A stretch of DNA of 48,157 nucleotides from a virus, in IMG/VR virus record IMGVR_UViG_3300018063_000020, positions 1 to 48,157 of that record; one strand, given 5' to 3'. A program made the translations under genes and the position numbers. The notes beneath the pieces are model-generated. The model saw nothing but the letters and a program-made list of their open reading frames with translations. It made no database searches and was not told where the DNA came from. Shown in pieces: positions 1 to 48,157 of this stretch; position 1 is the stretch's first letter; each line of letters begins with the position of its first letter.

Positions 1-2
1 CG

Positions 3-2420
3 GCCATCGACACGGCGCCGGCCGGAGCCACCATCGTCATCAAGCCGGGGGTGTACCAGCAGCCGAGCGGCGGGGGTGTGTACGCGCACTTCATCACGCT
101 CTCACGCTCGGGCCTGACCATCCTGTGCGAGCCGGGCGTCTTGCTCCGAGGCCGGCGGACCGCCAATGCCTGGGACACCGCGGACATGACCAACTCGGGG
201 CCCTCCGGTGAGCGGTCGGTCATCCTCGCCATCACGGGCTCGAGCAACGTGGTTGACGGTTGCGACCTGACCCGAGCCGGAACCGGGAGCGTGGCAATCA
301 GTGGAAACGGGAACATCCTCCGGGGCAACTACATCACGGACAGCTTCAGCAGCGGCTTCGGGATCTCGGGCGCGGGGAACGTGGTCGAGTGGAACGAGGT
401 CTCGAACTCCATCCACGGCGGCGGCGGCGGAGTCAGCCCCGCCTCGTCCACGGCGACCGCGACCGGGAACATATACCGCCACAACTTCGGGCACCACAGC
501 GGCCGCTACTGGAACGGATCGGCGTGGGTCAAGGTGCCTTCGATCCCCGGAGATCCTGACGGCGGCGGGAACAGCGACGCCTTCGGGGCCTCGAAGTATT
601 GCAGCGACGGGCGCTCGTCCAACGGCTGCGCGGGCACTGTGCTCTACGCGAATATCGGTATCGACAACGCGGACGATAACATCGACGTAAGCGTAACGCA
701 GAGCCGGATCGAGGCGAACGTGGGCGCGCGCAACGGCCCGGTGGGGTGCCGCGTCATCAAGACGCTGCGCTCGTGCCCTTCGGGATGCGTGGCCGAGGGG
801 AATCTCGGGTGGGGTTCCGACCCGATGTGCGAGTCGGGAAAGAACAAGGGGATGGAGTTCGCGGGCGCGTGGACGGTCACGAACAACCGCGACTATGGCC
901 ACCCTGCCGGCCAGGGGATCCGCGTCAACGGCGCCGTGGCGGGCGGGACGAACGTCCAGGCCACGGCTTACCCAGGGACGGTGGACCTAACTCCTCCGAC
1001 CGGTGGCCGGCCATGGGAGCGCTATCGAACAATGTGGGAGCGCTTCCGCGCGGTGAACCCTTGGATGCCCGCGCTTCCCGCGTATCCCGGGATGATCTGG
1101 GGACCGCAGCCGTCGCCTACGCCCTTGCCGAGCCCCACGCCTTCACCCAGCCCTACTCCGAGCCCGACGCCTACACCTACTCCGTCGCCTTCACCCAGTC
1201 CCACGCCGTCACCGACACCAACGCCCAGCCCGAGCCCGTCCCCTACGCCATCGCCGGTGACGTATTGCTGCCCCACCGGCTGGACACTGAGCGGCACGAC
1301 CTGCAGCCGGACCGAGACGCAGCCGGCGACCCCATGCGCGAGCCAGACGCCTTCCCCGAGCCCGACGCCTCCGCCGCCCTCGAACGGGCTCGAAGGCTTC
1401 GGCGCGGTCACCAACGGGGGCAACAGCGACCAGGCCGGATGCCCCGTGAATGGGCTCCATGACTCCGGCTTCGGGTCCTTGCGCTCGTGCTTCGAGGGGA
1501 GCGGCATCCGGAGGGCCGTGTTCTCCGGAGCCCCACTGGCAGGTGGAACCATCAACGTGCTGTCGCCGATCATCGTGAGGTCACCGTTCCTGACGGTCGA
1601 TGCTACCGGGGTTGCCCCGCCTGGCATCACGCTCGACTTCTCGGGGCTCGCGGGGAGCGGGGAAGGCGGGCGGCACTTCATCATCACGGCCGGCGCTGAC
1701 GACACCATTCTTCGGGGCATCCGCTTCGCCGAGCACTACGCCGCCCTGATCGACGCGGACACGAACCCGGACCGCAAGCTGTCGCGCGTGGTGGTCGACC
1801 ATTGCACGTTCGCCCCTCGCGACGGCGCGGACTCGGCCTTCGACGTGCACGGCGCAGTGGAGGACGTGAGCCTGACATGGAACGTCTTCCGCGGGAACAA
1901 GGTCCAGTCGATCAGCGGGCCGAGCGCGAGCGCGGTCAAGGCGAGGCTCACCGTAGCCCACAACGTCTACTCCGGAGAGGAGCGCAACCCCCAGGTCAGG
2001 ATGCCGACGCAGCTCCTCGACCTCGTCAATAACATCGTCGCCTACTGGGGCATCGCAGGGACGCGCTTCCGCGCCGACTCAGGCGAGGGGTTCGTCTCTG
2101 CTAACGTGGTCGGCAACGTCTGGCTCGCGGGCCCCAGCTCGCGCACGACGTGGGCCGTGGTCTACGGGACCAGCCCGGGCCGCGGCGACGACGGGGCGAC
2201 TCAGACGTACGCGCTCGACAACGTGACCCCGCCCGCCGTGACAACCGATCTCCGCTCGACTCTACCGGCGCCGCTGCTCATCCCGCCCGCGGCGCGGGTG
2301 CAGACGTGGCCTGCGTCCGAGCTGGCGGACCGAGTCATCCCGTTCGTGGGCGCGGTCAACGCGCGGACCCTGGACGACGACGCGTTCCTTCAACGGCTCG
2401 CTCAGGACCTGCGTCAGTGA
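3..2420 (+). CDS. Tailspike with two pectate-lyase-like beta-helix domains (5' partial)
   Basis: The frame is open to the window edge, so the N-terminus is missing; 805 residues are visible. The first third has many short N/G/V-rich turns (NVVDGCDL, NGNILRGNYI, GNVVEWNEV) typical of a right-handed parallel beta-helix, and an ADDNIDV segment that recalls pectate lyases. A Pro/Ser/Thr linker follows (about nt 1108-1255), then a short Cys-rich patch (CCPTGWTLSGTTC) and a second short PT linker. The C-terminal third looks like a PL1-type pectate lyase: GFGAVTNGG, GSLRSC, VVDHCTF, and HNVYSGEERNPQVRM, which keeps the R-x-P-x-x-R arrangement of the family. I infer a depolymerising receptor-binding spike acting on host surface polysaccharide. 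The stop overlaps the next gene (GTGA). The substrate is unknown; a phage-borne secreted lyase is a less likely alternative. Confidence 0.8.
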   Translation, partial: AIDTAPAGATIVIKPGVYQQPSGGGVYAHFITLSRSGLTILCEPGVLLRGRRTANAWDTADMTNSGPSGERSVILAITGSSNVVDGCDLTRAGTGSVAISGNGNILRGNYITDSFSSGFGISGAGNVVEWNEVSNSIHGGGGGVSPASSTATATGNIYRHNFGHHSGRYWNGSAWVKVPSIPGDPDGGGNSDAFGASKYCSDGRSSNGCAGTVLYANIGIDNADDNIDVSVTQSRIEANVGARNGPVGCRVIKTLRSCPSGCVAEGNLGWGSDPMCESGKNKGMEFAGAWTVTNNRDYGHPAGQGIRVNGAVAGGTNVQATAYPGTVDLTPPTGGRPWERYRTMWERFRAVNPWMPALPAYPGMIWGPQPSPTPLPSPTPSPSPTPSPTPTPTPSPSPSPTPSPTPTPSPSPSPTPSPVTYCCPTGWTLSGTTCSRTETQPATPCASQTPSPSPTPPPPSNGLEGFGAVTNGGNSDQAGCPVNGLHDSGFGSLRSCFEGSGIRRAVFSGAPLAGGTINVLSPIIVRSPFLTVDATGVAPPGITLDFSGLAGSGEGGRHFIITAGADDTILRGIRFAEHYAALIDADTNPDRKLSRVVVDHCTFAPRDGADSAFDVHGAVEDVSLTWNVFRGNKVQSISGPSASAVKARLTVAHNVYSGEERNPQVRMPTQLLDLVNNIVAYWGIAGTRFRADSGEGFVSANVVGNVWLAGPSSRTTWAVVYGTSPGRGDDGATQTYALDNVTPPAVTTDLRSTLPAPLLIPPAARVQTWPASELADRVIPFVGAVNARTLDDDAFLQRLAQDLRQ
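1108..1255 (+). repeat. Pro-Thr-Ser linker repeat region in spike gene
   Basis: The DNA is built of near-repeated cccagc/ccgagc/ccgacgcct units that encode alternating SPTP/SPSP/TPTP dipeptides between the two beta-helix domains. Such linkers are normal in modular secreted bacterial carbohydrate-active enzymes and uncommon in phage spikes. The repeat is prone to slippage, so its length may vary between related genomes. Confidence 0.85.
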
Positions 2421-2821
2421 GCACCACGGCGCCTGAGACCGAAGGGACAGTCTCTTCGGAGCAAGTGCGCGCGCCGTTGCGTCGCTGCGTCCCACGCCTG
2501 CCAGAGTTGCCAGACGACAGCTTCGCACCATTCGCCGGCCTGAGGGTCTGCGTCTCTCTCGCTGGTCGCGCCCGTCCAGATCACTACGATGGCGATGGAA
2601 AGTGCTACTGGTGCTCAACGGTGTGCGTCGACGGGCTCACGGGACAGTACACCGCTTCCACAGTTACTTACGATTCCCCTTCGCCGGCAACCGAATGGTG
2701 CGGAGCCGGCGCACTCTCGCCCCAGCATCCCGCCGCCCGTAAAGCCGGGCTACCTTCCGGCCCGCCGGCAGCCAGACGCGCGGTCAGGCTCTCCGGCGGG
2801 CGTCGTACGGTGCGCGCGTGA
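2417..2821 (+). CDS. Hypothetical Cys-containing protein
   Basis: I do not recognise this 134-residue protein. It starts at a GTG that overlaps the spike stop (GTGA) and its own stop overlaps the GTG of the next gene, so it fits a translationally coupled operon. The middle holds a cysteine cluster (GKCYWCSTVC) after a DHYDGDG segment; the C-terminus is Arg/Ala/Pro-rich and looks weakly constrained. No membrane segment is obvious. The main support is the double 4-base overlap rather than homology. Confidence 0.45.
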   Translation: MSTTAPETEGTVSSEQVRAPLRRCVPRLPELPDDSFAPFAGLRVCVSLAGRARPDHYDGDGKCYWCSTVCVDGLTGQYTASTVTYDSPSPATEWCGAGALSPQHPAARKAGLPSGPPAARRAVRLSGGRRTVRA

Positions 2822-3123
2822 CGGCGGCTCTCTGGGACGCGTTGGCCGGACTCGCCGGGGCAGCCACGATGCTCTGCCGGTGGCTGCTCTACTGGGCTGC
2901 CTGCTTGATCGTCGTGGGCATTCTCGTGGGGGCCACGCTCTCCGCGTCCGTGATGGCCACGCCGTGGCTACGAGAGGGGATCGCTCGCTGGTGGCGCGAG
3001 CATTCGGAGAAGCAGCAGGCCACGCCCCGCGAGAGCAAGGCAAACGCGGTGCCCCCCGCTGGCACGACCACCGACAACCCCATCGCCGACGCGAGCGCGG
3101 GCTTCTATGCGAGACGGAATTGA
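2818..3123 (+). CDS. Small membrane protein
   Basis: A 101-residue protein with a GTG start overlapping the preceding stop. Residues about 8-50 are hydrophobic (LAGLAGAATMLCRWLLYWAACLI then VVGILVGATLSASVMA), enough for one or two membrane spans, followed by a charged tail with a WWREHSEKQQ segment. Its place in a run of membrane and coiled-coil genes between the spike and the fibres suggests a lysis-cassette component (holin or accessory), but there is no family motif to prove it. Confidence 0.6.
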   Translation: MTAALWDALAGLAGAATMLCRWLLYWAACLIVVGILVGATLSASVMATPWLREGIARWWREHSEKQQATPRESKANAVPPAGTTTDNPIADASAGFYARRN

Positions 3124-3503
3124 CCCCGGAAGTCCAGCTCGAGCTCGCGAAAGCCGGGGGCGCTCTGGCCGTCGCGGCCTTCGCCCTCTTCGGGTGGTGG
3201 ATCCGCAAGCGCGGGCCGAGTCGCATCCGTCGGCTGGAGATGAGCCACGATCGTCTTCAGCGCGCGTTCCTGGTCTCTGTCAATAGAGACCGGATCCTTT
3301 GTGATTGGATGCGCCGCGTGATCCGTGCCGTTGAGAGGGGAGACGTGGACTCGCTCCGACGATTGGCGATCGACGAGCTTGACCCGTACAGAGAGGCCCT
3401 TTGGCGTCGAGAGGGGTCCCCGAAGCGTCCACGGGGGCGAGAGCGCATTGAGAACCTACTCGCAAGGGACGTGATCATCCTTGACCCCGGAACCGAGGGC
3501 TGA
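3120..3503 (+). CDS. Small membrane-anchored protein (TTG start)
   Basis: A 127-residue protein. The only start matching the operon spacing is a TTG overlapping the upstream TGA. One N-terminal hydrophobic span (GGALAVAAFALFGWWI) is followed by a basic RKRGPSRIRR stretch and a long charged, probably helical cytoplasmic tail. It belongs to the same coupled run as its neighbours and its own TGA overlaps the next ATG. I see no enzymatic motif. Possible roles are holin partner or inner-membrane spanin-like protein; neither is shown. Confidence 0.55.
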   Translation: MTPEVQLELAKAGGALAVAAFALFGWWIRKRGPSRIRRLEMSHDRLQRAFLVSVNRDRILCDWMRRVIRAVERGDVDSLRRLAIDELDPYREALWRREGSPKRPRGRERIENLLARDVIILDPGTEG

Positions 3504-3979
3504 TGAACGAATGGACACGGTGGGCCTTCGAGGCTCTCGAGATTGCCGGGATCTGCTGGCTCCTCGTCCGCAGCTTCGGCGGTGGCGGAATCGCGCGGTT
3601 GCACAGCGATCTCTTCGCGCTACGGCAGAACCTGGAAAAGGACACCGAAGAGATCCGGCATGATCTGCGGAGAAACACGGCCGAGATGCGAAAGGACGCA
3701 CTGGCTTTGACCGCTCGAGTAGAAACGCTCGAACGTGAAGGCACGCGGATGGCGGACTTCCGGGGTGATGTTCTGGACCGCCTCGCGGTGCTGGATGACG
3801 ACGCGAAGGACGAGATGAAGTTGCTCACCGAAATCTCGGCGGAGCTGAAGGCCGCAACGAAGGCGTTGTCCTTCCGCCTGGAGCAGGTCGCCGTGACGAT
3901 CGACAACGTGAAGCGGGTGCAAGACGGCCTCAAGCTGGTGGGCCCAGGGCCTTCCGCACGTCCGGCGTCAGACAAGTGA
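3503..3979 (+). CDS. Membrane-anchored coiled-coil protein
   Basis: A 158-residue protein with a short hydrophobic N-terminal segment (residues about 9-24, LEIAGICWLLVRSFG) followed by about 100 residues of heptad-like charged sequence (DLFALRQNLEKDTEEIRH and so on) predicted to form a long coiled coil, then a Pro/Ser tail. The architecture resembles i-spanin-type or Mcp-like membrane-tethered coiled coils in phage lysis regions. The ATG overlaps the previous stop. The function is inferred from architecture and place only. Confidence 0.65.
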   Translation: MNEWTRWAFEALEIAGICWLLVRSFGGGGIARLHSDLFALRQNLEKDTEEIRHDLRRNTAEMRKDALALTARVETLEREGTRMADFRGDVLDRLAVLDDDAKDEMKLLTEISAELKAATKALSFRLEQVAVTIDNVKRVQDGLKLVGPGPSARPASDK

Positions 3980-3983
3980 GTCC

Positions 3984-4427
3984 GTGGGCATCATCGGCGA
4001 CTACAAGCTCTACCGGCGCGCGAAGGGCGCTCTGAAGAGGTTCAAGGAGGAAGCCGTGCTCAATGGGATTCCGGTCGCCGTGAAGCGGTTCGTGCTCGTG
4101 GTCGCTCCGCCGGTCGTGGCTTACGTGTCGGCCGCGTGCCCCGCGCTCTTCAGCTCCACCGGGGTCGTGGCCCTCGGTGGAGCCGCGATCGCCGCGGTCC
4201 TCTCGGGGCGCAAGAGCCAGTCCGCCGGCAAGGCAACGGCAGCGGGCGTGGGCTCGTTCGTCGGAACCGTCGCCCTCGCATACAGCGGGGCCCGCGGGTG
4301 GATCGATGGGGCTTGCGGGACCACGTTCCTCCAGCAGCTTCCGACGCTGGCCACCACGGCGCTGAGCCTCGGCCTCGCGGCGTACATGCGGGGCACGCCG
4401 AAGGCGGAGGACGGGGGGAGGACCTAA
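3984..4427 (+). CDS. Putative holin-like multi-span membrane protein
   Basis: A 147-residue protein from a GTG start. After a basic amphipathic N-terminus (YRRAKGALKRFKEE) come about four hydrophobic segments: VAVKRFVLVVAPPVVAYVSA, STGVVALGGAAIAAVLSG, GVGSFVGTVALAYSGA and TLATTALSLGLAAYM. The end is charged. Size and topology fit a phage holin, and the gene sits in a run of membrane proteins, but no endolysin is adjacent in the window. Another phage membrane protein is the alternative. Confidence 0.55.
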   Translation: MGIIGDYKLYRRAKGALKRFKEEAVLNGIPVAVKRFVLVVAPPVVAYVSAACPALFSSTGVVALGGAAIAAVLSGRKSQSAGKATAAGVGSFVGTVALAYSGARGWIDGACGTTFLQQLPTLATTALSLGLAAYMRGTPKAEDGGRT

Positions 4428-4591
4428 TGGAAGCAATCGGCAGTGGTAGGGTCGTCAGCGCGCAGATCGAGGCAACCGTGATCCGCGCCAACGGGACGCG
4501 CGAGGAACTCGGCGTCGTCAGCTACTGGCACAGGAACCCGCTCCGACGCATCTGGTACGTGCTCGGACGCATGTGGAGGCAAGGCAAATGA
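4427..4591 (+). CDS. Small conserved-looking protein, unknown function
   Basis: A 54-residue protein whose ATG overlaps the TAA of the preceding gene. The sequence has a short beta-like segment (RVVSAQIEATVIRANGTREELGVV in pieces) and a basic aromatic tail (WYVLGRMWRQGK). Its stop overlaps the next start (ATGA). I cannot assign a function. Coupling on both sides and a sensible amino-acid make-up are the evidence. Confidence 0.5.
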   Translation: MEAIGSGRVVSAQIEATVIRANGTREELGVVSYWHRNPLRRIWYVLGRMWRQGK

Positions 4592-4995
4592 GCACCCTTC
4601 TTTTTCTCGCCCTCCTGCTGATGTTCGGCGCGACGGTCTATACGAACGCAGGCAAGGCAATCACGACCAACCGTATCAAGGGTGCCGGCACCGAGCCGCT
4701 GTTCGTTGCCTGGGGAACCGGCGCCGGGACTGCTGCCGCCACGGACACCACGCTCTTTACGGAGAGTGCGGAGGCCCGCACCAGCGGCACCAGTTCACAG
4801 CAGACCACGACCGTGACCAACGACACCTACCAAGTACTCGGGACGATCACGGCCACCGCAACCCGCGCCATCACGAACGCCGGACTCTTCGATGCGTCCT
4901 CCGCCGGGAACATGCTCATGAAGGGCGACTTCGCGACGATCAACCTGGCAACAAACGACTCGATCGCGTTCACGATGAAAGTGGCCTTCGCCTGA
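4588..4995 (+). CDS. Putative structural protein with N-terminal hydrophobic segment
   Basis: A 135-residue protein; GGAGG at 4574-4578 lies 8 bases before the ATG. Residues 3-14 (TLLFLALLLMFG) resemble a signal or membrane segment. The rest is rich in Thr, Ala and Gly with alternating beta-type pattern and a FVAWGTGAGTAAATDTTL segment. It lies between the membrane-protein cluster and the repeat-rich fibre gene, so I infer a virion or tail-fibre-associated protein. No specific family is claimed. Confidence 0.55.
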   Translation: MSTLLFLALLLMFGATVYTNAGKAITTNRIKGAGTEPLFVAWGTGAGTAAATDTTLFTESAEARTSGTSSQQTTTVTNDTYQVLGTITATATRAITNAGLFDASSAGNMLMKGDFATINLATNDSIAFTMKVAFA

Positions 4996-5011
4996 TAGGC
5001 GGGGGGAAACA

Positions 5012-7198
5012 TTGGCCGCTCTCGTCCACTTCGGCCGTCGCGACGCGACGCAGCGCACTACCACCTCGACGTCCGCGGTGGAGGTGACGCAGCATACCGT
5101 CAACTGGTCGGATCTGACGGGGGCGGGCTTCGCCAACGGCGACGAGGTGCTCATCCTCGTCAGGGCGGCGCTCAACATCGACAGCGCGAATGGCCTCTTG
5201 ACCTACGCGGCGGGCCGCGGGACGACGTTCGCGGGACGCACGCAGTGGGCGGACTCGGTCTCCACGATCGAGGGTCAGTCGACGACGGCGACGCGGGGAC
5301 ACCACTACGGGTGGTTCCACAAGCACACCCTGGTCACGGACGAGAACATCTACTTCGCGCTGACCGCAGTCGGCGGGACGAACACCGCGCGGGTCACCGA
5401 CTTCAGCGTCGTCGTCCTCAAGCTCACGGGCCTCGGGGCGGACGACTACAAGTACAACGAGCAAACCGATAGCGGCGACGCGCCGACTTCATACGACACC
5501 ACCGGAGCAACCGTCACGCTTCCGGGCAGCGCGAACTCCGATTGGCTTGTGCTCTCGTGCGTCCACTGGCTGATTGACTCCACGTCGGCCGACCTCCTCC
5601 ACGCGCTCAGCGATGGCGGCTCTGACGTCGGCGAGCTCCAGTGGGAGGGGGAAGACGTAGCCGAGGAGCGCAACACCCTGGTTTCCCGGTACATCGCGGA
5701 CGTAGCCTCGGACCGCGTCGAGCGCACGCGTTTCCGGACGGACACGGCGACCACGCACGACGTGGACATGACGAAGGTGTTTGCCCTCCGCCTGGACGCG
5801 TTCGTCGATCACAGCGGCGTGCAGAGCACCTCTACCATTACCCACACGGCTACCGCTACCTACCAGGAGGCTGCGGGCGTTCCGTCGCACCCGGTGACGG
5901 CGACCGGCGATCACCTCATCTTCGCAGAGAGCGTCTCCGATTCGTACCAGGAAGCGACCAAGAACCCCTTCAGTCGGATTCAGGTCGGTGGCTCCGATTG
6001 GCCCGAAGCCGGGATGGGAGACGGCGGCGGCGCCTACGGCCACGGCGCGGCCGACAAGCACGGGGTCTGTCAATTCGGGATCGCGAGCCTCAACTCCGGA
6101 ACCGCTGACATCGACTGGGATCTCCAGGAAGGCGTAGACGTCACGCCGAACTACTCGCACAGCTATCACACCCTTGTTGCCATCTCGATGGAGCTGGCCG
6201 CCGGCGGTACCACCTTCAACCAGTCCGTGACTGCCACTTCCACCGCAACTTCCACGATGGTGCGGTCCTCCGGCAAACTGGTGAACGCGAGTGGAACCGG
6301 CACGCCCACAATGATCAGGCAGGCCGGCAAGGCCATGAGCGCAGCGTCGTCGGCCGCGGCATCCACGCTCAAGTCCGTGGGCAAGGCGCTCGCCGCGTCT
6401 GGTGCTGGTACGGCGACCCTTTCGAGCAGCCTGATCTTCGCGCGAACCTTGAGCGCCGTGGCGACTGGGACGGCTACCGTGGTGCGTCAGGCTGGAAAAC
6501 TCATGTCGGCCTCGAGCACGACCGCGACCACGATGGTGCGGTCGGCGGGGAAGCTCGTCTCGGCCTCGGTCACGGGTACCGCGTCGATGGTCCGGAGTGT
6601 CGGGAAAATCCTCGCCACGATCACGGCCACCGGGACGGCGACGATCGAGAAGGGGCTCCAGTTCATCGTCACGATGACGGCGGCCGGGACGGGCACCGCA
6701 GCCATGGTCAGGCAGGCGGGCAAGGTCCTGGCCGCGGTCTCAACAGCAAGCGCCACGACCCAGAAGGCATGTGCGAAGGCGCTGTCCGCGTCGAGCGTGG
6801 CCGCGGCTTCCATGCTCAAGCAGGCGACCAAGACTCTCGCGGCCGGGGGCACGGGGACCGCCACGTTGGTCAAGGGCCTGGCCTTCGGAATGACCATGAC
6901 AGTCACGGCCTCGGGCCTGCCCACCGTGGTCCGCCAGATCGAGAAGCTCGTTTCCGCTAGCGGGACAGGGGCGGGAAGTATGCAGCGGGCCGTGGGCAAG
7001 ACTCTGGTGGCCACCGCCACCGCAAGCTCTACCCTGCTCAAGGCGGTCGGCAAGATCCTCGCGGTCGTGGCTAACGGGCTCACGACTCTCGGGACACTGT
7101 TCATCCCCGGGGGTGGGGGCGGGGTCACCCTCACCGGAATCGGGACCGTTCGGTCCATGGCCACCGTCCGCACGGCGGTGGCCACGAGGAAGACGTGA
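5012..7198 (+). CDS. Large repeat-containing tail fibre protein
   Basis: A 728-residue protein from a TTG start with a GGGGGGA ribosome site just upstream. The N-terminal half (residues 1-395) looks globular and beta-rich, with WFHKHTLVTDENIYFALTAV and HHYGW segments like those in phage proteins of unknown function. The C-terminal half (about 405-720) is a long array of imperfect repeats of about 20-23 residues with the theme T-A-T-M-V-R-x-A-G-K-x-L-x-A-S, ending in a Gly run. The array probably forms an elongated fibre shaft or stalk. The stop overlaps the next GTG. I infer a receptor-binding or decorative fibre; the exact partner is unknown. Confidence 0.7.
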   Translation: MAALVHFGRRDATQRTTTSTSAVEVTQHTVNWSDLTGAGFANGDEVLILVRAALNIDSANGLLTYAAGRGTTFAGRTQWADSVSTIEGQSTTATRGHHYGWFHKHTLVTDENIYFALTAVGGTNTARVTDFSVVVLKLTGLGADDYKYNEQTDSGDAPTSYDTTGATVTLPGSANSDWLVLSCVHWLIDSTSADLLHALSDGGSDVGELQWEGEDVAEERNTLVSRYIADVASDRVERTRFRTDTATTHDVDMTKVFALRLDAFVDHSGVQSTSTITHTATATYQEAAGVPSHPVTATGDHLIFAESVSDSYQEATKNPFSRIQVGGSDWPEAGMGDGGGAYGHGAADKHGVCQFGIASLNSGTADIDWDLQEGVDVTPNYSHSYHTLVAISMELAAGGTTFNQSVTATSTATSTMVRSSGKLVNASGTGTPTMIRQAGKAMSAASSAAASTLKSVGKALAASGAGTATLSSSLIFARTLSAVATGTATVVRQAGKLMSASSTTATTMVRSAGKLVSASVTGTASMVRSVGKILATITATGTATIEKGLQFIVTMTAAGTGTAAMVRQAGKVLAAVSTASATTQKACAKALSASSVAAASMLKQATKTLAAGGTGTATLVKGLAFGMTMTVTASGLPTVVRQIEKLVSASGTGAGSMQRAVGKTLVATATASSTLLKAVGKILAVVANGLTTLGTLFIPGGGGGVTLTGIGTVRSMATVRTAVATRKT
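6225..7100 (+). repeat. Array of ~22-residue MVR-AGK-L-AS repeats
   Basis: About a dozen imperfect units recur inside the fibre gene, recognisable at DNA level by repeated atggtgcggtc...ggcaa(g/a)ct(g/c) blocks. Each unit has a basic VR / GK pair and a small-residue, Ser/Thr/Ala-rich half. The positions of Arg, Gly-Lys and the following hydrophobic residue are kept while the rest drifts, as expected for a repeating fibrous fold under selection. Confidence 0.8.
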
Positions 7199-7959
7199 GC
7201 GCGCCAGACACCTACGCCGGACTGAACTACTGGCTCAAGGCTGACGCCCTGAGCCTCAGCGACAACGACCCGGTTGCGAGCTGGGCCTCGAGCGCCGTCA
7301 CGTCTTCGGTGGCGATGACCCAGATCACCGCAGGGAAGCGGGCCACGTTCAAGGCCGATGTCTGGAACCATCTCCCCATTGTGCGCTTCGACGGCGTTGA
7401 CGACGAGATGCAGTCCACGACTCAGATCGGAGCGATGGTCGCGAACAACCTCTTCACCATCGTCGCGGTCGTGGCGCCTCAAAGCGGTAGCAGCCAGGCC
7501 AGCATGTGGCTCAACGACTGCGTCTTCGGGGACCGAATCGGGTTCATGGGCATGTTCATCAAGGCAGGCCCTGTCGCCTGGGCCTTCAACTGGGACGGCA
7601 ACTCCGATACTGCTGGCCCGCTGACCATCTCCGGCCCCCTCCCGAGCGTGGTGATGATCCGTCACCAGGGCGGGAATCTCTATTGCAGCGTGAACAACGG
7701 ACCCGAGGTCAGCGCGCCGAGCGGGAACACCGGCAGCCTGGTCGGGGTCCTCACGATAGGCAAGTCCACGTCCGGCTCCACGGACTACCTCGACGCCGAT
7801 GTGGGCGAGGTGTGCCTCTATAACAACGGCTTCAGCGATCCGGCCGATCGCACCGGACTTTTCGAGTGGCTGCGCGACAAGTGGGTCGCGAGTCCGTCAA
7901 TCCACGGATCCAGCCTTAAGAGCCTGGTCCCCTCTCGCACCACGGAGCGCTCGTCATGA
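7195..7959 (+). CDS. LamG/concanavalin A-like lectin-fold protein
   Basis: A 254-residue protein with a GTG start overlapping the fibre stop. The sequence has the pattern of a laminin-G-like jelly roll: LNYWLKADALS, VASWASS, LPIVRFDGVDDEM, FTIVAVVAP, AFNWDGNSDTAGP, LYCSVNNG, VLTIGKSTS and GEVCLYNN. It closely matches the C-terminal domain of the tail protein at 24521-26581, including the AFNWDG and CSVN(N/G)G blocks. I infer a carbohydrate-binding virion protein attached to the neighbouring fibre. The stop overlaps the next gene. Confidence 0.72.
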   Translation: MSAPDTYAGLNYWLKADALSLSDNDPVASWASSAVTSSVAMTQITAGKRATFKADVWNHLPIVRFDGVDDEMQSTTQIGAMVANNLFTIVAVVAPQSGSSQASMWLNDCVFGDRIGFMGMFIKAGPVAWAFNWDGNSDTAGPLTISGPLPSVVMIRHQGGNLYCSVNNGPEVSAPSGNTGSLVGVLTIGKSTSGSTDYLDADVGEVCLYNNGFSDPADRTGLFEWLRDKWVASPSIHGSSLKSLVPSRTTERSS

Positions 7960-8276
7960 GCACGATCAGCGAAAACTACACCGAGGGCTACACCGGGGAC
8001 ATCATCTACCAGCTACTTGATAACGGCTTACCCTTCGATGCGACCGGAATGTCGATCGACATCGTCCTCAAGGACCAGGCGGGCCTAACGGTCGATGTTG
8101 TAGGAGACGTCTCGTGGGAAACCGCCGCCTTGAGCAAGCCCAAGTACATTCCAGACCCCACTGACTTCGTGGCGGCGAGGTCGCCCTACACCGCCCACTG
8201 GAAGGTGACCAACGGGACCAAGGTCCTCTTCTACCCTCAGGGCGCGCCCATCGTATGGCGTGTGCACAAGCAATGA
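7956..8276 (+). CDS. BppU-like N-terminal-domain tail protein
   Basis: A 106-residue protein, ATG overlapping the upstream TGA. The pattern GDIIYQLLDNGLPFDATGMSI, IVLKDQAG, VSWETA and SPYTAHWKVTNG is that of small immunoglobulin-like proteins of phage baseplates (BppU N-terminal type), which assume a beta-sandwich. It ends the fibre module, and terS begins after a 146-base spacer. It is probably a virion connector for the fibres; assignment is by pattern only. Confidence 0.55.
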   Translation: MSTISENYTEGYTGDIIYQLLDNGLPFDATGMSIDIVLKDQAGLTVDVVGDVSWETAALSKPKYIPDPTDFVAARSPYTAHWKVTNGTKVLFYPQGAPIVWRVHKQ

Positions 8277-8357
8277 GAGGACGAGCGGGCCGGCGTCGAG
8301 ACCCCAGGGGTACTTTTATCGGGCGAATTGACCCCCCGCCTACGAGCCCGCGTCCTC
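8277..8357 (+). other. Long inverted repeat in non-coding spacer before terS (cos/pac or structured RNA candidate)
   Basis: GAGGAC (8277-8282) and GCGGGC (8285-8290) pair with GCCCGC (8346-8351) and GTCCTC (8352-8357), giving 12 base pairs with a two-base bulge and a loop of about 55 bases. GGCG/CGCC (8292-8295 with 8337-8340) can extend the stem. There is no T-run after it, so it is a poor intrinsic terminator. Packaging sites of many phages lie just before the small terminase gene; that link is inference. Confidence 0.4.
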
Positions 8358-8422
8358 GAAAACTCATGACCCCCAAAAAGCGACATAGCGGGCCGAAATC
8401 AAAGCCCGCGGGGGCGGCTTGA

Positions 8423-8947
8423 GTGCCTCGCGGAGGCCGGCGGCCAGGCGCAGGGCGCAAGCCCAAGCACCCGAAGCGCGCGAAGGCTCCAGCGCCGCCG
8501 AGGCCTGCCATCGACTGGGGGGCCGTGCGCGAGGCCGCGTCCTTTGGGTCCCCCGAGGAGACGATCATCCGGGGCCTCGACATCCCGGAGTCGGCGCTGC
8601 TCAACCAGGCGGAGCTGGCGCGGTTCCGTCGCGAGATCGCGATCGGCCACGCCAAGTACGAGCTCGAGCTGCGGCGGGCGATCCGATCCCGGGGCCAGAA
8701 GAGTGGGCGATGGGCGGGGTCCGTGAATGCGTTGGCGCTTCAGGCCCGGAACATCCTGGACTGGGACAAGCAGATCCCCGCCCAGGAGACGGAGCCGGAC
8801 TTGGGTACCGCGCGCCAGCGGCTCCGCGATCTGTTCGCCCTCCTCGCGAAGTCGCGCTCGGAGACCGAGGGCCGGCCGGTGACCGTGCTCGAGCTGCTTC
8901 ACCGCGAGGCGGAGATCCGCCCCGAAGGCGGAGAGGCTGATGCGTGA
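8423..8947 (+). CDS. terS: Terminase small subunit
   Basis: A 174-residue protein from GTG, ending in a 4-base overlap with terL. The start RGGRRPGAGRKP is typical of small terminase subunits. The middle (residues 30-110) is helical and charged, with FRREIAIGHAKYELELRRAI, and the C-terminus is acidic, as expected for a part that contacts the large subunit. The role is recognition of the packaging site on concatemeric phage DNA. Position directly before a clear terL is the strongest evidence; sequence conservation in this family is low. Confidence 0.8.
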   Translation: MPRGGRRPGAGRKPKHPKRAKAPAPPRPAIDWGAVREAASFGSPEETIIRGLDIPESALLNQAELARFRREIAIGHAKYELELRRAIRSRGQKSGRWAGSVNALALQARNILDWDKQIPAQETEPDLGTARQRLRDLFALLAKSRSETEGRPVTVLELLHREAEIRPEGGEADA

Positions 8948-10374
8948 TCGACGAGCTGCTCGCCGGGTTACCCGCGGACGAGTGCGAGAGGCTCTACAAG
9001 GCGGCCCGGTACAACTGGGGTCTGTGGGCGCGGCCGAACCAGATCCCGCCGGCGGGGGAGTGGGACGTGTGGGGGCTCATCGGGGGGCGCGGTTCTGGAA
9101 AGACCAGGCCCGGGGCGGAGTGGATGATCGGCTGCGCGCGGCGGATCCCGGGGGGCCGGGGGGCGCTGCTCGGTCGGACGGCCCGGGACACTCGGGACAC
9201 GATGGTCCTCGGGGAGTCGGGGATCCTCGCCTGCTCGCCCCCATGGTTTCGGCCCCGATACTACCCGAGCCGATCCCTGGTTCTGTGGCCGAATGGGTTC
9301 CGGGCCCACCTCTACTCGGCCGACGAGCCGGACCTCCTGCGCGGCCCGCAGCATCACGTAGCCTGGCCCGACGAGTTCGCCACGATCACGAAGCCGGAGG
9401 CCTGGAAGAACCTTCAGGACGGCCTGCGGCTGGGGGAGCGGCCGCAGGTGCTCCTGACCACGACCCCGAGGCGCACGGAGTTGTTCCTGGACACGGTACT
9501 CGGTCCCCGGGACCCCACGACGCGGAAGCGGCCGATCACTCCGGAGATGATCGCGTCCTGGGCGTGGGAGTTCTCGACCGTTTCGCGGGACCACTACGGT
9601 CGCGCGGTCGCGCATCGGTCGGTGTTCCGACGATACCGGACCGAGGAGAACGCGCTGCATCTCGCGCCAGGCTTCGCAGCGAAGCGGCGCGCGGCCTACG
9701 GCGGCTCGTCCTACGGACAGATGGAGTTGGACGCCGCGATCCTCGAGATGATCGAGGGCGCGCTCTGGAACCTCGCGCAGATGGACAAGCTCCGGGTGCC
9801 GTCGGCCCCGGCTCACGTCCGGCGCGTCGTCTCGGTGGATCCCTCGCACGCCGCGGACGGGTACAACGACGCCTGCGGGATCATCGTGGCCGGGCTGGGC
9901 GAGGACTCGCATGGGTACGTGCTGGCGGATCGAACCCTGAACGCTTCGCCGAACGCCTGGGGTCACGCAGCCGTGGAGGCCTACGACGACTTCCGGGCGG
10001 ACCTGATCATCTACGAGAACAACGCGCCGCCGGGGAAGCCGGACGTGGTGCCGGACGTCATCCGCTCCGTGGACCCGAAGGGGCGGATCCGCTGGCTTGG
10101 GGTCTACGCTTCGAGGGACAAGCGAACCCGCGCGGACCCGGTCGCCTCTCTCTACGAGCAGGGGCGAGTCCATCACGTCAAGAACCAGGACAACCCCGGA
10201 CACCTCGCCCACCTCGAGGAGGAAATGGTCGGGTGGGACCCGTGGGACCCGAAGGCGAAGAGCCCGAACCGCGTCGATGCCCTGGTCCACGGCATCGGCT
10301 ACCTGATGCTTCAGGGACCAGGGGCCGCGGTGGCGCCGATGTCGGTCGGGGAGAAGGACAGCAACTGGAGATGA
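8944..10374 (+). CDS. terL: Terminase large subunit
   Basis: A 476-residue packaging motor and nuclease. The N-terminal ATPase has Walker A GGRGSGKT (about residues 47-54) and a Walker B-like HHVAWPDEFA (about 137-146); a LLTTTPR segment fits the coupling motif. The C-terminal RNase H-like nuclease shows VVSVDPSH (about 298-304), LIIYENN and NRVDALVHG (about 441-449), supplying the expected acidic residues. The GTG start overlaps terS, and the portal follows after 4 bases. It cuts and pumps DNA into the prohead through the portal. High confidence from motifs plus order. Confidence 0.95.
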   Translation: MIDELLAGLPADECERLYKAARYNWGLWARPNQIPPAGEWDVWGLIGGRGSGKTRPGAEWMIGCARRIPGGRGALLGRTARDTRDTMVLGESGILACSPPWFRPRYYPSRSLVLWPNGFRAHLYSADEPDLLRGPQHHVAWPDEFATITKPEAWKNLQDGLRLGERPQVLLTTTPRRTELFLDTVLGPRDPTTRKRPITPEMIASWAWEFSTVSRDHYGRAVAHRSVFRRYRTEENALHLAPGFAAKRRAAYGGSSYGQMELDAAILEMIEGALWNLAQMDKLRVPSAPAHVRRVVSVDPSHAADGYNDACGIIVAGLGEDSHGYVLADRTLNASPNAWGHAAVEAYDDFRADLIIYENNAPPGKPDVVPDVIRSVDPKGRIRWLGVYASRDKRTRADPVASLYEQGRVHHVKNQDNPGHLAHLEEEMVGWDPWDPKAKSPNRVDALVHGIGYLMLQGPGAAVAPMSVGEKDSNWR

Positions 10375-10378
10375 GGCC

Positions 10379-11968
10379 ATGAGCAAGCGGCGTCGAATGC
10401 AGCGGGCCGTGGCTCCCATGGCCGCGGTGTCGGCGTCGCCGGCCGCCGGGCCGAATCCAAAGGCGGTTCCGCTTGAAGAGATAGGCTCGTCCGGGCTGAA
10501 GCACTCCGGCGGCTTCTTGCAGGAGGAACGGCTCCTCGACCTCAAGGGCAACAGGGGCAAGGCGAAATTCCGCGAGATGGCGGACAAGAACGCGGTAGTC
10601 GGCGCCTGTCTCGGCTATATCCGGGCCCTGATCCGCCAAGTCCGTTTCTACGTTGACCCCTACAGCGCCTCCGACTCGGAGGACGTGAAGAAGGCGCAGT
10701 TCACCCACGAAGCCTTCAACGACATGAGCGTCCCGTTTCCAGAGTTCATCGGCGAGGCTCTATCAATGCTCGTGTACGGGTTCGCCCCGCACGAGATGGT
10801 GTACAAGCGCCGGCTCGGTGACACGAACGACGGGGAGACTCGATCAAAGTTTACGGACGGCCTGCTCGGCTTCCGCAAGCTCCCGCTGCGCGCCCAGACG
10901 ACGATCTGGCGCTGGGATATCGACGACAACGGCGGCATTCAAGGCTTCTGGCAGAACGACCCGTCGGGGAAACGCAAGGGGCAGGTCTTCATCCCGATCT
11001 CGCGCGCCCTACTCTTCCGACCATCGAGTGAGAAGAACAACCCCGAGGGGCGGTCCCTTCTGCAGAACGCGTACGAGTCCTACTACTACGCGACGAAACT
11101 CGGCGAACTGGAGGCGATGGGGTTCGAGCGGGACGCGACCGGAATCCCGGTGATGCGGATCCCGGTGCGTTGCATGCTCCCGAATGCAAGCCCGTCAGAC
11201 GCGGCGGTCTACGATGGGGCGAAGACCATCGTCAAGAACATCAAGCAGGACAAGGAGGCGGGTATCGTCATCCCCAGTGACTTCAGCCAGACCGGCCAGG
11301 AGCTCTACGAGCTGAAGCTCCTGACCACGGGCGGGAAGCGCCAGTTCGACGCCACGGAGATGATCAAGCGGTACGAACAGCGGATGGCGATGGCGTTGCT
11401 CTCTGACTTCGTCCTGATGGGGCACGAGAGCGTGGGGAGCTACGCCCTCAGCGCGGACAAAACGAACCTGTTCACGCTCGCGCTCGGCGCACTTGCGGAC
11501 TCCATCCTTGAAGTGCTGAACCTCTACGCGATCCCGCGGCTGATGGCAGCGAACGGCTGGGAGACGACGAGGTGTCCCCTGATGAAGCGGGGCGACATCG
11601 AGCAGGTGAACCTGGCCGCCCTGGGCGACTACATCACGAAGATCACGGGGGCCGGGGTGAAGATGTTCCACGACCTGGAGGCGCACTTGCTCAAGGTGGC
11701 GAAGCTGCCGGAGCGGCGGGTCACGATCTACGGCCCGGACGGGAACCCAGTAGAGAACCTCGCGGCCGAGGGCCTGCCGTTCGATCGCAAGGTCGAGTCG
11801 GCCGGGCAGCTCGTCCGCGCCGGCTACGATCCGAAGGGCGCAGCCGCAGCCCTGGGCCTCCCGGCGCTCGAGCACATCGGCCTGCCGCCCGTGACGGTCC
11901 AGGCCCCCAGGCAGGGAGCGTCTCAGGATGGCCAGGGGGAGAACGCTTCAGGGGAGGAAGGCGCCTGA
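10379..11968 (+). CDS. Portal protein (Mu gp29-like, DUF935 type)
   Basis: A 529-residue protein right after terL. Segments such as VVGACLGYIRALIRQVRFYVDP, FIGEALSMLVYGFAPHEMVYK, RALLFRPSSEKNNPEGRSLL and MALLSDFVLMG (each read in parts) are characteristic of Mu gp29-like portals. The portal is a ring at one capsid vertex through which DNA enters and leaves, and it docks terminase and head-completion proteins. The C-terminal tail (after about residue 480) is Gln/Gly-rich and disordered-looking. The ATG of the next gene overlaps its TGA. Confidence 0.9.
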   Translation: MSKRRRMQRAVAPMAAVSASPAAGPNPKAVPLEEIGSSGLKHSGGFLQEERLLDLKGNRGKAKFREMADKNAVVGACLGYIRALIRQVRFYVDPYSASDSEDVKKAQFTHEAFNDMSVPFPEFIGEALSMLVYGFAPHEMVYKRRLGDTNDGETRSKFTDGLLGFRKLPLRAQTTIWRWDIDDNGGIQGFWQNDPSGKRKGQVFIPISRALLFRPSSEKNNPEGRSLLQNAYESYYYATKLGELEAMGFERDATGIPVMRIPVRCMLPNASPSDAAVYDGAKTIVKNIKQDKEAGIVIPSDFSQTGQELYELKLLTTGGKRQFDATEMIKRYEQRMAMALLSDFVLMGHESVGSYALSADKTNLFTLALGALADSILEVLNLYAIPRLMAANGWETTRCPLMKRGDIEQVNLAALGDYITKITGAGVKMFHDLEAHLLKVAKLPERRVTIYGPDGNPVENLAAEGLPFDRKVESAGQLVRAGYDPKGAAAALGLPALEHIGLPPVTVQAPRQGASQDGQGENASGEEGA

Positions 11969-12180
11969 TGGCTGAGGCGAAGCTGCCGGCGGAGGTCGCG
12001 GAGGACATACTTCCGGCGCCGACCCGCGAGGAGGCGGAGCAGCTCGTCCGCGTGTTCCGTGAGGGCGGGCTGTCCGGGCACGTGACCATCATCCTGCACT
12101 TCCATCGAGGGCAGCCGATGCCGAGCGACCTCGCTATGCACAAGCGGCAGGTCGGAGCTGGGCGAAGGGGGCCATCATGA
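11968..12180 (+). CDS. Small head-region protein, unknown function
   Basis: A 70-residue protein coupled to the portal (ATGA) and to the next gene (ATGA). The centre has an amphipathic helix (TREEAEQLVRVFREGG) followed by a strand GHVTIILHFHRGQP. I know of no function. It may be a portal- or protease-associated accessory protein; only operon position supports that. Confidence 0.55.
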   Translation: MAEAKLPAEVAEDILPAPTREEAEQLVRVFREGGLSGHVTIILHFHRGQPMPSDLAMHKRQVGAGRRGPS

Positions 12181-12482
12181 ACTGGGCCGAGGCGAAGCGG
12201 ACTCTTCCGCGGCCGATTGCGGACGCCGAGCCGGTACCGGAGGCCAAGAGGGCGGTCAAGACGCGCGAGGAGCTTCAGCGCGAGTTCCTTGCGGAGGCCG
12301 TCAAGCGTGCCGAGACCGAGTTCGAACGCCTAGTAAAGACGTGCCGGGAATGTTCAACGCAGTTTCTTTATGTGCGTGACTACAAGAGGGATAACAACTT
12401 CTGTTCTGACGAGTGCCGTTCCACGTGGAACTATAAGAAACGTGTTGACAGAGCGGGAGTTGCTACTGTAGTTTCTGACTGA
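12177..12482 (+). CDS. Putative zinc-binding small protein
   Basis: A 101-residue protein whose ATG overlaps the preceding TGA. The N-terminal half is charged and helical. The C-terminal half has a four-cysteine arrangement, CRECSTQF then NNFCSDECRSTW, followed by YKKR, like small treble-clef zinc fingers that bind nucleic acid. The DNA of this half (about 12330-12480) is visibly less GC-rich than its surroundings, which hints at separate acquisition or regulatory content. Confidence 0.6.
   Translation: MNWAEAKRTLPRPIADAEPVPEAKRAVKTREELQREFLAEAVKRAETEFERLVKTCRECSTQFLYVRDYKRDNNFCSDECRSTWNYKKRVDRAGVATVVSD
12445..12472 (+). promoter_or_regulatory. Candidate sigma70 promoter before head genes
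   Basis: TTGACA at 12445-12450 is followed after 16 bases by TGTAGT at 12467-12472, inside the AT-richer 3' end of the small zinc-finger gene. It would transcribe the 131-base gap and the protease-scaffold-capsid genes. The -10 match is only moderate. Confidence 0.35.
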
Positions 12483-12566
12483 ACCTGCCGTCGCCCGATA
12501 GGGTCGATTGCGGGGCCGATGGGGGACGGGACCTACCCAGCCTCGTCGGTCGTTTGCTCAGGGCGT

Positions 12567-12598
12567 AAGCCCTTCGAGCGGCGACCGGCGGGGCTTTT
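12567..12598 (+). terminator. Weak terminator-like hairpin in 131-base gap
   Basis: AAGCCC (12567-12572) can pair with GGGCTT (12591-12596) around an 18-base loop and is followed by TTTTGCTTT. The stem is short, so this could be a partial terminator or attenuator just before the protease gene, or chance. Confidence 0.25.
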
Positions 12599-12613
12599 GC
12601 TTTCTGGGGGCTC

Positions 12614-14065
12614 ATGGCCAGCGAAGTCACCAACAAGCCGAGCAACCGAAAGTCGGAGACCGGCTGCCGACCCGATCAGCTCTTCGGCGCCTGGTCGATC
12701 GAGCCGGTGATGTTCGCGGCCATGGCGGAGCAGGCCAGAGCCGCAGACCTCCCATCGCTCCGTGCAGAGATGTTCGACGACGAGCGGCCAAAGAAACCCC
12801 CCTACGACGTCACCCGCGGTGGCGTGGCCGTCATCGACCTGTGCGGACCGATGACCAAGTACCCCACGAGCTTCGAGGCCCTGTTCGGCGGGACCAGCAC
12901 GGTAAGGGTACGTGAGGCAATTCGCGCTGCGGTACGGGACCCAGGGGTCCGCGGGATCCTCCTGCGCATCGACTCCCCGGGTGGGACGGTCGCCGGAACC
13001 TCTGACCTCGCCGCGGTCGTGAAGGAAGCCGACGGCAAAAAGCCGGTCTTCGCGTACATCGAGGACCTCGGATGCTCGGCCGCCTATTGGGTCGCCTCGC
13101 AGGCCCGGAAGGTCTACGGAAACAGCTCGGCCGTCGTCGGGAGCATCGGGACCTTCGCCGTGGTCTGGGACACCTCCGGCATGTACGAGCAGGCCGGGGT
13201 CAAGGTGCACGTCATCTCGAGCGCGCCCATGAAGGGTGCAGGGACCGATGGCGCGCCCGTGACCGACGAACACTTGGCCGAGTTCCAGCGCCACATCGGG
13301 GACGTGAACGACCTGTTCGTCTCGGCGGTTTCGAAGGGCCGCCGGATCTCGCCTTCGAAAGCCCGCGACCTTGCGGACGGCCGGGTCCACGTCGGAACGA
13401 AAGCCCAGGCCTTGGGCCTGGTCGACGTCATCGCGTCGCTGGAGACAGCGATTCGCGACCTCGAAAGGACGAAAGCCATGGAGAAGGAACTGGACGCCAC
13501 CGCGGAGTACGAGGGGCGCGTGAAGGCCGAGGCGGAACTGGCCAAGGCGACGGCGCGGATCGCCGAGCTGGAGGCGAAGGCGCCCGAGCCCCCCGATCCG
13601 CTGGCCGGCCTCAGCCCCGAAGCGCGCGAGCGCCTATCGGCGGCCGAGAAGGACGCTGCGGAGGCCAAGGCCGAGACCGCCGCCCTCCGTGAGCAGCTCG
13701 AGCTGGCGAAGTACATGGACCAGGCCAGCGCGTTCAAGGCCCTCCCGATCAAGGCGGAAGTCTTCGCCCCGATCCTCATGGCCTGCGCCACCGGCAAGCC
13801 CCTGACGGCCGAGCAGAACACCGAGCTGGCCCGGGTGCTCAAGGCCGCGGACAACCAGGCCGTGCAGGCCGGCGTCCTTCAGGAGCGCGGTTCGAGCGCT
13901 GCCGGTGACGTGAAGCCCCCGATCGAGCAGATCAACGCGCTCGCCGCCGAGAAGGTGAAGGCCGGTGAGCATCCGACCCAAGCGCAAGCCTTCGCGGCGG
14001 TCTGCAAGGAACGCCCCGACCTCTACAAGCTGCACCGCGAGGCGCAGCGCCAGGGAGCAAACTGA
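12614..14065 (+). CDS. S49-family head maturation protease fused to scaffold
   Basis: A 483-residue protein. Residues about 65-290 are a ClpP/SppA-like S49 peptidase: GGVAVIDLCGPM, LLRIDSPGGTVAG (about 116-128), the nucleophile region GCSAAYWVASQA (about 153-164), SIGTFAVVWDTSGMYEQAGV and an MKGAG lysine segment (about 205). From about 290 on it is a charged, Ala/Glu-rich coiled coil (ELAKATARIAELEAKA, AEKDAAEAKAETAALREQLE) and a helical tail typical of capsid scaffolds. It directs prohead assembly and then cleaves scaffold. An internal start probably yields scaffold alone. The decoration gene overlaps its stop. Confidence 0.9.
   Translation: MASEVTNKPSNRKSETGCRPDQLFGAWSIEPVMFAAMAEQARAADLPSLRAEMFDDERPKKPPYDVTRGGVAVIDLCGPMTKYPTSFEALFGGTSTVRVREAIRAAVRDPGVRGILLRIDSPGGTVAGTSDLAAVVKEADGKKPVFAYIEDLGCSAAYWVASQARKVYGNSSAVVGSIGTFAVVWDTSGMYEQAGVKVHVISSAPMKGAGTDGAPVTDEHLAEFQRHIGDVNDLFVSAVSKGRRISPSKARDLADGRVHVGTKAQALGLVDVIASLETAIRDLERTKAMEKELDATAEYEGRVKAEAELAKATARIAELEAKAPEPPDPLAGLSPEARERLSAAEKDAAEAKAETAALREQLELAKYMDQASAFKALPIKAEVFAPILMACATGKPLTAEQNTELARVLKAADNQAVQAGVLQERGSSAAGDVKPPIEQINALAAEKVKAGEHPTQAQAFAAVCKERPDLYKLHREAQRQGAN
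13478..14065 (+). CDS. Nested scaffold protein (internal in-frame start)
   Basis: An ATG at 13478 lies in the protease reading frame at the protease/scaffold border and is preceded by AAAGGA (13464-13469) with an 8-base spacer, a good ribosome site for this genome. Translation would give a 195-residue scaffold made only of the coiled coil and C-terminal helices. This mirrors the lambda C/Nu3 pair, in which the scaffold is an internal product of the protease gene. Seen: site and frame. Inferred: use in vivo. Confidence 0.6.
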   Translation: MEKELDATAEYEGRVKAEAELAKATARIAELEAKAPEPPDPLAGLSPEARERLSAAEKDAAEAKAETAALREQLELAKYMDQASAFKALPIKAEVFAPILMACATGKPLTAEQNTELARVLKAADNQAVQAGVLQERGSSAAGDVKPPIEQINALAAEKVKAGEHPTQAQAFAAVCKERPDLYKLHREAQRQGAN

Positions 14066-14454
14066 TGGCCTACGAGATCCCCGTTCTCACCCTGAGCCTG
14101 GTCGCCGGGGGCGACCTCAGCAGCTCGCAGTTCAAGTACGTCAAGCTGAACTCCAGCGGCCAGGTCGTCGACATCGCGGCCGCGACCGACATCCCCGTCG
14201 GTGTTCTGCAGAACAAGCCCGCGAGCGGCGTCTTGGCCGAGGTGATGGCTCTCGGGGTCAGCAAGATCCAGGGCGACGCGGACCTCGCCAAGGGGGCCCA
14301 GATCGGGACGAGTGCGGACGGTCAGGCCGACGCCAAGATCGCCGGCACGGACACGACCGAATATGTGGTCGGCCAGGTCATCGACGACAACACCGCTGCC
14401 GGGGGGCTCATCACGGCGACGGTCAACTGTCTCGCTCCGCACCGCGCGTCATAA
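14065..14454 (+). CDS. Capsid decoration/stabilisation protein (DUF2190-like)
   Basis: A 129-residue, beta-rich protein between the scaffold and the major capsid gene. Segments LTLSLVAGGDLSSSQFKYVKL, PVGVLQNKP, VMALGVSKI and GAQIGTSADGQA resemble small head-decoration proteins that trimerise on expanded capsids. The ATG overlaps the protease stop. Lambda gpD-like function is inferred from position and pattern. Confidence 0.75.
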   Translation: MAYEIPVLTLSLVAGGDLSSSQFKYVKLNSSGQVVDIAAATDIPVGVLQNKPASGVLAEVMALGVSKIQGDADLAKGAQIGTSADGQADAKIAGTDTTEYVVGQVIDDNTAAGGLITATVNCLAPHRAS

Positions 14455-14466
14455 GGGAGAAGAGCA

Positions 14467-15426
14467 ATGCCTCAGCCCAGCCAGCAGGAAGTCCACATCG
14501 ACGTTGCGCTGACCAACATCAGCGTGGCGTACATCCAGAAGGCCGAGAACTTCATCGCCGCGCAGGTGTTCCCGGTCGTGCCCGTCGACAAGCAGACCAA
14601 CAAGTACTACAGCTACACCAAGAACGACTGGTTCCGGGACGAGGCGCAGAAGCGCGCGGACGGCGCGGAGTCCGCGGGCTCCGGCTACGGGCTTTCGACC
14701 GCAAGCTACGCATGTGACGTCTTCGCCCTGCACAAGGACGTGGGGGCGCAGGCCCTGGCGAACCAGGACGCGGCGGCCGATCTCGAGCGTGGCGCCGTCG
14801 AGTTCGTGACGCAGCGGATGCTCGTCCGGCGTGAACTCCAGTTCGTGGCCGACTACTTCGGCACCGGCAAGTGGGCCACGGACAAGGTGGGCGGGACGGA
14901 CTTCACCAAGTGGTCCGACTACGCCGGCTCCGACCCCACGGAAGACGTGGAAGCGGGCAAGGAGACCATCCTCAAGAACACGGGGCTCCCGGCAAACGTT
15001 CTGCTCCTGGGGTATCAGACCTATCGGCGCCTGAAGCAGCACCCCGACATCAAGGAGCAGTTCAAGTACACCAGCTCGGACAGCATCACCGCCGCGATGC
15101 TCGCGGTCTACTTCGACATCGAGCGCGTGCTCGTGTCGCAGTCCGTCTACGCCTCGAACGTGGAGGGCGAGACCGCGGTGATGGACTTCACCGCGGGGAA
15201 GAACGCGCTGCTCTGCCACGTCGCCTCGAACCCCGGGCTCCTGACTCCGTCCGCCGGCTACATCTTCTCGTGGCAGGGGATCAGCGAGAGCCTCGGCTTC
15301 GACATCGGGGTCTCCAGTCAGTATCTCGGCACCCGCAAGTGCTGGCGGTACGAGGCCGAGACCGCGTGGGACAACAAGCTGGTGGCCACCGACCTCGGAT
15401 ATTTCTTCAGCGCTGCCGTCGCGTAA
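14467..15426 (+). CDS. Major capsid protein
   Basis: A 319-residue protein with a ribosome site AAGGGAGA upstream. The N-terminus (LTNISVAYIQKAENFIAAQVFP) and later YSYTKNDWFRDEAQKRADGAESAG, VTQRMLVRRELQFV, YQTYRRLKQHPDIKEQFKY and CWRYEAETAWD, each read in parts, match the style of one HK97-fold capsid lineage of temperate siphophages. It forms the icosahedral shell after scaffold removal. Position after protease, scaffold and decoration protein agrees. Confidence 0.9.
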   Translation: MPQPSQQEVHIDVALTNISVAYIQKAENFIAAQVFPVVPVDKQTNKYYSYTKNDWFRDEAQKRADGAESAGSGYGLSTASYACDVFALHKDVGAQALANQDAAADLERGAVEFVTQRMLVRRELQFVADYFGTGKWATDKVGGTDFTKWSDYAGSDPTEDVEAGKETILKNTGLPANVLLLGYQTYRRLKQHPDIKEQFKYTSSDSITAAMLAVYFDIERVLVSQSVYASNVEGETAVMDFTAGKNALLCHVASNPGLLTPSAGYIFSWQGISESLGFDIGVSSQYLGTRKCWRYEAETAWDNKLVATDLGYFFSAAVA

Positions 15427-15441
15427 GGAGGGAGCTGCCCA

Positions 15442-15639
15442 ATGAACGCGACCCACGAAGTCCTCCGGCGCTTCCCCGGGCCTGGCTCCGTCGTACTCCA
15501 GCCCGGGACACAGGTCGACGCGTCCAAGTGGCGCAACGCGTCGACGCTCGTCGAGAGCCGGTATCTCCGTACGCTCCCCGGGTCCGCTCCCGTCCTGGAG
15601 CCTCCCCGCCAGAGCGAGTCCAAGAAGGGCGGGAGGTAA
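15442..15639 (+). CDS. Small head-region protein
   Basis: A 65-residue protein with a strong AAGGAGGGAG ribosome site. The sequence has a Pro/Gly-rich start, a WRNASTLVESRYL helix and a basic end (ESKKGGR). Small proteins like this often follow the capsid gene in temperate siphophages, but no function is known to me. Its size and basic tail suggest a virion or assembly accessory. Confidence 0.6.
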   Translation: MNATHEVLRRFPGPGSVVLQPGTQVDASKWRNASTLVESRYLRTLPGSAPVLEPPRQSESKKGGR

Positions 15640-15642
15640 CCC

Positions 15643-16101
15643 ATGGCCGTGAAAGATCGCGGCAAGCGCCTTTCCCCGGGTGCCGTGACGTTCGTCGACG
15701 TCACCGTTTCCTCGGCCGCGCTGCTCGCGCTGTTCGCGACGCCCAAGCAACTGGTGGCTGCTGTGCCTGGCCAGGCGATCATCTTCGAGGGCGCCGTCGC
15801 ATACATGCCCTACAACGGGACCGCCTATGCCGGCGTCGCCCTCGGCGAGGACCTCTCCATCAAGTACACCGACGGCGCCGGGCTGGAAGTCGCGCAGTGC
15901 GAGACGACAGGTTTTCTCGACCAGACGACCAATCAGCTACGGCACATTCGCCCCCAGGCCGCGGCCGCCGCGGCCATCAGTTCCATCACGCCGGTCCCCA
16001 ACTCGCCGCTCGTCCTCCACCTCCTCGTGGGTGAGATCACCACGGGGAACAGTGTGCTCCGACTGCGCGTCTACTACCGGCTCGTCCCGGCCACGCTGTA
16101 A
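15643..16101 (+). CDS. Putative head/neck structural protein
   Basis: A 152-residue, beta-rich protein with GGGAGGT upstream of the ATG. It has alternating hydrophobic strands (AVTFVDVTVSSAALLALF, AIIFEGAVAYMPYNG, LVLHLLVGEITTGN, VLRLRVYYRLVP) consistent with a beta-sandwich virion protein. It lies between the capsid and the connector genes. A decoration or head-vertex role is possible; I cannot name the family. Confidence 0.6.
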   Translation: MAVKDRGKRLSPGAVTFVDVTVSSAALLALFATPKQLVAAVPGQAIIFEGAVAYMPYNGTAYAGVALGEDLSIKYTDGAGLEVAQCETTGFLDQTTNQLRHIRPQAAAAAAISSITPVPNSPLVLHLLVGEITTGNSVLRLRVYYRLVPATL

Positions 16102-16104
16102 CGG

Positions 16105-16530
16105 ATGAGCGAGCGGTACCCTCGGACGCTCTCACTCCTCCCCAACACGGTCATCACAACGGCCGTTACGGGGAGCGTGGGGCCCGTGGTCCTGCTTCCT
16201 GAGGGGCCGCGCTACCTCGCTCTCCAGGCAAAGTTCACGTACGGCTCGGGTGGAACGACCACGAAGGCGTGGGTGCAGACGAGCCTCGACGGCGGGGTGA
16301 CGTGGCGGGACATCGCGAGCTTCGCCTTCGCCACCACGACCAGCCTCAAGTTCTCGGCCCTCTCGAACAGCATCGCCCTCGCCGCAGCGCAGGGTGCCTC
16401 CGACGCGGCGCTGGCGGACGACACGATCCTCAACGGACTCTTGGGGGACCGCGTCAGGGTCAAGTACACGACCACGGGAACCTATGCCGGCGGCACCACG
16501 CTGTCGGTCTCCGCCGTTCCAAAGGGATGA
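16105..16530 (+). CDS. Putative structural beta-sandwich protein
   Basis: A 141-residue protein starting 3 bases after the preceding stop. The motif TKAWVQTSLDGGVTWRDIASFAFA, read in parts, is seen in phage head-to-tail region proteins of many temperate siphophages and looks like a jelly-roll. The C-terminal VRVKYTTTGTYAGGTTL forms strands. It is probably a virion component. The adjacent genes on both sides are structural. Confidence 0.6.
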   Translation: MSERYPRTLSLLPNTVITTAVTGSVGPVVLLPEGPRYLALQAKFTYGSGGTTTKAWVQTSLDGGVTWRDIASFAFATTTSLKFSALSNSIALAAAQGASDAALADDTILNGLLGDRVRVKYTTTGTYAGGTTLSVSAVPKG

Positions 16531-16534
16531 GCCC

Positions 16535-16918
16535 ATGTCCTTCACCTACTCGCCCGGCGGGGGCTCCGGGGATCGGATCCGATTCTGGAGCGGGGACACG
16601 AATCCGGACGCCGTCGGCCGCCTCCGGCTCGAGAACGAGGAAATCGACGACGCCCTCGTTCTGGAGCCCAACGAGCTCATGGCCGGGGCCACGTGCTGCG
16701 ATGCCCTCGCGGCCAAGTTTGCCCGCGAGCCGGAGGGGAACGCTGGCCCGCACGCGATCCGCCCCTCGAGCCGAGCTTCCGAGCTGAGGACGATTGCCGC
16801 TCGCCTCCGGCAGCGCGCCGCCGGCCAGGGCGTCGTCTTCGCCGGCGGCCTCGCGACCGAGGACAACCCCAGGGCCTTCGAGCCCGGCAAGCTCTCCCAT
16901 CCAGAGGCCGGAAGCTGA
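16535..16918 (+). CDS. Head-tail connector-like protein
   Basis: A 127-residue protein. The ATG at 16535 is preferred because it follows the upstream stop by 4 bases; longer versions would run into the preceding gene. The N-terminus DRIRFWSGDTNPD and the helix pair ENEEIDDALVLEPNELMAGATC, AALAAKFARE are typical of small all-helical connectors of the gp6/gp15 type. It should sit under the portal. The ATG of the next gene overlaps its TGA. Confidence 0.65.
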   Translation: MSFTYSPGGGSGDRIRFWSGDTNPDAVGRLRLENEEIDDALVLEPNELMAGATCCDALAAKFAREPEGNAGPHAIRPSSRASELRTIAARLRQRAAGQGVVFAGGLATEDNPRAFEPGKLSHPEAGS

Positions 16919-17475
16919 TGGCCACATTCACCCCCCAGTCCTACGCGAAGTGGCTGGACAAGTGGTATGGCTCCGGATTTGACCTCGCGGTCATCGACGG
17001 CGCCATGACGGCCGTAGAAGCGGACGCGGCCGAGTCGCGGGCCCGCGCGCCGCACAAGAGCGGGAAGCTAGCGGCGTCCATTCGGACCGTGCGCCCGAGG
17101 GTTGGGGCGGCTATTAAGAGGGGTCTCATCAGGTTTCGCCTCACGGCCGGGAAGCGCGGCATCAGTCCGAGCAGCGTCCCCTACGCCCAGGTGATGCAGA
17201 CCGGGCGCGTCTCGCAGTTCGCTCCCGGTCCGTCACGAGGGCAGACGAAGACGGCGGCGCACCGGATTGAGGCACGCGGCGGTTCGTACTCAAGCGGCGG
17301 GTTCTCTATCACTGGCCGCCTGAGGTTTCAGGTGAGCGGGAAGTGGGTGATGGTCCCGGCGGTCGAGCACAAGGGCTCGAGACTGCGCGCCCACAACTAC
17401 CTCCGGTTCCGCGAGGACCGCGTCGCGGGCGCGATCAATTCTAGCGTGCAGCACAGCCTGGACAAGGCGGCTTAG
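16918..17475 (+). CDS. HK97 gp10-like head completion protein
   Basis: A 185-residue protein. Features of the HK97-gp10 family are visible: an N-terminal amphipathic segment, a helix with AVEADAAESRARAPHKSGKLAASIR (the APxxSGxLxxSI signature), VPYAQVMQTG and a late AHNYLRFRED. Members complete the neck between head and tail. The overlap with the previous gene and immediate start of the tail terminator support the assignment. Confidence 0.8.
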   Translation: MATFTPQSYAKWLDKWYGSGFDLAVIDGAMTAVEADAAESRARAPHKSGKLAASIRTVRPRVGAAIKRGLIRFRLTAGKRGISPSSVPYAQVMQTGRVSQFAPGPSRGQTKTAAHRIEARGGSYSSGGFSITGRLRFQVSGKWVMVPAVEHKGSRLRAHNYLRFREDRVAGAINSSVQHSLDKAA

Positions 17476-17976
17476 ATGCCGGCGCCCACCGCCATGCATT
17501 CGGCGATCGAGACGAAGCTCTTCGACCTGCTGTCGGGGATCAACGCGGTGGCGTTCCCGAACTCCTACAACTACACGCCCCAGGGCGTGGCCCGCGTCGA
17601 GGAGTTCAATGTGGACTACCTCCGCGACGAAATGGCAACGGTCTATCTCCTGCGCCCGGGGCACGAGACCGAAACGAAACGCTCTACGTGCGCGTTCTTC
17701 CGCCGTGCTGAGTTCTTTGTTCTCGGGGCCCGCAAGTGGCAAGAGGCGAGCACCAATCCGCACCGCGAGAACCTCCCACGCTCCGAGGTCCAGTCCCGTC
17801 TGGAGGAAGACCTCAAGACGTGCCTGCTTCAGGACTTTTCGCTTGGTGGGCTGACCTACGACGTGCAACTGACCGACACCGAGTACGAGTTCGACGTCGA
17901 GGGCTCGTTCCAATGGGCGGTGGTCGAGGTGCGGCTGGTGGCGGACTACGTCTATCGGAAGAGGGTGGTCGCGTGA
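17476..17976 (+). CDS. Tail terminator / minor tail protein
   Basis: A 166-residue protein starting directly after the previous TAG. The order HK97-gp10-like, then this, then tail tube, together with a start like HSAIETKLFDLLSGINAV and strands TYDVQLTDTEYEFDVEG and WAVVEVRLVADYVYRK, fits a lambda gpU/gp-Z-region tail completion protein that caps the tail tube and joins it to the neck. The family match is by order and pattern. Confidence 0.65.
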   Translation: MPAPTAMHSAIETKLFDLLSGINAVAFPNSYNYTPQGVARVEEFNVDYLRDEMATVYLLRPGHETETKRSTCAFFRRAEFFVLGARKWQEASTNPHRENLPRSEVQSRLEEDLKTCLLQDFSLGGLTYDVQLTDTEYEFDVEGSFQWAVVEVRLVADYVYRKRVVA

Positions 17977-18140
17977 CGCCGGAGGAAACGGCTCGCCTCG
18001 AGGAGCTGGAGGTGCGTGTCACCACGCTCGAGCAGGCCCTCGGCCTGGCGCCCGCACCGGAGCTCCCGAAGCCGGACCCGCTCGAAGCTGGACACCGACG
18101 GCTCGTCGGAAAGGTTCGAGCGCGAGAAGCGAGTGCGTAG
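17973..18140 (+). CDS. Small coiled-coil protein
   Basis: A 55-residue protein from a GTG that overlaps the preceding TGA. Residues 3-25 form a clear heptad helix (PEETARLEELEVRVTTLEQAL), followed by a Pro-rich, basic tail. Such tiny coiled-coil proteins occur in phage neck/tail regions. No function can be stated. Confidence 0.5.
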   Translation: MTPEETARLEELEVRVTTLEQALGLAPAPELPKPDPLEAGHRRLVGKVRAREASA

Positions 18141-18143
18141 GCC

Positions 18144-18509
18144 ATGTGCTGTGGAAAGGACGGACCGTCCATGAGCGAGATCGAAGCCGCCCTCGGGATC
18201 GCGCCCTCCGTGTCAACCCTCTCCGGCCCGGTGCCGGCTGGGATGGTGCGCCTCCGGTTCACCGGCACTGGCCCGACGTTCCATACCGACTTCGGGCGGA
18301 TCGAGCTGGGCGAGTTCGACTGCCCCGCGGCCCTGGCCGAGAAGCTGCTCATCGCTGGCGCGCGGACTGGCGACTACGTGCTAGCGGACGCGGCCATGGC
18401 TGCGGCGCTGCAAGCCTCCACATCGGCCGACCAGTTCGCGGCAGAAGGCTCGGACTTCGTGGTCGACGACGAACCTGAGCCCGCTCACAAGCGGAAGGAG
18501 AAGAAGTAA
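18144..18509 (+). CDS. Small tail-region protein
   Basis: A 121-residue protein starting 3 bases after the previous stop. A second start at 18171 (MSEIEAALG) is possible; the first brings a CCGKDG end. The middle looks like a small beta-domain (GMVRLRFTGTGPTFHTDFGRIEL) and the C-terminus is acidic then basic (VDDEPEPAHKRKEKK). The ATG of the tail tube gene overlaps its TAA. A tail assembly accessory is likely, unproven. Confidence 0.55.
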   Translation: MCCGKDGPSMSEIEAALGIAPSVSTLSGPVPAGMVRLRFTGTGPTFHTDFGRIELGEFDCPAALAEKLLIAGARTGDYVLADAAMAAALQASTSADQFAAEGSDFVVDDEPEPAHKRKEKK

Positions 18510-19906
18510 TGGGCATCGCTACCGGCACGGCAACCAAGTTCGGATTCGCGCAGGTCACGGCCTCTCCCGTGTGGAACACCGGGCAGCCGCGGGTGCTCGG
18601 GGCGAACCACGGGTTCGAGTATGACTCGGATTCGATGGACCCGAAGGTCGACCTGGTCCAGAACTTGGGGATCACCGGCTCGCTCTTCCAGCGTGCGGGG
18701 TCCGCCGGGAGCATGAAGCCGGACACGACGATTCCGTTCGACGCCTACTATCGCTGCGGGTCGCTCGCCGCGATCTCGGGCGCGTTCGGTCTGGACACCA
18801 TAGCCACGGCCGGCGGCAAGACCCTGCACACGATCACGCCGCAGCCTACCGACGGCGCGAAGTTCGGAACCTTGGCGAGCTTCGACGACCCGACGATCGG
18901 GCTTGGTGTGCGCGAGTTCCCCATGACCAAGGTGAAGACGCTGAACCTCACCTGCGGGGAGGGGCAACAGCGGGCGAAGTGGGAAGCCACGTTCATCGGG
19001 AACGACTACCGGCTGAACGTGGGCATCGCCGACGTCGACTTCGTGGTGGCCTCCGTCGCCGCGGCGAACGGCCCACTGACCATCCTGGCCGCGGCGCTCG
19101 TGGATTTCAACCCGTCTCCGATGACCTTCACGAAGGTCGCGGGAGTCACGGCGATCACCGTGACCATCGTGTACATCGACCGATGGAACATCCAGCGGAC
19201 GATCGTGGTGGCGACCGCCGACTTCGTCTCCAACCTCTGGACCGGAGTGGATCCCGCCCGGCGCGTGGTCTCCGCCACCATCTCGGGCCTCGCCGGCACC
19301 GGAAGCGTGTCGATGGGGATCAACAACGGCGCGAACAACGAAAGCAACCGTTCGGCGGTCACCATCGTGGCGGACCGGGACGCGCTGTTCTTTGGCGGCC
19401 TTTCGGTCCTGCTGAACGCGCAGAGCGCGGGCGCCCTGGCCATCGCGGACGAGCAGTGCATCAGCGAGATCAACTTCGGATTCGAGCTGAACCACGACCA
19501 GCGGACGACGGCATGCTCGTGGCCTGGCATCGACGAGCCAGCCCGTGGTGGTTCCGGTTCGTTCGCGATGATCACCCTCGGACTCAACTTCTCGGGGGTC
19601 GGTTCCCAGAACCGCCAGCGCATCCTGGACCTGATCTCCAAAGACCAGTTGAAGGGATCGCTCACCTGGACCGGCCCAGTCGTCGTGGGGTCGTCTCCCG
19701 CGGTGGCCCACACCTTCGTGATCTGGCTCAACGGACTCCAGATCAAGGACGGGGCGCCCGTGGTCAGTGGGCCCGGGGTGGTCGCGATGGACCTCAGTCT
19801 CGAGGCCCACAGCGTGGGCGCGGTCCCCACGGGGTTCCCCGCGGGCTTCCTGCATGCCGCGGCGGTCGAGCTGACCAACGCGGAGACCGCGGCCTACTGG
19901 GCGTAA
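18509..19906 (+). CDS. Major tail (tube) protein
   Basis: A 465-residue protein in the tail tube position, before G/GT and tape measure. The N-terminal part (GIATGTATKFGFAQVTASPVW, DSMDPKVDLVQNLGITGSLFQ, in parts) and C-terminal part (LTWTGPVVVGSSPAVAHTFVIW, MDLSLEAHSVG) look like the two halves of a tube fold. Between about residues 190 and 290 there is a segment that looks like an inserted Ig-like or receptor-contact domain (VTAITVTIVYIDRWNIQRTIVV). It polymerises into hexameric rings around the tape measure. Confidence 0.75.
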   Translation: MGIATGTATKFGFAQVTASPVWNTGQPRVLGANHGFEYDSDSMDPKVDLVQNLGITGSLFQRAGSAGSMKPDTTIPFDAYYRCGSLAAISGAFGLDTIATAGGKTLHTITPQPTDGAKFGTLASFDDPTIGLGVREFPMTKVKTLNLTCGEGQQRAKWEATFIGNDYRLNVGIADVDFVVASVAAANGPLTILAAALVDFNPSPMTFTKVAGVTAITVTIVYIDRWNIQRTIVVATADFVSNLWTGVDPARRVVSATISGLAGTGSVSMGINNGANNESNRSAVTIVADRDALFFGGLSVLLNAQSAGALAIADEQCISEINFGFELNHDQRTTACSWPGIDEPARGGSGSFAMITLGLNFSGVGSQNRQRILDLISKDQLKGSLTWTGPVVVGSSPAVAHTFVIWLNGLQIKDGAPVVSGPGVVAMDLSLEAHSVGAVPTGFPAGFLHAAAVELTNAETAAYWA

Positions 19907-19921
19907 CGAGTTCATAGACCC

Positions 19922-19936
19922 TCTCGCGTCGCGAGA
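19922..19936 (+). other. Short hairpin between tail tube and G genes
   Basis: TCTCGC and GCGAGA form a perfect 6-base-pair stem with a GTC triloop. There is no following T-run, so it may be an mRNA-stabilising or attenuating structure that sets the ratio of abundant tail tube protein to chaperone. Confidence 0.4.
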
Positions 19937-19969
19937 CAGCTAAGCGGGTCGCATTTCACGGAGTAGGTG

Positions 19970-20491
19970 ATGCCGCTTGTTGAAATCTTCAACCCGGAGA
20001 GTGACGAGGGAGAGTGGATCTTCTGGAAGAACGACCCGGAGACGCAAGCGCCGGTGCGGTTTCTGATCCGGAGGATCCCTCCGCACATCGCAAAGAAGTT
20101 CCTCCGCAAAAACGCGAACAGCGTCTCGGTGGCGAAGCTCGAGAAGCAATCTCTAGCCGACGCAGTGGACCGCGGAACGGACATCTACGCCCAGCGCGCG
20201 GCCTTTGCATTGCTGGACAGCAAGAACTTCGCGGTCATCGCGAAGGACGACGAGACGGCCAGGGCCTACACCGAGATCCTGAAGCCCGAGGCGCCCTTCA
20301 CCGCCGGCGCCGTCGTGACGTTCGATGGCAAGTGGCCGAAGCCGCCGACGGCGGAGCGCCCATGGGAGGCCGACAAGCTGCGCGGCCACATCCTGGAGGC
20401 CTGGCCACTGCTCTCGACGTGGATCGCCAAGAAGTCGGACGAGCTCTCGAAGTCGGAAGCCGACGAGGAGGCGGACCTGGGAAAAACCTAA
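19970..20491 (+). CDS. Tail assembly chaperone (lambda G-type)
   Basis: A 173-residue protein. The ATG at 19970 is preferred over a GTG 3 bases earlier because GGAG lies 6 bases before it. The sequence starts with strands (EWIFWKNDPETQAPVRFLIRRI), then helices, and ends in an acidic region just before TAA. Its position between tube and tape measure genes and the slippery heptamer at its end identify it as the G-type chaperone that coats the tape measure protein during tail assembly. Confidence 0.75.
   Translation: MPLVEIFNPESDEGEWIFWKNDPETQAPVRFLIRRIPPHIAKKFLRKNANSVSVAKLEKQSLADAVDRGTDIYAQRAAFALLDSKNFAVIAKDDETARAYTEILKPEAPFTAGAVVTFDGKWPKPPTAERPWEADKLRGHILEAWPLLSTWIAKKSDELSKSEADEEADLGKT
20479..20485 (+). 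other. Programmed -1 ribosomal frameshift site GGGAAAA
   Basis: The heptamer sits in the exact X XXY YYZ register of the G frame (G GGA AAA), three bases before the TAA stop. A -1 slip continues into an open frame that runs to 20937. An 8-base-pair stem (20505-20512 with 20520-20527) lies 19 bases downstream and may help. The layout is that of lambda G/GT. Confidence 0.85.
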
Positions 20492-20937
20492 CCGAGTTCG
20501 TCTTCTTCCGGCTGAAGCGGCCGGAGGTAACGCACTCGGTTTGCGGGGCCTGCGTGATGACTCACGACCCAGAGGGCTACTGGGAGGCGATCGACGCGAG
20601 GACCACGTATCTGCTTCCACGGGATCTGGGGGCGCCATGCGACACGGTGGCCAATTTCCGCGGGCTCCGCGAGAAGAACGGGGAGTCCTGGATCTGCCCG
20701 CGCGTTGAGCTGCGGTTCGAAAACTTGGAGGCGCAGCAGGTGGTCCGGGCCCTGATCAACCAAGACACGCGGGAGCTGGCCGGGCGGGTCTTTGACCGTG
20801 CTGTGGCCGACCTTCCGATGGAGGAGCAGGAGCGCATCCTCAACCGCGTGCTCAACACGATGAACCACGCGGACATCGTGGAGATCCTGCACCCGAAACC
20901 AAAGCCACACGCGCCGCCCCCCACGAGACGTCGCTGA
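20485..20937 (+). CDS. Tail assembly chaperone GT extension (-1 frameshift product)
   Basis: After the slip, 150 codons follow in the -1 frame, giving a G-T fusion of about 322 residues. The T part has no start of its own in a sensible place. It contains VTHSVCGACVMTHDPEGYWE and a C-terminal helical stretch (LPMEEQERILNRVLNTMNHADIVEIL) with a Pro-rich end. In the family, T recruits tail tube subunits to the tape measure. The stop overlaps the tape measure ATG. Confidence 0.8.
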   Translation, partial: NLTEFVFFRLKRPEVTHSVCGACVMTHDPEGYWEAIDARTTYLLPRDLGAPCDTVANFRGLREKNGESWICPRVELRFENLEAQQVVRALINQDTRELAGRVFDRAVADLPMEEQERILNRVLNTMNHADIVEILHPKPKPHAPPPTRRR

Positions 20938-23900
20938 TGGCTGTCGCCACCGTCATGCTCCAGTTCGAGCAAAAGGGTGGCGAGTGGATCGTCAAGTCCA
21001 TCAAGGGCCTGAAGGACACAGGGAAAGCCGCGGACGAGGCCAAGAAGAGCCTCCAGGACATGTTCCGGGGAGACGCCTCCTCGGCCATGGACGCCCTTTC
21101 CGGCAAGACCGGCAAGCTCGGGCAGTATCTCAGCGCCCTGGGTCCGATGGGACTGGCAGCCGGGGCAGGTATCGGTGCTCTCGCCCTGGGTCTCGGGGCC
21201 GCGGCCGCGGCCGGAGCGGGGCTCATATCGTGGGCCGCGGATGCCACGAGGCACCTGATCGACGTCGGCGGCAGCCTCGCCGATCTCGCGGCGAAAACAG
21301 GAGTCGGAGTGGAGGCCCTGCAGGCGCTGGGCTTCGCAGGCTCTCTCGTGGGCGTCTCCATGGAGGAGATCGGCGGCAGCGTCTCCAAGATGCAGAAGGC
21401 GATCGCCGATGGAGACGCGTCCTTCAAGCAGCTCGGCTTGAGCATCGAGCACCTACGCAGCATTGGGCCGGAGCAACAGTTTGCCGAGATCGCCGCAAAA
21501 ATCGCAGCCATCAAGGACCCGACTCAACAGGCCGCCGCAGCCATGGACGTCTTTGGCAAGAGCGGGACGCAACTCCTCCCGCTCATCAAATCGGACATGG
21601 CCGCTGCCGCGGACGAGGCGCGGCGACTCGGCATCATCCTCTCGTCCGAAACGGTCGCGGCGGCTGATGCTCTTGGCGACCAGGTCGACGTCGCGGCGAA
21701 GGCGTGGGAGGCATTCGAGAACCAGGCGGCCGCGGCGCTCGTTGAAACCGGACTCCTTCAGGACGCCGTGGCTCTGGCAACTGATGTCTTCGGCACCATG
21801 ACCACGGTAGTCAAAGAAAACAAGGGCGCATTTAGGGAACTCGCAGACGAGGCCCGGCAACTCCCAGGGATCATGAAGGCCGTGGCCGACGCATCGAGCG
21901 CGGTCACTGGGATTGATCTTGCCGGATGGATACGGGGCGGAATCGGCGCCTTCGCATCGTCCATCCCCGCGCTTCAGACCTTCGCCGGAATCCTGGATAC
22001 CATCAGCGCGAAGTTTCAGAAGGCCAAGGAGACCGCGGCGTCAAAAGGTGTGGCCGCGCTGGCTGGTGCGGAGTCACCCTTCTCGCAGTGGATCGCGACC
22101 CCATCGCCCCTTCAGGGCGCTCCTGGTGTCGGAGTTTTGAAGCCAGGTACTACCTACGACAGCCAGACTGCAATCAAGGCCAGAACAGCGGCGGAGAAAG
22201 CTGCTGCCCAGGAGATGGAAAAGCTCCGCGCCGAAGGCATGAAGGCGTGGGAGGCGGGGCTCAAACAGCAGGTTGTGCTCATTAACGCGAGGTACGAAGA
22301 AGAAAAGCGTCTGCTGTTGGAGGTGCAGGGGATAGCCGAGCAGTCCCTCGCGGCCGAGTTCAAGCGCCAGGATGCGGCATTCGCAGCGAGCCGGATCGAG
22401 GTGTCAGCTTTCGACGCGAAGGTTGCGATGGCGCGACAGGAAATCCTTGACAAGAAGACCCTGCTCGCCGAGCAATTGAAGATCAACGAGGCGCTCTTCA
22501 AAACTGGCGCGTTGAGTAAGTCCGAGTTCGCAGAGGCGCAGGCTGGAATCAAAGAGCAGCTCTCCGGAACAAAGGAGGTCGTCAAGGCCACGTTCGATTG
22601 GGAACAAGCAATCGGCCAGGTTGCGGACGCCTTTGCCATGCTTGGATTCGGGGCCGACTCTACGATTGGAAGAATCATCGGTGGGATGGGCGCCGCCGCC
22701 CAGGCCGGCAAGCAGTTCAAGAATGCAATCGACTCGTGGAAGACGGCCAAGTCTGGAAGCGACAAGGTTGGCGCCGGCGTGCAAGCGGCCGGCGCCGCCT
22801 TCGGGGTCGCGGGGGACATCTACAACTCGGCGAAGGATGAGCGGAGCGAAGGCAAGCGTATCGGCATCGGTGCCGGCAAAGGCGCCGCGTTCGGCATGCA
22901 GGTTGGAGGCCCATACGGCGCACTGATCGGGGCCATTGTCGGTGGCGTCATCGGTGGATTATCAAAGGCGAAGTGGCAAGGAGCCGCAGAAACGGCCGAG
23001 AACGTTTTTGCAAAGCAGTTCGCCGGAGGCAAGATTTCTCAGGCTCTGTCAGAAGACATTCTAAAGACGGCTAAGAAGATCGGCCCACAGGTCAACCAGA
23101 TATTTGGTGATACTGACAAGAGCGGTCTTGGTACTGCCGCACTGCTTCATATCGCCGACGTAATGGTAGAGAGCGGAAAGCCTGCGAGGGAGTTCGCGGA
23201 ACAGGTCGATCAGCTTATCCGCATCGCCTCTGAGGGTGGTCCTATTGCCGCCCAGGCCATCACGGCGCTCGGACCAGCGTTCAGCCAGATAGCCGAGGAG
23301 TCTCTCGCGGCCGGTGAAGTGGGGGCTGATGCTCTGGTCCGACTGATCGACTCCGCGCGAAAGCTAGGTGTGGAGGTCCCAGAGATCAAGGCGCATGTCG
23401 AACAGCAGTTGGCTCAGGCCACGGCCGGAATCGGCGCCGGGATCGGCGGCATCAAGCTCGTCACGCCGGAAGACGCGAAATCCCAGGCCACGATCGCTGG
23501 CGTGACCTTCTGGGCCGTGTTCAAAGAGGAGGGGCTGCTCGCCGCGGGCGACGCCTTCGGGGAGATCAGCGCGAACCTCCTCGAATCGATCGAGAAAGTT
23601 GGCGGCGACACGTCCGCGGCCAAGGCGATTCTCGGGCCGATCCAAGCGATCGTCGACCTCAGCGCAAACGACCTCTTCCGCGGCGCCGCCGAGGGCGCGC
23701 AGGGATTCGCGGACACGCTCTCCGGCCTGGCCAACTCAGCGATTCCGCTCACCACGGGTCAATTCGGCGCCTTCGGTCAGCAGGCGCAGGCCGCGTTTGC
23801 ACAGGCGAAGGAGGGCGGCGCGTCCAGTGAGCAGGCGTTGCTCGCGATCGCCCCACTCCTGCAGACGCTCCAGAAGGCCAGCGCCGCCTACGGGATCGAG

Positions 23901-24521
23901 CTGGACGCGAACACGCAGGGCCTGATCGATCAGGGCAAGGCGGCCGGGATCGCGTTCCCCACGGAGCCCATGGACCGCGTCGTCACCGTGCTCGAAGCGA
24001 TCGCGCGGGCCCTCGGCGCTGAGCTGCCGGTCGCGGCCGCCGCGGGGGCTGGGGCAATCGGAGCCGCGGGTGACGCGATGTCCGAGGCCCTCTCGGCGAC
24101 AGGCGAGGCCGGCTCGGCCGCGATCCAGGGGATGCTCAGCGACTGGCAGAGCGCGGCTGCGGGAGGGATCAGCGTCCCGGTGAGCTTCGAGCCCGGAGCC
24201 ATCCCTGGTGTCCCCGGGCTGGAGTCCCCGGCGCCTGAGAGCTTCGCGGGCGGCTCCGGCGGATTCCAGGACTTCGGGGCCGGGACGCCCGCCGTCCTCC
24301 ATGGCGTCGAGGCGGTCATTCCCTGGAGCGACTTCGCGTCCGGAGGCGTCGCGGGAGGCAAGGGCGGGGACACCGCGATCGAGATGCACCTGAACTTCGC
24401 TCCTGTCGTGAACGGTGCGGGGAACCAGGAAGAGATCCTCGCGATCATGAAGGACGCCTGGGTCAACAACTTTGATGGCATGGTCACCGACGCCGTCGAG
24501 GCGATCCAGGGCCAGCTCTAA
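20937..24521 (+). CDS. Tape measure protein
   Basis: 1194 residues, the longest gene here. The N-terminal part has helical, charged sequence (EWIVKSIKGLKDTGKAADEAKKSL) and a hydrophobic segment LGPMGLAAGAGIGALALGLGAAAAAGAG (in parts, about 75-105). A long helical middle follows, then an Ala/Gly hydrophobic segment (GPYGALIGAIVGGVIGG) near residue 660 and a C-terminal AVLHGVEAVIPWSDFA motif typical of tape measure ends. It sets tail length and is ejected into the host envelope. The part around nt 22150-23200 is less GC-rich, suggesting mosaicism. Residues about 915-985 resemble the small protein at 32781-33071. Confidence 0.92.
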   Translation: MAVATVMLQFEQKGGEWIVKSIKGLKDTGKAADEAKKSLQDMFRGDASSAMDALSGKTGKLGQYLSALGPMGLAAGAGIGALALGLGAAAAAGAGLISWAADATRHLIDVGGSLADLAAKTGVGVEALQALGFAGSLVGVSMEEIGGSVSKMQKAIADGDASFKQLGLSIEHLRSIGPEQQFAEIAAKIAAIKDPTQQAAAAMDVFGKSGTQLLPLIKSDMAAAADEARRLGIILSSETVAAADALGDQVDVAAKAWEAFENQAAAALVETGLLQDAVALATDVFGTMTTVVKENKGAFRELADEARQLPGIMKAVADASSAVTGIDLAGWIRGGIGAFASSIPALQTFAGILDTISAKFQKAKETAASKGVAALAGAESPFSQWIATPSPLQGAPGVGVLKPGTTYDSQTAIKARTAAEKAAAQEMEKLRAEGMKAWEAGLKQQVVLINARYEEEKRLLLEVQGIAEQSLAAEFKRQDAAFAASRIEVSAFDAKVAMARQEILDKKTLLAEQLKINEALFKTGALSKSEFAEAQAGIKEQLSGTKEVVKATFDWEQAIGQVADAFAMLGFGADSTIGRIIGGMGAAAQAGKQFKNAIDSWKTAKSGSDKVGAGVQAAGAAFGVAGDIYNSAKDERSEGKRIGIGAGKGAAFGMQVGGPYGALIGAIVGGVIGGLSKAKWQGAAETAENVFAKQFAGGKISQALSEDILKTAKKIGPQVNQIFGDTDKSGLGTAALLHIADVMVESGKPAREFAEQVDQLIRIASEGGPIAAQAITALGPAFSQIAEESLAAGEVGADALVRLIDSARKLGVEVPEIKAHVEQQLAQATAGIGAGIGGIKLVTPEDAKSQATIAGVTFWAVFKEEGLLAAGDAFGEISANLLESIEKVGGDTSAAKAILGPIQAIVDLSANDLFRGAAEGAQGFADTLSGLANSAIPLTTGQFGAFGQQAQAAFAQAKEGGASSEQALLAIAPLLQTLQKASAAYGIELDANTQGLIDQGKAAGIAFPTEPMDRVVTVLEAIARALGAELPVAAAAGAGAIGAAGDAMSEALSATGEAGSAAIQGMLSDWQSAAAGGISVPVSFEPGAIPGVPGLESPAPESFAGGSGGFQDFGAGTPAVLHGVEAVIPWSDFASGGVAGGKGGDTAIEMHLNFAPVVNGAGNQEEILAIMKDAWVNNFDGMVTDAVEAIQGQL

Positions 24522-26581
24522 TGCTCTCCGCGAACCTGAAAGCGGAGGCCATCGCCGTCTCGTCCTCGTGCGTCTTCCTCGTGGAGCTGGGGCTCCCTGG
24601 CGGGACCCTCCGGTACGCGCAGGAGCCGGTCTCGCAAGGGCTCCTCTCGGCCGGCGCAGCCTCGCTCGGCCACTACGCCGGGTCCATCAAGACCATCTCC
24701 GGTCTGGCGCAGCCGCTCAGCGACCGCGCGGGAGGCCTCCAGTCCATCTCGCCGACGGTGACCATTGTCGATGACGCGAACCGCACGCTCGAGCGGATCT
24801 TTGAGGGCGCGGCCGCGTTTAGCGTGCGCGGCTCGTCGGCTGTGGTCAAGGTCGCCGCCAACCTCACACCTTCCGACTGGCACACCTACCGCACGCTCGA
24901 GATCGACGGTTGGAAGAAGAGTTCGGAGATCACCTGGGAGCTGAAGCTCCGCTGCCCAGACCTCCCCCTCCGCCGGCAAATCGACCGTAACAAGATCATG
25001 GACTACGACTGGCCCAACGCACCCCAGGCTTCGCTGGGGAAGAGCGCGCCCCTTCTCTACGGCCGGTTCGACTCTCGCCGGTGGGGAGCCGGAGGAATGA
25101 TCCCCACCATCGATATCAACAGCTCTGGCTTCGAGCGAGTGGTCTGCCTCGGACGCGCGTGGGCCGTGCCGCGGGTCTTTAAGATCGGGACCGGCCTTCT
25201 CACGCTCACCACGGACTACGCGATCGAGTACCAGACCGTGAACGGGCGGACGTGGACCGTCATCGACCTGGTCGCCGCCCCCGGGTCCAACGCTGTGTCG
25301 TGCGATGCGTACGGCTACGAGACGGTCGGCGATGGAACCGGGAGCCCGATCCTGAACCCGGCGGACCAGCTCAAGCACTTCTTGGTCAACTTCGTCTTCG
25401 GCGACTACGGAGAATCGGGCACCACGCTCTGGGCCGCTGACGGATCAGCGCCGGTCAACGTCGCCTCATTCGCGGCCGCTGCGGCCTTCCTCACGAGCCG
25501 CGAATACCGCGGGTCGAGATACCTCGCGGAGAGCAAGACCGGGCTCGACGAGTTGAACCAGTGGTGCCTCGACCACTGGGCGAAAGCCTTCTGGACGCCT
25601 GGAGGGGAGATCGGGATCCACATCGCCGATCCGACCGACATGGATATCTATCAAGACAACCGCCTCATCGTCTGCCAGAAGCAAGAGCGCGACCGCTTCG
25701 CGATGGACTATGACGGGCAGAACCTGGTCGGGCGCATCATCGTCAGCTACGCCTTCGACAATGAGACCTCCGGCGGGGGCATCAAGAATATCCTCGAGGT
25801 GCGCAACCAGCTGGTCACGGAGAACGCTCCCGAGGAGGTCTCCGTAGAGTGGGCCGACGCCCACCCGACGACGCTCCCCAACAACCTCATTGGCTATGCC
25901 GCAAACACCCTCGAGCTGTGGTTCCGCGGGGACCAGATCTCGGGGAGGGTCGACGGCGAGACGGTCTCGCAGTGGAACGATGAGTCGGGGGCCGCGCGGC
26001 ACTTTACCCAGGGGGCCGACGCGGACCGACCGCACTTCCGCTCGCACCGACATGGCATCAATGGTTTGCCCGCGCTCGAGTTCGATGGGACGACGGAGTT
26101 CATGGCCACGACGGCGGTGCTCAGCGACGTGATTGGCGCGGGGATCTTCACTCTCTATTGCGTCTTCCAGGCGACGACCATCGACACGAATGCGGCGAGC
26201 ACCTGGCAGAACGACGCTCTGGTAGCAGACGCTGGAGGGTTCTGGGGCCTCTTCCTGAAGAGCGCGACGCCGACCGTCCACGCCTTCAACTGGGACGGAT
26301 CGGACGACAACACCAGCCAGCCGATCACGACAGGCGTCCCGTACCTGGTCCGCGCGCGGCACGCAAGCGGGACGCTCTTCTGTTCTGTGAACGGTGGGGT
26401 CGAGTCCTCCGTGGCAAGCGGAAACACATTGACGCTCACGAACGTGCTCCGACTGGGCCGCTCGTCCTCGACGAACTACTACAGCGGTCTCATCGGTGAG
26501 CTCTGCCTTTTCTCGGTGAACCTCGTGACGCCGGACCTTCTCGAGCTGGACGAGTACTTTCTCCGGAAGTGGGGCATCTGA
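24521..26581 (+). CDS. Tail tip protein with C-terminal LamG-like domain
   Basis: A 686-residue protein whose ATG overlaps the tape measure TAA. Residues 1-450 look like a distal tail/hub protein with beta strands (PTVTIVDDANRTLERIF, VVCLGRAWAVPRVFKIG, GDYGESGTTLW, TGLDELNQWCLDHWAKAFW). Residues about 455-686 are a LamG-like jelly roll (ELWFRGDQIS, VSQWNDESG, PALEFDGTTEFM, AFNWDGSDDN, FCSVNGG, VLRLGRSSS, IGELCLFS), closely similar to the free-standing protein at 7195-7959. The appended lectin fold probably binds host surface sugars. The next gene overlaps its stop. Confidence 0.75.
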   Translation: MLSANLKAEAIAVSSSCVFLVELGLPGGTLRYAQEPVSQGLLSAGAASLGHYAGSIKTISGLAQPLSDRAGGLQSISPTVTIVDDANRTLERIFEGAAAFSVRGSSAVVKVAANLTPSDWHTYRTLEIDGWKKSSEITWELKLRCPDLPLRRQIDRNKIMDYDWPNAPQASLGKSAPLLYGRFDSRRWGAGGMIPTIDINSSGFERVVCLGRAWAVPRVFKIGTGLLTLTTDYAIEYQTVNGRTWTVIDLVAAPGSNAVSCDAYGYETVGDGTGSPILNPADQLKHFLVNFVFGDYGESGTTLWAADGSAPVNVASFAAAAAFLTSREYRGSRYLAESKTGLDELNQWCLDHWAKAFWTPGGEIGIHIADPTDMDIYQDNRLIVCQKQERDRFAMDYDGQNLVGRIIVSYAFDNETSGGGIKNILEVRNQLVTENAPEEVSVEWADAHPTTLPNNLIGYAANTLELWFRGDQISGRVDGETVSQWNDESGAARHFTQGADADRPHFRSHRHGINGLPALEFDGTTEFMATTAVLSDVIGAGIFTLYCVFQATTIDTNAASTWQNDALVADAGGFWGLFLKSATPTVHAFNWDGSDDNTSQPITTGVPYLVRARHASGTLFCSVNGGVESSVASGNTLTLTNVLRLGRSSSTNYYSGLIGELCLFSVNLVTPDLLELDEYFLRKWGI

Positions 26582-28194
26582 TGGCTGTCGTTCCTGCCAG
26601 CATCGATCAGGTCCGGGAAGCGCAGTCACGCCGCCTGTTGGACTATTCGCAGCAGCACGTGACGTTCAAGCCCGAGATCGGGCCCGAGGGACTCGACTTC
26701 GAGCCCGGGCAAATCCTGAACGTGGTTCACTACGCCGGGCCCCGTGGGGACGCAGTAGAGGGCGGGTGGACGCAGGACAGGCCGAACCGCCGGATCATGC
26801 GGTATTCCGGCAACGAGGTCGACGCGAAGACCCGCCGCGTCCGAGTGCATCTCGAAGACCTCGAGTTCGCGGGCCGCTTGGCCACGTTCCACGACTCGAT
26901 GCGGAGCCGACGCAGCGCGAGCAACCTCGAGGATGGGGTCGCCCGCTTCCATACGGGAGGAGCGCACCTCGCCTTCTCACACGGCAGCGCCGCATGGGCC
27001 GAGAACCCGGGGGACGGGAGCATCGTCCGGTACGAGGTCAACCAGAAGAGGCTCACGAGCAAAGGACTGCTCCTAGAGCGCTTCGGCCAGAACTACGTGT
27101 TTCGTGGTGCGTTCGACAACGGGGTGGTCAACTGGCTCTCGACTCCGGGATCCGGAACCATCACGGTCGTCGACCTGACGGGGACGGGCACCTCATCGCG
27201 GTTCTTCGACCTGTCGATCACCGCCAACTGCGTGCAGTTCACCGCCGGATCCCCGCAGAGTTTCGCCACGGACATCCATGAGAACGGGATTCCGGTCGCA
27301 GCCGACCTCCCCGCCAACGACATCATCACCTTCAGCGCGGCCCACCTGGACATGGACGGGACGGCCCAGAACTGGTGGCTTCAGAGAGTAGTTGATAGTT
27401 TCTGGTGGAACGACGCCACGGCCGCGTGGCAGAGCGGGGTGCCCAACAACGCCTTTCCTATCACACCGACTACGACCACGATCGTCCGCGACAAGTCGAA
27501 GCCGATTCCGATAGGCGGGACGGCGACAAAGATGAACGTCTTCGTTGGTCTCGCCACTGGAGGCACGGACGGCCGCCGGAACCGGATCTATCAAGTTCAA
27601 CTTGAATCCAAGCGGTGGGCGAGCTCGCCGATCGTCACCCTTGGGACAGCGGTCAACCGGTTCCCAGACCTGTACACCGTGACCAACCACAGCGGAGCGC
27701 GGGTATGGCATGCGACCAGGGGCTCGGGGCACGCCCGGGTGACAACGCTCTGGTCCACGGCCGACATCCCGGGCGAGTTCTACTACTTGCTCCGGGTGGT
27801 GTATGACGCCAACAACCTCATCGAGGTCTACTACCACGGCACGAATGGAACCTGGGTCTTCAGGCGCCTCGCCGGCGGCGTGGACTCCAGCGCGACCATC
27901 CCATTCACAATGACCGCCGGAACTCAGGTCGCCGTCGGGTGGCGATGGGAGAGCAGCGAAGGGGAGCTGGAGTACAAGTACGGCGCGAGCGCCTCAGGCA
28001 ATTGGGGCGACATCTGCGTCAACGGCTCGTGGTCCGGGGTGACGGCCGTCCAGAGCGCAGCTCCGACCGAGACGTCGCGGTCCTGGCTCGAGATCGGTCA
28101 CAACGACGGGCAGTGCGTCGAAGGCCATCTCGGGGACTTCTGGCTTCGTCAGTGGGTGATGTCCGACGAAGAGATGGGGAGGGCCCTGGCGTGA
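26581..28194 (+). CDS. Tail protein with lectin-like beta domains
   Basis: A 537-residue protein; the ATG at 26581 overlaps the upstream TGA and is preferred over a GTG at 26569. The N-terminal 170 residues look like a tail-tip adaptor. The rest is beta-rich with two jelly-roll-like halves, the last with FYYLLRVVYDANNLIEVYYHG, WVFRRLAGG and GELEYKYGAS (in parts), typical of concanavalin A-like or CBM-like folds. Probable minor tail protein involved in host attachment. The following GTG overlaps its stop. Confidence 0.65.
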   Translation: MAVVPASIDQVREAQSRRLLDYSQQHVTFKPEIGPEGLDFEPGQILNVVHYAGPRGDAVEGGWTQDRPNRRIMRYSGNEVDAKTRRVRVHLEDLEFAGRLATFHDSMRSRRSASNLEDGVARFHTGGAHLAFSHGSAAWAENPGDGSIVRYEVNQKRLTSKGLLLERFGQNYVFRGAFDNGVVNWLSTPGSGTITVVDLTGTGTSSRFFDLSITANCVQFTAGSPQSFATDIHENGIPVAADLPANDIITFSAAHLDMDGTAQNWWLQRVVDSFWWNDATAAWQSGVPNNAFPITPTTTTIVRDKSKPIPIGGTATKMNVFVGLATGGTDGRRNRIYQVQLESKRWASSPIVTLGTAVNRFPDLYTVTNHSGARVWHATRGSGHARVTTLWSTADIPGEFYYLLRVVYDANNLIEVYYHGTNGTWVFRRLAGGVDSSATIPFTMTAGTQVAVGWRWESSEGELEYKYGASASGNWGDICVNGSWSGVTAVQSAAPTETSRSWLEIGHNDGQCVEGHLGDFWLRQWVMSDEEMGRALA

Positions 28195-29462
28195 GCGCTG
28201 CACTGCTGATGACGGGTCGCAGGCCGAACCTCTTGGCCCGGGCCAGGGTGGTCACGGTTTCCTCACAGGACACGAAGTATCCCGTCGAGAACATCTACAA
28301 CAACGACCCCGCGACTCCGTTCCGCTTCGGCAGCGCAGGGACCGACGTCGTGATCACAGGGGACCTGGCGGCCTACACGAACGGGGACTTCGAGATCTTC
28401 AGCGCCGGGCAGTTCACTGGGTGGAGCGTGTTCGGTCCGGGGGCCGTCGCCCAGACGGCGAGCGGCCAGGGCGGCTCGACCTCCGCGCTCTCGATCCAGC
28501 GAGGGGCGACTCTCACCTACGAATACCGCGATGTGTCCGTGCGGGCGGGCGAGGAGTGGCGCCTGGACGGGTGGGGGCGGAGGGGCGCCGTCGGGACCGC
28601 GACGGCCACTATCAGGATCCAGAACCGCGCCACGGGGAAGTATCTGACCTCGGGCGGGGCGTGGCAGGTGGCGGTTGCGGACCTCTACACCAACGCGACC
28701 ACGACCTACACGAATGCCCTTCTGACCTTCATCGTGGAGAGCGCGGCGCTTTGCCAGGCGGACGAGGTCCCTCTGCGCCTCGAGCTGATGGCCATCGGTG
28801 GCGGCGCCTCGACGGATACTGCTTTCTTCGACAACGTGTGGATGTGGCCGACCTGGGACTACGTGAGCGCGCACGGGCACAACATTCCGCCCGGGTTCAT
28901 CGTCCCTGAGATCCATTCGAGCACCGACAACTTCAGCGGGAGCGACACGACGGAGGCGCCCACCTACCCGAGCGCCACCATCACGGCCCTCCAGCCGACC
29001 TTCTGGGCGCGGCTCTCCGCGCGGAACATCCGTCGGTACTGCCGCCTCAAGCTGGTGGGCACCCCGGACACCATCATCTACATCGGGGAGCTGGCCTTCG
29101 CGCAGGCCGCGGCGATGAGCCAGTGCTTCGGGTATCCGATCGAGAAGAGCAGGACGCCAAATGCGCACTACGAAGAGACCGGGGGCGGGAACGCCTACAG
29201 CTACCTGGTCTCTTCACAAGACCCGCGCACGTACGTCCTCGACTACCAAGCGAACACGCTCGCCGCCTACGAGGAAGCGGAAACCGCTGTGGCGCGAGCC
29301 CGCGGGAGGCACTATCCCCTGCTCTTTGTCCCGAACGATTCCGAGAGCGTGGTCCTTCACGGGCGTTTCGATGAGACGTTCACGTCGAAGCGGATCCAGG
29401 GGACCGTGACGACCTACCCGCAGCGGATCAAGGAAAGCGCGTTTCCGGGGGCGATCCTCTAG
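28191..29462 (+). CDS. Tail protein with carbohydrate-binding-module-like domain
   Basis: A 423-residue protein from a GTG overlapping the previous TGA. The start VSAALLMTGRRPNLLARARVVTVSSQ and YPVENIYNNDPATPFRFGSAG (in parts) is the pattern of phage proteins that bind baseplate parts through a discoidin-like fold. Residues about 60-215 match a CBM4/9-like jelly roll (NGDFEIFSAGQFTGWSVFG, SIQRGATLTYEYRDVSVRAGEEW, FDNVWMWPTW). The C-terminal part has RKRYPLLF-like region RHYPLLFVPNDSE. It ends the tail operon in a stop shared with the convergent gene. Confidence 0.65.
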   Translation: MSAALLMTGRRPNLLARARVVTVSSQDTKYPVENIYNNDPATPFRFGSAGTDVVITGDLAAYTNGDFEIFSAGQFTGWSVFGPGAVAQTASGQGGSTSALSIQRGATLTYEYRDVSVRAGEEWRLDGWGRRGAVGTATATIRIQNRATGKYLTSGGAWQVAVADLYTNATTTYTNALLTFIVESAALCQADEVPLRLELMAIGGGASTDTAFFDNVWMWPTWDYVSAHGHNIPPGFIVPEIHSSTDNFSGSDTTEAPTYPSATITALQPTFWARLSARNIRRYCRLKLVGTPDTIIYIGELAFAQAAAMSQCFGYPIEKSRTPNAHYEETGGGNAYSYLVSSQDPRTYVLDYQANTLAAYEEAETAVARARGRHYPLLFVPNDSESVVLHGRFDETFTSKRIQGTVTTYPQRIKESAFPGAIL

Positions 29463-29463
29463 T
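29458..29463. other. Shared palindromic stop of convergent genes
   Basis: CTAG at 29459-29462 provides TAG for the rightward tail operon and TAG for the leftward zinc-ribbon gene. The two frames overlap by four bases, leaving no room for a terminator between them. Confidence 0.8.
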
Positions 29464-29860
29464 GCTGTCGTCGCGAGCCGGCGGCCGCCTTCCCGCCCGC
29501 CCGCGCGATCCGGCGTCGCTTGGTGCGGGAGAGCGCGGCCGCCCGTGCCGGCCCGCCGGCGAGGCCCCCATCCCGCGCGATCTCAGCGCGGCGCTCGGGC
29601 GTCTGCGCAGCGAGGCCGCGGGGGCCCGCCGGGAGTAGCCAGTTCTTCGCGCCGCAGCCGGGGCAGCGCGGCGGGGGAGAGCAGCCGATTAGGTGGGGCG
29701 GTGCCTCGGGGTTTCGTGGGACATCATCGTACGACGGGCACTTGCAGCGCGAGGTCCATTCGCGGCCGCAGCGTGCACAGCGGCAGTCCCAGCCTGGCAT
29801 CAGGATGGGGTTAGCGCGTCCTGCTCCTGCAACTTCGTATGGTGGTTCCCTCTCGGTCAT
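29459..29860 (-). CDS. Zinc-ribbon protein
   Basis: A 133-residue protein. The ATG at 29860 is chosen over one 24 bases upstream because GGAGG (29866-29870 on the plus strand as CCTCC) lies 5 bases before it. Cysteine pairs CRCARCGREW and RCPGCGAKNW, separated by a RCKCPSYDD stretch, form one or two zinc ribbons. The C-terminus has the ERRAEIARDGGLAGGPARAAALS repeat-like helix with a basic KRRRIARAGGKAA tail, typical of phage DNA- or RNA-associated small proteins. It begins 13 bases after the RadC stop. Confidence 0.65.
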   Translation of the reverse strand: MTEREPPYEVAGAGRANPILMPGWDCRCARCGREWTSRCKCPSYDDVPRNPEAPPHLIGCSPPPRCPGCGAKNWLLPAGPRGLAAQTPERRAEIARDGGLAGGPARAAALSRTKRRRIARAGGKAAAGSRRQH

Positions 29861-29873
29861 TTTCTCCTCCAGA

Positions 29874-30353
29874 TCAGAGTACACCTCGGCTTCGCAGGCT
29901 CACGAAGCGGGCCTCGCCGGTGATGATGTGGTCGAGGACTTCGATCCCGAGCAAGGCGCCGGCCGCCGCGAGCCGGCGTGTGAGCGCGATATCGTCCGCC
30001 GACGGGTCCGGGTCACCACTCGGGTGGTTGTGGCTCAGGATGATCGCCGCCGCGCCGGCGACGATGGCGGGCCGGAAGACCTCGCGGGGGTGCACGAGGC
30101 TCGACGACATCGAGCCCACGGACACGGTATAGAGAGCCTTGACCCGGCGACGAATGTCGAGGATGGCAATCCGGAAGTGCTCGCGCTCGTCATCCTTCGG
30201 GGCCGTGGCGAGGAAGAGCGCGCCGGAGTCCGACTCGTTTCGGAGGATTGCCGCGGGGCTCAATTGCGAGCCGTCGCGGACAACCGAGACGGTGATGTTG
30301 GCGATCCGGTGCTGGTTGCGGCCCGTCTGCGTCGCGTCGTCCGTGCTCTTCAT
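29874..30353 (-). CDS. radC: RadC-like JAB-domain protein
   Basis: A 159-residue protein of the RadC family (MPN/JAB fold). The metal motif LSHNHPSGDPDPSADD is at about residues 107-121 and a conserved EVFRPAIVAGAAAIIL helix precedes it (the family's HPREVF element). RadC-like proteins are metal-dependent hydrolase folds found in phages and plasmids; the biological role is unclear. The start at 30353 is chosen because a consensus promoter covers the longer upstream candidate (30389). The transcript may have almost no leader. Confidence 0.8.
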   Translation of the reverse strand: MKSTDDATQTGRNQHRIANITVSVVRDGSQLSPAAILRNESDSGALFLATAPKDDEREHFRIAILDIRRRVKALYTVSVGSMSSSLVHPREVFRPAIVAGAAAIILSHNHPSGDPDPSADDIALTRRLAAAGALLGIEVLDHIITGEARFVSLRSRGVL

Positions 30354-30360
30354 ACAAGAC

Positions 30361-30389
30361 AATATAGCAGCGTGCTGCGCTATAGTCAA
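30361..30389 (-). promoter_or_regulatory. Sigma70 promoter for radC with palindromic spacer
   Basis: Reading the minus strand: TTGACT (plus 30389-30384), a 17-base spacer, TATATT (30366-30361), then the ATG 7 bases later at 30353. The spacer contains the palindrome GCAGC-GT-GCTGC (30367-30378). The region is conspicuously AT-rich for this genome. The likely start site is at or next to the ATG, so the mRNA would be leaderless. The palindrome is a candidate operator. Confidence 0.65.
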
Positions 30390-30444
30390 GTATTGGACGC
30401 CCGGGTGTGACCTGGATCACCGTTCGGCGCTGGCCGATGCCGCG

Positions 30445-31170
30445 TCAGTCGCAGCGGCCGGTCAGGCTGAGGGTCAGCCGCCACGCGAACTCGACCCGGG
30501 TTGACCTCCCACCATCGTTCGTCCGCGGGCCGGTCTGACTCGCTCTCGTTTGGATGTGGATCTCGTCGCCGGCGACCAGGTCGAAGCGAGCCGGGTGAGT
30601 CTTCCAGCCATCGTAGTTCCGATCGGTCTCTTTGTGATCGGAGCGCTCGGCGAGCCGCGTGCCCCGCGCGGTCATGTCGAAGCCGGCTTCCCCGATGGAT
30701 CCGCGGTCCCAGGCCAGGAAGCTCCGCACGGAGCACAGGGTGGCTTGCAGGGGGACCTGCAGGAGGTAGTCGGCGACCGTCTGGTCCTGCCCGAGGTAGA
30801 GGACCTGGGGGCCCGGCGAGAACTCGGCCGAGGCGCGGCCAGAGGCGTCAGGGAGCGAGAGGGTCAGCACGGCGGCGCCGTGGGCAGCGGGGGCCACTGC
30901 CAGCGCACTGTAACTGTCGCCCCCAACTGAGGACGGCGAGGGTGGCGCAGCGTCCACTCGTAAGTACGCGCCGCCGTTGGGCCGTGGCGACCCTGGCGCC
31001 ATGACCTCGCGGCCCAAGGCGCCTTGAAGTCGATTTGAAGGCACACCGTCTCTATTATGGATCAACGACTTAGGTGGAGATTCAGGACCAACTATCAGCG
31101 TTCCGACAGCGAGAGCTAGGAGGATCATGCCGGACTGGGTAGCACGTCCGGTGCCGAATGCCTCCGGCAT
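30445..31170 (-). CDS. Putative exported or membrane-anchored protein
   Basis: About 241 residues from 31170, or 227 from 31128 (MILLALAVG). The longest version would overlap the corrected integrase end (31175), so it is unlikely. A hydrophobic segment MILLALAVGTLIVG starts near the N-terminus of the shorter form, then a Pro/Gly region and a beta-rich C-terminal half (VADYLLQVPLQATLCSVRSF, FDLVAGDEIHIQTRA). The gene sits immediately downstream of integrase on the same strand, a usual place for lysogenic-conversion genes. Function unknown. Confidence 0.5.
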   Translation of the reverse strand: MPEAFGTGRATQSGMILLALAVGTLIVGPESPPKSLIHNRDGVPSNRLQGALGREVMAPGSPRPNGGAYLRVDAAPPSPSSVGGDSYSALAVAPAAHGAAVLTLSLPDASGRASAEFSPGPQVLYLGQDQTVADYLLQVPLQATLCSVRSFLAWDRGSIGEAGFDMTARGTRLAERSDHKETDRNYDGWKTHPARFDLVAGDEIHIQTRASQTGPRTNDGGRSTRVEFAWRLTLSLTGRCD

Positions 31171-31174
31171 GCGG

Positions 31175-32291
31175 TTACCCGCGCCTTCGATGGAAGGCCT
31201 CGAGCTTGGACGCTGCATCGCGCAGGTCCTGCTCGGTCACCACGGCGTACCTTCGGTAGATGGACTCGGTCTTGTGCCCCACGAGGCGCATGGCGATTGA
31301 CCGGCTGATCCCTGCCCGCTCCATGTTCCTGGCGGCCGTCCGCCGGAAGTCGTGGCGTAGCCGGCCGGGCAGGCCTGCCGCCTTCGCGGCTGCCTTCCAC
31401 GGGCGATCCCAATCCTTGATGGGCGCTTCCGTTCCGGTGGAACACCCAGGGGACCACGCGCTCCTGCTTGTGCTCCACGCGGTCGGTCTCCTCGCGCAGG
31501 GCCCGGAACACGTCTAGGAGCGTCCCATCTTCGAACGGGTAGTTGAGGGGGAACATCCGCCCCGCACGGTTCTTGTCTTCGCCGGGCTCGAGGCGGAGCC
31601 AACCCTCCTCGAGGTCTACGTGGCGCCACTGTCGCGTGTGGAGTTCTGAGGGAATCCGCCAGCCGGTCACGTAGGCCACGTCCACGAGCCGTTGTAGAAC
31701 CAGATCGCCGAGGTTCGACCGCACGGCCCGATACTGCTGCGGCTCGAAGAAGCCCTTCCGTACGTTGTCCTCCCTCAGGAGACGGATGTGCGGGCGCCTT
31801 AGGACGTGCTGGGAGTGCATCCCCAGGATGAACCCACGGCGGAGCATGGCCAGCTCTCGGTTGACGGTCGCGTTCGCTGCCCCCTCCGCCAATCGAGCCA
31901 CCGCGTAGGCCGCGATCCGGCTCTCCACGATGTCGACCGCGCGGGCGTCATCTCCGAAGAACAGGCGCAGGTGCTTCAGGATCCCCGGGAGAGATCCTGC
32001 GGTCCGATGGCGGTTCAGCGCGTAGTCGGTGGTCACGTATCCTAGGAGATCCCCGAGCGTAGTGCGCTCGATCTCTGGGCCAATCGGGAGCCCCTTGTCC
32101 TGCCGGGAGAGAGTTTCTCGCAGAGCCCGCTCCGCCGCAGCCTCGGAGCGGAAGCCGCCTTTGCGGATCGTCCGTCCCTTCCTACGGTCGTAGAGCTGGT
32201 AGGAAAAGCTGGAGGTGGTGCGCCACTCGCCGGCCGGGCCGCGGTACCGCGCGCGGAAAACTGTACCAGTACCGCGCGCGCGGGGGCTCAT
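31175..32291 (-). pseudogene. int: Tyrosine recombinase (integrase), single frameshift
   Basis: About 371 residues when one base is skipped. The first frame (from ATG 32291) gives an arm-binding-like N-terminus and the first catalytic arginine in TGWRIPSELHTRQW, with lysine in EDKN. Near plus-strand 31425-31430 the frame changes; the second frame gives IKDWDRPWKAA, RHDFRRTAARNM (H-x-x-R), LVGHKTESIYRRY (H and the tyrosine) and ends at 31175. Without correction the frame runs on to 31125 with nonsense sequence. Either an extra A in GGAAGC, an assembly error or real decay. It integrates and excises the phage; start at 32291 overlaps the upstream gene's stop. Confidence 0.8.
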
Positions 32292-32524
32292 CGGATTCGG
32301 AGGCCCAGGCACGCGCGCACGTAGTGGCGGGTGCGCATGGGCGAGGGGGAGGGGGCCCCTGGGTAGTCCTCAAGGCGAACGATCTCCAGGGCCTCCAGGA
32401 TCAGCGCGCGGATCGTCTCTCGCGGGTGGGCGTTGATCGTGGTCCGCGCGTGGACGAGCTGGCCCCGGACGCGGTCGGTGACTACGCGCAGCCGGCGCTG
32501 GCGAGGAGCCTCGCGGGGGCTCAC
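32288..32524 (-). CDS. Small hypothetical protein upstream of integrase
   Basis: A 78-residue protein. The GTG at 32524 overlaps the upstream gene's TGA, and its own stop overlaps the integrase ATG, so the gene is coupled on both sides. Sequence: basic N-terminal half (RQRRLRVVTDRVRGQLVHA), then a helix (HPRETIRALILEALEIVRLED). The size and basic helix would allow an excisionase-like DNA-binding role next to int, but there is no clear HTH. Confidence 0.45.
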   Translation of the reverse strand: MSPREAPRQRRLRVVTDRVRGQLVHARTTINAHPRETIRALILEALEIVRLEDYPGAPSPSPMRTRHYVRACLGLRIR

Positions 32525-32784
32525 GACTCGCGCCCCGCCATCGCGCGCAGCGCCTTCTCCGTGGCCCTCCTGAGCCAGGAGCGCGTGGTCTCCAGCCGGG
32601 CCGTCACCGTCGGGCTCGGCGTGGACGGCGCTCCGGACTCCAGCCGCTCCACGCAGCCGGCGGCTTCTACCCGCGCCTGCGCCAGCGTTTTCTTCCCGGG
32701 GTTGACCCCGCCCAGGACGGACACGACGAGGCCGTCTATCAGGGCCAGCAGGGCGCGCCCCTCGGGGGTCCTGGCGGGGCTCAC
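32521..32784 (-). CDS. Small hypothetical protein (leftward operon)
   Basis: An 87-residue protein, GTG overlapping the upstream TGA. The N-terminus SPARTPEGRALLALIDGLVVSVLGG echoes TARTTEGNALLIAAVDGVSGLVDVL of the next gene upstream, suggesting an old duplication. The rest is helical and charged (LAQARVEAAGCVERL, RLETTRSWLRRATEKAL). No known function. Confidence 0.5.
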   Translation of the reverse strand: MSPARTPEGRALLALIDGLVVSVLGGVNPGKKTLAQARVEAAGCVERLESGAPSTPSPTVTARLETTRSWLRRATEKALRAMAGRES

Positions 32785-33071
32785 CGGGATGCCCTCGCGC
32801 GGCCCCGCCGGAGGTAGCGGCGGCGGTAGTGTTGCTCCCCGGCAAGGTCGAGCTTCAGCGCACGGAGGAGCGGGGCAACCGCCATCCATGCCTCCTCCTG
32901 GCTGGCGCCTGCTTTTCTGGCCTGCTCGAAGGCGGCGCGCGCCTGTTGCTCGAACGCGCTCCAGGGAACCGACACGGCCTCGTGGAGACCTTTGAGGACA
33001 TCGACCAACCCGCTAACACCGTCCACCGCAGCGATCAGAAGGGCGTTGCCTTCTGTGGTGCGGGCGGTCAC
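32781..33071 (-). CDS. Small protein resembling a tape measure segment
   Basis: A 96-residue protein from GTG, coupled to both neighbours by GTGA overlaps. Residues about 15-70 match tape measure residues about 915-985: DGVSGLVDVLKGL against EGAQGFADTLSGL, and FEQQARAAFEQARKAGAS against FGQQAQAAFAQAKEGGAS, then APLLRAL against APLLQTL. In the core 36 aligned residues I count 21 identities. The C-terminus is basic (YRRRYLRRGRARASR). It is encoded with lysogeny genes rather than tail genes, so it may be a decoy, regulator or superinfection factor rather than a virion part. Confidence 0.65.
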   Translation of the reverse strand: MTARTTEGNALLIAAVDGVSGLVDVLKGLHEAVSVPWSAFEQQARAAFEQARKAGASQEEAWMAVAPLLRALKLDLAGEQHYRRRYLRRGRARASR

Positions 33072-33334
33072 GCGTTGGCCTTGGCGAGAGCCGTCCGGAG
33101 CCGGGATGTGTCCACCTCGTGTGGCTCCTTCGCGTCCAACCGCTGAAGCAAGTCTTCGGCGGCACTGACCACTTCTTCGACCAACCGGGGGCGCTCAACT
33201 CTGGCCTCAGTCATGCGGAGTTCGCGCTCGATCTGGTCGGCGTGCTCCGGGCAGCCCCAATACGTCGAGCCCCATGGCGCCAGGATCCGCACGACATCCG
33301 GATGGTGATGGCCCTTCGCGCAAGGCTCGCTCAT
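33068..33334 (-). CDS. Small hypothetical protein with Cys/His cluster
   Basis: An 88-residue protein from ATG 33334, coupled on both sides. The N-terminus CAKGHHHPDVV and WGCPEHADQIERELR carry Cys and His pairs that could bind zinc. The remainder is a charged helix (RLVEEVVSAAEDLLQRLDAKE). No family recognised. Confidence 0.5.
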   Translation of the reverse strand: MSEPCAKGHHHPDVVRILAPWGSTYWGCPEHADQIERELRMTEARVERPRLVEEVVSAAEDLLQRLDAKEPHEVDTSRLRTALAKANA

Positions 33335-33594
33335 CGTCCACCCTCCAGAACCACCAGCGCCGCCTGAAGGTCAGCGATGAGGGCCCGCACTTCGACCGGG
33401 CCGCCGATGATCCACTCGGCGCAACGATGGGGCAGAAAGGCCGCCGCGTGCCCGCCCGCGTCCTTTATGACGGTACCACCCCAGCCGATGCGCTCCTGGA
33501 TCTCGTAGTATTCAGGGCTGAACTCTTCGACAGCCGCGAGCTGTTCCACGTCGGCTGGTGTCACGACCTTCAGCTCTCCAGCTTCGTAGGTCAC
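33331..33594 (-). CDS. Small hypothetical protein
   Basis: An 87-residue protein from the GTG at 33594, which overlaps the upstream stop; longer starts would overlap that gene extensively. It has ELKVVTPADVEQLAAVEEFSPEYYEIQERI (in parts) and FLPHRCAEWIIGGPVEVRALIADLQAAL helices. No known function. Coupled to its neighbours by 4-base overlaps. Confidence 0.5.
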   Translation of the reverse strand: MTYEAGELKVVTPADVEQLAAVEEFSPEYYEIQERIGWGGTVIKDAGGHAAAFLPHRCAEWIIGGPVEVRALIADLQAALVVLEGGR

Positions 33595-33944
33595 GGCTTC
33601 CTCCAGCTCAGGACCGCGGCCTCCAGTTCGGGCCAGGGGCAGCCGGGTGCGTGTTTCGGCGCCAACGACACTCCGTCGAGGCATCCGGTGCACAGCGAAC
33701 CTTCCCGCTCGCGGGTGATAGCGTCGGCCGCCCTCTCCAGGAGCCCCCGCAGGCGCTCGACATGTTCGGCCTCGGACCAGACACGCTTGAGTGCCAGGAC
33801 TAAGCGGGGGGTGACGGTTGGCGATCCGGACTCTCCAGCGGCATGTTCGATTTCTTCATCTTCGATGAACTGCGCCACTCTTTGCGCTGGCGTCATCGGG
33901 TCCGCCTCCAGGTCCAGCGGGGGCGCGGCGCTCGGGTCGCTCAC
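33591..33944 (-). CDS. Small hypothetical helical protein
   Basis: A 117-residue protein from a GTG overlapping the upstream TGA. It is helical and acidic (PAQRVAQFIEDEEIEHAAGE; RVWSEAEHVERLRGLLERAADAI), then LCTGCLDGVSLAPKHAPGCPW, a C-x-x-C / H / C set that could bind a metal. No family recognised. Confidence 0.5.
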   Translation of the reverse strand: MSDPSAAPPLDLEADPMTPAQRVAQFIEDEEIEHAAGESGSPTVTPRLVLALKRVWSEAEHVERLRGLLERAADAITREREGSLCTGCLDGVSLAPKHAPGCPWPELEAAVLSWRKP

Positions 33945-34222
33945 TCGTTGTCCTCGACCGCGGGCCGGATGTACTTCCGGATCACGTCCTGTAGATCCAG
34001 GTTCGCCGGGACGTCGTCGATGCCGAGGTCTGACGCCCAGGTCAGGAGAGACGCGCGCGCCCCGGCGAGTTCTGTGAGGGCTCCGGCCAACTCCATGTCG
34101 GGGTCGTCACCGTCGGCCCGCACGGCGTTCATGGCCTGGATAAGGCGCAGGTGGTTTGCACGCGCGCTGCCCGCAAGGTAGGCGGTCTCGCGCCTGTCCT
34201 CGGCTTCGGTTGGCTCGCTCAT
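33941..34222 (-). CDS. Small hypothetical helical protein
   Basis: A 93-residue protein. ATG 34222 overlaps the previous gene's stop and replaces a longer candidate that would run into it. It is all-helical in appearance (ETAYLAGSARANHLRLIQAM; GALTELAGARASLLTWASDL) with an acidic linker DGDDPDME. No function known. Confidence 0.5.
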   Translation of the reverse strand: MSEPTEAEDRRETAYLAGSARANHLRLIQAMNAVRADGDDPDMELAGALTELAGARASLLTWASDLGIDDVPANLDLQDVIRKYIRPAVEDNE

Positions 34223-34389
34223 CGTCCGCCCCCCATGGCGTAGTAGACCACGTAGAGCCACCCACCAACCCCGTGAAGGATGGCCCAGAGCACGCTCTTG
34301 TTCAGGCTCCAGGAGATGCAGATGGCGAGGGCGGAGCCGAATCCGAGGCCGCTCTCCACGAGGACCTGGCCGGGCGTGCGGTTGCTCAT
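34219..34389 (-). CDS. Small membrane protein (leftward operon)
   Basis: A 56-residue protein; GAGG lies 5 bases before the ATG. Two hydrophobic segments (LGFGSALAICISWSL; VLWAILHGVGGWLYVVYYAM) suggest two membrane spans. In a lysogeny operon such proteins sometimes act in superinfection exclusion; this is inference from place and topology only. Confidence 0.55.
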   Translation of the reverse strand: MSNRTPGQVLVESGLGFGSALAICISWSLNKSVLWAILHGVGGWLYVVYYAMGGGR

Positions 34390-34408
34390 CGTCGCCTCAC
34401 GATCTCGG

Positions 34409-34972
34409 TCAGCGCACGCCATTGAGCCGGAACCGTGCTTTGCGTTCGTACCCCGTCCACACGACGCGCAGCTCGTTGCCTTCCACGAAGACAGTGAGCG
34501 GGAACCACGCGGTTAGCGCATCCGCCTCATAGGTCGCGCCCAACCGGTTCCCGTACTGCTTGCGCTCCGGTTCGGATATCAGCGGCTGGATGACGCGCGC
34601 GGCGTCGTCTGCGCCCTCGGGCATGATGACTATGGCCTTCACGCTCCATGGGCTTCCACTTAGATTCGCCGGGTCCGCATGAATGCGGAGCCACCCGGGC
34701 CTCACCAGGGCGTTAGTAACTTGCTCAAAGGTCAGCGCCTGGTATTTCTGGCGCTCGAGGAACGCCGCCTGAGCGACGCGCCCGTATGGCGTGCTGTACG
34801 TGACGGCCGTCCCGTGCCCCTTCAGGAATCCAGCTCCCGGGATGTGGAGGATGTCCTTGGCCGCCTCTCCGGCCTTGATGGCCTCTCGGATGCGCTCTGG
34901 GGTCATCACGTAGACGACCTGAGCGTGCACGGCGGGCGCCAGGAGCAGGAGCACGGCGGTCAGTGTCTTCAT
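34409..34972 (-). CDS. Secreted/periplasmic protein
   Basis: A 187-residue protein with a perfect AGGAGG ribosome site 6 bases before the ATG. The N-terminus MKTLTAVLLLLAPAVHAQ is a textbook Sec signal peptide with cleavage after A-x-A (VHA). The mature part has mixed alpha/beta pattern (RIREAIKAGEAAKDIL; YGRVAQAAFLERQKYQALTF; LTVFVEGNELRVVWTGYERK, in parts). It lies in the repressor-to-integrase operon and is a candidate lysogenic-conversion protein. No family recognised. Confidence 0.65.
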   Translation of the reverse strand: MKTLTAVLLLLAPAVHAQVVYVMTPERIREAIKAGEAAKDILHIPGAGFLKGHGTAVTYSTPYGRVAQAAFLERQKYQALTFEQVTNALVRPGWLRIHADPANLSGSPWSVKAIVIMPEGADDAARVIQPLISEPERKQYGNRLGATYEADALTAWFPLTVFVEGNELRVVWTGYERKARFRLNGVR

Positions 34973-35163
34973 GGCGAGCCTCCTAAAGAGGGATGCTCGA
35001 ATCCTACGCCCGGCGGGGTACCGTGGTCATCCCCCATTTGGGGGTTGCGCCCCTGTTCGTGCCGGGTGTACGGTGGCGGTCCCTCTCCAACCGCGCCCTC
35101 CAGCGCGGCGTTCACCCTGACGGCGTGTCGCTCCTGTGCAGCCATGGGAGCCGCCCGTGTCAC
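34969..35163 (-). CDS. Doubtful small ORF between RHH and secreted-protein genes
   Basis: A 64-residue frame from a GTG overlapping the RHH stop, ending in an ATGA overlap with the secreted-protein gene. The overlaps argue for translation, but the composition (many G, P, H, Q) is unlike a folded protein, and the stretch also holds a strong hairpin at 35031-35044. It could be non-coding leader instead. Confidence 0.3.
   Translation of the reverse strand: MTRAAPMAAQERHAVRVNAALEGAVGEGPPPYTRHEQGRNPQMGDDHGTPPGVGFEHPSLGGSP
35031..35044. other. Strong short hairpin upstream of secreted-protein gene
   Basis: CCCCCA and TGGGGG face each other across TT. It lies in the leader between the RHH gene and the secreted-protein gene (leftward transcription) and could attenuate or stabilise the transcript. 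Confidence 0.35.
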
Positions 35164-35327
35164 GCACCGCGACGCTTGTCGTTAGCGTCCAGGTAGAGCT
35201 TTACGGCTTCGTTCAACACGGAGGCCAGGCTCCGCTCACGAGACGAGGCATAGGTCTTCGCCCGCGTCCGCAGTTGCGGGTCCATCTTCACCGATGCGGT
35301 GTTGCCCGCCTCCTGCTTCTTCGGCAT
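35160..35327 (-). CDS. Ribbon-helix-helix transcription regulator
   Basis: A 55-residue protein; the ATG at 35327 has GGAG 5 bases upstream, and the longer frame start lies in the promoter region. TASVKMDPQLRTRAKTYASSR supplies the N-terminal strand and first helix, and SLASVLNEAVKLYLDAN the second helix of an Arc/CopG/MetJ-type fold. It is the first gene of the leftward operon and faces the early rightward operon across a divergent promoter region with repeated CTCTACG half-sites, so it is the best candidate for the phage repressor. Confidence 0.75.
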   Translation of the reverse strand: MPKKQEAGNTASVKMDPQLRTRAKTYASSRERSLASVLNEAVKLYLDANDKRRGA

Positions 35328-35375
35328 AGCGCTCCTTCGTCCCCGGAGACGTCCAGTGCGGGCCGCCCCAAGCAC

Positions 35376-35404
35376 ACCATACAACAAAGTGGAGGACTAC
35401 GCAA
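35376..35404 (-). promoter_or_regulatory. Leftward promoter of the lysogeny operon
   Basis: On the minus strand TTGCGT (plus 35404-35399), 17 bases, then TATGGT (35381-35376), about 48 bases before the RHH start. A CTACG half-site (35397-35401) overlaps the -35 element, which would allow autorepression. Confidence 0.5.
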
Positions 35405-35464
35405 GTCTCTTTTTCCTCTTTTTTTGATAATTCTTCTTGACTTCTCTACGGCTCTACGAGTAGA
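35397..35464. promoter_or_regulatory. Operator half-sites (CTACG family) for RHH regulator
   Basis: CTACG occurs at 35397-35401, 35446-35450 and 35454-35458. The last two belong to direct CTCTACG repeats spaced 8 bases apart, and the second forms a perfect palindrome TCTAC-GA-GTAGA (35453-35464). They sit in the leftward -35 and between the rightward -35 and -10. Arc/MetJ-type proteins bind tandem short half-sites of this kind. Confidence 0.5.
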
Positions 35465-35466
35465 TT
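35437..35466 (+). promoter_or_regulatory. Rightward early promoter with UP-like A/T tract
   Basis: TTGACT (35437-35442), 18 bases, TAGATT (35461-35466), with a T/A-rich tract upstream (35408-35436), unusual for this GC-rich genome. Transcription should start near 35473, 12 bases before the ATG of the first early gene. Operator-like repeats fill the spacer. Confidence 0.6.
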
Positions 35467-35484
35467 AGTGGACGTGGACGCTTA

Positions 35485-36039
35485 ATGGGCACCAAGTACA
35501 ACAGCGACGGGCGGGTACGAGAGGTCATCCGGGCATGGGCTGGCAATGTCCAGGCCGCCGCCGACGCTCTTGGAGTAGCCCCAAAGAACCTCCGGGCGAG
35601 GCTGCGGACGTTGCAGATCGACCTCACCCCGCTCAGGGCTGCCCGCCCTCTACCGGTACGTACCGATACCCACCGGTACCCACCGGTACGTACCGGCCTA
35701 GTGAGTGGTACCGGGTCACAAAACGCAGCCGATACCTACCGCGAATCTACAGAGGAGTCTACCTTGTTGACCATGCAGACCGCCGAGGCCGACGCTCCAG
35801 ACCTTCCGATTCCGACGATTCGGGGCCAGCAGAAGCCGACGCGGCTGAAGCCTGCCCAGCAGGACCGCCTCAAGGCCGCGAAGTTCGACCTCCAAGCCGC
35901 GTTCCGAGTGGAGACGGACGAGAACGCCCTGCTCCAGGCTTTCTTCGACGAGACGTTCGATGCGTGGTTCGAAGCCAAGATGGCCGAGAAGCCGGTCCCC
36001 ATTCGGAAGCGGGCGAAGGACGGGGAGCCCGGCCGATGA
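35485..36039 (+). CDS. HTH DNA-binding protein, first gene of early operon (replication-initiator candidate)
   Basis: A 184-residue protein. Residues about 8-50 (VREVIRAWAGNVQAAADALG, VAPKNLRARLRTL) look like a Fis-type HTH. The middle (about 55-75) is encoded by the palindromic repeats at 35651-35714, and the C-terminal half is helical and acidic with basic end (RKRAKDGEPGR). Being the first gene after the early promoter, with iteron-like DNA inside, it recalls lambda O/ori. Alternatives: an activator or a plain regulator. The start at 35485 follows the promoter directly; a weak ribosome site. Confidence 0.6.
   Translation: MGTKYNSDGRVREVIRAWAGNVQAAADALGVAPKNLRARLRTLQIDLTPLRAARPLPVRTDTHRYPPVRTGLVSGTGSQNAADTYRESTEESTLLTMQTAEADAPDLPIPTIRGQQKPTRLKPAQQDRLKAAKFDLQAAFRVETDENALLQAFFDETFDAWFEAKMAEKPVPIRKRAKDGEPGR
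35651..35714. repeat. Iteron-like palindromic repeats (replication origin candidate)
   Basis: The stretch contains two near-copies of ACCGGTACGTACCG: a 12-base palindrome CGGTACGTACCG (35654-35665) and a 14-base palindrome CCGGTACGTACCGG (35683-35696), plus GGTACC at 35675-35680 and 35707-35712. Spacing is about 15-25 bases. They lie inside the HTH gene. Ordered palindromes in an early regulator gene suggest an origin or self-regulation site. Confidence 0.5.
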
Positions 36040-36434
36040 CCCCCACCCAGAAGGTGAAGGCCGGCGCGTGCGTCGTGACTCCCGAGTGTGGCCACTTCCG
36101 GGTGGCGAGTCCCTCGGGCAAGACCTACCAGGTGTTCCCCATGGGAGACGACCGCGCGGTCTGCACCTGCGTGGCCGGGAAGCACGGGCTCCGATGCGCT
36201 CACGTCGAGGCGGTGGCAGCGTTCGCGGCGCAGGTGCTCGCCCCAGGCGCGCGCGTCCCTGACGAGAAGTTCTGGGCTCGGATTGAAGCGGACTGGCGAC
36301 CGACCGTCTCCCTTACCGGGATGGTCAGTTCCCTGGGCCATGGGAAGCCATGCAGGCGTTCGCCACGTGGCACGATTCACAGGACGATGGCGCGGCTGTC
36401 GTCTCAGCAATCTGGGAGTCGGGCAGTTAGCTGA
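36036..36434 (+). CDS. SWIM zinc-finger protein
   Basis: A 132-residue protein from ATG 36036, overlapping the previous stop. VCTCVAGKHGLRCAHVEAV (about residues 48-66) is a SWIM-type zinc finger (C-x-C ... C-x-H), a fold for binding DNA or proteins. The N-terminal part KVKAGACVVTPECGHFRVAS also has paired Cys residues. The C-terminal end looks unstructured and Ser/Arg-rich. Function in replication or recombination is possible. Confidence 0.65.
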   Translation: MTPTQKVKAGACVVTPECGHFRVASPSGKTYQVFPMGDDRAVCTCVAGKHGLRCAHVEAVAAFAAQVLAPGARVPDEKFWARIEADWRPTVSLTGMVSSLGHGKPCRRSPRGTIHRTMARLSSQQSGSRAVS

Positions 36435-36482
36435 CGGGAGTTCACAGAGCCGTATCTGTCAATGAGCGCTGGAGGTTTGTAC

Positions 36483-36821
36483 GTGGCCGAAGAAGCAATC
36501 ACCCCGCAAGAGACGCCGCCCGGCCCGGAGGGCGCGGATCCGACGCCGGAGGCTGGCGAGGCGGCGTCACCGCCCCTCGTGACGATGGTGATCACGCTGG
36601 AGGCCAACCTCACCGTGTCCGTGCGGGGGCCGCTGCCGAATCAGCCCCTCTTCGAGATGCTCCTGAACGGCGCCCGGATGGCCCGGGACCGTTGGGAAAT
36701 GGAGGCGGTCGCGGAGGCGCAGGCCCGCGCGGCCGCGGGCGGTCCGCGCATCGCGCCCGCGACAATCGTTCCTCCAGGCTTCCGGGGATTCAACCGCGGG
36801 ACCCGACAGAGGCGCGGATGA
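36483..36821 (+). CDS. Small hypothetical protein
   Basis: A 112-residue protein. The GTG at 36483 is preferred because GGAGG (36471-36475) lies 7 bases before it; an ATG at 36462 gives 119 residues. The first third is Pro/Glu/Ala-rich and likely disordered, then TMVITLEANLTVSVRGPLP strands and a long helix (LNGARMARDRWEMEAVAEAQ). The stop overlaps the next ATG. No function known. Confidence 0.55.
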   Translation: MAEEAITPQETPPGPEGADPTPEAGEAASPPLVTMVITLEANLTVSVRGPLPNQPLFEMLLNGARMARDRWEMEAVAEAQARAAAGGPRIAPATIVPPGFRGFNRGTRQRRG

Positions 36822-37015
36822 GCGTCCCGGTTCTCGCCGGGCTGAAGGTGATCGTGACCGCCGGTTGGTGGCACTGCCCGGACTGCTCCTTCCGCCGTTT
36901 CTACCAGACCGGTGCGGGCGCCCTCAACGGTGCCGCGCGACACCTGGCCGGTCATCAGACCCGCCTCGCGCTGCCGCTGCGGCATCACTCCGGCTTGCTT
37001 GGTGGTGGCCGATGA
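36818..37015 (+). CDS. Small C2H2-like zinc-finger protein
   Basis: A 65-residue protein from ATG 36818, overlapping the previous stop. WHCPDCSFRRFYQTGAGALN followed by ARHLAGHQ supplies C-x-x-C and H-x-x-x-H positions of a C2H2 finger (residues about 18-45). Probably a DNA-binding or scaffold protein of the early operon. Confidence 0.55.
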   Translation: MSVPVLAGLKVIVTAGWWHCPDCSFRRFYQTGAGALNGAARHLAGHQTRLALPLRHHSGLLGGGR

Positions 37016-37296
37016 CGCTGAGGCTCCCCGGCATGACTTCGCTCGACTGCCGCTTGGCCATCCGCGCCGAGGGCACGCAGGTCAATGCCTACATCGCCCC
37101 GCTGAAGACGATGGACGGCGCGATCCTGATTGGGTCCCTCCTACGCAGTGCGGCTCAGGACGATCCTCAGCTCTTCGACGACTGGAAAGAGGCGCTCTGC
37201 CTCTGGCAGCAGCGGCTGCTGAGCGGCATCGTCGGAAGCGAGGTCACGTCCACGACTCGGCCGGCACCTGAGCACGAGCGCACGGGTGACGCATGA
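37012..37296 (+). CDS. Small hypothetical protein
   Basis: A 94-residue protein coupled on both sides (ATGA). Segments MTSLDCRLAIRAEGTQVNAYIA (a strand pair) and DDWKEALCLWQQRLLSGIVG (a helix) suggest a small alpha/beta domain. No family recognised. Confidence 0.5.
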   Translation: MTLRLPGMTSLDCRLAIRAEGTQVNAYIAPLKTMDGAILIGSLLRSAAQDDPQLFDDWKEALCLWQQRLLSGIVGSEVTSTTRPAPEHERTGDA

Positions 37297-37571
37297 GTCT
37301 CCCTGTTCCGTCAATCCCGCCCACGCCGACCACAGCAGCTTTCAAGGTGGTTTGCTCCTGGTGCAAGGCTGTGCTCGTCGAAGGCGACCCTGGAGCGCCG
37401 ACCACGCATAGCTGCTGCCCCGATTGCGTGGCCAAGGTGCTGGACGACGCGGGCCTGCCGCCCGCTATCCCGTGCACCTACTGCGGCACGCCCTCGGCCA
37501 GCGGGGATTGCGGCGTGTGCGCGCTCTCGGCAGACCAAGTCCAGGAGTTCGTCCGCCGGAGGCTCGCGTGA
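37293..37571 (+). CDS. Small double zinc-ribbon protein
   Basis: A 92-residue protein overlapping the previous stop. Cysteine pairs CSWC and CCPDC (about residues 21-50) and CTYCGT with CGVC (about 66-80) form two zinc-binding knuckles; the end is a basic helix. The early operon carries several such zinc proteins in a row. Role unknown. Confidence 0.55.
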   Translation: MSLPVPSIPPTPTTAAFKVVCSWCKAVLVEGDPGAPTTHSCCPDCVAKVLDDAGLPPAIPCTYCGTPSASGDCGVCALSADQVQEFVRRRLA

Positions 37572-38185
37572 AGCTGAGCGAACTGCGTCCCTGCGATTCT
37601 TGCGATGGCCCGCTGATAAAGCCTGGCTTCGCCACCTTCTACGTAGTGGAAGTAAGTCAGGCGCTGCTGGTGCCGCACGCCGGGAATCAGGTGCTCGGTC
37701 TGACGCAGATGTTCCGCGGGTCGGTCGCGCTAGCGGAAGTGTTTGCTCCCGAGCCGGACGTGGTCAACGTCATGGGAGACGAGGACCCGGAACTGAGTAC
37801 CGAACTGCTCCTATGCCCAGAATGTGCCGGCCTTGACCCGAGGCGCGGTGGGGTTCTGCTCGCCCAACTCTGCGAGCGTCGCAACGACCAGGCGGAGAAG
37901 GAGAAGCGAGAAGTGAGCGCCCTCGCTGCCTTGGGCCGACCGCCGGAGACAGAGGCACTCGTGGCCGAGGCGCGCGAACTGGTGACAGGCGCACACCCAC
38001 CACGCCACCGCGGGCGGAAGAAGACGCCGGAGCAGGAGGTACGGGACCTCGAGCGCGCCATCCGCCCCCGCGTCCGGATGTGGCGCGTCAAGCACTGGAT
38101 CGGGGATTACCTCATGGAGCTGCTCGCCGGATTCGCAGTGGCCACCGTGTGCATCTATGCCGCCGTGGCGTGGTGGGTGTGGTGA
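37568..38185 (+). CDS. Zinc-ribbon/transmembrane protein
   Basis: A 205-residue protein from a GTG overlapping the upstream TGA. CDSCDGPLIKPGF and a later CPECAGLDP give a paired-Cys N-terminal domain. A long charged helix (NDQAEKEKREVSALAALG) leads to a C-terminal membrane span (ELLAGFAVATVCIYAAVAWWVW). A membrane-tethered zinc domain in an early operon is unusual; anchoring of replication to the membrane or host interference are possible. Confidence 0.55.
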   Translation: MKLSELRPCDSCDGPLIKPGFATFYVVEVSQALLVPHAGNQVLGLTQMFRGSVALAEVFAPEPDVVNVMGDEDPELSTELLLCPECAGLDPRRGGVLLAQLCERRNDQAEKEKREVSALAALGRPPETEALVAEARELVTGAHPPRHRGRKKTPEQEVRDLERAIRPRVRMWRVKHWIGDYLMELLAGFAVATVCIYAAVAWWVW

Positions 38186-39120
38186 CCAGCGCTCCCGCGA
38201 TCGTCCGGACCGAGCGGGAGGCCTGGCTCGCCGAGCGCCGGAAGCTGATAGGCGCGTCCGAGGTCGCGGCCATCCTCGGCGTGGACCCGCGCATGGGCCC
38301 GCTGGCGGTCTACGCGTCGAAGGTCTCCGACACGGCGGATGTCGAAGAGACGCGCTGGATGAAGTGGGGGCGCCGTGTCGAGGGCGCGATCGCCGACGGG
38401 TACGCGGACGAGACGGGCCGGCCGGTCGTGGACTGCGGGGCTCACGAGATCCGGCGCCACCCCTACGCCCCGTTCCTCGGCGCAACCCTGGACCGCCTCA
38501 CGGGCGGCAGCCTGGCTCACCCGGAGCCGATCGAGGGGATGCTCCGGGTCCCGCTCGAGGCCAAGGCCGTCGCCGGGTTCAAGGCGAAGGAGTGGGCAGA
38601 GGACCCGCCCCTGCATTACCAGGTGCAGCTCCAGGCGCAGCTCGCGTGCACGGGCGCGCAGTGGGGAAGTCTCGTCGCCCTGATCGGCGGGATTTCGCTC
38701 GCGTGGCGCGACCTCCTGCGCAACGACGCCTTCCTGGCCGCCGCGCTCCCGAAGCTCGAGGAGTTCTGGCTACGAGTCGAGCGGCGCCAGCCTCCGGACG
38801 CGGACGGACTGCCGGGGACGACCGCCGCGGTACGCGCGCTCTGGTCCGAGGAGGACGGGGAGACGGTCCCACTCGACGTGGAGGCGCTCGAACTGGTGAG
38901 CCTCTGGGAGAAGGCGAAGGCCATCGAGAAGGGCACGGAGGACGAGATCGAGACGCTCGGCAACAGGCTCCGCGCCCGCATGGGCTCCGCGTCCTTCGGC
39001 GCCCTGCCCGACGGCTCGATGCTCACGCTCCGCACCACGAAGAGGGCTGGCTACACGGTCCAGCCCACGGAATACCGAGCGCTCCGCCGATGGTGGCCGA
39101 AGCTTCTAAGGAGGGGATGA
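38182..39120 (+). CDS. YqaJ-family recombinase exonuclease
   Basis: A 312-residue protein; the GTG at 38182 overlaps the upstream TGA. Family features: AERRKLIGASEVAAILGVDP near the N-terminus, WMKWGRRVEGAIADGYADE, RRHPYAPFLGATLDRLTG, the catalytic PLEAKAV (about residues 122-128, E-x-K) and HYQVQLQAQL. This is the lambda-exonuclease/PD-(D/E)xK fold. It resects double-strand ends 5' to 3' for annealing by the next gene's product. Confidence 0.85.
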   Translation: MTSAPAIVRTEREAWLAERRKLIGASEVAAILGVDPRMGPLAVYASKVSDTADVEETRWMKWGRRVEGAIADGYADETGRPVVDCGAHEIRRHPYAPFLGATLDRLTGGSLAHPEPIEGMLRVPLEAKAVAGFKAKEWAEDPPLHYQVQLQAQLACTGAQWGSLVALIGGISLAWRDLLRNDAFLAAALPKLEEFWLRVERRQPPDADGLPGTTAAVRALWSEEDGETVPLDVEALELVSLWEKAKAIEKGTEDEIETLGNRLRARMGSASFGALPDGSMLTLRTTKRAGYTVQPTEYRALRRWWPKLLRRG

Positions 39121-39123
39121 ACG

Positions 39124-40362
39124 ATGGCGACACAGGAGACGAAGCCGAATGGCAGCGAAGGCTTGGTACCCCAGGCAGCCGGGACGGTTGCGCGGCAAGA
39201 GTTCGGAGCAACGCAGCTCGAGATCTCGGGCGAGACGGCTGGGACTGCCCTCGCCGCCCAGGCCCGGGCCATGGTCGAGGCACGGTTCATCGTCGCCATG
39301 CGACGCCCTCGGGACTGGGACGACGTGCGGACGAAGCTGCTCAAGGCGTGCGAGCGGCCCGGCTTCGCGGGCTCGGCCACCGAGAAGATCTGGGGCGCGG
39401 CCTGGTACCGCAAGCCCGTTGGTGAGGGCGTCGAGGGGTTCTCCGTCCGATTCGCCGAGGAGGCGGCCCGGGCGATGGGCAACATCGACGTGCAGGTGGT
39501 GCCCGTCTACGACGATCCGTTGCGGCGGATCGTCACCGTGACGGTGATGGATCTCGAGAGCAACATCGCCTTCCCGACTTCGATCAGCTTCGAGAAGACC
39601 GTCGAGCGGAAGTTCCTGAAGAAGGGCGAAGTCGCGATTCGCGTCCGAGTGAACAGCGAGGGAAGGCCGGTCTACGTCTTGCCGGCCACCGACGACGACG
39701 TCGCGACGAAGCAGGCCAACCTGGCATCGAAGGCGCTCCGGAACGGGCTCCTGCGGATACTCCCCGGAGACATCGCCTCAGCGTGCCGGAGCCGCATCCT
39801 CGAGATCCGGAACGGCGCCGCGGCGAAGGACCCCGACAAGGCGCGGCGCGAGCTGGCGGACGGCTTCGCAGCACTGAACATCCTGCCTTCGGCCCTGAAG
39901 GAATACCTCGGCCACGAGCTCTCGTTGTCCACGCCGGCGGAGCTGACTGATCTCCGCGAGCTGTGGATGGAACTAAAGGAGGGCAAGACGACGTGGCCCG
40001 AGGTCATGGAAGAGGTCCGGGCCGAGCGAGGGCAAGAACCCGGCGAGGCGCCGCCCAAGCCGAAGCCCGGGCTGGACGGCGTAACCGAGACGCTCAAGGC
40101 CAAGGCTGCAGCGCGTGAGCCCGGCTCCGACGACGGGTGGCCGGCCCCCGGCTGCGAGCACCTCAGCGTGCCCCCGAGCCGCGTCGCCGCTCTGCCGGCC
40201 GGGAAGTCGATCGTCTGTCCCGACTGTGGGGAGGAGCTGAAGAACGCCGTCGGAATGCGGCCCGCGGTGGAGCCGGCGGCCGATCCTCGCGCCGCTGTCG
40301 CGGCCGTGGCGAAGACCGCGGAGAAGGGGCGCCAGGGGACCCAGAAGCGGCTCGACGAGTAG
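39124..40362 (+). CDS. Putative single-strand annealing protein
   Basis: A 412-residue protein after a strong AGGAGGGG site. The core (residues 55-300) has QARAMVEARFIVAMRRPRDWDD, LLKACERPGFAG, SVRFAEEAARAMGNIDVQVV, DDDVATKQANLASKALRNGLL and LPGDIASACRS (in parts), as in a family found next to YqaJ nucleases in temperate phages. The C-terminal extension carries a CEHLSVPP ... CPDCGEEL zinc knuckle (about 340-375). I infer recombination-mediator function from place; I cannot see clear RecT or Rad52 signatures. Confidence 0.6.
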   Translation: MATQETKPNGSEGLVPQAAGTVARQEFGATQLEISGETAGTALAAQARAMVEARFIVAMRRPRDWDDVRTKLLKACERPGFAGSATEKIWGAAWYRKPVGEGVEGFSVRFAEEAARAMGNIDVQVVPVYDDPLRRIVTVTVMDLESNIAFPTSISFEKTVERKFLKKGEVAIRVRVNSEGRPVYVLPATDDDVATKQANLASKALRNGLLRILPGDIASACRSRILEIRNGAAAKDPDKARRELADGFAALNILPSALKEYLGHELSLSTPAELTDLRELWMELKEGKTTWPEVMEEVRAERGQEPGEAPPKPKPGLDGVTETLKAKAAAREPGSDDGWPAPGCEHLSVPPSRVAALPAGKSIVCPDCGEELKNAVGMRPAVEPAADPRAAVAAVAKTAEKGRQGTQKRLDE

Positions 40363-40374
40363 GGAGGGAGTTCG

Positions 40375-41886
40375 ATGAGCACCAAGAACGGTCGCCTGGA
40401 CGTCGTCGCGGTCGAGATCCGCGATGTCCTCGGCGCGAAGGAGTTCCGCCTCGAGCCGGGCCAGATCAACGTGCTCGAGGGCCGCAACGGGACTGGCAAG
40501 TCGACCGCCCTGGCGGCCTTGCAGGCGGCGCTCGGGGGAGGGAGCCTCGCGAAGCTGGCCCGAGTCGATCCCGCGGGTGCGGAGACCGAGCCCGAGGTCG
40601 TCCTCGTCATCGAGGGCCAGGGGAACGAGACCTACCGCGTCGAGCGGACTGGCGAGAAGGTCCGCGTCCGCGCGCGCGTGGGGGACACGGCCGCCTTCGA
40701 GGACGTCGGCAAACCACAGGGTTGGCTCTCTTCGCTCTTCGATGGCAGCGGTTCGAATCCGGTCCGCTTCCTGACCGCCCCGGATAAAGAGCGGGCCCTG
40801 CTCCTCCTCGAGGCGCTCCCGCTGAAGTTCGATCGGTCCGCGCTCCTGGCCGAGATGGAGATCGCTCCCGCCGAGATCCGTCCGGTCCCGGCCGGGCTCC
40901 ACCCGCTCGAGGAGATCTCCCTCATCCGGCAATCCGTGTTCGACACCCGGACTGGCGTCAACCGCGACCAAAAGAGCGCCGCCTCTTCCGCCGATCAGCT
41001 TCGGCGCAACCTGCCGGCGGTGATCCCCACGGCGAACGGGACCGAGGTCGAGGCGGCCACGGCGCGAGTGACCGAACTCTCAGCCTCGTTTGCACGCGAT
41101 GAGCAGCGCGCGGAGTCCGCCCTGGCGCAGGCGCTCACCGAGGCGCGGTCGGAGCACGACCAGGCCGAGGCTCGGATCCGGGCCGAGCACAAGGAAGCGG
41201 TGAGGACGAAGCGCGCGGCGCACGATGCCCTCGCCGCCGAGCTCCGCGCCGCCGTTGAGCGGCAGATCGCCGAGGAAGTGGCCGCCATCGAGGCCCAGGT
41301 GGAGGCCTTGCGGGAAGAGACGAACGGGAAGCTCGAGAGCGTCGCGACCGTCCTCGGCGCGGCGCAGGACGAGGCGAACCGCGACCGCGCGGCCGCGGAC
41401 CGTGGACTCGCTTCGCTGCACGAACAGCTCGCCCAGGCGAAAGAGACCCTGGCCGTGCTGCGCGAACGGGCCGAGGGTGGCGCGAAGGCGCGCGCCCTGG
41501 CCGAGCAGGCGAACGAGTTCGACGCCCAGGTCGACCGGCTCTCGGCCGAGAGCGAGCGGCTGACGAAGGCGCTGGTCGCGCTCGACGCCCACCGGCGGCG
41601 GCTGGCGGAGAACCTGCCGATCCCGGGACTCTCGATCGAGGACCGGGTGATCCGAGTCAATGGAATCGAGTTCGGCCAGCTCAACACGGCCCAGCGTGTC
41701 GGCATTGCCGTCCAGGTCTCTTGTCTTCGCGCGCAGGGGCAGAGGCTCCCGGTCGTCTTCGTCGACGGAGCGGAGGCCCTCGATCGCGAGCACTTCGAGG
41801 CGCTCGTCTCCGCGCTCAAGGCAAACGGGGTGCAGGCCTTTGTGGGGCGCGTGGCGGATCACGACCTCACGGTTCAGGTCGCATGA
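40375..41886 (+). CDS. SMC/SbcC-like coiled-coil ATPase
   Basis: A 503-residue protein with AGGGAGGGAG upstream. Walker A GRNGTGKST at about residues 36-44. A coiled coil spans about 225-415 (EHDQAEARIRAEHKEAVRTK, AEEVAAIEAQVEAL, LHEQLAQAKETLAVL). The C-terminal lobe has FGQLNTAQRVGIAVQ in place of the usual ABC signature and a Walker B VVFVDGAEALD, where the usual acidic catalytic residue after Asp is Gly. It groups with YqaJ and the annealing protein as an end-processing complex like gp46/SbcC. Confidence 0.75.
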   Translation: MSTKNGRLDVVAVEIRDVLGAKEFRLEPGQINVLEGRNGTGKSTALAALQAALGGGSLAKLARVDPAGAETEPEVVLVIEGQGNETYRVERTGEKVRVRARVGDTAAFEDVGKPQGWLSSLFDGSGSNPVRFLTAPDKERALLLLEALPLKFDRSALLAEMEIAPAEIRPVPAGLHPLEEISLIRQSVFDTRTGVNRDQKSAASSADQLRRNLPAVIPTANGTEVEAATARVTELSASFARDEQRAESALAQALTEARSEHDQAEARIRAEHKEAVRTKRAAHDALAAELRAAVERQIAEEVAAIEAQVEALREETNGKLESVATVLGAAQDEANRDRAAADRGLASLHEQLAQAKETLAVLRERAEGGAKARALAEQANEFDAQVDRLSAESERLTKALVALDAHRRRLAENLPIPGLSIEDRVIRVNGIEFGQLNTAQRVGIAVQVSCLRAQGQRLPVVFVDGAEALDREHFEALVSALKANGVQAFVGRVADHDLTVQVA

Positions 41887-42044
41887 TGGAGCCGAAGCCG
41901 GGGCGAGACATCAGAGCTCCGAACAAGGTCCTGCGAGATCCCTCCGAGCCGTCGTGGCTCCGGCTGAACGCGGATTGGCTCGTCCTTTCGCTGGCTCTGG
42001 CGGCGTTCCTCGTGGCCGCCTTGATCACCCTCACCATCCGATGA
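41883..42044 (+). CDS. Small single-span membrane protein
   Basis: A 53-residue protein; ATG 41883 overlaps the ATPase TGA. Residues about 30-50 (DWLVLSLALAAFLVAALITL) form one membrane span after a basic cytoplasmic stretch. No family recognised. Confidence 0.55.
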   Translation: MMEPKPGRDIRAPNKVLRDPSEPSWLRLNADWLVLSLALAAFLVAALITLTIR

Positions 42045-42208
42045 AGAAGCCTCCATCCGTCGCCTTCGCGGGCTTCGTCGGGGAACTCCTCTCGGCCTCC
42101 GTCTTCTGCTTCGTAGGCGGAGCGACGGTGGGCTTTGGAGTCTTCGTGTCGATCGCGGTCTGGACCTGGGCGACCGGTGCGCCGCCCGCGTGGGGTTGCT
42201 CGCAATGA
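42041..42208 (+). CDS. Small hydrophobic protein
   Basis: A 55-residue protein, ATG overlapping the preceding TGA. About 40 residues are hydrophobic (FAGFVGELLSASVFCFVGG, ATVGFGVFVSIAVWTWATG), likely two membrane segments or a Gly-rich hairpin. Role unknown. Confidence 0.55.
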   Translation: MKKPPSVAFAGFVGELLSASVFCFVGGATVGFGVFVSIAVWTWATGAPPAWGCSQ

Positions 42209-42291
42209 CCCTTCCTCAGCTTCTCCTCGTGGACGCGCTCGAGACCGAGCTGCGCGAGTTCGCGCAAGACATCGCTAAGGGGCTAGCGTGA
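42205..42291 (+). CDS. Mini-ORF (28 residues) coupled to methyltransferase gene
   Basis: A 28-residue frame (MTLPQLLLVDALETELREF start) whose ATG overlaps the previous stop and whose TGA overlaps the methyltransferase GTG. The double overlap suggests it serves in translational coupling or is a real micro-protein with one amphipathic helix. Confidence 0.35.
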   Translation: MTLPQLLLVDALETELREFAQDIAKGLA

Positions 42292-44258
42292 TCATCGCTC
42301 CCCGCGACGTCGAGATCCGCCACTTCCATCTGTTCTGCGGCCTGGGCGGCGGCGCCAGGGGTTTCAATGCCGGCCGCGCCCGGGTGGGCCACGCCGAGGC
42401 GCACTTCCGTTGCATCGGGGGTATCGACTCAGACCCTGCCGCCATTCGCGACTTCGATCGCCTGGCCGGCGTGCGGGGGACCGCACTTGACCTGTTCGCG
42501 CGCGACCAGTACGCGGCCTTCCATGGCCACGAGCCGCCCGAGGGCTGGCGTGAGGCGGGCCCCGACGACATCCGACGTGCGGCCGGGGGAGAGCGCCCGC
42601 ACATCCTCTTCGGGTCGGCTCCGTGCAAGGGCTTCAGCGGGCTGCTCTCGTCGGAGCGGGCTGCGGGGGGCCGCTATCAGGCGCTCAACCAGCTCGCGAT
42701 CCGCGGCCTGTGGCTTGCCCTCGAGGCCTGGGTGGACGACCCTCCGGAGTTCTTCCTCTGGGAAAACGTGCCCCGTATCGCGACCCGCGGCCGCGAGGTC
42801 CTCGACGTCATGGTCCGGCTGCTTGAGTCCTACGGCTATGCGGTAGCCGAGACGACGCACGACTGTGGAGAGCTGGGGAATCTGGCGCAGAGCCGGAAGC
42901 GGTTCCTCCTGGTGGCGCGTCACCGCGAGAAGGTCCCCCCGTTCCTCTACGAGCCGGCGCGGCGGCCGCTCCGGGGAGTTGGGGAGGTGCTCGGCGCATT
43001 CCCGCTTCCGGACGATCAAGGCGCTGGCCCGATGCACGCGATGCGACGGCTCCAGTGGAAGACCTGGGTCCGTCTCGCGTTCGTTGAGGCGGGCGGGGAC
43101 TGGCGGTCGCTGGAGACGCTCCGGGTCGAGGCCGGGCACCTGGCCGACTTCGGCATCGTGCGCGAGGGGATCTACCGTGGCGTCCTCGGAGTAACGCCGT
43201 GGGACGAGCCGGCAGCGACGATCACTGGTGCCGCGACGCCGACACGCGGGGCCTTTTCGGTAGCCGATCCTCGCGTGCCGTCTGGGTACGGAGAGTATGG
43301 GCAGCTCGGCGTGATCCCCTGGGGCAGTCCCGCGGGCGCGATCTCGGGCCAGTCCACTCCGGGCGGCGGGCGCTACGCAGTGGCCGATCCCCGCCTGCCC
43401 GAAGCAAGCAACCGACATGCAACGGCCCTCCGAGTGGTTCCCTGGGACGGTACGGCGGGGACCGTGATCGGTCCACATCGGCCCGGCGGTGGAGACCAGT
43501 CCGTAGCGGACCCGCGGATCGGGGCCAACGGTCCCAGGTTCAACAACGTCTACCGAGTCGTCCGTTGGGGTGACCCAAGCTCAGCGGTCACGGGGCCCTC
43601 GGGTCGTGGCCTCTCGGTCGCTGATCCCCGCGCCGAGGGCTGGGGCGGCCGCGGCAAATACCGGGTCACGCGCTTCGAAGATCCGGCTGGTACCGTCATC
43701 GCTGCGAGCACGACTGGGAACGGGGCCTTCGCGGTAGCGGACCCGCGGTCGAAGCTCGGCAATGGGGGCTGGCCCAGCGCTGGCTGCGCCTATGGAGTCG
43801 TGCCGTGGGATGCGCCAGCGGGGGCGGTGTCCGCCTCGGCCGGGCCAGATAGCGGGCGATTCAGCGTCGCGGATCCGCGGAGCCTTCGTGGAAATCCGAC
43901 CTCAAATGAGGGCGAAAAACTAGAGAGCCTCCCTGCCCCCGACTTCCGGCTCGTCGCCCTGATCCGCGCCCTCGACGGCACCTGGCACCGGCCCTTCACG
44001 ACGCTGGAGCTGGCCGCGCTTCAGGGGCTCGTCGACCCGGGCGAGCACCTTGAGCTCCAGGGCGCCTCCGACTCCGCGTGGCGCGAGCGCATCGGGAACG
44101 CGGTTCCCTCGCCAGCGGCCGCCGCGATCGCGTCCGTGATGGGGACGACGTTACTCCTGGCCTGGGCGGGCGAGACGTTCGTCCTCAGCTCCGCGCCGAT
44201 CTGGGTCCGGCCCGTCGTGGTAGCGCTCTCGGTCGCACAGCCGGAGGCCCGGGGGTGA
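42288..44258 (+). CDS. DNA (cytosine-5) methyltransferase
   Basis: A 656-residue protein from GTG. C5-methyltransferase motifs are clear: I FCGLGGGARGF (about 16-26), IV GSAPCKGFSGLL with the catalytic Cys at about 113, VI LWENVP (about 156-161), VIII QSRKRFLLV (about 201-209) and X RIGNAVPSPAA (about 601-611). Between VIII and X, where the recognition domain lies, are six repeats of about 36 residues, each ending in VADPR (about 304-530). It probably protects phage DNA from restriction or alters regulation. No partner nuclease is seen. Confidence 0.9.
   Translation: MIIAPRDVEIRHFHLFCGLGGGARGFNAGRARVGHAEAHFRCIGGIDSDPAAIRDFDRLAGVRGTALDLFARDQYAAFHGHEPPEGWREAGPDDIRRAAGGERPHILFGSAPCKGFSGLLSSERAAGGRYQALNQLAIRGLWLALEAWVDDPPEFFLWENVPRIATRGREVLDVMVRLLESYGYAVAETTHDCGELGNLAQSRKRFLLVARHREKVPPFLYEPARRPLRGVGEVLGAFPLPDDQGAGPMHAMRRLQWKTWVRLAFVEAGGDWRSLETLRVEAGHLADFGIVREGIYRGVLGVTPWDEPAATITGAATPTRGAFSVADPRVPSGYGEYGQLGVIPWGSPAGAISGQSTPGGGRYAVADPRLPEASNRHATALRVVPWDGTAGTVIGPHRPGGGDQSVADPRIGANGPRFNNVYRVVRWGDPSSAVTGPSGRGLSVADPRAEGWGGRGKYRVTRFEDPAGTVIAASTTGNGAFAVADPRSKLGNGGWPSAGCAYGVVPWDAPAGAVSASAGPDSGRFSVADPRSLRGNPTSNEGEKLESLPAPDFRLVALIRALDGTWHRPFTTLELAALQGLVDPGEHLELQGASDSAWRERIGNAVPSPAAAAIASVMGTTLLLAWAGETFVLSSAPIWVRPVVVALSVAQPEARG
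43195..43880 (+). repeat. Six VADPR repeats in methyltransferase recognition region
   Basis: Units have the plan (V/I)(P/R)W-x(5)-A-(T/A)-(V/I)-(T/S)G-x(n)-G-(R/A)-F-(S/A)-V-ADPR. At DNA level each ends in gt(a/g)gc(g/c)ga(t/c)cc. The units alternate in loop length. Single or double units occur in related phage methyltransferases; six is many. Confidence 0.8.
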
Positions 44259-45373
44259 AACTGCGCGCCCCGTTCCCTTGGTTCGGCGGGAAGTCCCGAG
44301 TCGCCCACGTCGTGTGGGAGAGCTTCGGCGACGTTGCCAACTACGTCGAGCCGTTCTTCGGGAGCGGTGCCGTGCTCCTGGGCCGTCCGCACGAGGCCCG
44401 CGTTGAGACCGTGAACGACCTCGACTGCTACCTGGCCAACTTCTGGCGGGCGATCTCGGCAGACCCCGACGCGGTGGCCGCGGCCGCGGACTGGCCGATC
44501 AACGAGGCAGACCTGCACGCGCGGCACCGTTGGCTCGTGGACCAGACCGCCTTTCGCGAGCGCATGAAGACGGACCCCGACTACTTCGACGTGAAGATCG
44601 CGGGGTGGTGGGTGTGGGGGCTGTGCCAGTGGATCGGGAGCGGTTGGTGCTCGGAGCCCTCGTGGACCGGCCGGCCTGGCTGCCACAACGGGGCCCGGGG
44701 GATGTTCACGACCAGGTGGAACTCGCGGCCTGCCATGCAGGAGATGGGCGTCCACGGGCGGCGGCTGGTGCGGAGGCGGCCGAGGCTGGGCGGCAAGAAT
44801 GATGTTGGCGTCCACAAGTCGGCGCTTTGGGCCAAGCGTCCAGCGTGGCGGCGCGGAGGCGTGGGGGTCAACTCGAATGGCCAGGGCGACGCCCGGAGCG
44901 CGGCCCTGCGCGAGTGGTTCGGGAGCCTGCAGGACCGGCTGCGGCGCGTCCGCGTGTGCTGCGGGGACTGGAAGCGGATTCTCGGGCCGAGCCCGACCGT
45001 CCACATCGGCGTGACCGGGGTCTTCCTCGACCCGCCATACGAGCCGACGGAGATCGCCAAGGGCGCGGGCCGGCACGGGTTAGCGAAGACAGACAAGCTC
45101 TACTCGCACCACACCGCCGGCGTGTCGGCGGAGGTGCGGGCCTGGGCCCTCGAGCACGGGGACGATCCAAAGCTGCGCATCGCGCTCTGCGGATACGAGG
45201 GCGAACATGAGATGCCCTCGAGCTGGTCCGTGCACGCTTGGGTAGCCTCAGGCGGCTACTCGAACCGCGGCAAGAACCCTCGCCGTAACGCTGGGAGGGA
45301 GAGGATCTGGCTCTCTCCACACTGCCTGAGGCCGGCGGCTTCCAGCCCCCTGTTCGCCGAGATCACATCGTGA
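44255..45373 (+). CDS. DNA adenine-N6 methyltransferase (D12 class)
   Basis: A 372-residue protein from GTG overlapping the C5 methyltransferase stop. D12-class motifs: N-terminal FPWFGGKSRV, SAM-binding VEPFFGSGAVL (about 30-40), VNDLDCYLANFWRA and the catalytic DPPY (about 259-262). A large central insertion (about 130-225) with GWWVWGLCQWIGSGW and Trp/Arg-rich sequence is probably target recognition. It forms a two-methyltransferase modification block with the gene before it. Specificity unknown. Confidence 0.9.
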   Translation: MKLRAPFPWFGGKSRVAHVVWESFGDVANYVEPFFGSGAVLLGRPHEARVETVNDLDCYLANFWRAISADPDAVAAAADWPINEADLHARHRWLVDQTAFRERMKTDPDYFDVKIAGWWVWGLCQWIGSGWCSEPSWTGRPGCHNGARGMFTTRWNSRPAMQEMGVHGRRLVRRRPRLGGKNDVGVHKSALWAKRPAWRRGGVGVNSNGQGDARSAALREWFGSLQDRLRRVRVCCGDWKRILGPSPTVHIGVTGVFLDPPYEPTEIAKGAGRHGLAKTDKLYSHHTAGVSAEVRAWALEHGDDPKLRIALCGYEGEHEMPSSWSVHAWVASGGYSNRGKNPRRNAGRERIWLSPHCLRPAASSPLFAEITS

Positions 45374-45906
45374 CGCACCTGGTGCTACGGCCGATCACGC
45401 TTCGGGCCGCTAACGGCGTGATCGCCCGAGTACACCGGCACCACGGGCCTGTGCGCGGGGCGTTCTGGGCGTTATCGGCCTGGCGCGCGGACCAACTCGT
45501 GGGTGTCGCCACTGCGGGCCGTCCCGTGGCTGAGGCCCTGCAGGACGGGCTCACCTTCGAGGTGACGCGGGTGGCGACAGACGGGACCCGGAACGCTTGC
45601 TCGTTCCTCTACAGTGCAGCCTGGCGGGTTGCGCGGGCGATGGGCTACGTCCGCGGCTGCACGTACGTTCTCGCTGAGGAGTCGGGCCACTCGCTGAAGG
45701 TGTCGGGCTGGACGAGGGGGCCCAAGGTCCCGGCGCGATCGTGGGATCGGCCCAAGGTCCCGGCGCGATCGTGGGATCGGCCCAAGCGGCGTCGCGTCGA
45801 CAAGCACCCGACCGGGCCCAAGGTCCGCTGGCAGGTGGGGGACTGGCCACCGGCGCTCTCTGTGGCGGCCACGCGGGGACAGCTCGAGCTGGAGGCGATC
45901 GCGTGA
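45370..45906 (+). CDS. XF1762-like protein
   Basis: A 178-residue protein from GTG overlapping the D12 stop. LRPITLRAANGVIARVHRHHG, VGVATAGRPVAEALQDG, LTFEVTRVATDGTRNACSFLY and HPTGPKVRW (in parts) match the XF1762-like phage family, which looks acetyltransferase-like. An exact 30-base tandem duplication (45721-45780) adds one extra PKVPARSWDR unit. Often neighbours methyltransferase genes; function not established. Confidence 0.75.
   Translation: MTHLVLRPITLRAANGVIARVHRHHGPVRGAFWALSAWRADQLVGVATAGRPVAEALQDGLTFEVTRVATDGTRNACSFLYSAAWRVARAMGYVRGCTYVLAEESGHSLKVSGWTRGPKVPARSWDRPKVPARSWDRPKRRRVDKHPTGPKVRWQVGDWPPALSVAATRGQLELEAIA
45721..45786 (+). repeat. Exact 30-bp tandem duplication in XF1762-like gene
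   Basis: 45721-45750 and 45751-45780 are identical, followed by a 6-base start of a third copy. The length is a multiple of three, so the frame survives, adding ten residues. Confidence 0.95.
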
Positions 45907-46244
45907 CCTCCCAGCTCCCGCTCTCCTTCGACGTTCCCGCTCCGCGCCGCCGCACGTCCGCGCTCGAGCACTTCCACGCGAGGGGGGAGACGGTACCCGA
46001 GGCACTGGCCGGGGAAGAGCGAGCGGCCAGGCAAGAGGACGACGTTCGGGGGCTCTTCGAATCTCTTTCGGCCGGGACGAGGCTCACGCCCTGGGACGTG
46101 GCTGAGCGCCTGGGAATCTGCATCAACAGTGCGCGCCGGGCGTGCACGAATCTCACCGATGCCGAAGACCTGGTGTGCCACATCGACGACCGGCGTCAGG
46201 CCGGTCCGTACGGGCAGAAGAGCAGGACCTGGAGCCTTCGGTGA
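45903..46244 (+). CDS. Small winged-helix-like protein
   Basis: A 113-residue protein from GTG overlapping the previous stop. The C-terminal half, TPWDVAERLGICINSARRAC, NLTDAEDLVCHIDDRRQAGPYG and WSLR (in parts), looks like a winged-helix DNA-binding domain with a beta wing, as in phage regulators of host-mobile elements. The N-terminal part is a Pro/Arg linker. Likely an early-operon regulator. Confidence 0.55.
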   Translation: MTSQLPLSFDVPAPRRRTSALEHFHARGETVPEALAGEERAARQEDDVRGLFESLSAGTRLTPWDVAERLGICINSARRACTNLTDAEDLVCHIDDRRQAGPYGQKSRTWSLR

Positions 46245-46278
46245 GTGAGACCTCGATCCAATGGGCCGGGAGCTTCTG

Positions 46279-46797
46279 ATGGCAGGCACGAGGACAGGTG
46301 CGATCGTTGGTGCAGCCCGGAGGCTTTGCCGGCCCGTTGAGGAGCACGTCGCCCGTGTCACGAGCGGCGAGAAGTGGTGCACCCGCTGCAAGCGGATGCA
46401 GCCGCGGTCCGACTTCGGCCGCGACGCGTCGCGCGGAGACGGACTGGCGGCTGCCTGCATCGCGTCTCGCTCTACCGGCAGGCCGAGGGGCTGGCATTCG
46501 CTCCCGCGCGTGAACCCAGTCACCGGACGTCCCGGGCCGGCGCCCGCGCCGTCGCGCGATGGTGATCGGAAGCAAGCGCGGCAGCGCGTCAATGTGGAAG
46601 TACGTACCGGTCGCAGGCCACGGCCCGGTTCACTTCCATGTAAGGACTGCGGCCACTTGGGACCAGAGCGCCGGCACGAATACGACCACCATCTTGGATA
46701 CTCCGCTGAGCATCACCTGGACGTCGAGCCGGTCTGCACGATCTGTCATTCGGCGCGCGAGCGCGCTCGCGGCGTCTACCCGAGGAAGACGGCGTGA
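46279..46797 (+). CDS. HNH/zinc-ribbon protein
   Basis: A 172-residue protein; the ATG at 46279 has GGAG 6 bases before it and is preferred over ATG 46261. N-terminal WCTRCKRMQPRSDFGRD with ACIASR looks like a zinc ribbon with one Cys pair lost (usual C-x-x-C gives C-I-A-S). The C-terminal part has LPCKDCGHLG, HEYDHHLGYSAEHHLDVEPV and CTICHS, a Cys-ligated HNH fold. Probable endonuclease; the overlap with the next gene suggests coupling. Confidence 0.65.
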   Translation: MAGTRTGAIVGAARRLCRPVEEHVARVTSGEKWCTRCKRMQPRSDFGRDASRGDGLAAACIASRSTGRPRGWHSLPRVNPVTGRPGPAPAPSRDGDRKQARQRVNVEVRTGRRPRPGSLPCKDCGHLGPERRHEYDHHLGYSAEHHLDVEPVCTICHSARERARGVYPRKTA

Positions 46798-48155
46798 GCG
46801 TCACCAGCATCGAATGGTGTGATCGAGTTTGGAATCCAGTCCGCGGGTGCTCGCGCGTCTCCGAGGGCTGCCGCAACTGCTACGCCGAGCGCATGGCCGC
46901 GCGGTTCTCCGGGCCCGGGGCGCCCTTCTTCACGTTCGCGAATCGCCGCGCCCACGGCGGTCCCAATGCCGCGTTCTGGACCGGCAAGGTCGAGCTGATC
47001 CCGTCGAAGCTCGACGAGCCCAGACGCTGGCGGAAACCGCAGCGCGTCTTCGTCAACAGCATGAGCGACTTGTTCCACGAGGCCCTCCCGGACGAGGCCA
47101 TCGACCAGGTGTTCGCCACGATGATCAAGGCGCAGCGTCACACCTTCCAGATTCTCACGAAGCGGCCCGAGAGGATGCGTGCGTGGGTACAGAGCCGTGG
47201 TTTCCATCCCGCACAGATGCGGCACGTCTGGCTCGGCGTGTCCGTCGAGGACCAGGCGACCGCGGACGAGCGTATCCCGCTGCTGCTCGAGACTCCGGCG
47301 GCGGTGCGATGGGTGTCTTACGAACCGGCATTGGGTCCGGTGGACTTCTCTCAATGGATGGGCGGTCGCGATGAAACGCAGCGAAGAACAGGTGTACCCG
47401 CATGTGCTCAGCGGCCTGTTGACGATCGACGTCGAGGGGCGGGTGTGGAGGAGCGGCTTCAGGGCGGAGAACCGGACAACGCTCGGCTATCTCCAGGTCC
47501 GACTGATGATCGGAGCGAAGCGGCATCACGCGCTCGCCCACCGTCTCGTCTACCGGCACTTCTCGGGGCAGCCGATCCCGGACTGAATCACCGTCAACCA
47601 CAAGAACGGGAAGAAGGACGACAACAGCCCGGAGAATCTGGAGTTGGCCACGTACTCGGAGCAGGCGCTTCACGCCAGACGGATCCTTCATCGCGGGCGG
47701 CTCGATCAATCTGGCGAGCGGAACGCGATGGCCAAGCTGACGAACGCCCAGGCTGCGGAAATCCGCGCACGCAGGGCGACGGGCGAGCGCCTGAAGGTCA
47801 TCGCGCAGGACTATGGCGTAACGGATCGCACCGTCTCGAAGATCGCCCTCGGCCGAAGTTGGACTGGATAGTGTGCGGAGGGGAATCCGGATCAGGGGCG
47901 CGGGCGTTTGATCTCGCTTGGGCGCGCGCCACGGTAGCGCAATGCAAGGCCGCAGGCACCGCGTGCTTCATGAAGCAGCTCGGGGCGCGACCGGTCACCA
48001 CAGACCCGGAAGAGACCGGCTTTCCGGCGCGTCTGTACCGTGACCGCTTCGGTGAGGATCCGCTGGACCTATGGGCCTTCACGCTGCGCAACAAAAAGGG
48101 CGGTGACATGTCCGAGTGGCCCGCTGATTTACGCGTGCGCGAGTTCCCAGCATGA
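46794..48155 (+). CDS. Gp37/Gp68-type (DUF5131) protein carrying an in-frame insertion
   Basis: Start and end match the phage Gp37/Gp68 family: IEWCDRVWNPVRGCSRVSEG with the Cys triad C19-C26-C29 (radical-SAM-like), FVNSMSDLFHE, FQILTKRPERM, WLGVSVEDQ, VSYEPALGPVD, then the late WIVCGGESGSGARAFD and CFMKQLG (in parts). Between VDFSQWM and LDWIVCGGESG, nt about 47365-47857 encode about 163 Arg/Gly/Pro-rich residues in this frame that do not look like protein. That stretch instead holds an HNH gene in another frame. No stop interrupts the host frame, so a long-linker protein may be made. GTG start overlaps the previous TGA. Confidence 0.75.
   Translation: MSVTSIEWCDRVWNPVRGCSRVSEGCRNCYAERMAARFSGPGAPFFTFANRRAHGGPNAAFWTGKVELIPSKLDEPRRWRKPQRVFVNSMSDLFHEALPDEAIDQVFATMIKAQRHTFQILTKRPERMRAWVQSRGFHPAQMRHVWLGVSVEDQATADERIPLLLETPAAVRWVSYEPALGPVDFSQWMGGRDETQRRTGVPACAQRPVDDRRRGAGVEERLQGGEPDNARLSPGPTDDRSEAASRARPPSRLPALLGAADPGLNHRQPQEREEGRQQPGESGVGHVLGAGASRQTDPSSRAARSIWRAERDGQADERPGCGNPRTQGDGRAPEGHRAGLWRNGSHRLEDRPRPKLDWIVCGGESGSGARAFDLAWARATVAQCKAAGTACFMKQLGARPVTTDPEETGFPARLYRDRFGEDPLDLWAFTLRNKKGGDMSEWPADLRVREFPA
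47371..47871 (+). pseudogene. Nested HNH homing endonuclease, interrupted by TGA
   Basis: Lies in a different frame from the Gp37/Gp68 gene. Part one starts at ATG 47371 (MKRSEEQVYPHVLSGLLTI), has HHALAHRLVYRHF and stops at TGA 47584-47586. Part two continues in the same frame with ITVNHKNGKKDDNSPENLEL and an HTH-like end (LTNAQAAEIRARRATGERLK, DRTVSKIALG), stopping at 47871. Homologues usually have Gly at the TGA position (GGA to TGA is one base). Catalytic His/Asn residues straddle the stop, so a truncated protein would be inactive. Confidence 0.8.
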
Positions 48156-48157
48156 CG

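Follow-up and report, generated by a model that had tools for sequence, protein, structure and literature searches.

What is a free-standing relative of the tail tape measure protein (TMP) doing next to a phage integrase gene, and what might it do for the phage that carries it? The question is raised by a small open reading frame (ORF) in a 48,157-base virus record from IMG/VR (GC 67%), the whole of which was analyzed and is referred to below as the window. The plus strand of the window carries genes for a portal, a protease, a major head protein, the TMP, and further tail-region proteins, with those of the tail tip at 24521-29462. A leftward gene string (34972-31125, minus strand) runs from a signal-peptide-like protein and a hydrophobic protein through several small ORFs, the ORF of interest, and two more small ORFs to a tyrosine integrase (31125-32312, minus strand; PHROG integrase, E 4e-17). 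The ORF of interest (32781-33071, minus strand) encodes a protein of 96 residues, here called q, from a GTG start; it sits in this compact string with the integrase, 8.5 kb from the late tail genes, which lie on the other strand.

The immediate setting of q is that of a tightly packed coding region. Overlaps of 4 nt link q to both neighbors, its start to the stop of the preceding small gene (33068-33334, minus strand; 88 aa) and its stop to the GTG start of the following one (32521-32784, minus strand; 87 aa), and an AAGG is located 7 nt before its start codon. GC by codon position (0.75/0.53/0.78) is coding-like and similar to that of neighboring genes. The preceding gene had no family match in family library searches. 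The N-terminal 28 residues of q resemble the N terminus of the next gene product (ARTxEGxALL..DG; Smith-Waterman score 51, z 5.2), a resemblance that makes a chimeric origin, a local duplication, or a start module common to the two possible. We considered 32521-32784 as a second TMP fragment and rejected it, as the TMP profile gives no match there. Searches of q against Pfam, PHROGs, NCBIfam, PADLOC, and PDB sequences returned nothing (0 families matched among the PADLOC-DB 2.0.0 anti-phage defence models), and no signal or membrane segment was seen in its sequence. At the head of the string, 34409-34972 (minus strand) has a signal-peptide-like start and 34219-34386 (minus strand) encodes a short hydrophobic protein; both are without a family match and are candidates for lysogenic conversion or exclusion. 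The integrase gene is frameshifted near position 31425, with its first part matching the integrase of a related contig (L003, below) and its C-terminal catalytic part lying in another frame, which reflects either a sequencing error or a broken gene.

The TMP itself (20937-24521, plus strand; 1194 aa), the ruler that determines tail length, is recognized by PHROG tape measure families over residues 85-268 (E down to 6e-18). Residues 9-73 of q align with TMP residues 911-979 (23667-23873, plus strand; 44% identity by tblastn), which bears out the preliminary description of a 96-residue product matching about 65 residues of the TMP. BLASTP finds 31 of 70 positions identical (E 3e-6 with composition adjustment, 3e-14 unadjusted), and HMMER within the record gives E 6.6e-13. 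Within the core, AFEQQARAAFEQARKAGASQEEAWMAVAPLLRALK, 21 of 35 residues are identical; the earlier count had the identities right and the length at 36. The two sequences have in common the core pattern AFxQQAxAAFxQAxxxGASxEqAxxAxAPLL.

Both proteins are Ala-rich and helical, so that chance or generic Ala/Gln-rich helix composition had to be weighed as the source of the similarity. The Smith-Waterman score of q against the TMP is 133, far above 3000 composition-preserving shuffles (mean 39.4, sd 5.4, maximum 62). Aligned by hhalign with a profile of the C-terminal domain built from TMPs only, q matches with a probability of 96.9% (E 1.3e-10). When all window ORFs were searched with the TMP-only profile, q scored E 1.9e-12 and the next non-TMP ORF E 2, and across the 9312 ORFs of all fetched loci the matches consisted of TMPs and q only; the match is therefore not that of a generic Ala/Gln helix. 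Within the window, the 38-nt degenerate pattern written for AFxxQAxAAFxQA has exactly two matches, one in the TMP gene and one in q; 100 shuffles gave none, and elsewhere in IMG/VR the pattern was found in four contigs only, each time at the same site of a TMP gene of this family. Shuffles, hhalign, pattern counts, and profile searches thus leave composition or coincidence a negligible chance as an explanation. The preliminary description had proposed pairwise alignment and HMM searches as its checks, and both are positive; the outcome it had named as telling against it, a generic helical resemblance with no profile match, is not what we observed. On sequence grounds, q is truly homologous to a piece of about 70 residues of the phage's own TMP. 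Since it is a stand-alone ORF of 96 aa in the leftward string, and not part of a long helical protein in the tail operon, we regard q as a TMP-derived fragment and not as a TMP.

The source segment belongs to a conserved C-terminal module of the TMP (the C-module; 23016-24056, plus strand), about 340 aa long and shared at 44-53% identity. We compared the window TMP with those of other IMG/VR contigs, among them L003 (IMGVR_UViG_3300005683_000027; TMP gene at 7184-11035), L006 (135-4379), and L013 (6766-9882). The C-module is common to L003 and L006-L008 and partly to L013. In L003 and L006-L008 it is the only part of the TMP that matches the window, the other parts being unmatched, whereas the L013 TMP shares an N-terminal block (152-335) strongly and the C-module weakly. 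These TMPs look modular, with the C-module alone held in common with L003 and L006-L008 and the N-terminal block with L013, a pattern suggesting that modules were exchanged or separately retained. Within the TMPs of L003 and L006-L008, no other part is as well conserved as the C-module, as expected for an interaction surface.

AlphaFold models place helices at residues 912-933, 940-959, and about 964-985 of the TMP and at residues 6-32, 37-53, and 58-94 of q, with modest mean pLDDT (72 for the TMP module and 62 for q). The correspondence between these helices suggests that q is a predicted three-helix unit from the C-module, with ends close to predicted helix boundaries. A fold search was run with the TMP module, as the model of q was too low in confidence for a search of its own; in the PDB it gave no match with E below 0.03, and among viral models its best match was another tape measure protein (E 2.6e-3). 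The C terminus of the lambda TMP, gpH, forms a three-helix coiled coil as a trimer within the tail tip (PMC10721106). Although q and the C-module are alike in their homology over about 68 residues and in having the same predicted helical unit, q differs in being a free protein encoded on the opposite strand, without the rest of the TMP, and in having a private Arg-rich C-terminal tail that is absent from the TMP.

How old is the relationship? According to the preliminary description, q was copied from the tape measure; the homology is real, and the divergence is ancient. Codons of q and the TMP agree at 0.77 of first positions, 0.74 of second positions, and 0.43 of third positions, with pN at 0.31 and pS at 0.72, against 0.61 ± 0.07 expected for random synonymous codons. 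Because first and second positions are conserved while third positions are saturated, the protein sequence was constrained for most of the divergence. Moreover, q stands at the same distance from the L003 TMP (score 131, 21/35 identical) as from the window's own. Saturated synonymous sites and this equal distance led us to reject a recent duplication of the phage's own gene. As judged from these comparisons, q and the TMP parted long ago, either as an old paralogue within the lineage or through later capture from an unsampled TMP, and with a single example of q the two routes are indistinguishable. The constraint may even date from a time when the sequence was still inside the TMP of another phage.

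We looked widely for a second q. In IMG/VR, searches at the sensitivity used (exact 8-mers, alignments, and strict and loose motifs) yielded no further free-standing copy and picked up nothing but TMPs of this family and ORFs unrelated to q. The GTDB contigs, scanned twice, gave no relative of q, tblastn of INPHARED phages with q or the TMP module gave no match, and neither did tblastn of plasmids, for which the TMP module alone was used. We therefore treat q as a singleton at this sensitivity, at which divergent relatives could escape and with few relatives of the phage sampled. The preliminary description had suggested looking for the gene pair in related prophages. The only relative with a readable repressor-integrase region is L003, whose contig, with its integrase and CI-like repressor, has no counterpart of q. 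An integrase-based search added one further relative, L013; its contig ends just upstream of the integrase and says nothing on the presence of q.

When would q be made? The claim that it is expressed with lysogeny genes goes beyond what is observed, a strand shared with the integrase; no HTH repressor was recognized in the leftward string itself, and no sigma-70 promoter match was found on its strand. The left operons of lambda-type phages that end in int are early lytic operons. In L003, a related integrase lies on the same strand as a CI-like HTH protein (Pfam HTH_3, E 3e-13), with a Cro-like protein encoded divergently. By analogy, expression of q in the lysogen is plausible.

Our tentative leading reading is that q is a diverged, free fragment of the TMP C-module that poisons tail initiation in related phages and so protects the lysogen. 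In such a scheme, q would bind the usual partner of the C-module (tail-tip hub or initiator proteins, the tail assembly chaperone, or a TMP oligomer), and as a non-productive TMP fragment would stop tail initiation of related phages. The phage's own tail would be spared through the divergence of q from its own TMP or through shut-off of q in the late phase. Interference is plausible in that q derives from a conserved module, which in lambda faces the tail tip (PMC10721106) and which is a region tied to inhibition by Tab. Of the two steps that a free fragment might block, assembly and ejection, we prefer assembly. The full form of the idea, in which part of a structural ruler has become, in a temperate phage, a free dominant-negative immunity factor that jams the tail initiation of relatives and is diverged enough to leave the phage's own tail untouched, strikes us as rather unlikely. 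Counting against interference are the single example, with no other stand-alone copy and none in L003, a leftward string in which neither a promoter match nor a repressor was found, and the Arg-rich tail, which has no equivalent in the TMP.

The closest precedent is Tab (tail assembly blocker), a protein of 83 aa that is made constitutively by a prophage and blocks tail assembly, and susceptibility to which maps to the C-terminal region of the TMP in Mu-like phages of P. aeruginosa (PMC10884400). Like Tab of Pseudomonas phage JBD26, q is small, phage-encoded, and oriented against the tail genes; Tab targets the TMP C-terminal region, and q is related to that region (PMC10884400). The tab gene, however, lies between the small and large terminase genes, with its own promoter and an adjoining anti-Tab partner, whereas q lies beside an integrase with no partner detected (PMC10884400). 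Tab, with which q was compared by description only, has no reported similarity to TMPs or to proteins of known function (PMC10884400), so the precedent covers the target and not the fragment mechanism. A second small protein from mobile elements, Tai (tail assembly inhibition) of PICIs and phi80, is likewise said to stop tail assembly, as is proposed for q; the parts of that source drawn on here report no relationship to the TMP, and the comparison is again by description only (PMC11364771).

The main rival to interference by a free C-module fragment is that q has no selected function at all: a TMP fragment captured into a turnover-prone string and translated there, it would be debris left by recombination or else a neutral orphan. 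We consider this possible, if somewhat doubtful. It would fit a singleton that is missing from L003 and whose N terminus resembles a neighboring ORF, as it would in a chimera. The integrase gene next to it carries a frameshift, and the genome has another duplicated tail domain (7195-7959 versus the C terminus of 24521-26581). Against it, the frame is intact and coding-like in its codon GC, it overlaps both neighbors, and its start is preceded by an AAGG. Synonymous saturation combined with a conserved protein opposes long neutral drift, although it would leave room for recent capture from a TMP not yet sampled.

It is unlikely, in our judgment, that q acts instead as an early counter-defence decoy that mimics the C-module and soaks up a TMP-sensing or TMP-binding protein of the Tab or SNIPE kind, shielding the real TMP. 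The early timing of int-ending leftward operons in lambda-type phages would suit such a role. Defence proteins do target TMPs, Tab at the C-terminal region and SNIPE by engaging them at DNA entry (PMC10884400, PMC13190303), but SNIPE acts at injection, ahead of any phage gene expression. Anti-Tab, the one known inhibitor of Tab, binds Tab, is encoded in the late operon, and is not said to resemble TMPs. A TMP-binding defence is not known from the host.

We regard as improbable a role for q in superinfection exclusion at DNA entry, where it would occupy the inner-membrane or host partner of the incoming TMP in the manner of HK97 gp15. That protein of the inner membrane blocks DNA entry in a TMP-dependent way; q would be like it in a proposed link with the TMP of incoming phages. 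Unlike gp15, which acts at DNA entry from the membrane, q is predicted to be soluble and helical, and with no signal or membrane segment it would need to act from the cytoplasm. The same operon does contain the signal-peptide-like 34409-34972 and the hydrophobic 34219-34386, and genome entry is a step in which TMPs are involved (PMC9022992, PMC13190303).

Very improbable is an accessory function in the phage's own tail assembly, for example as a nucleation factor or a modulator of tail length that co-assembles with its own TMP. What q keeps is a helical unit that in the TMP probably oligomerizes or docks, but its distance from the late tail genes and its opposite orientation argue against it, as does L003, which has a C-module 66% identical and manages without q.

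Should q indeed interfere with related phages, it would extend an emerging theme in which bacterial and prophage defences such as Tab and SNIPE are directed at TMPs. Small blockers directed at the TMP are already known; interference made from a virion part would be new, if functional, and we found no report, among the open-licence papers searched, of a phage-encoded free fragment homologous to the TMP C-module. If q has been kept as a free, diverged fragment of this kind, it would suggest that phages can build interference proteins from their own virion parts; q would then have a parallel in the animal restriction factors that derive from viruses, and the C-module would be marked as a surface of interest.

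Finally, we noted several other features of the window. The second duplicated tail domain, in 7195-7959 (plus strand) and the C terminus of 24521-26581 (plus strand), shows 35% identity over about 220 aa (E 8e-31), and both copies match the virion structural protein family PHROG 10356. An AAA/SbcC-like ATPase (40375-41886, plus strand; PHROG 1499) has weak similarity to LmuB of Lamassu (E 2e-13). At the right end, near genes for C5 and D12 DNA methyltransferases (42288-45373), 46794-48155 (plus strand) encodes a DUF5131 protein (phage Gp37/Gp68) that matches the PADLOC candidate families PDC-M41B (E 3e-65) and PDC-M30B (E 8e-63).
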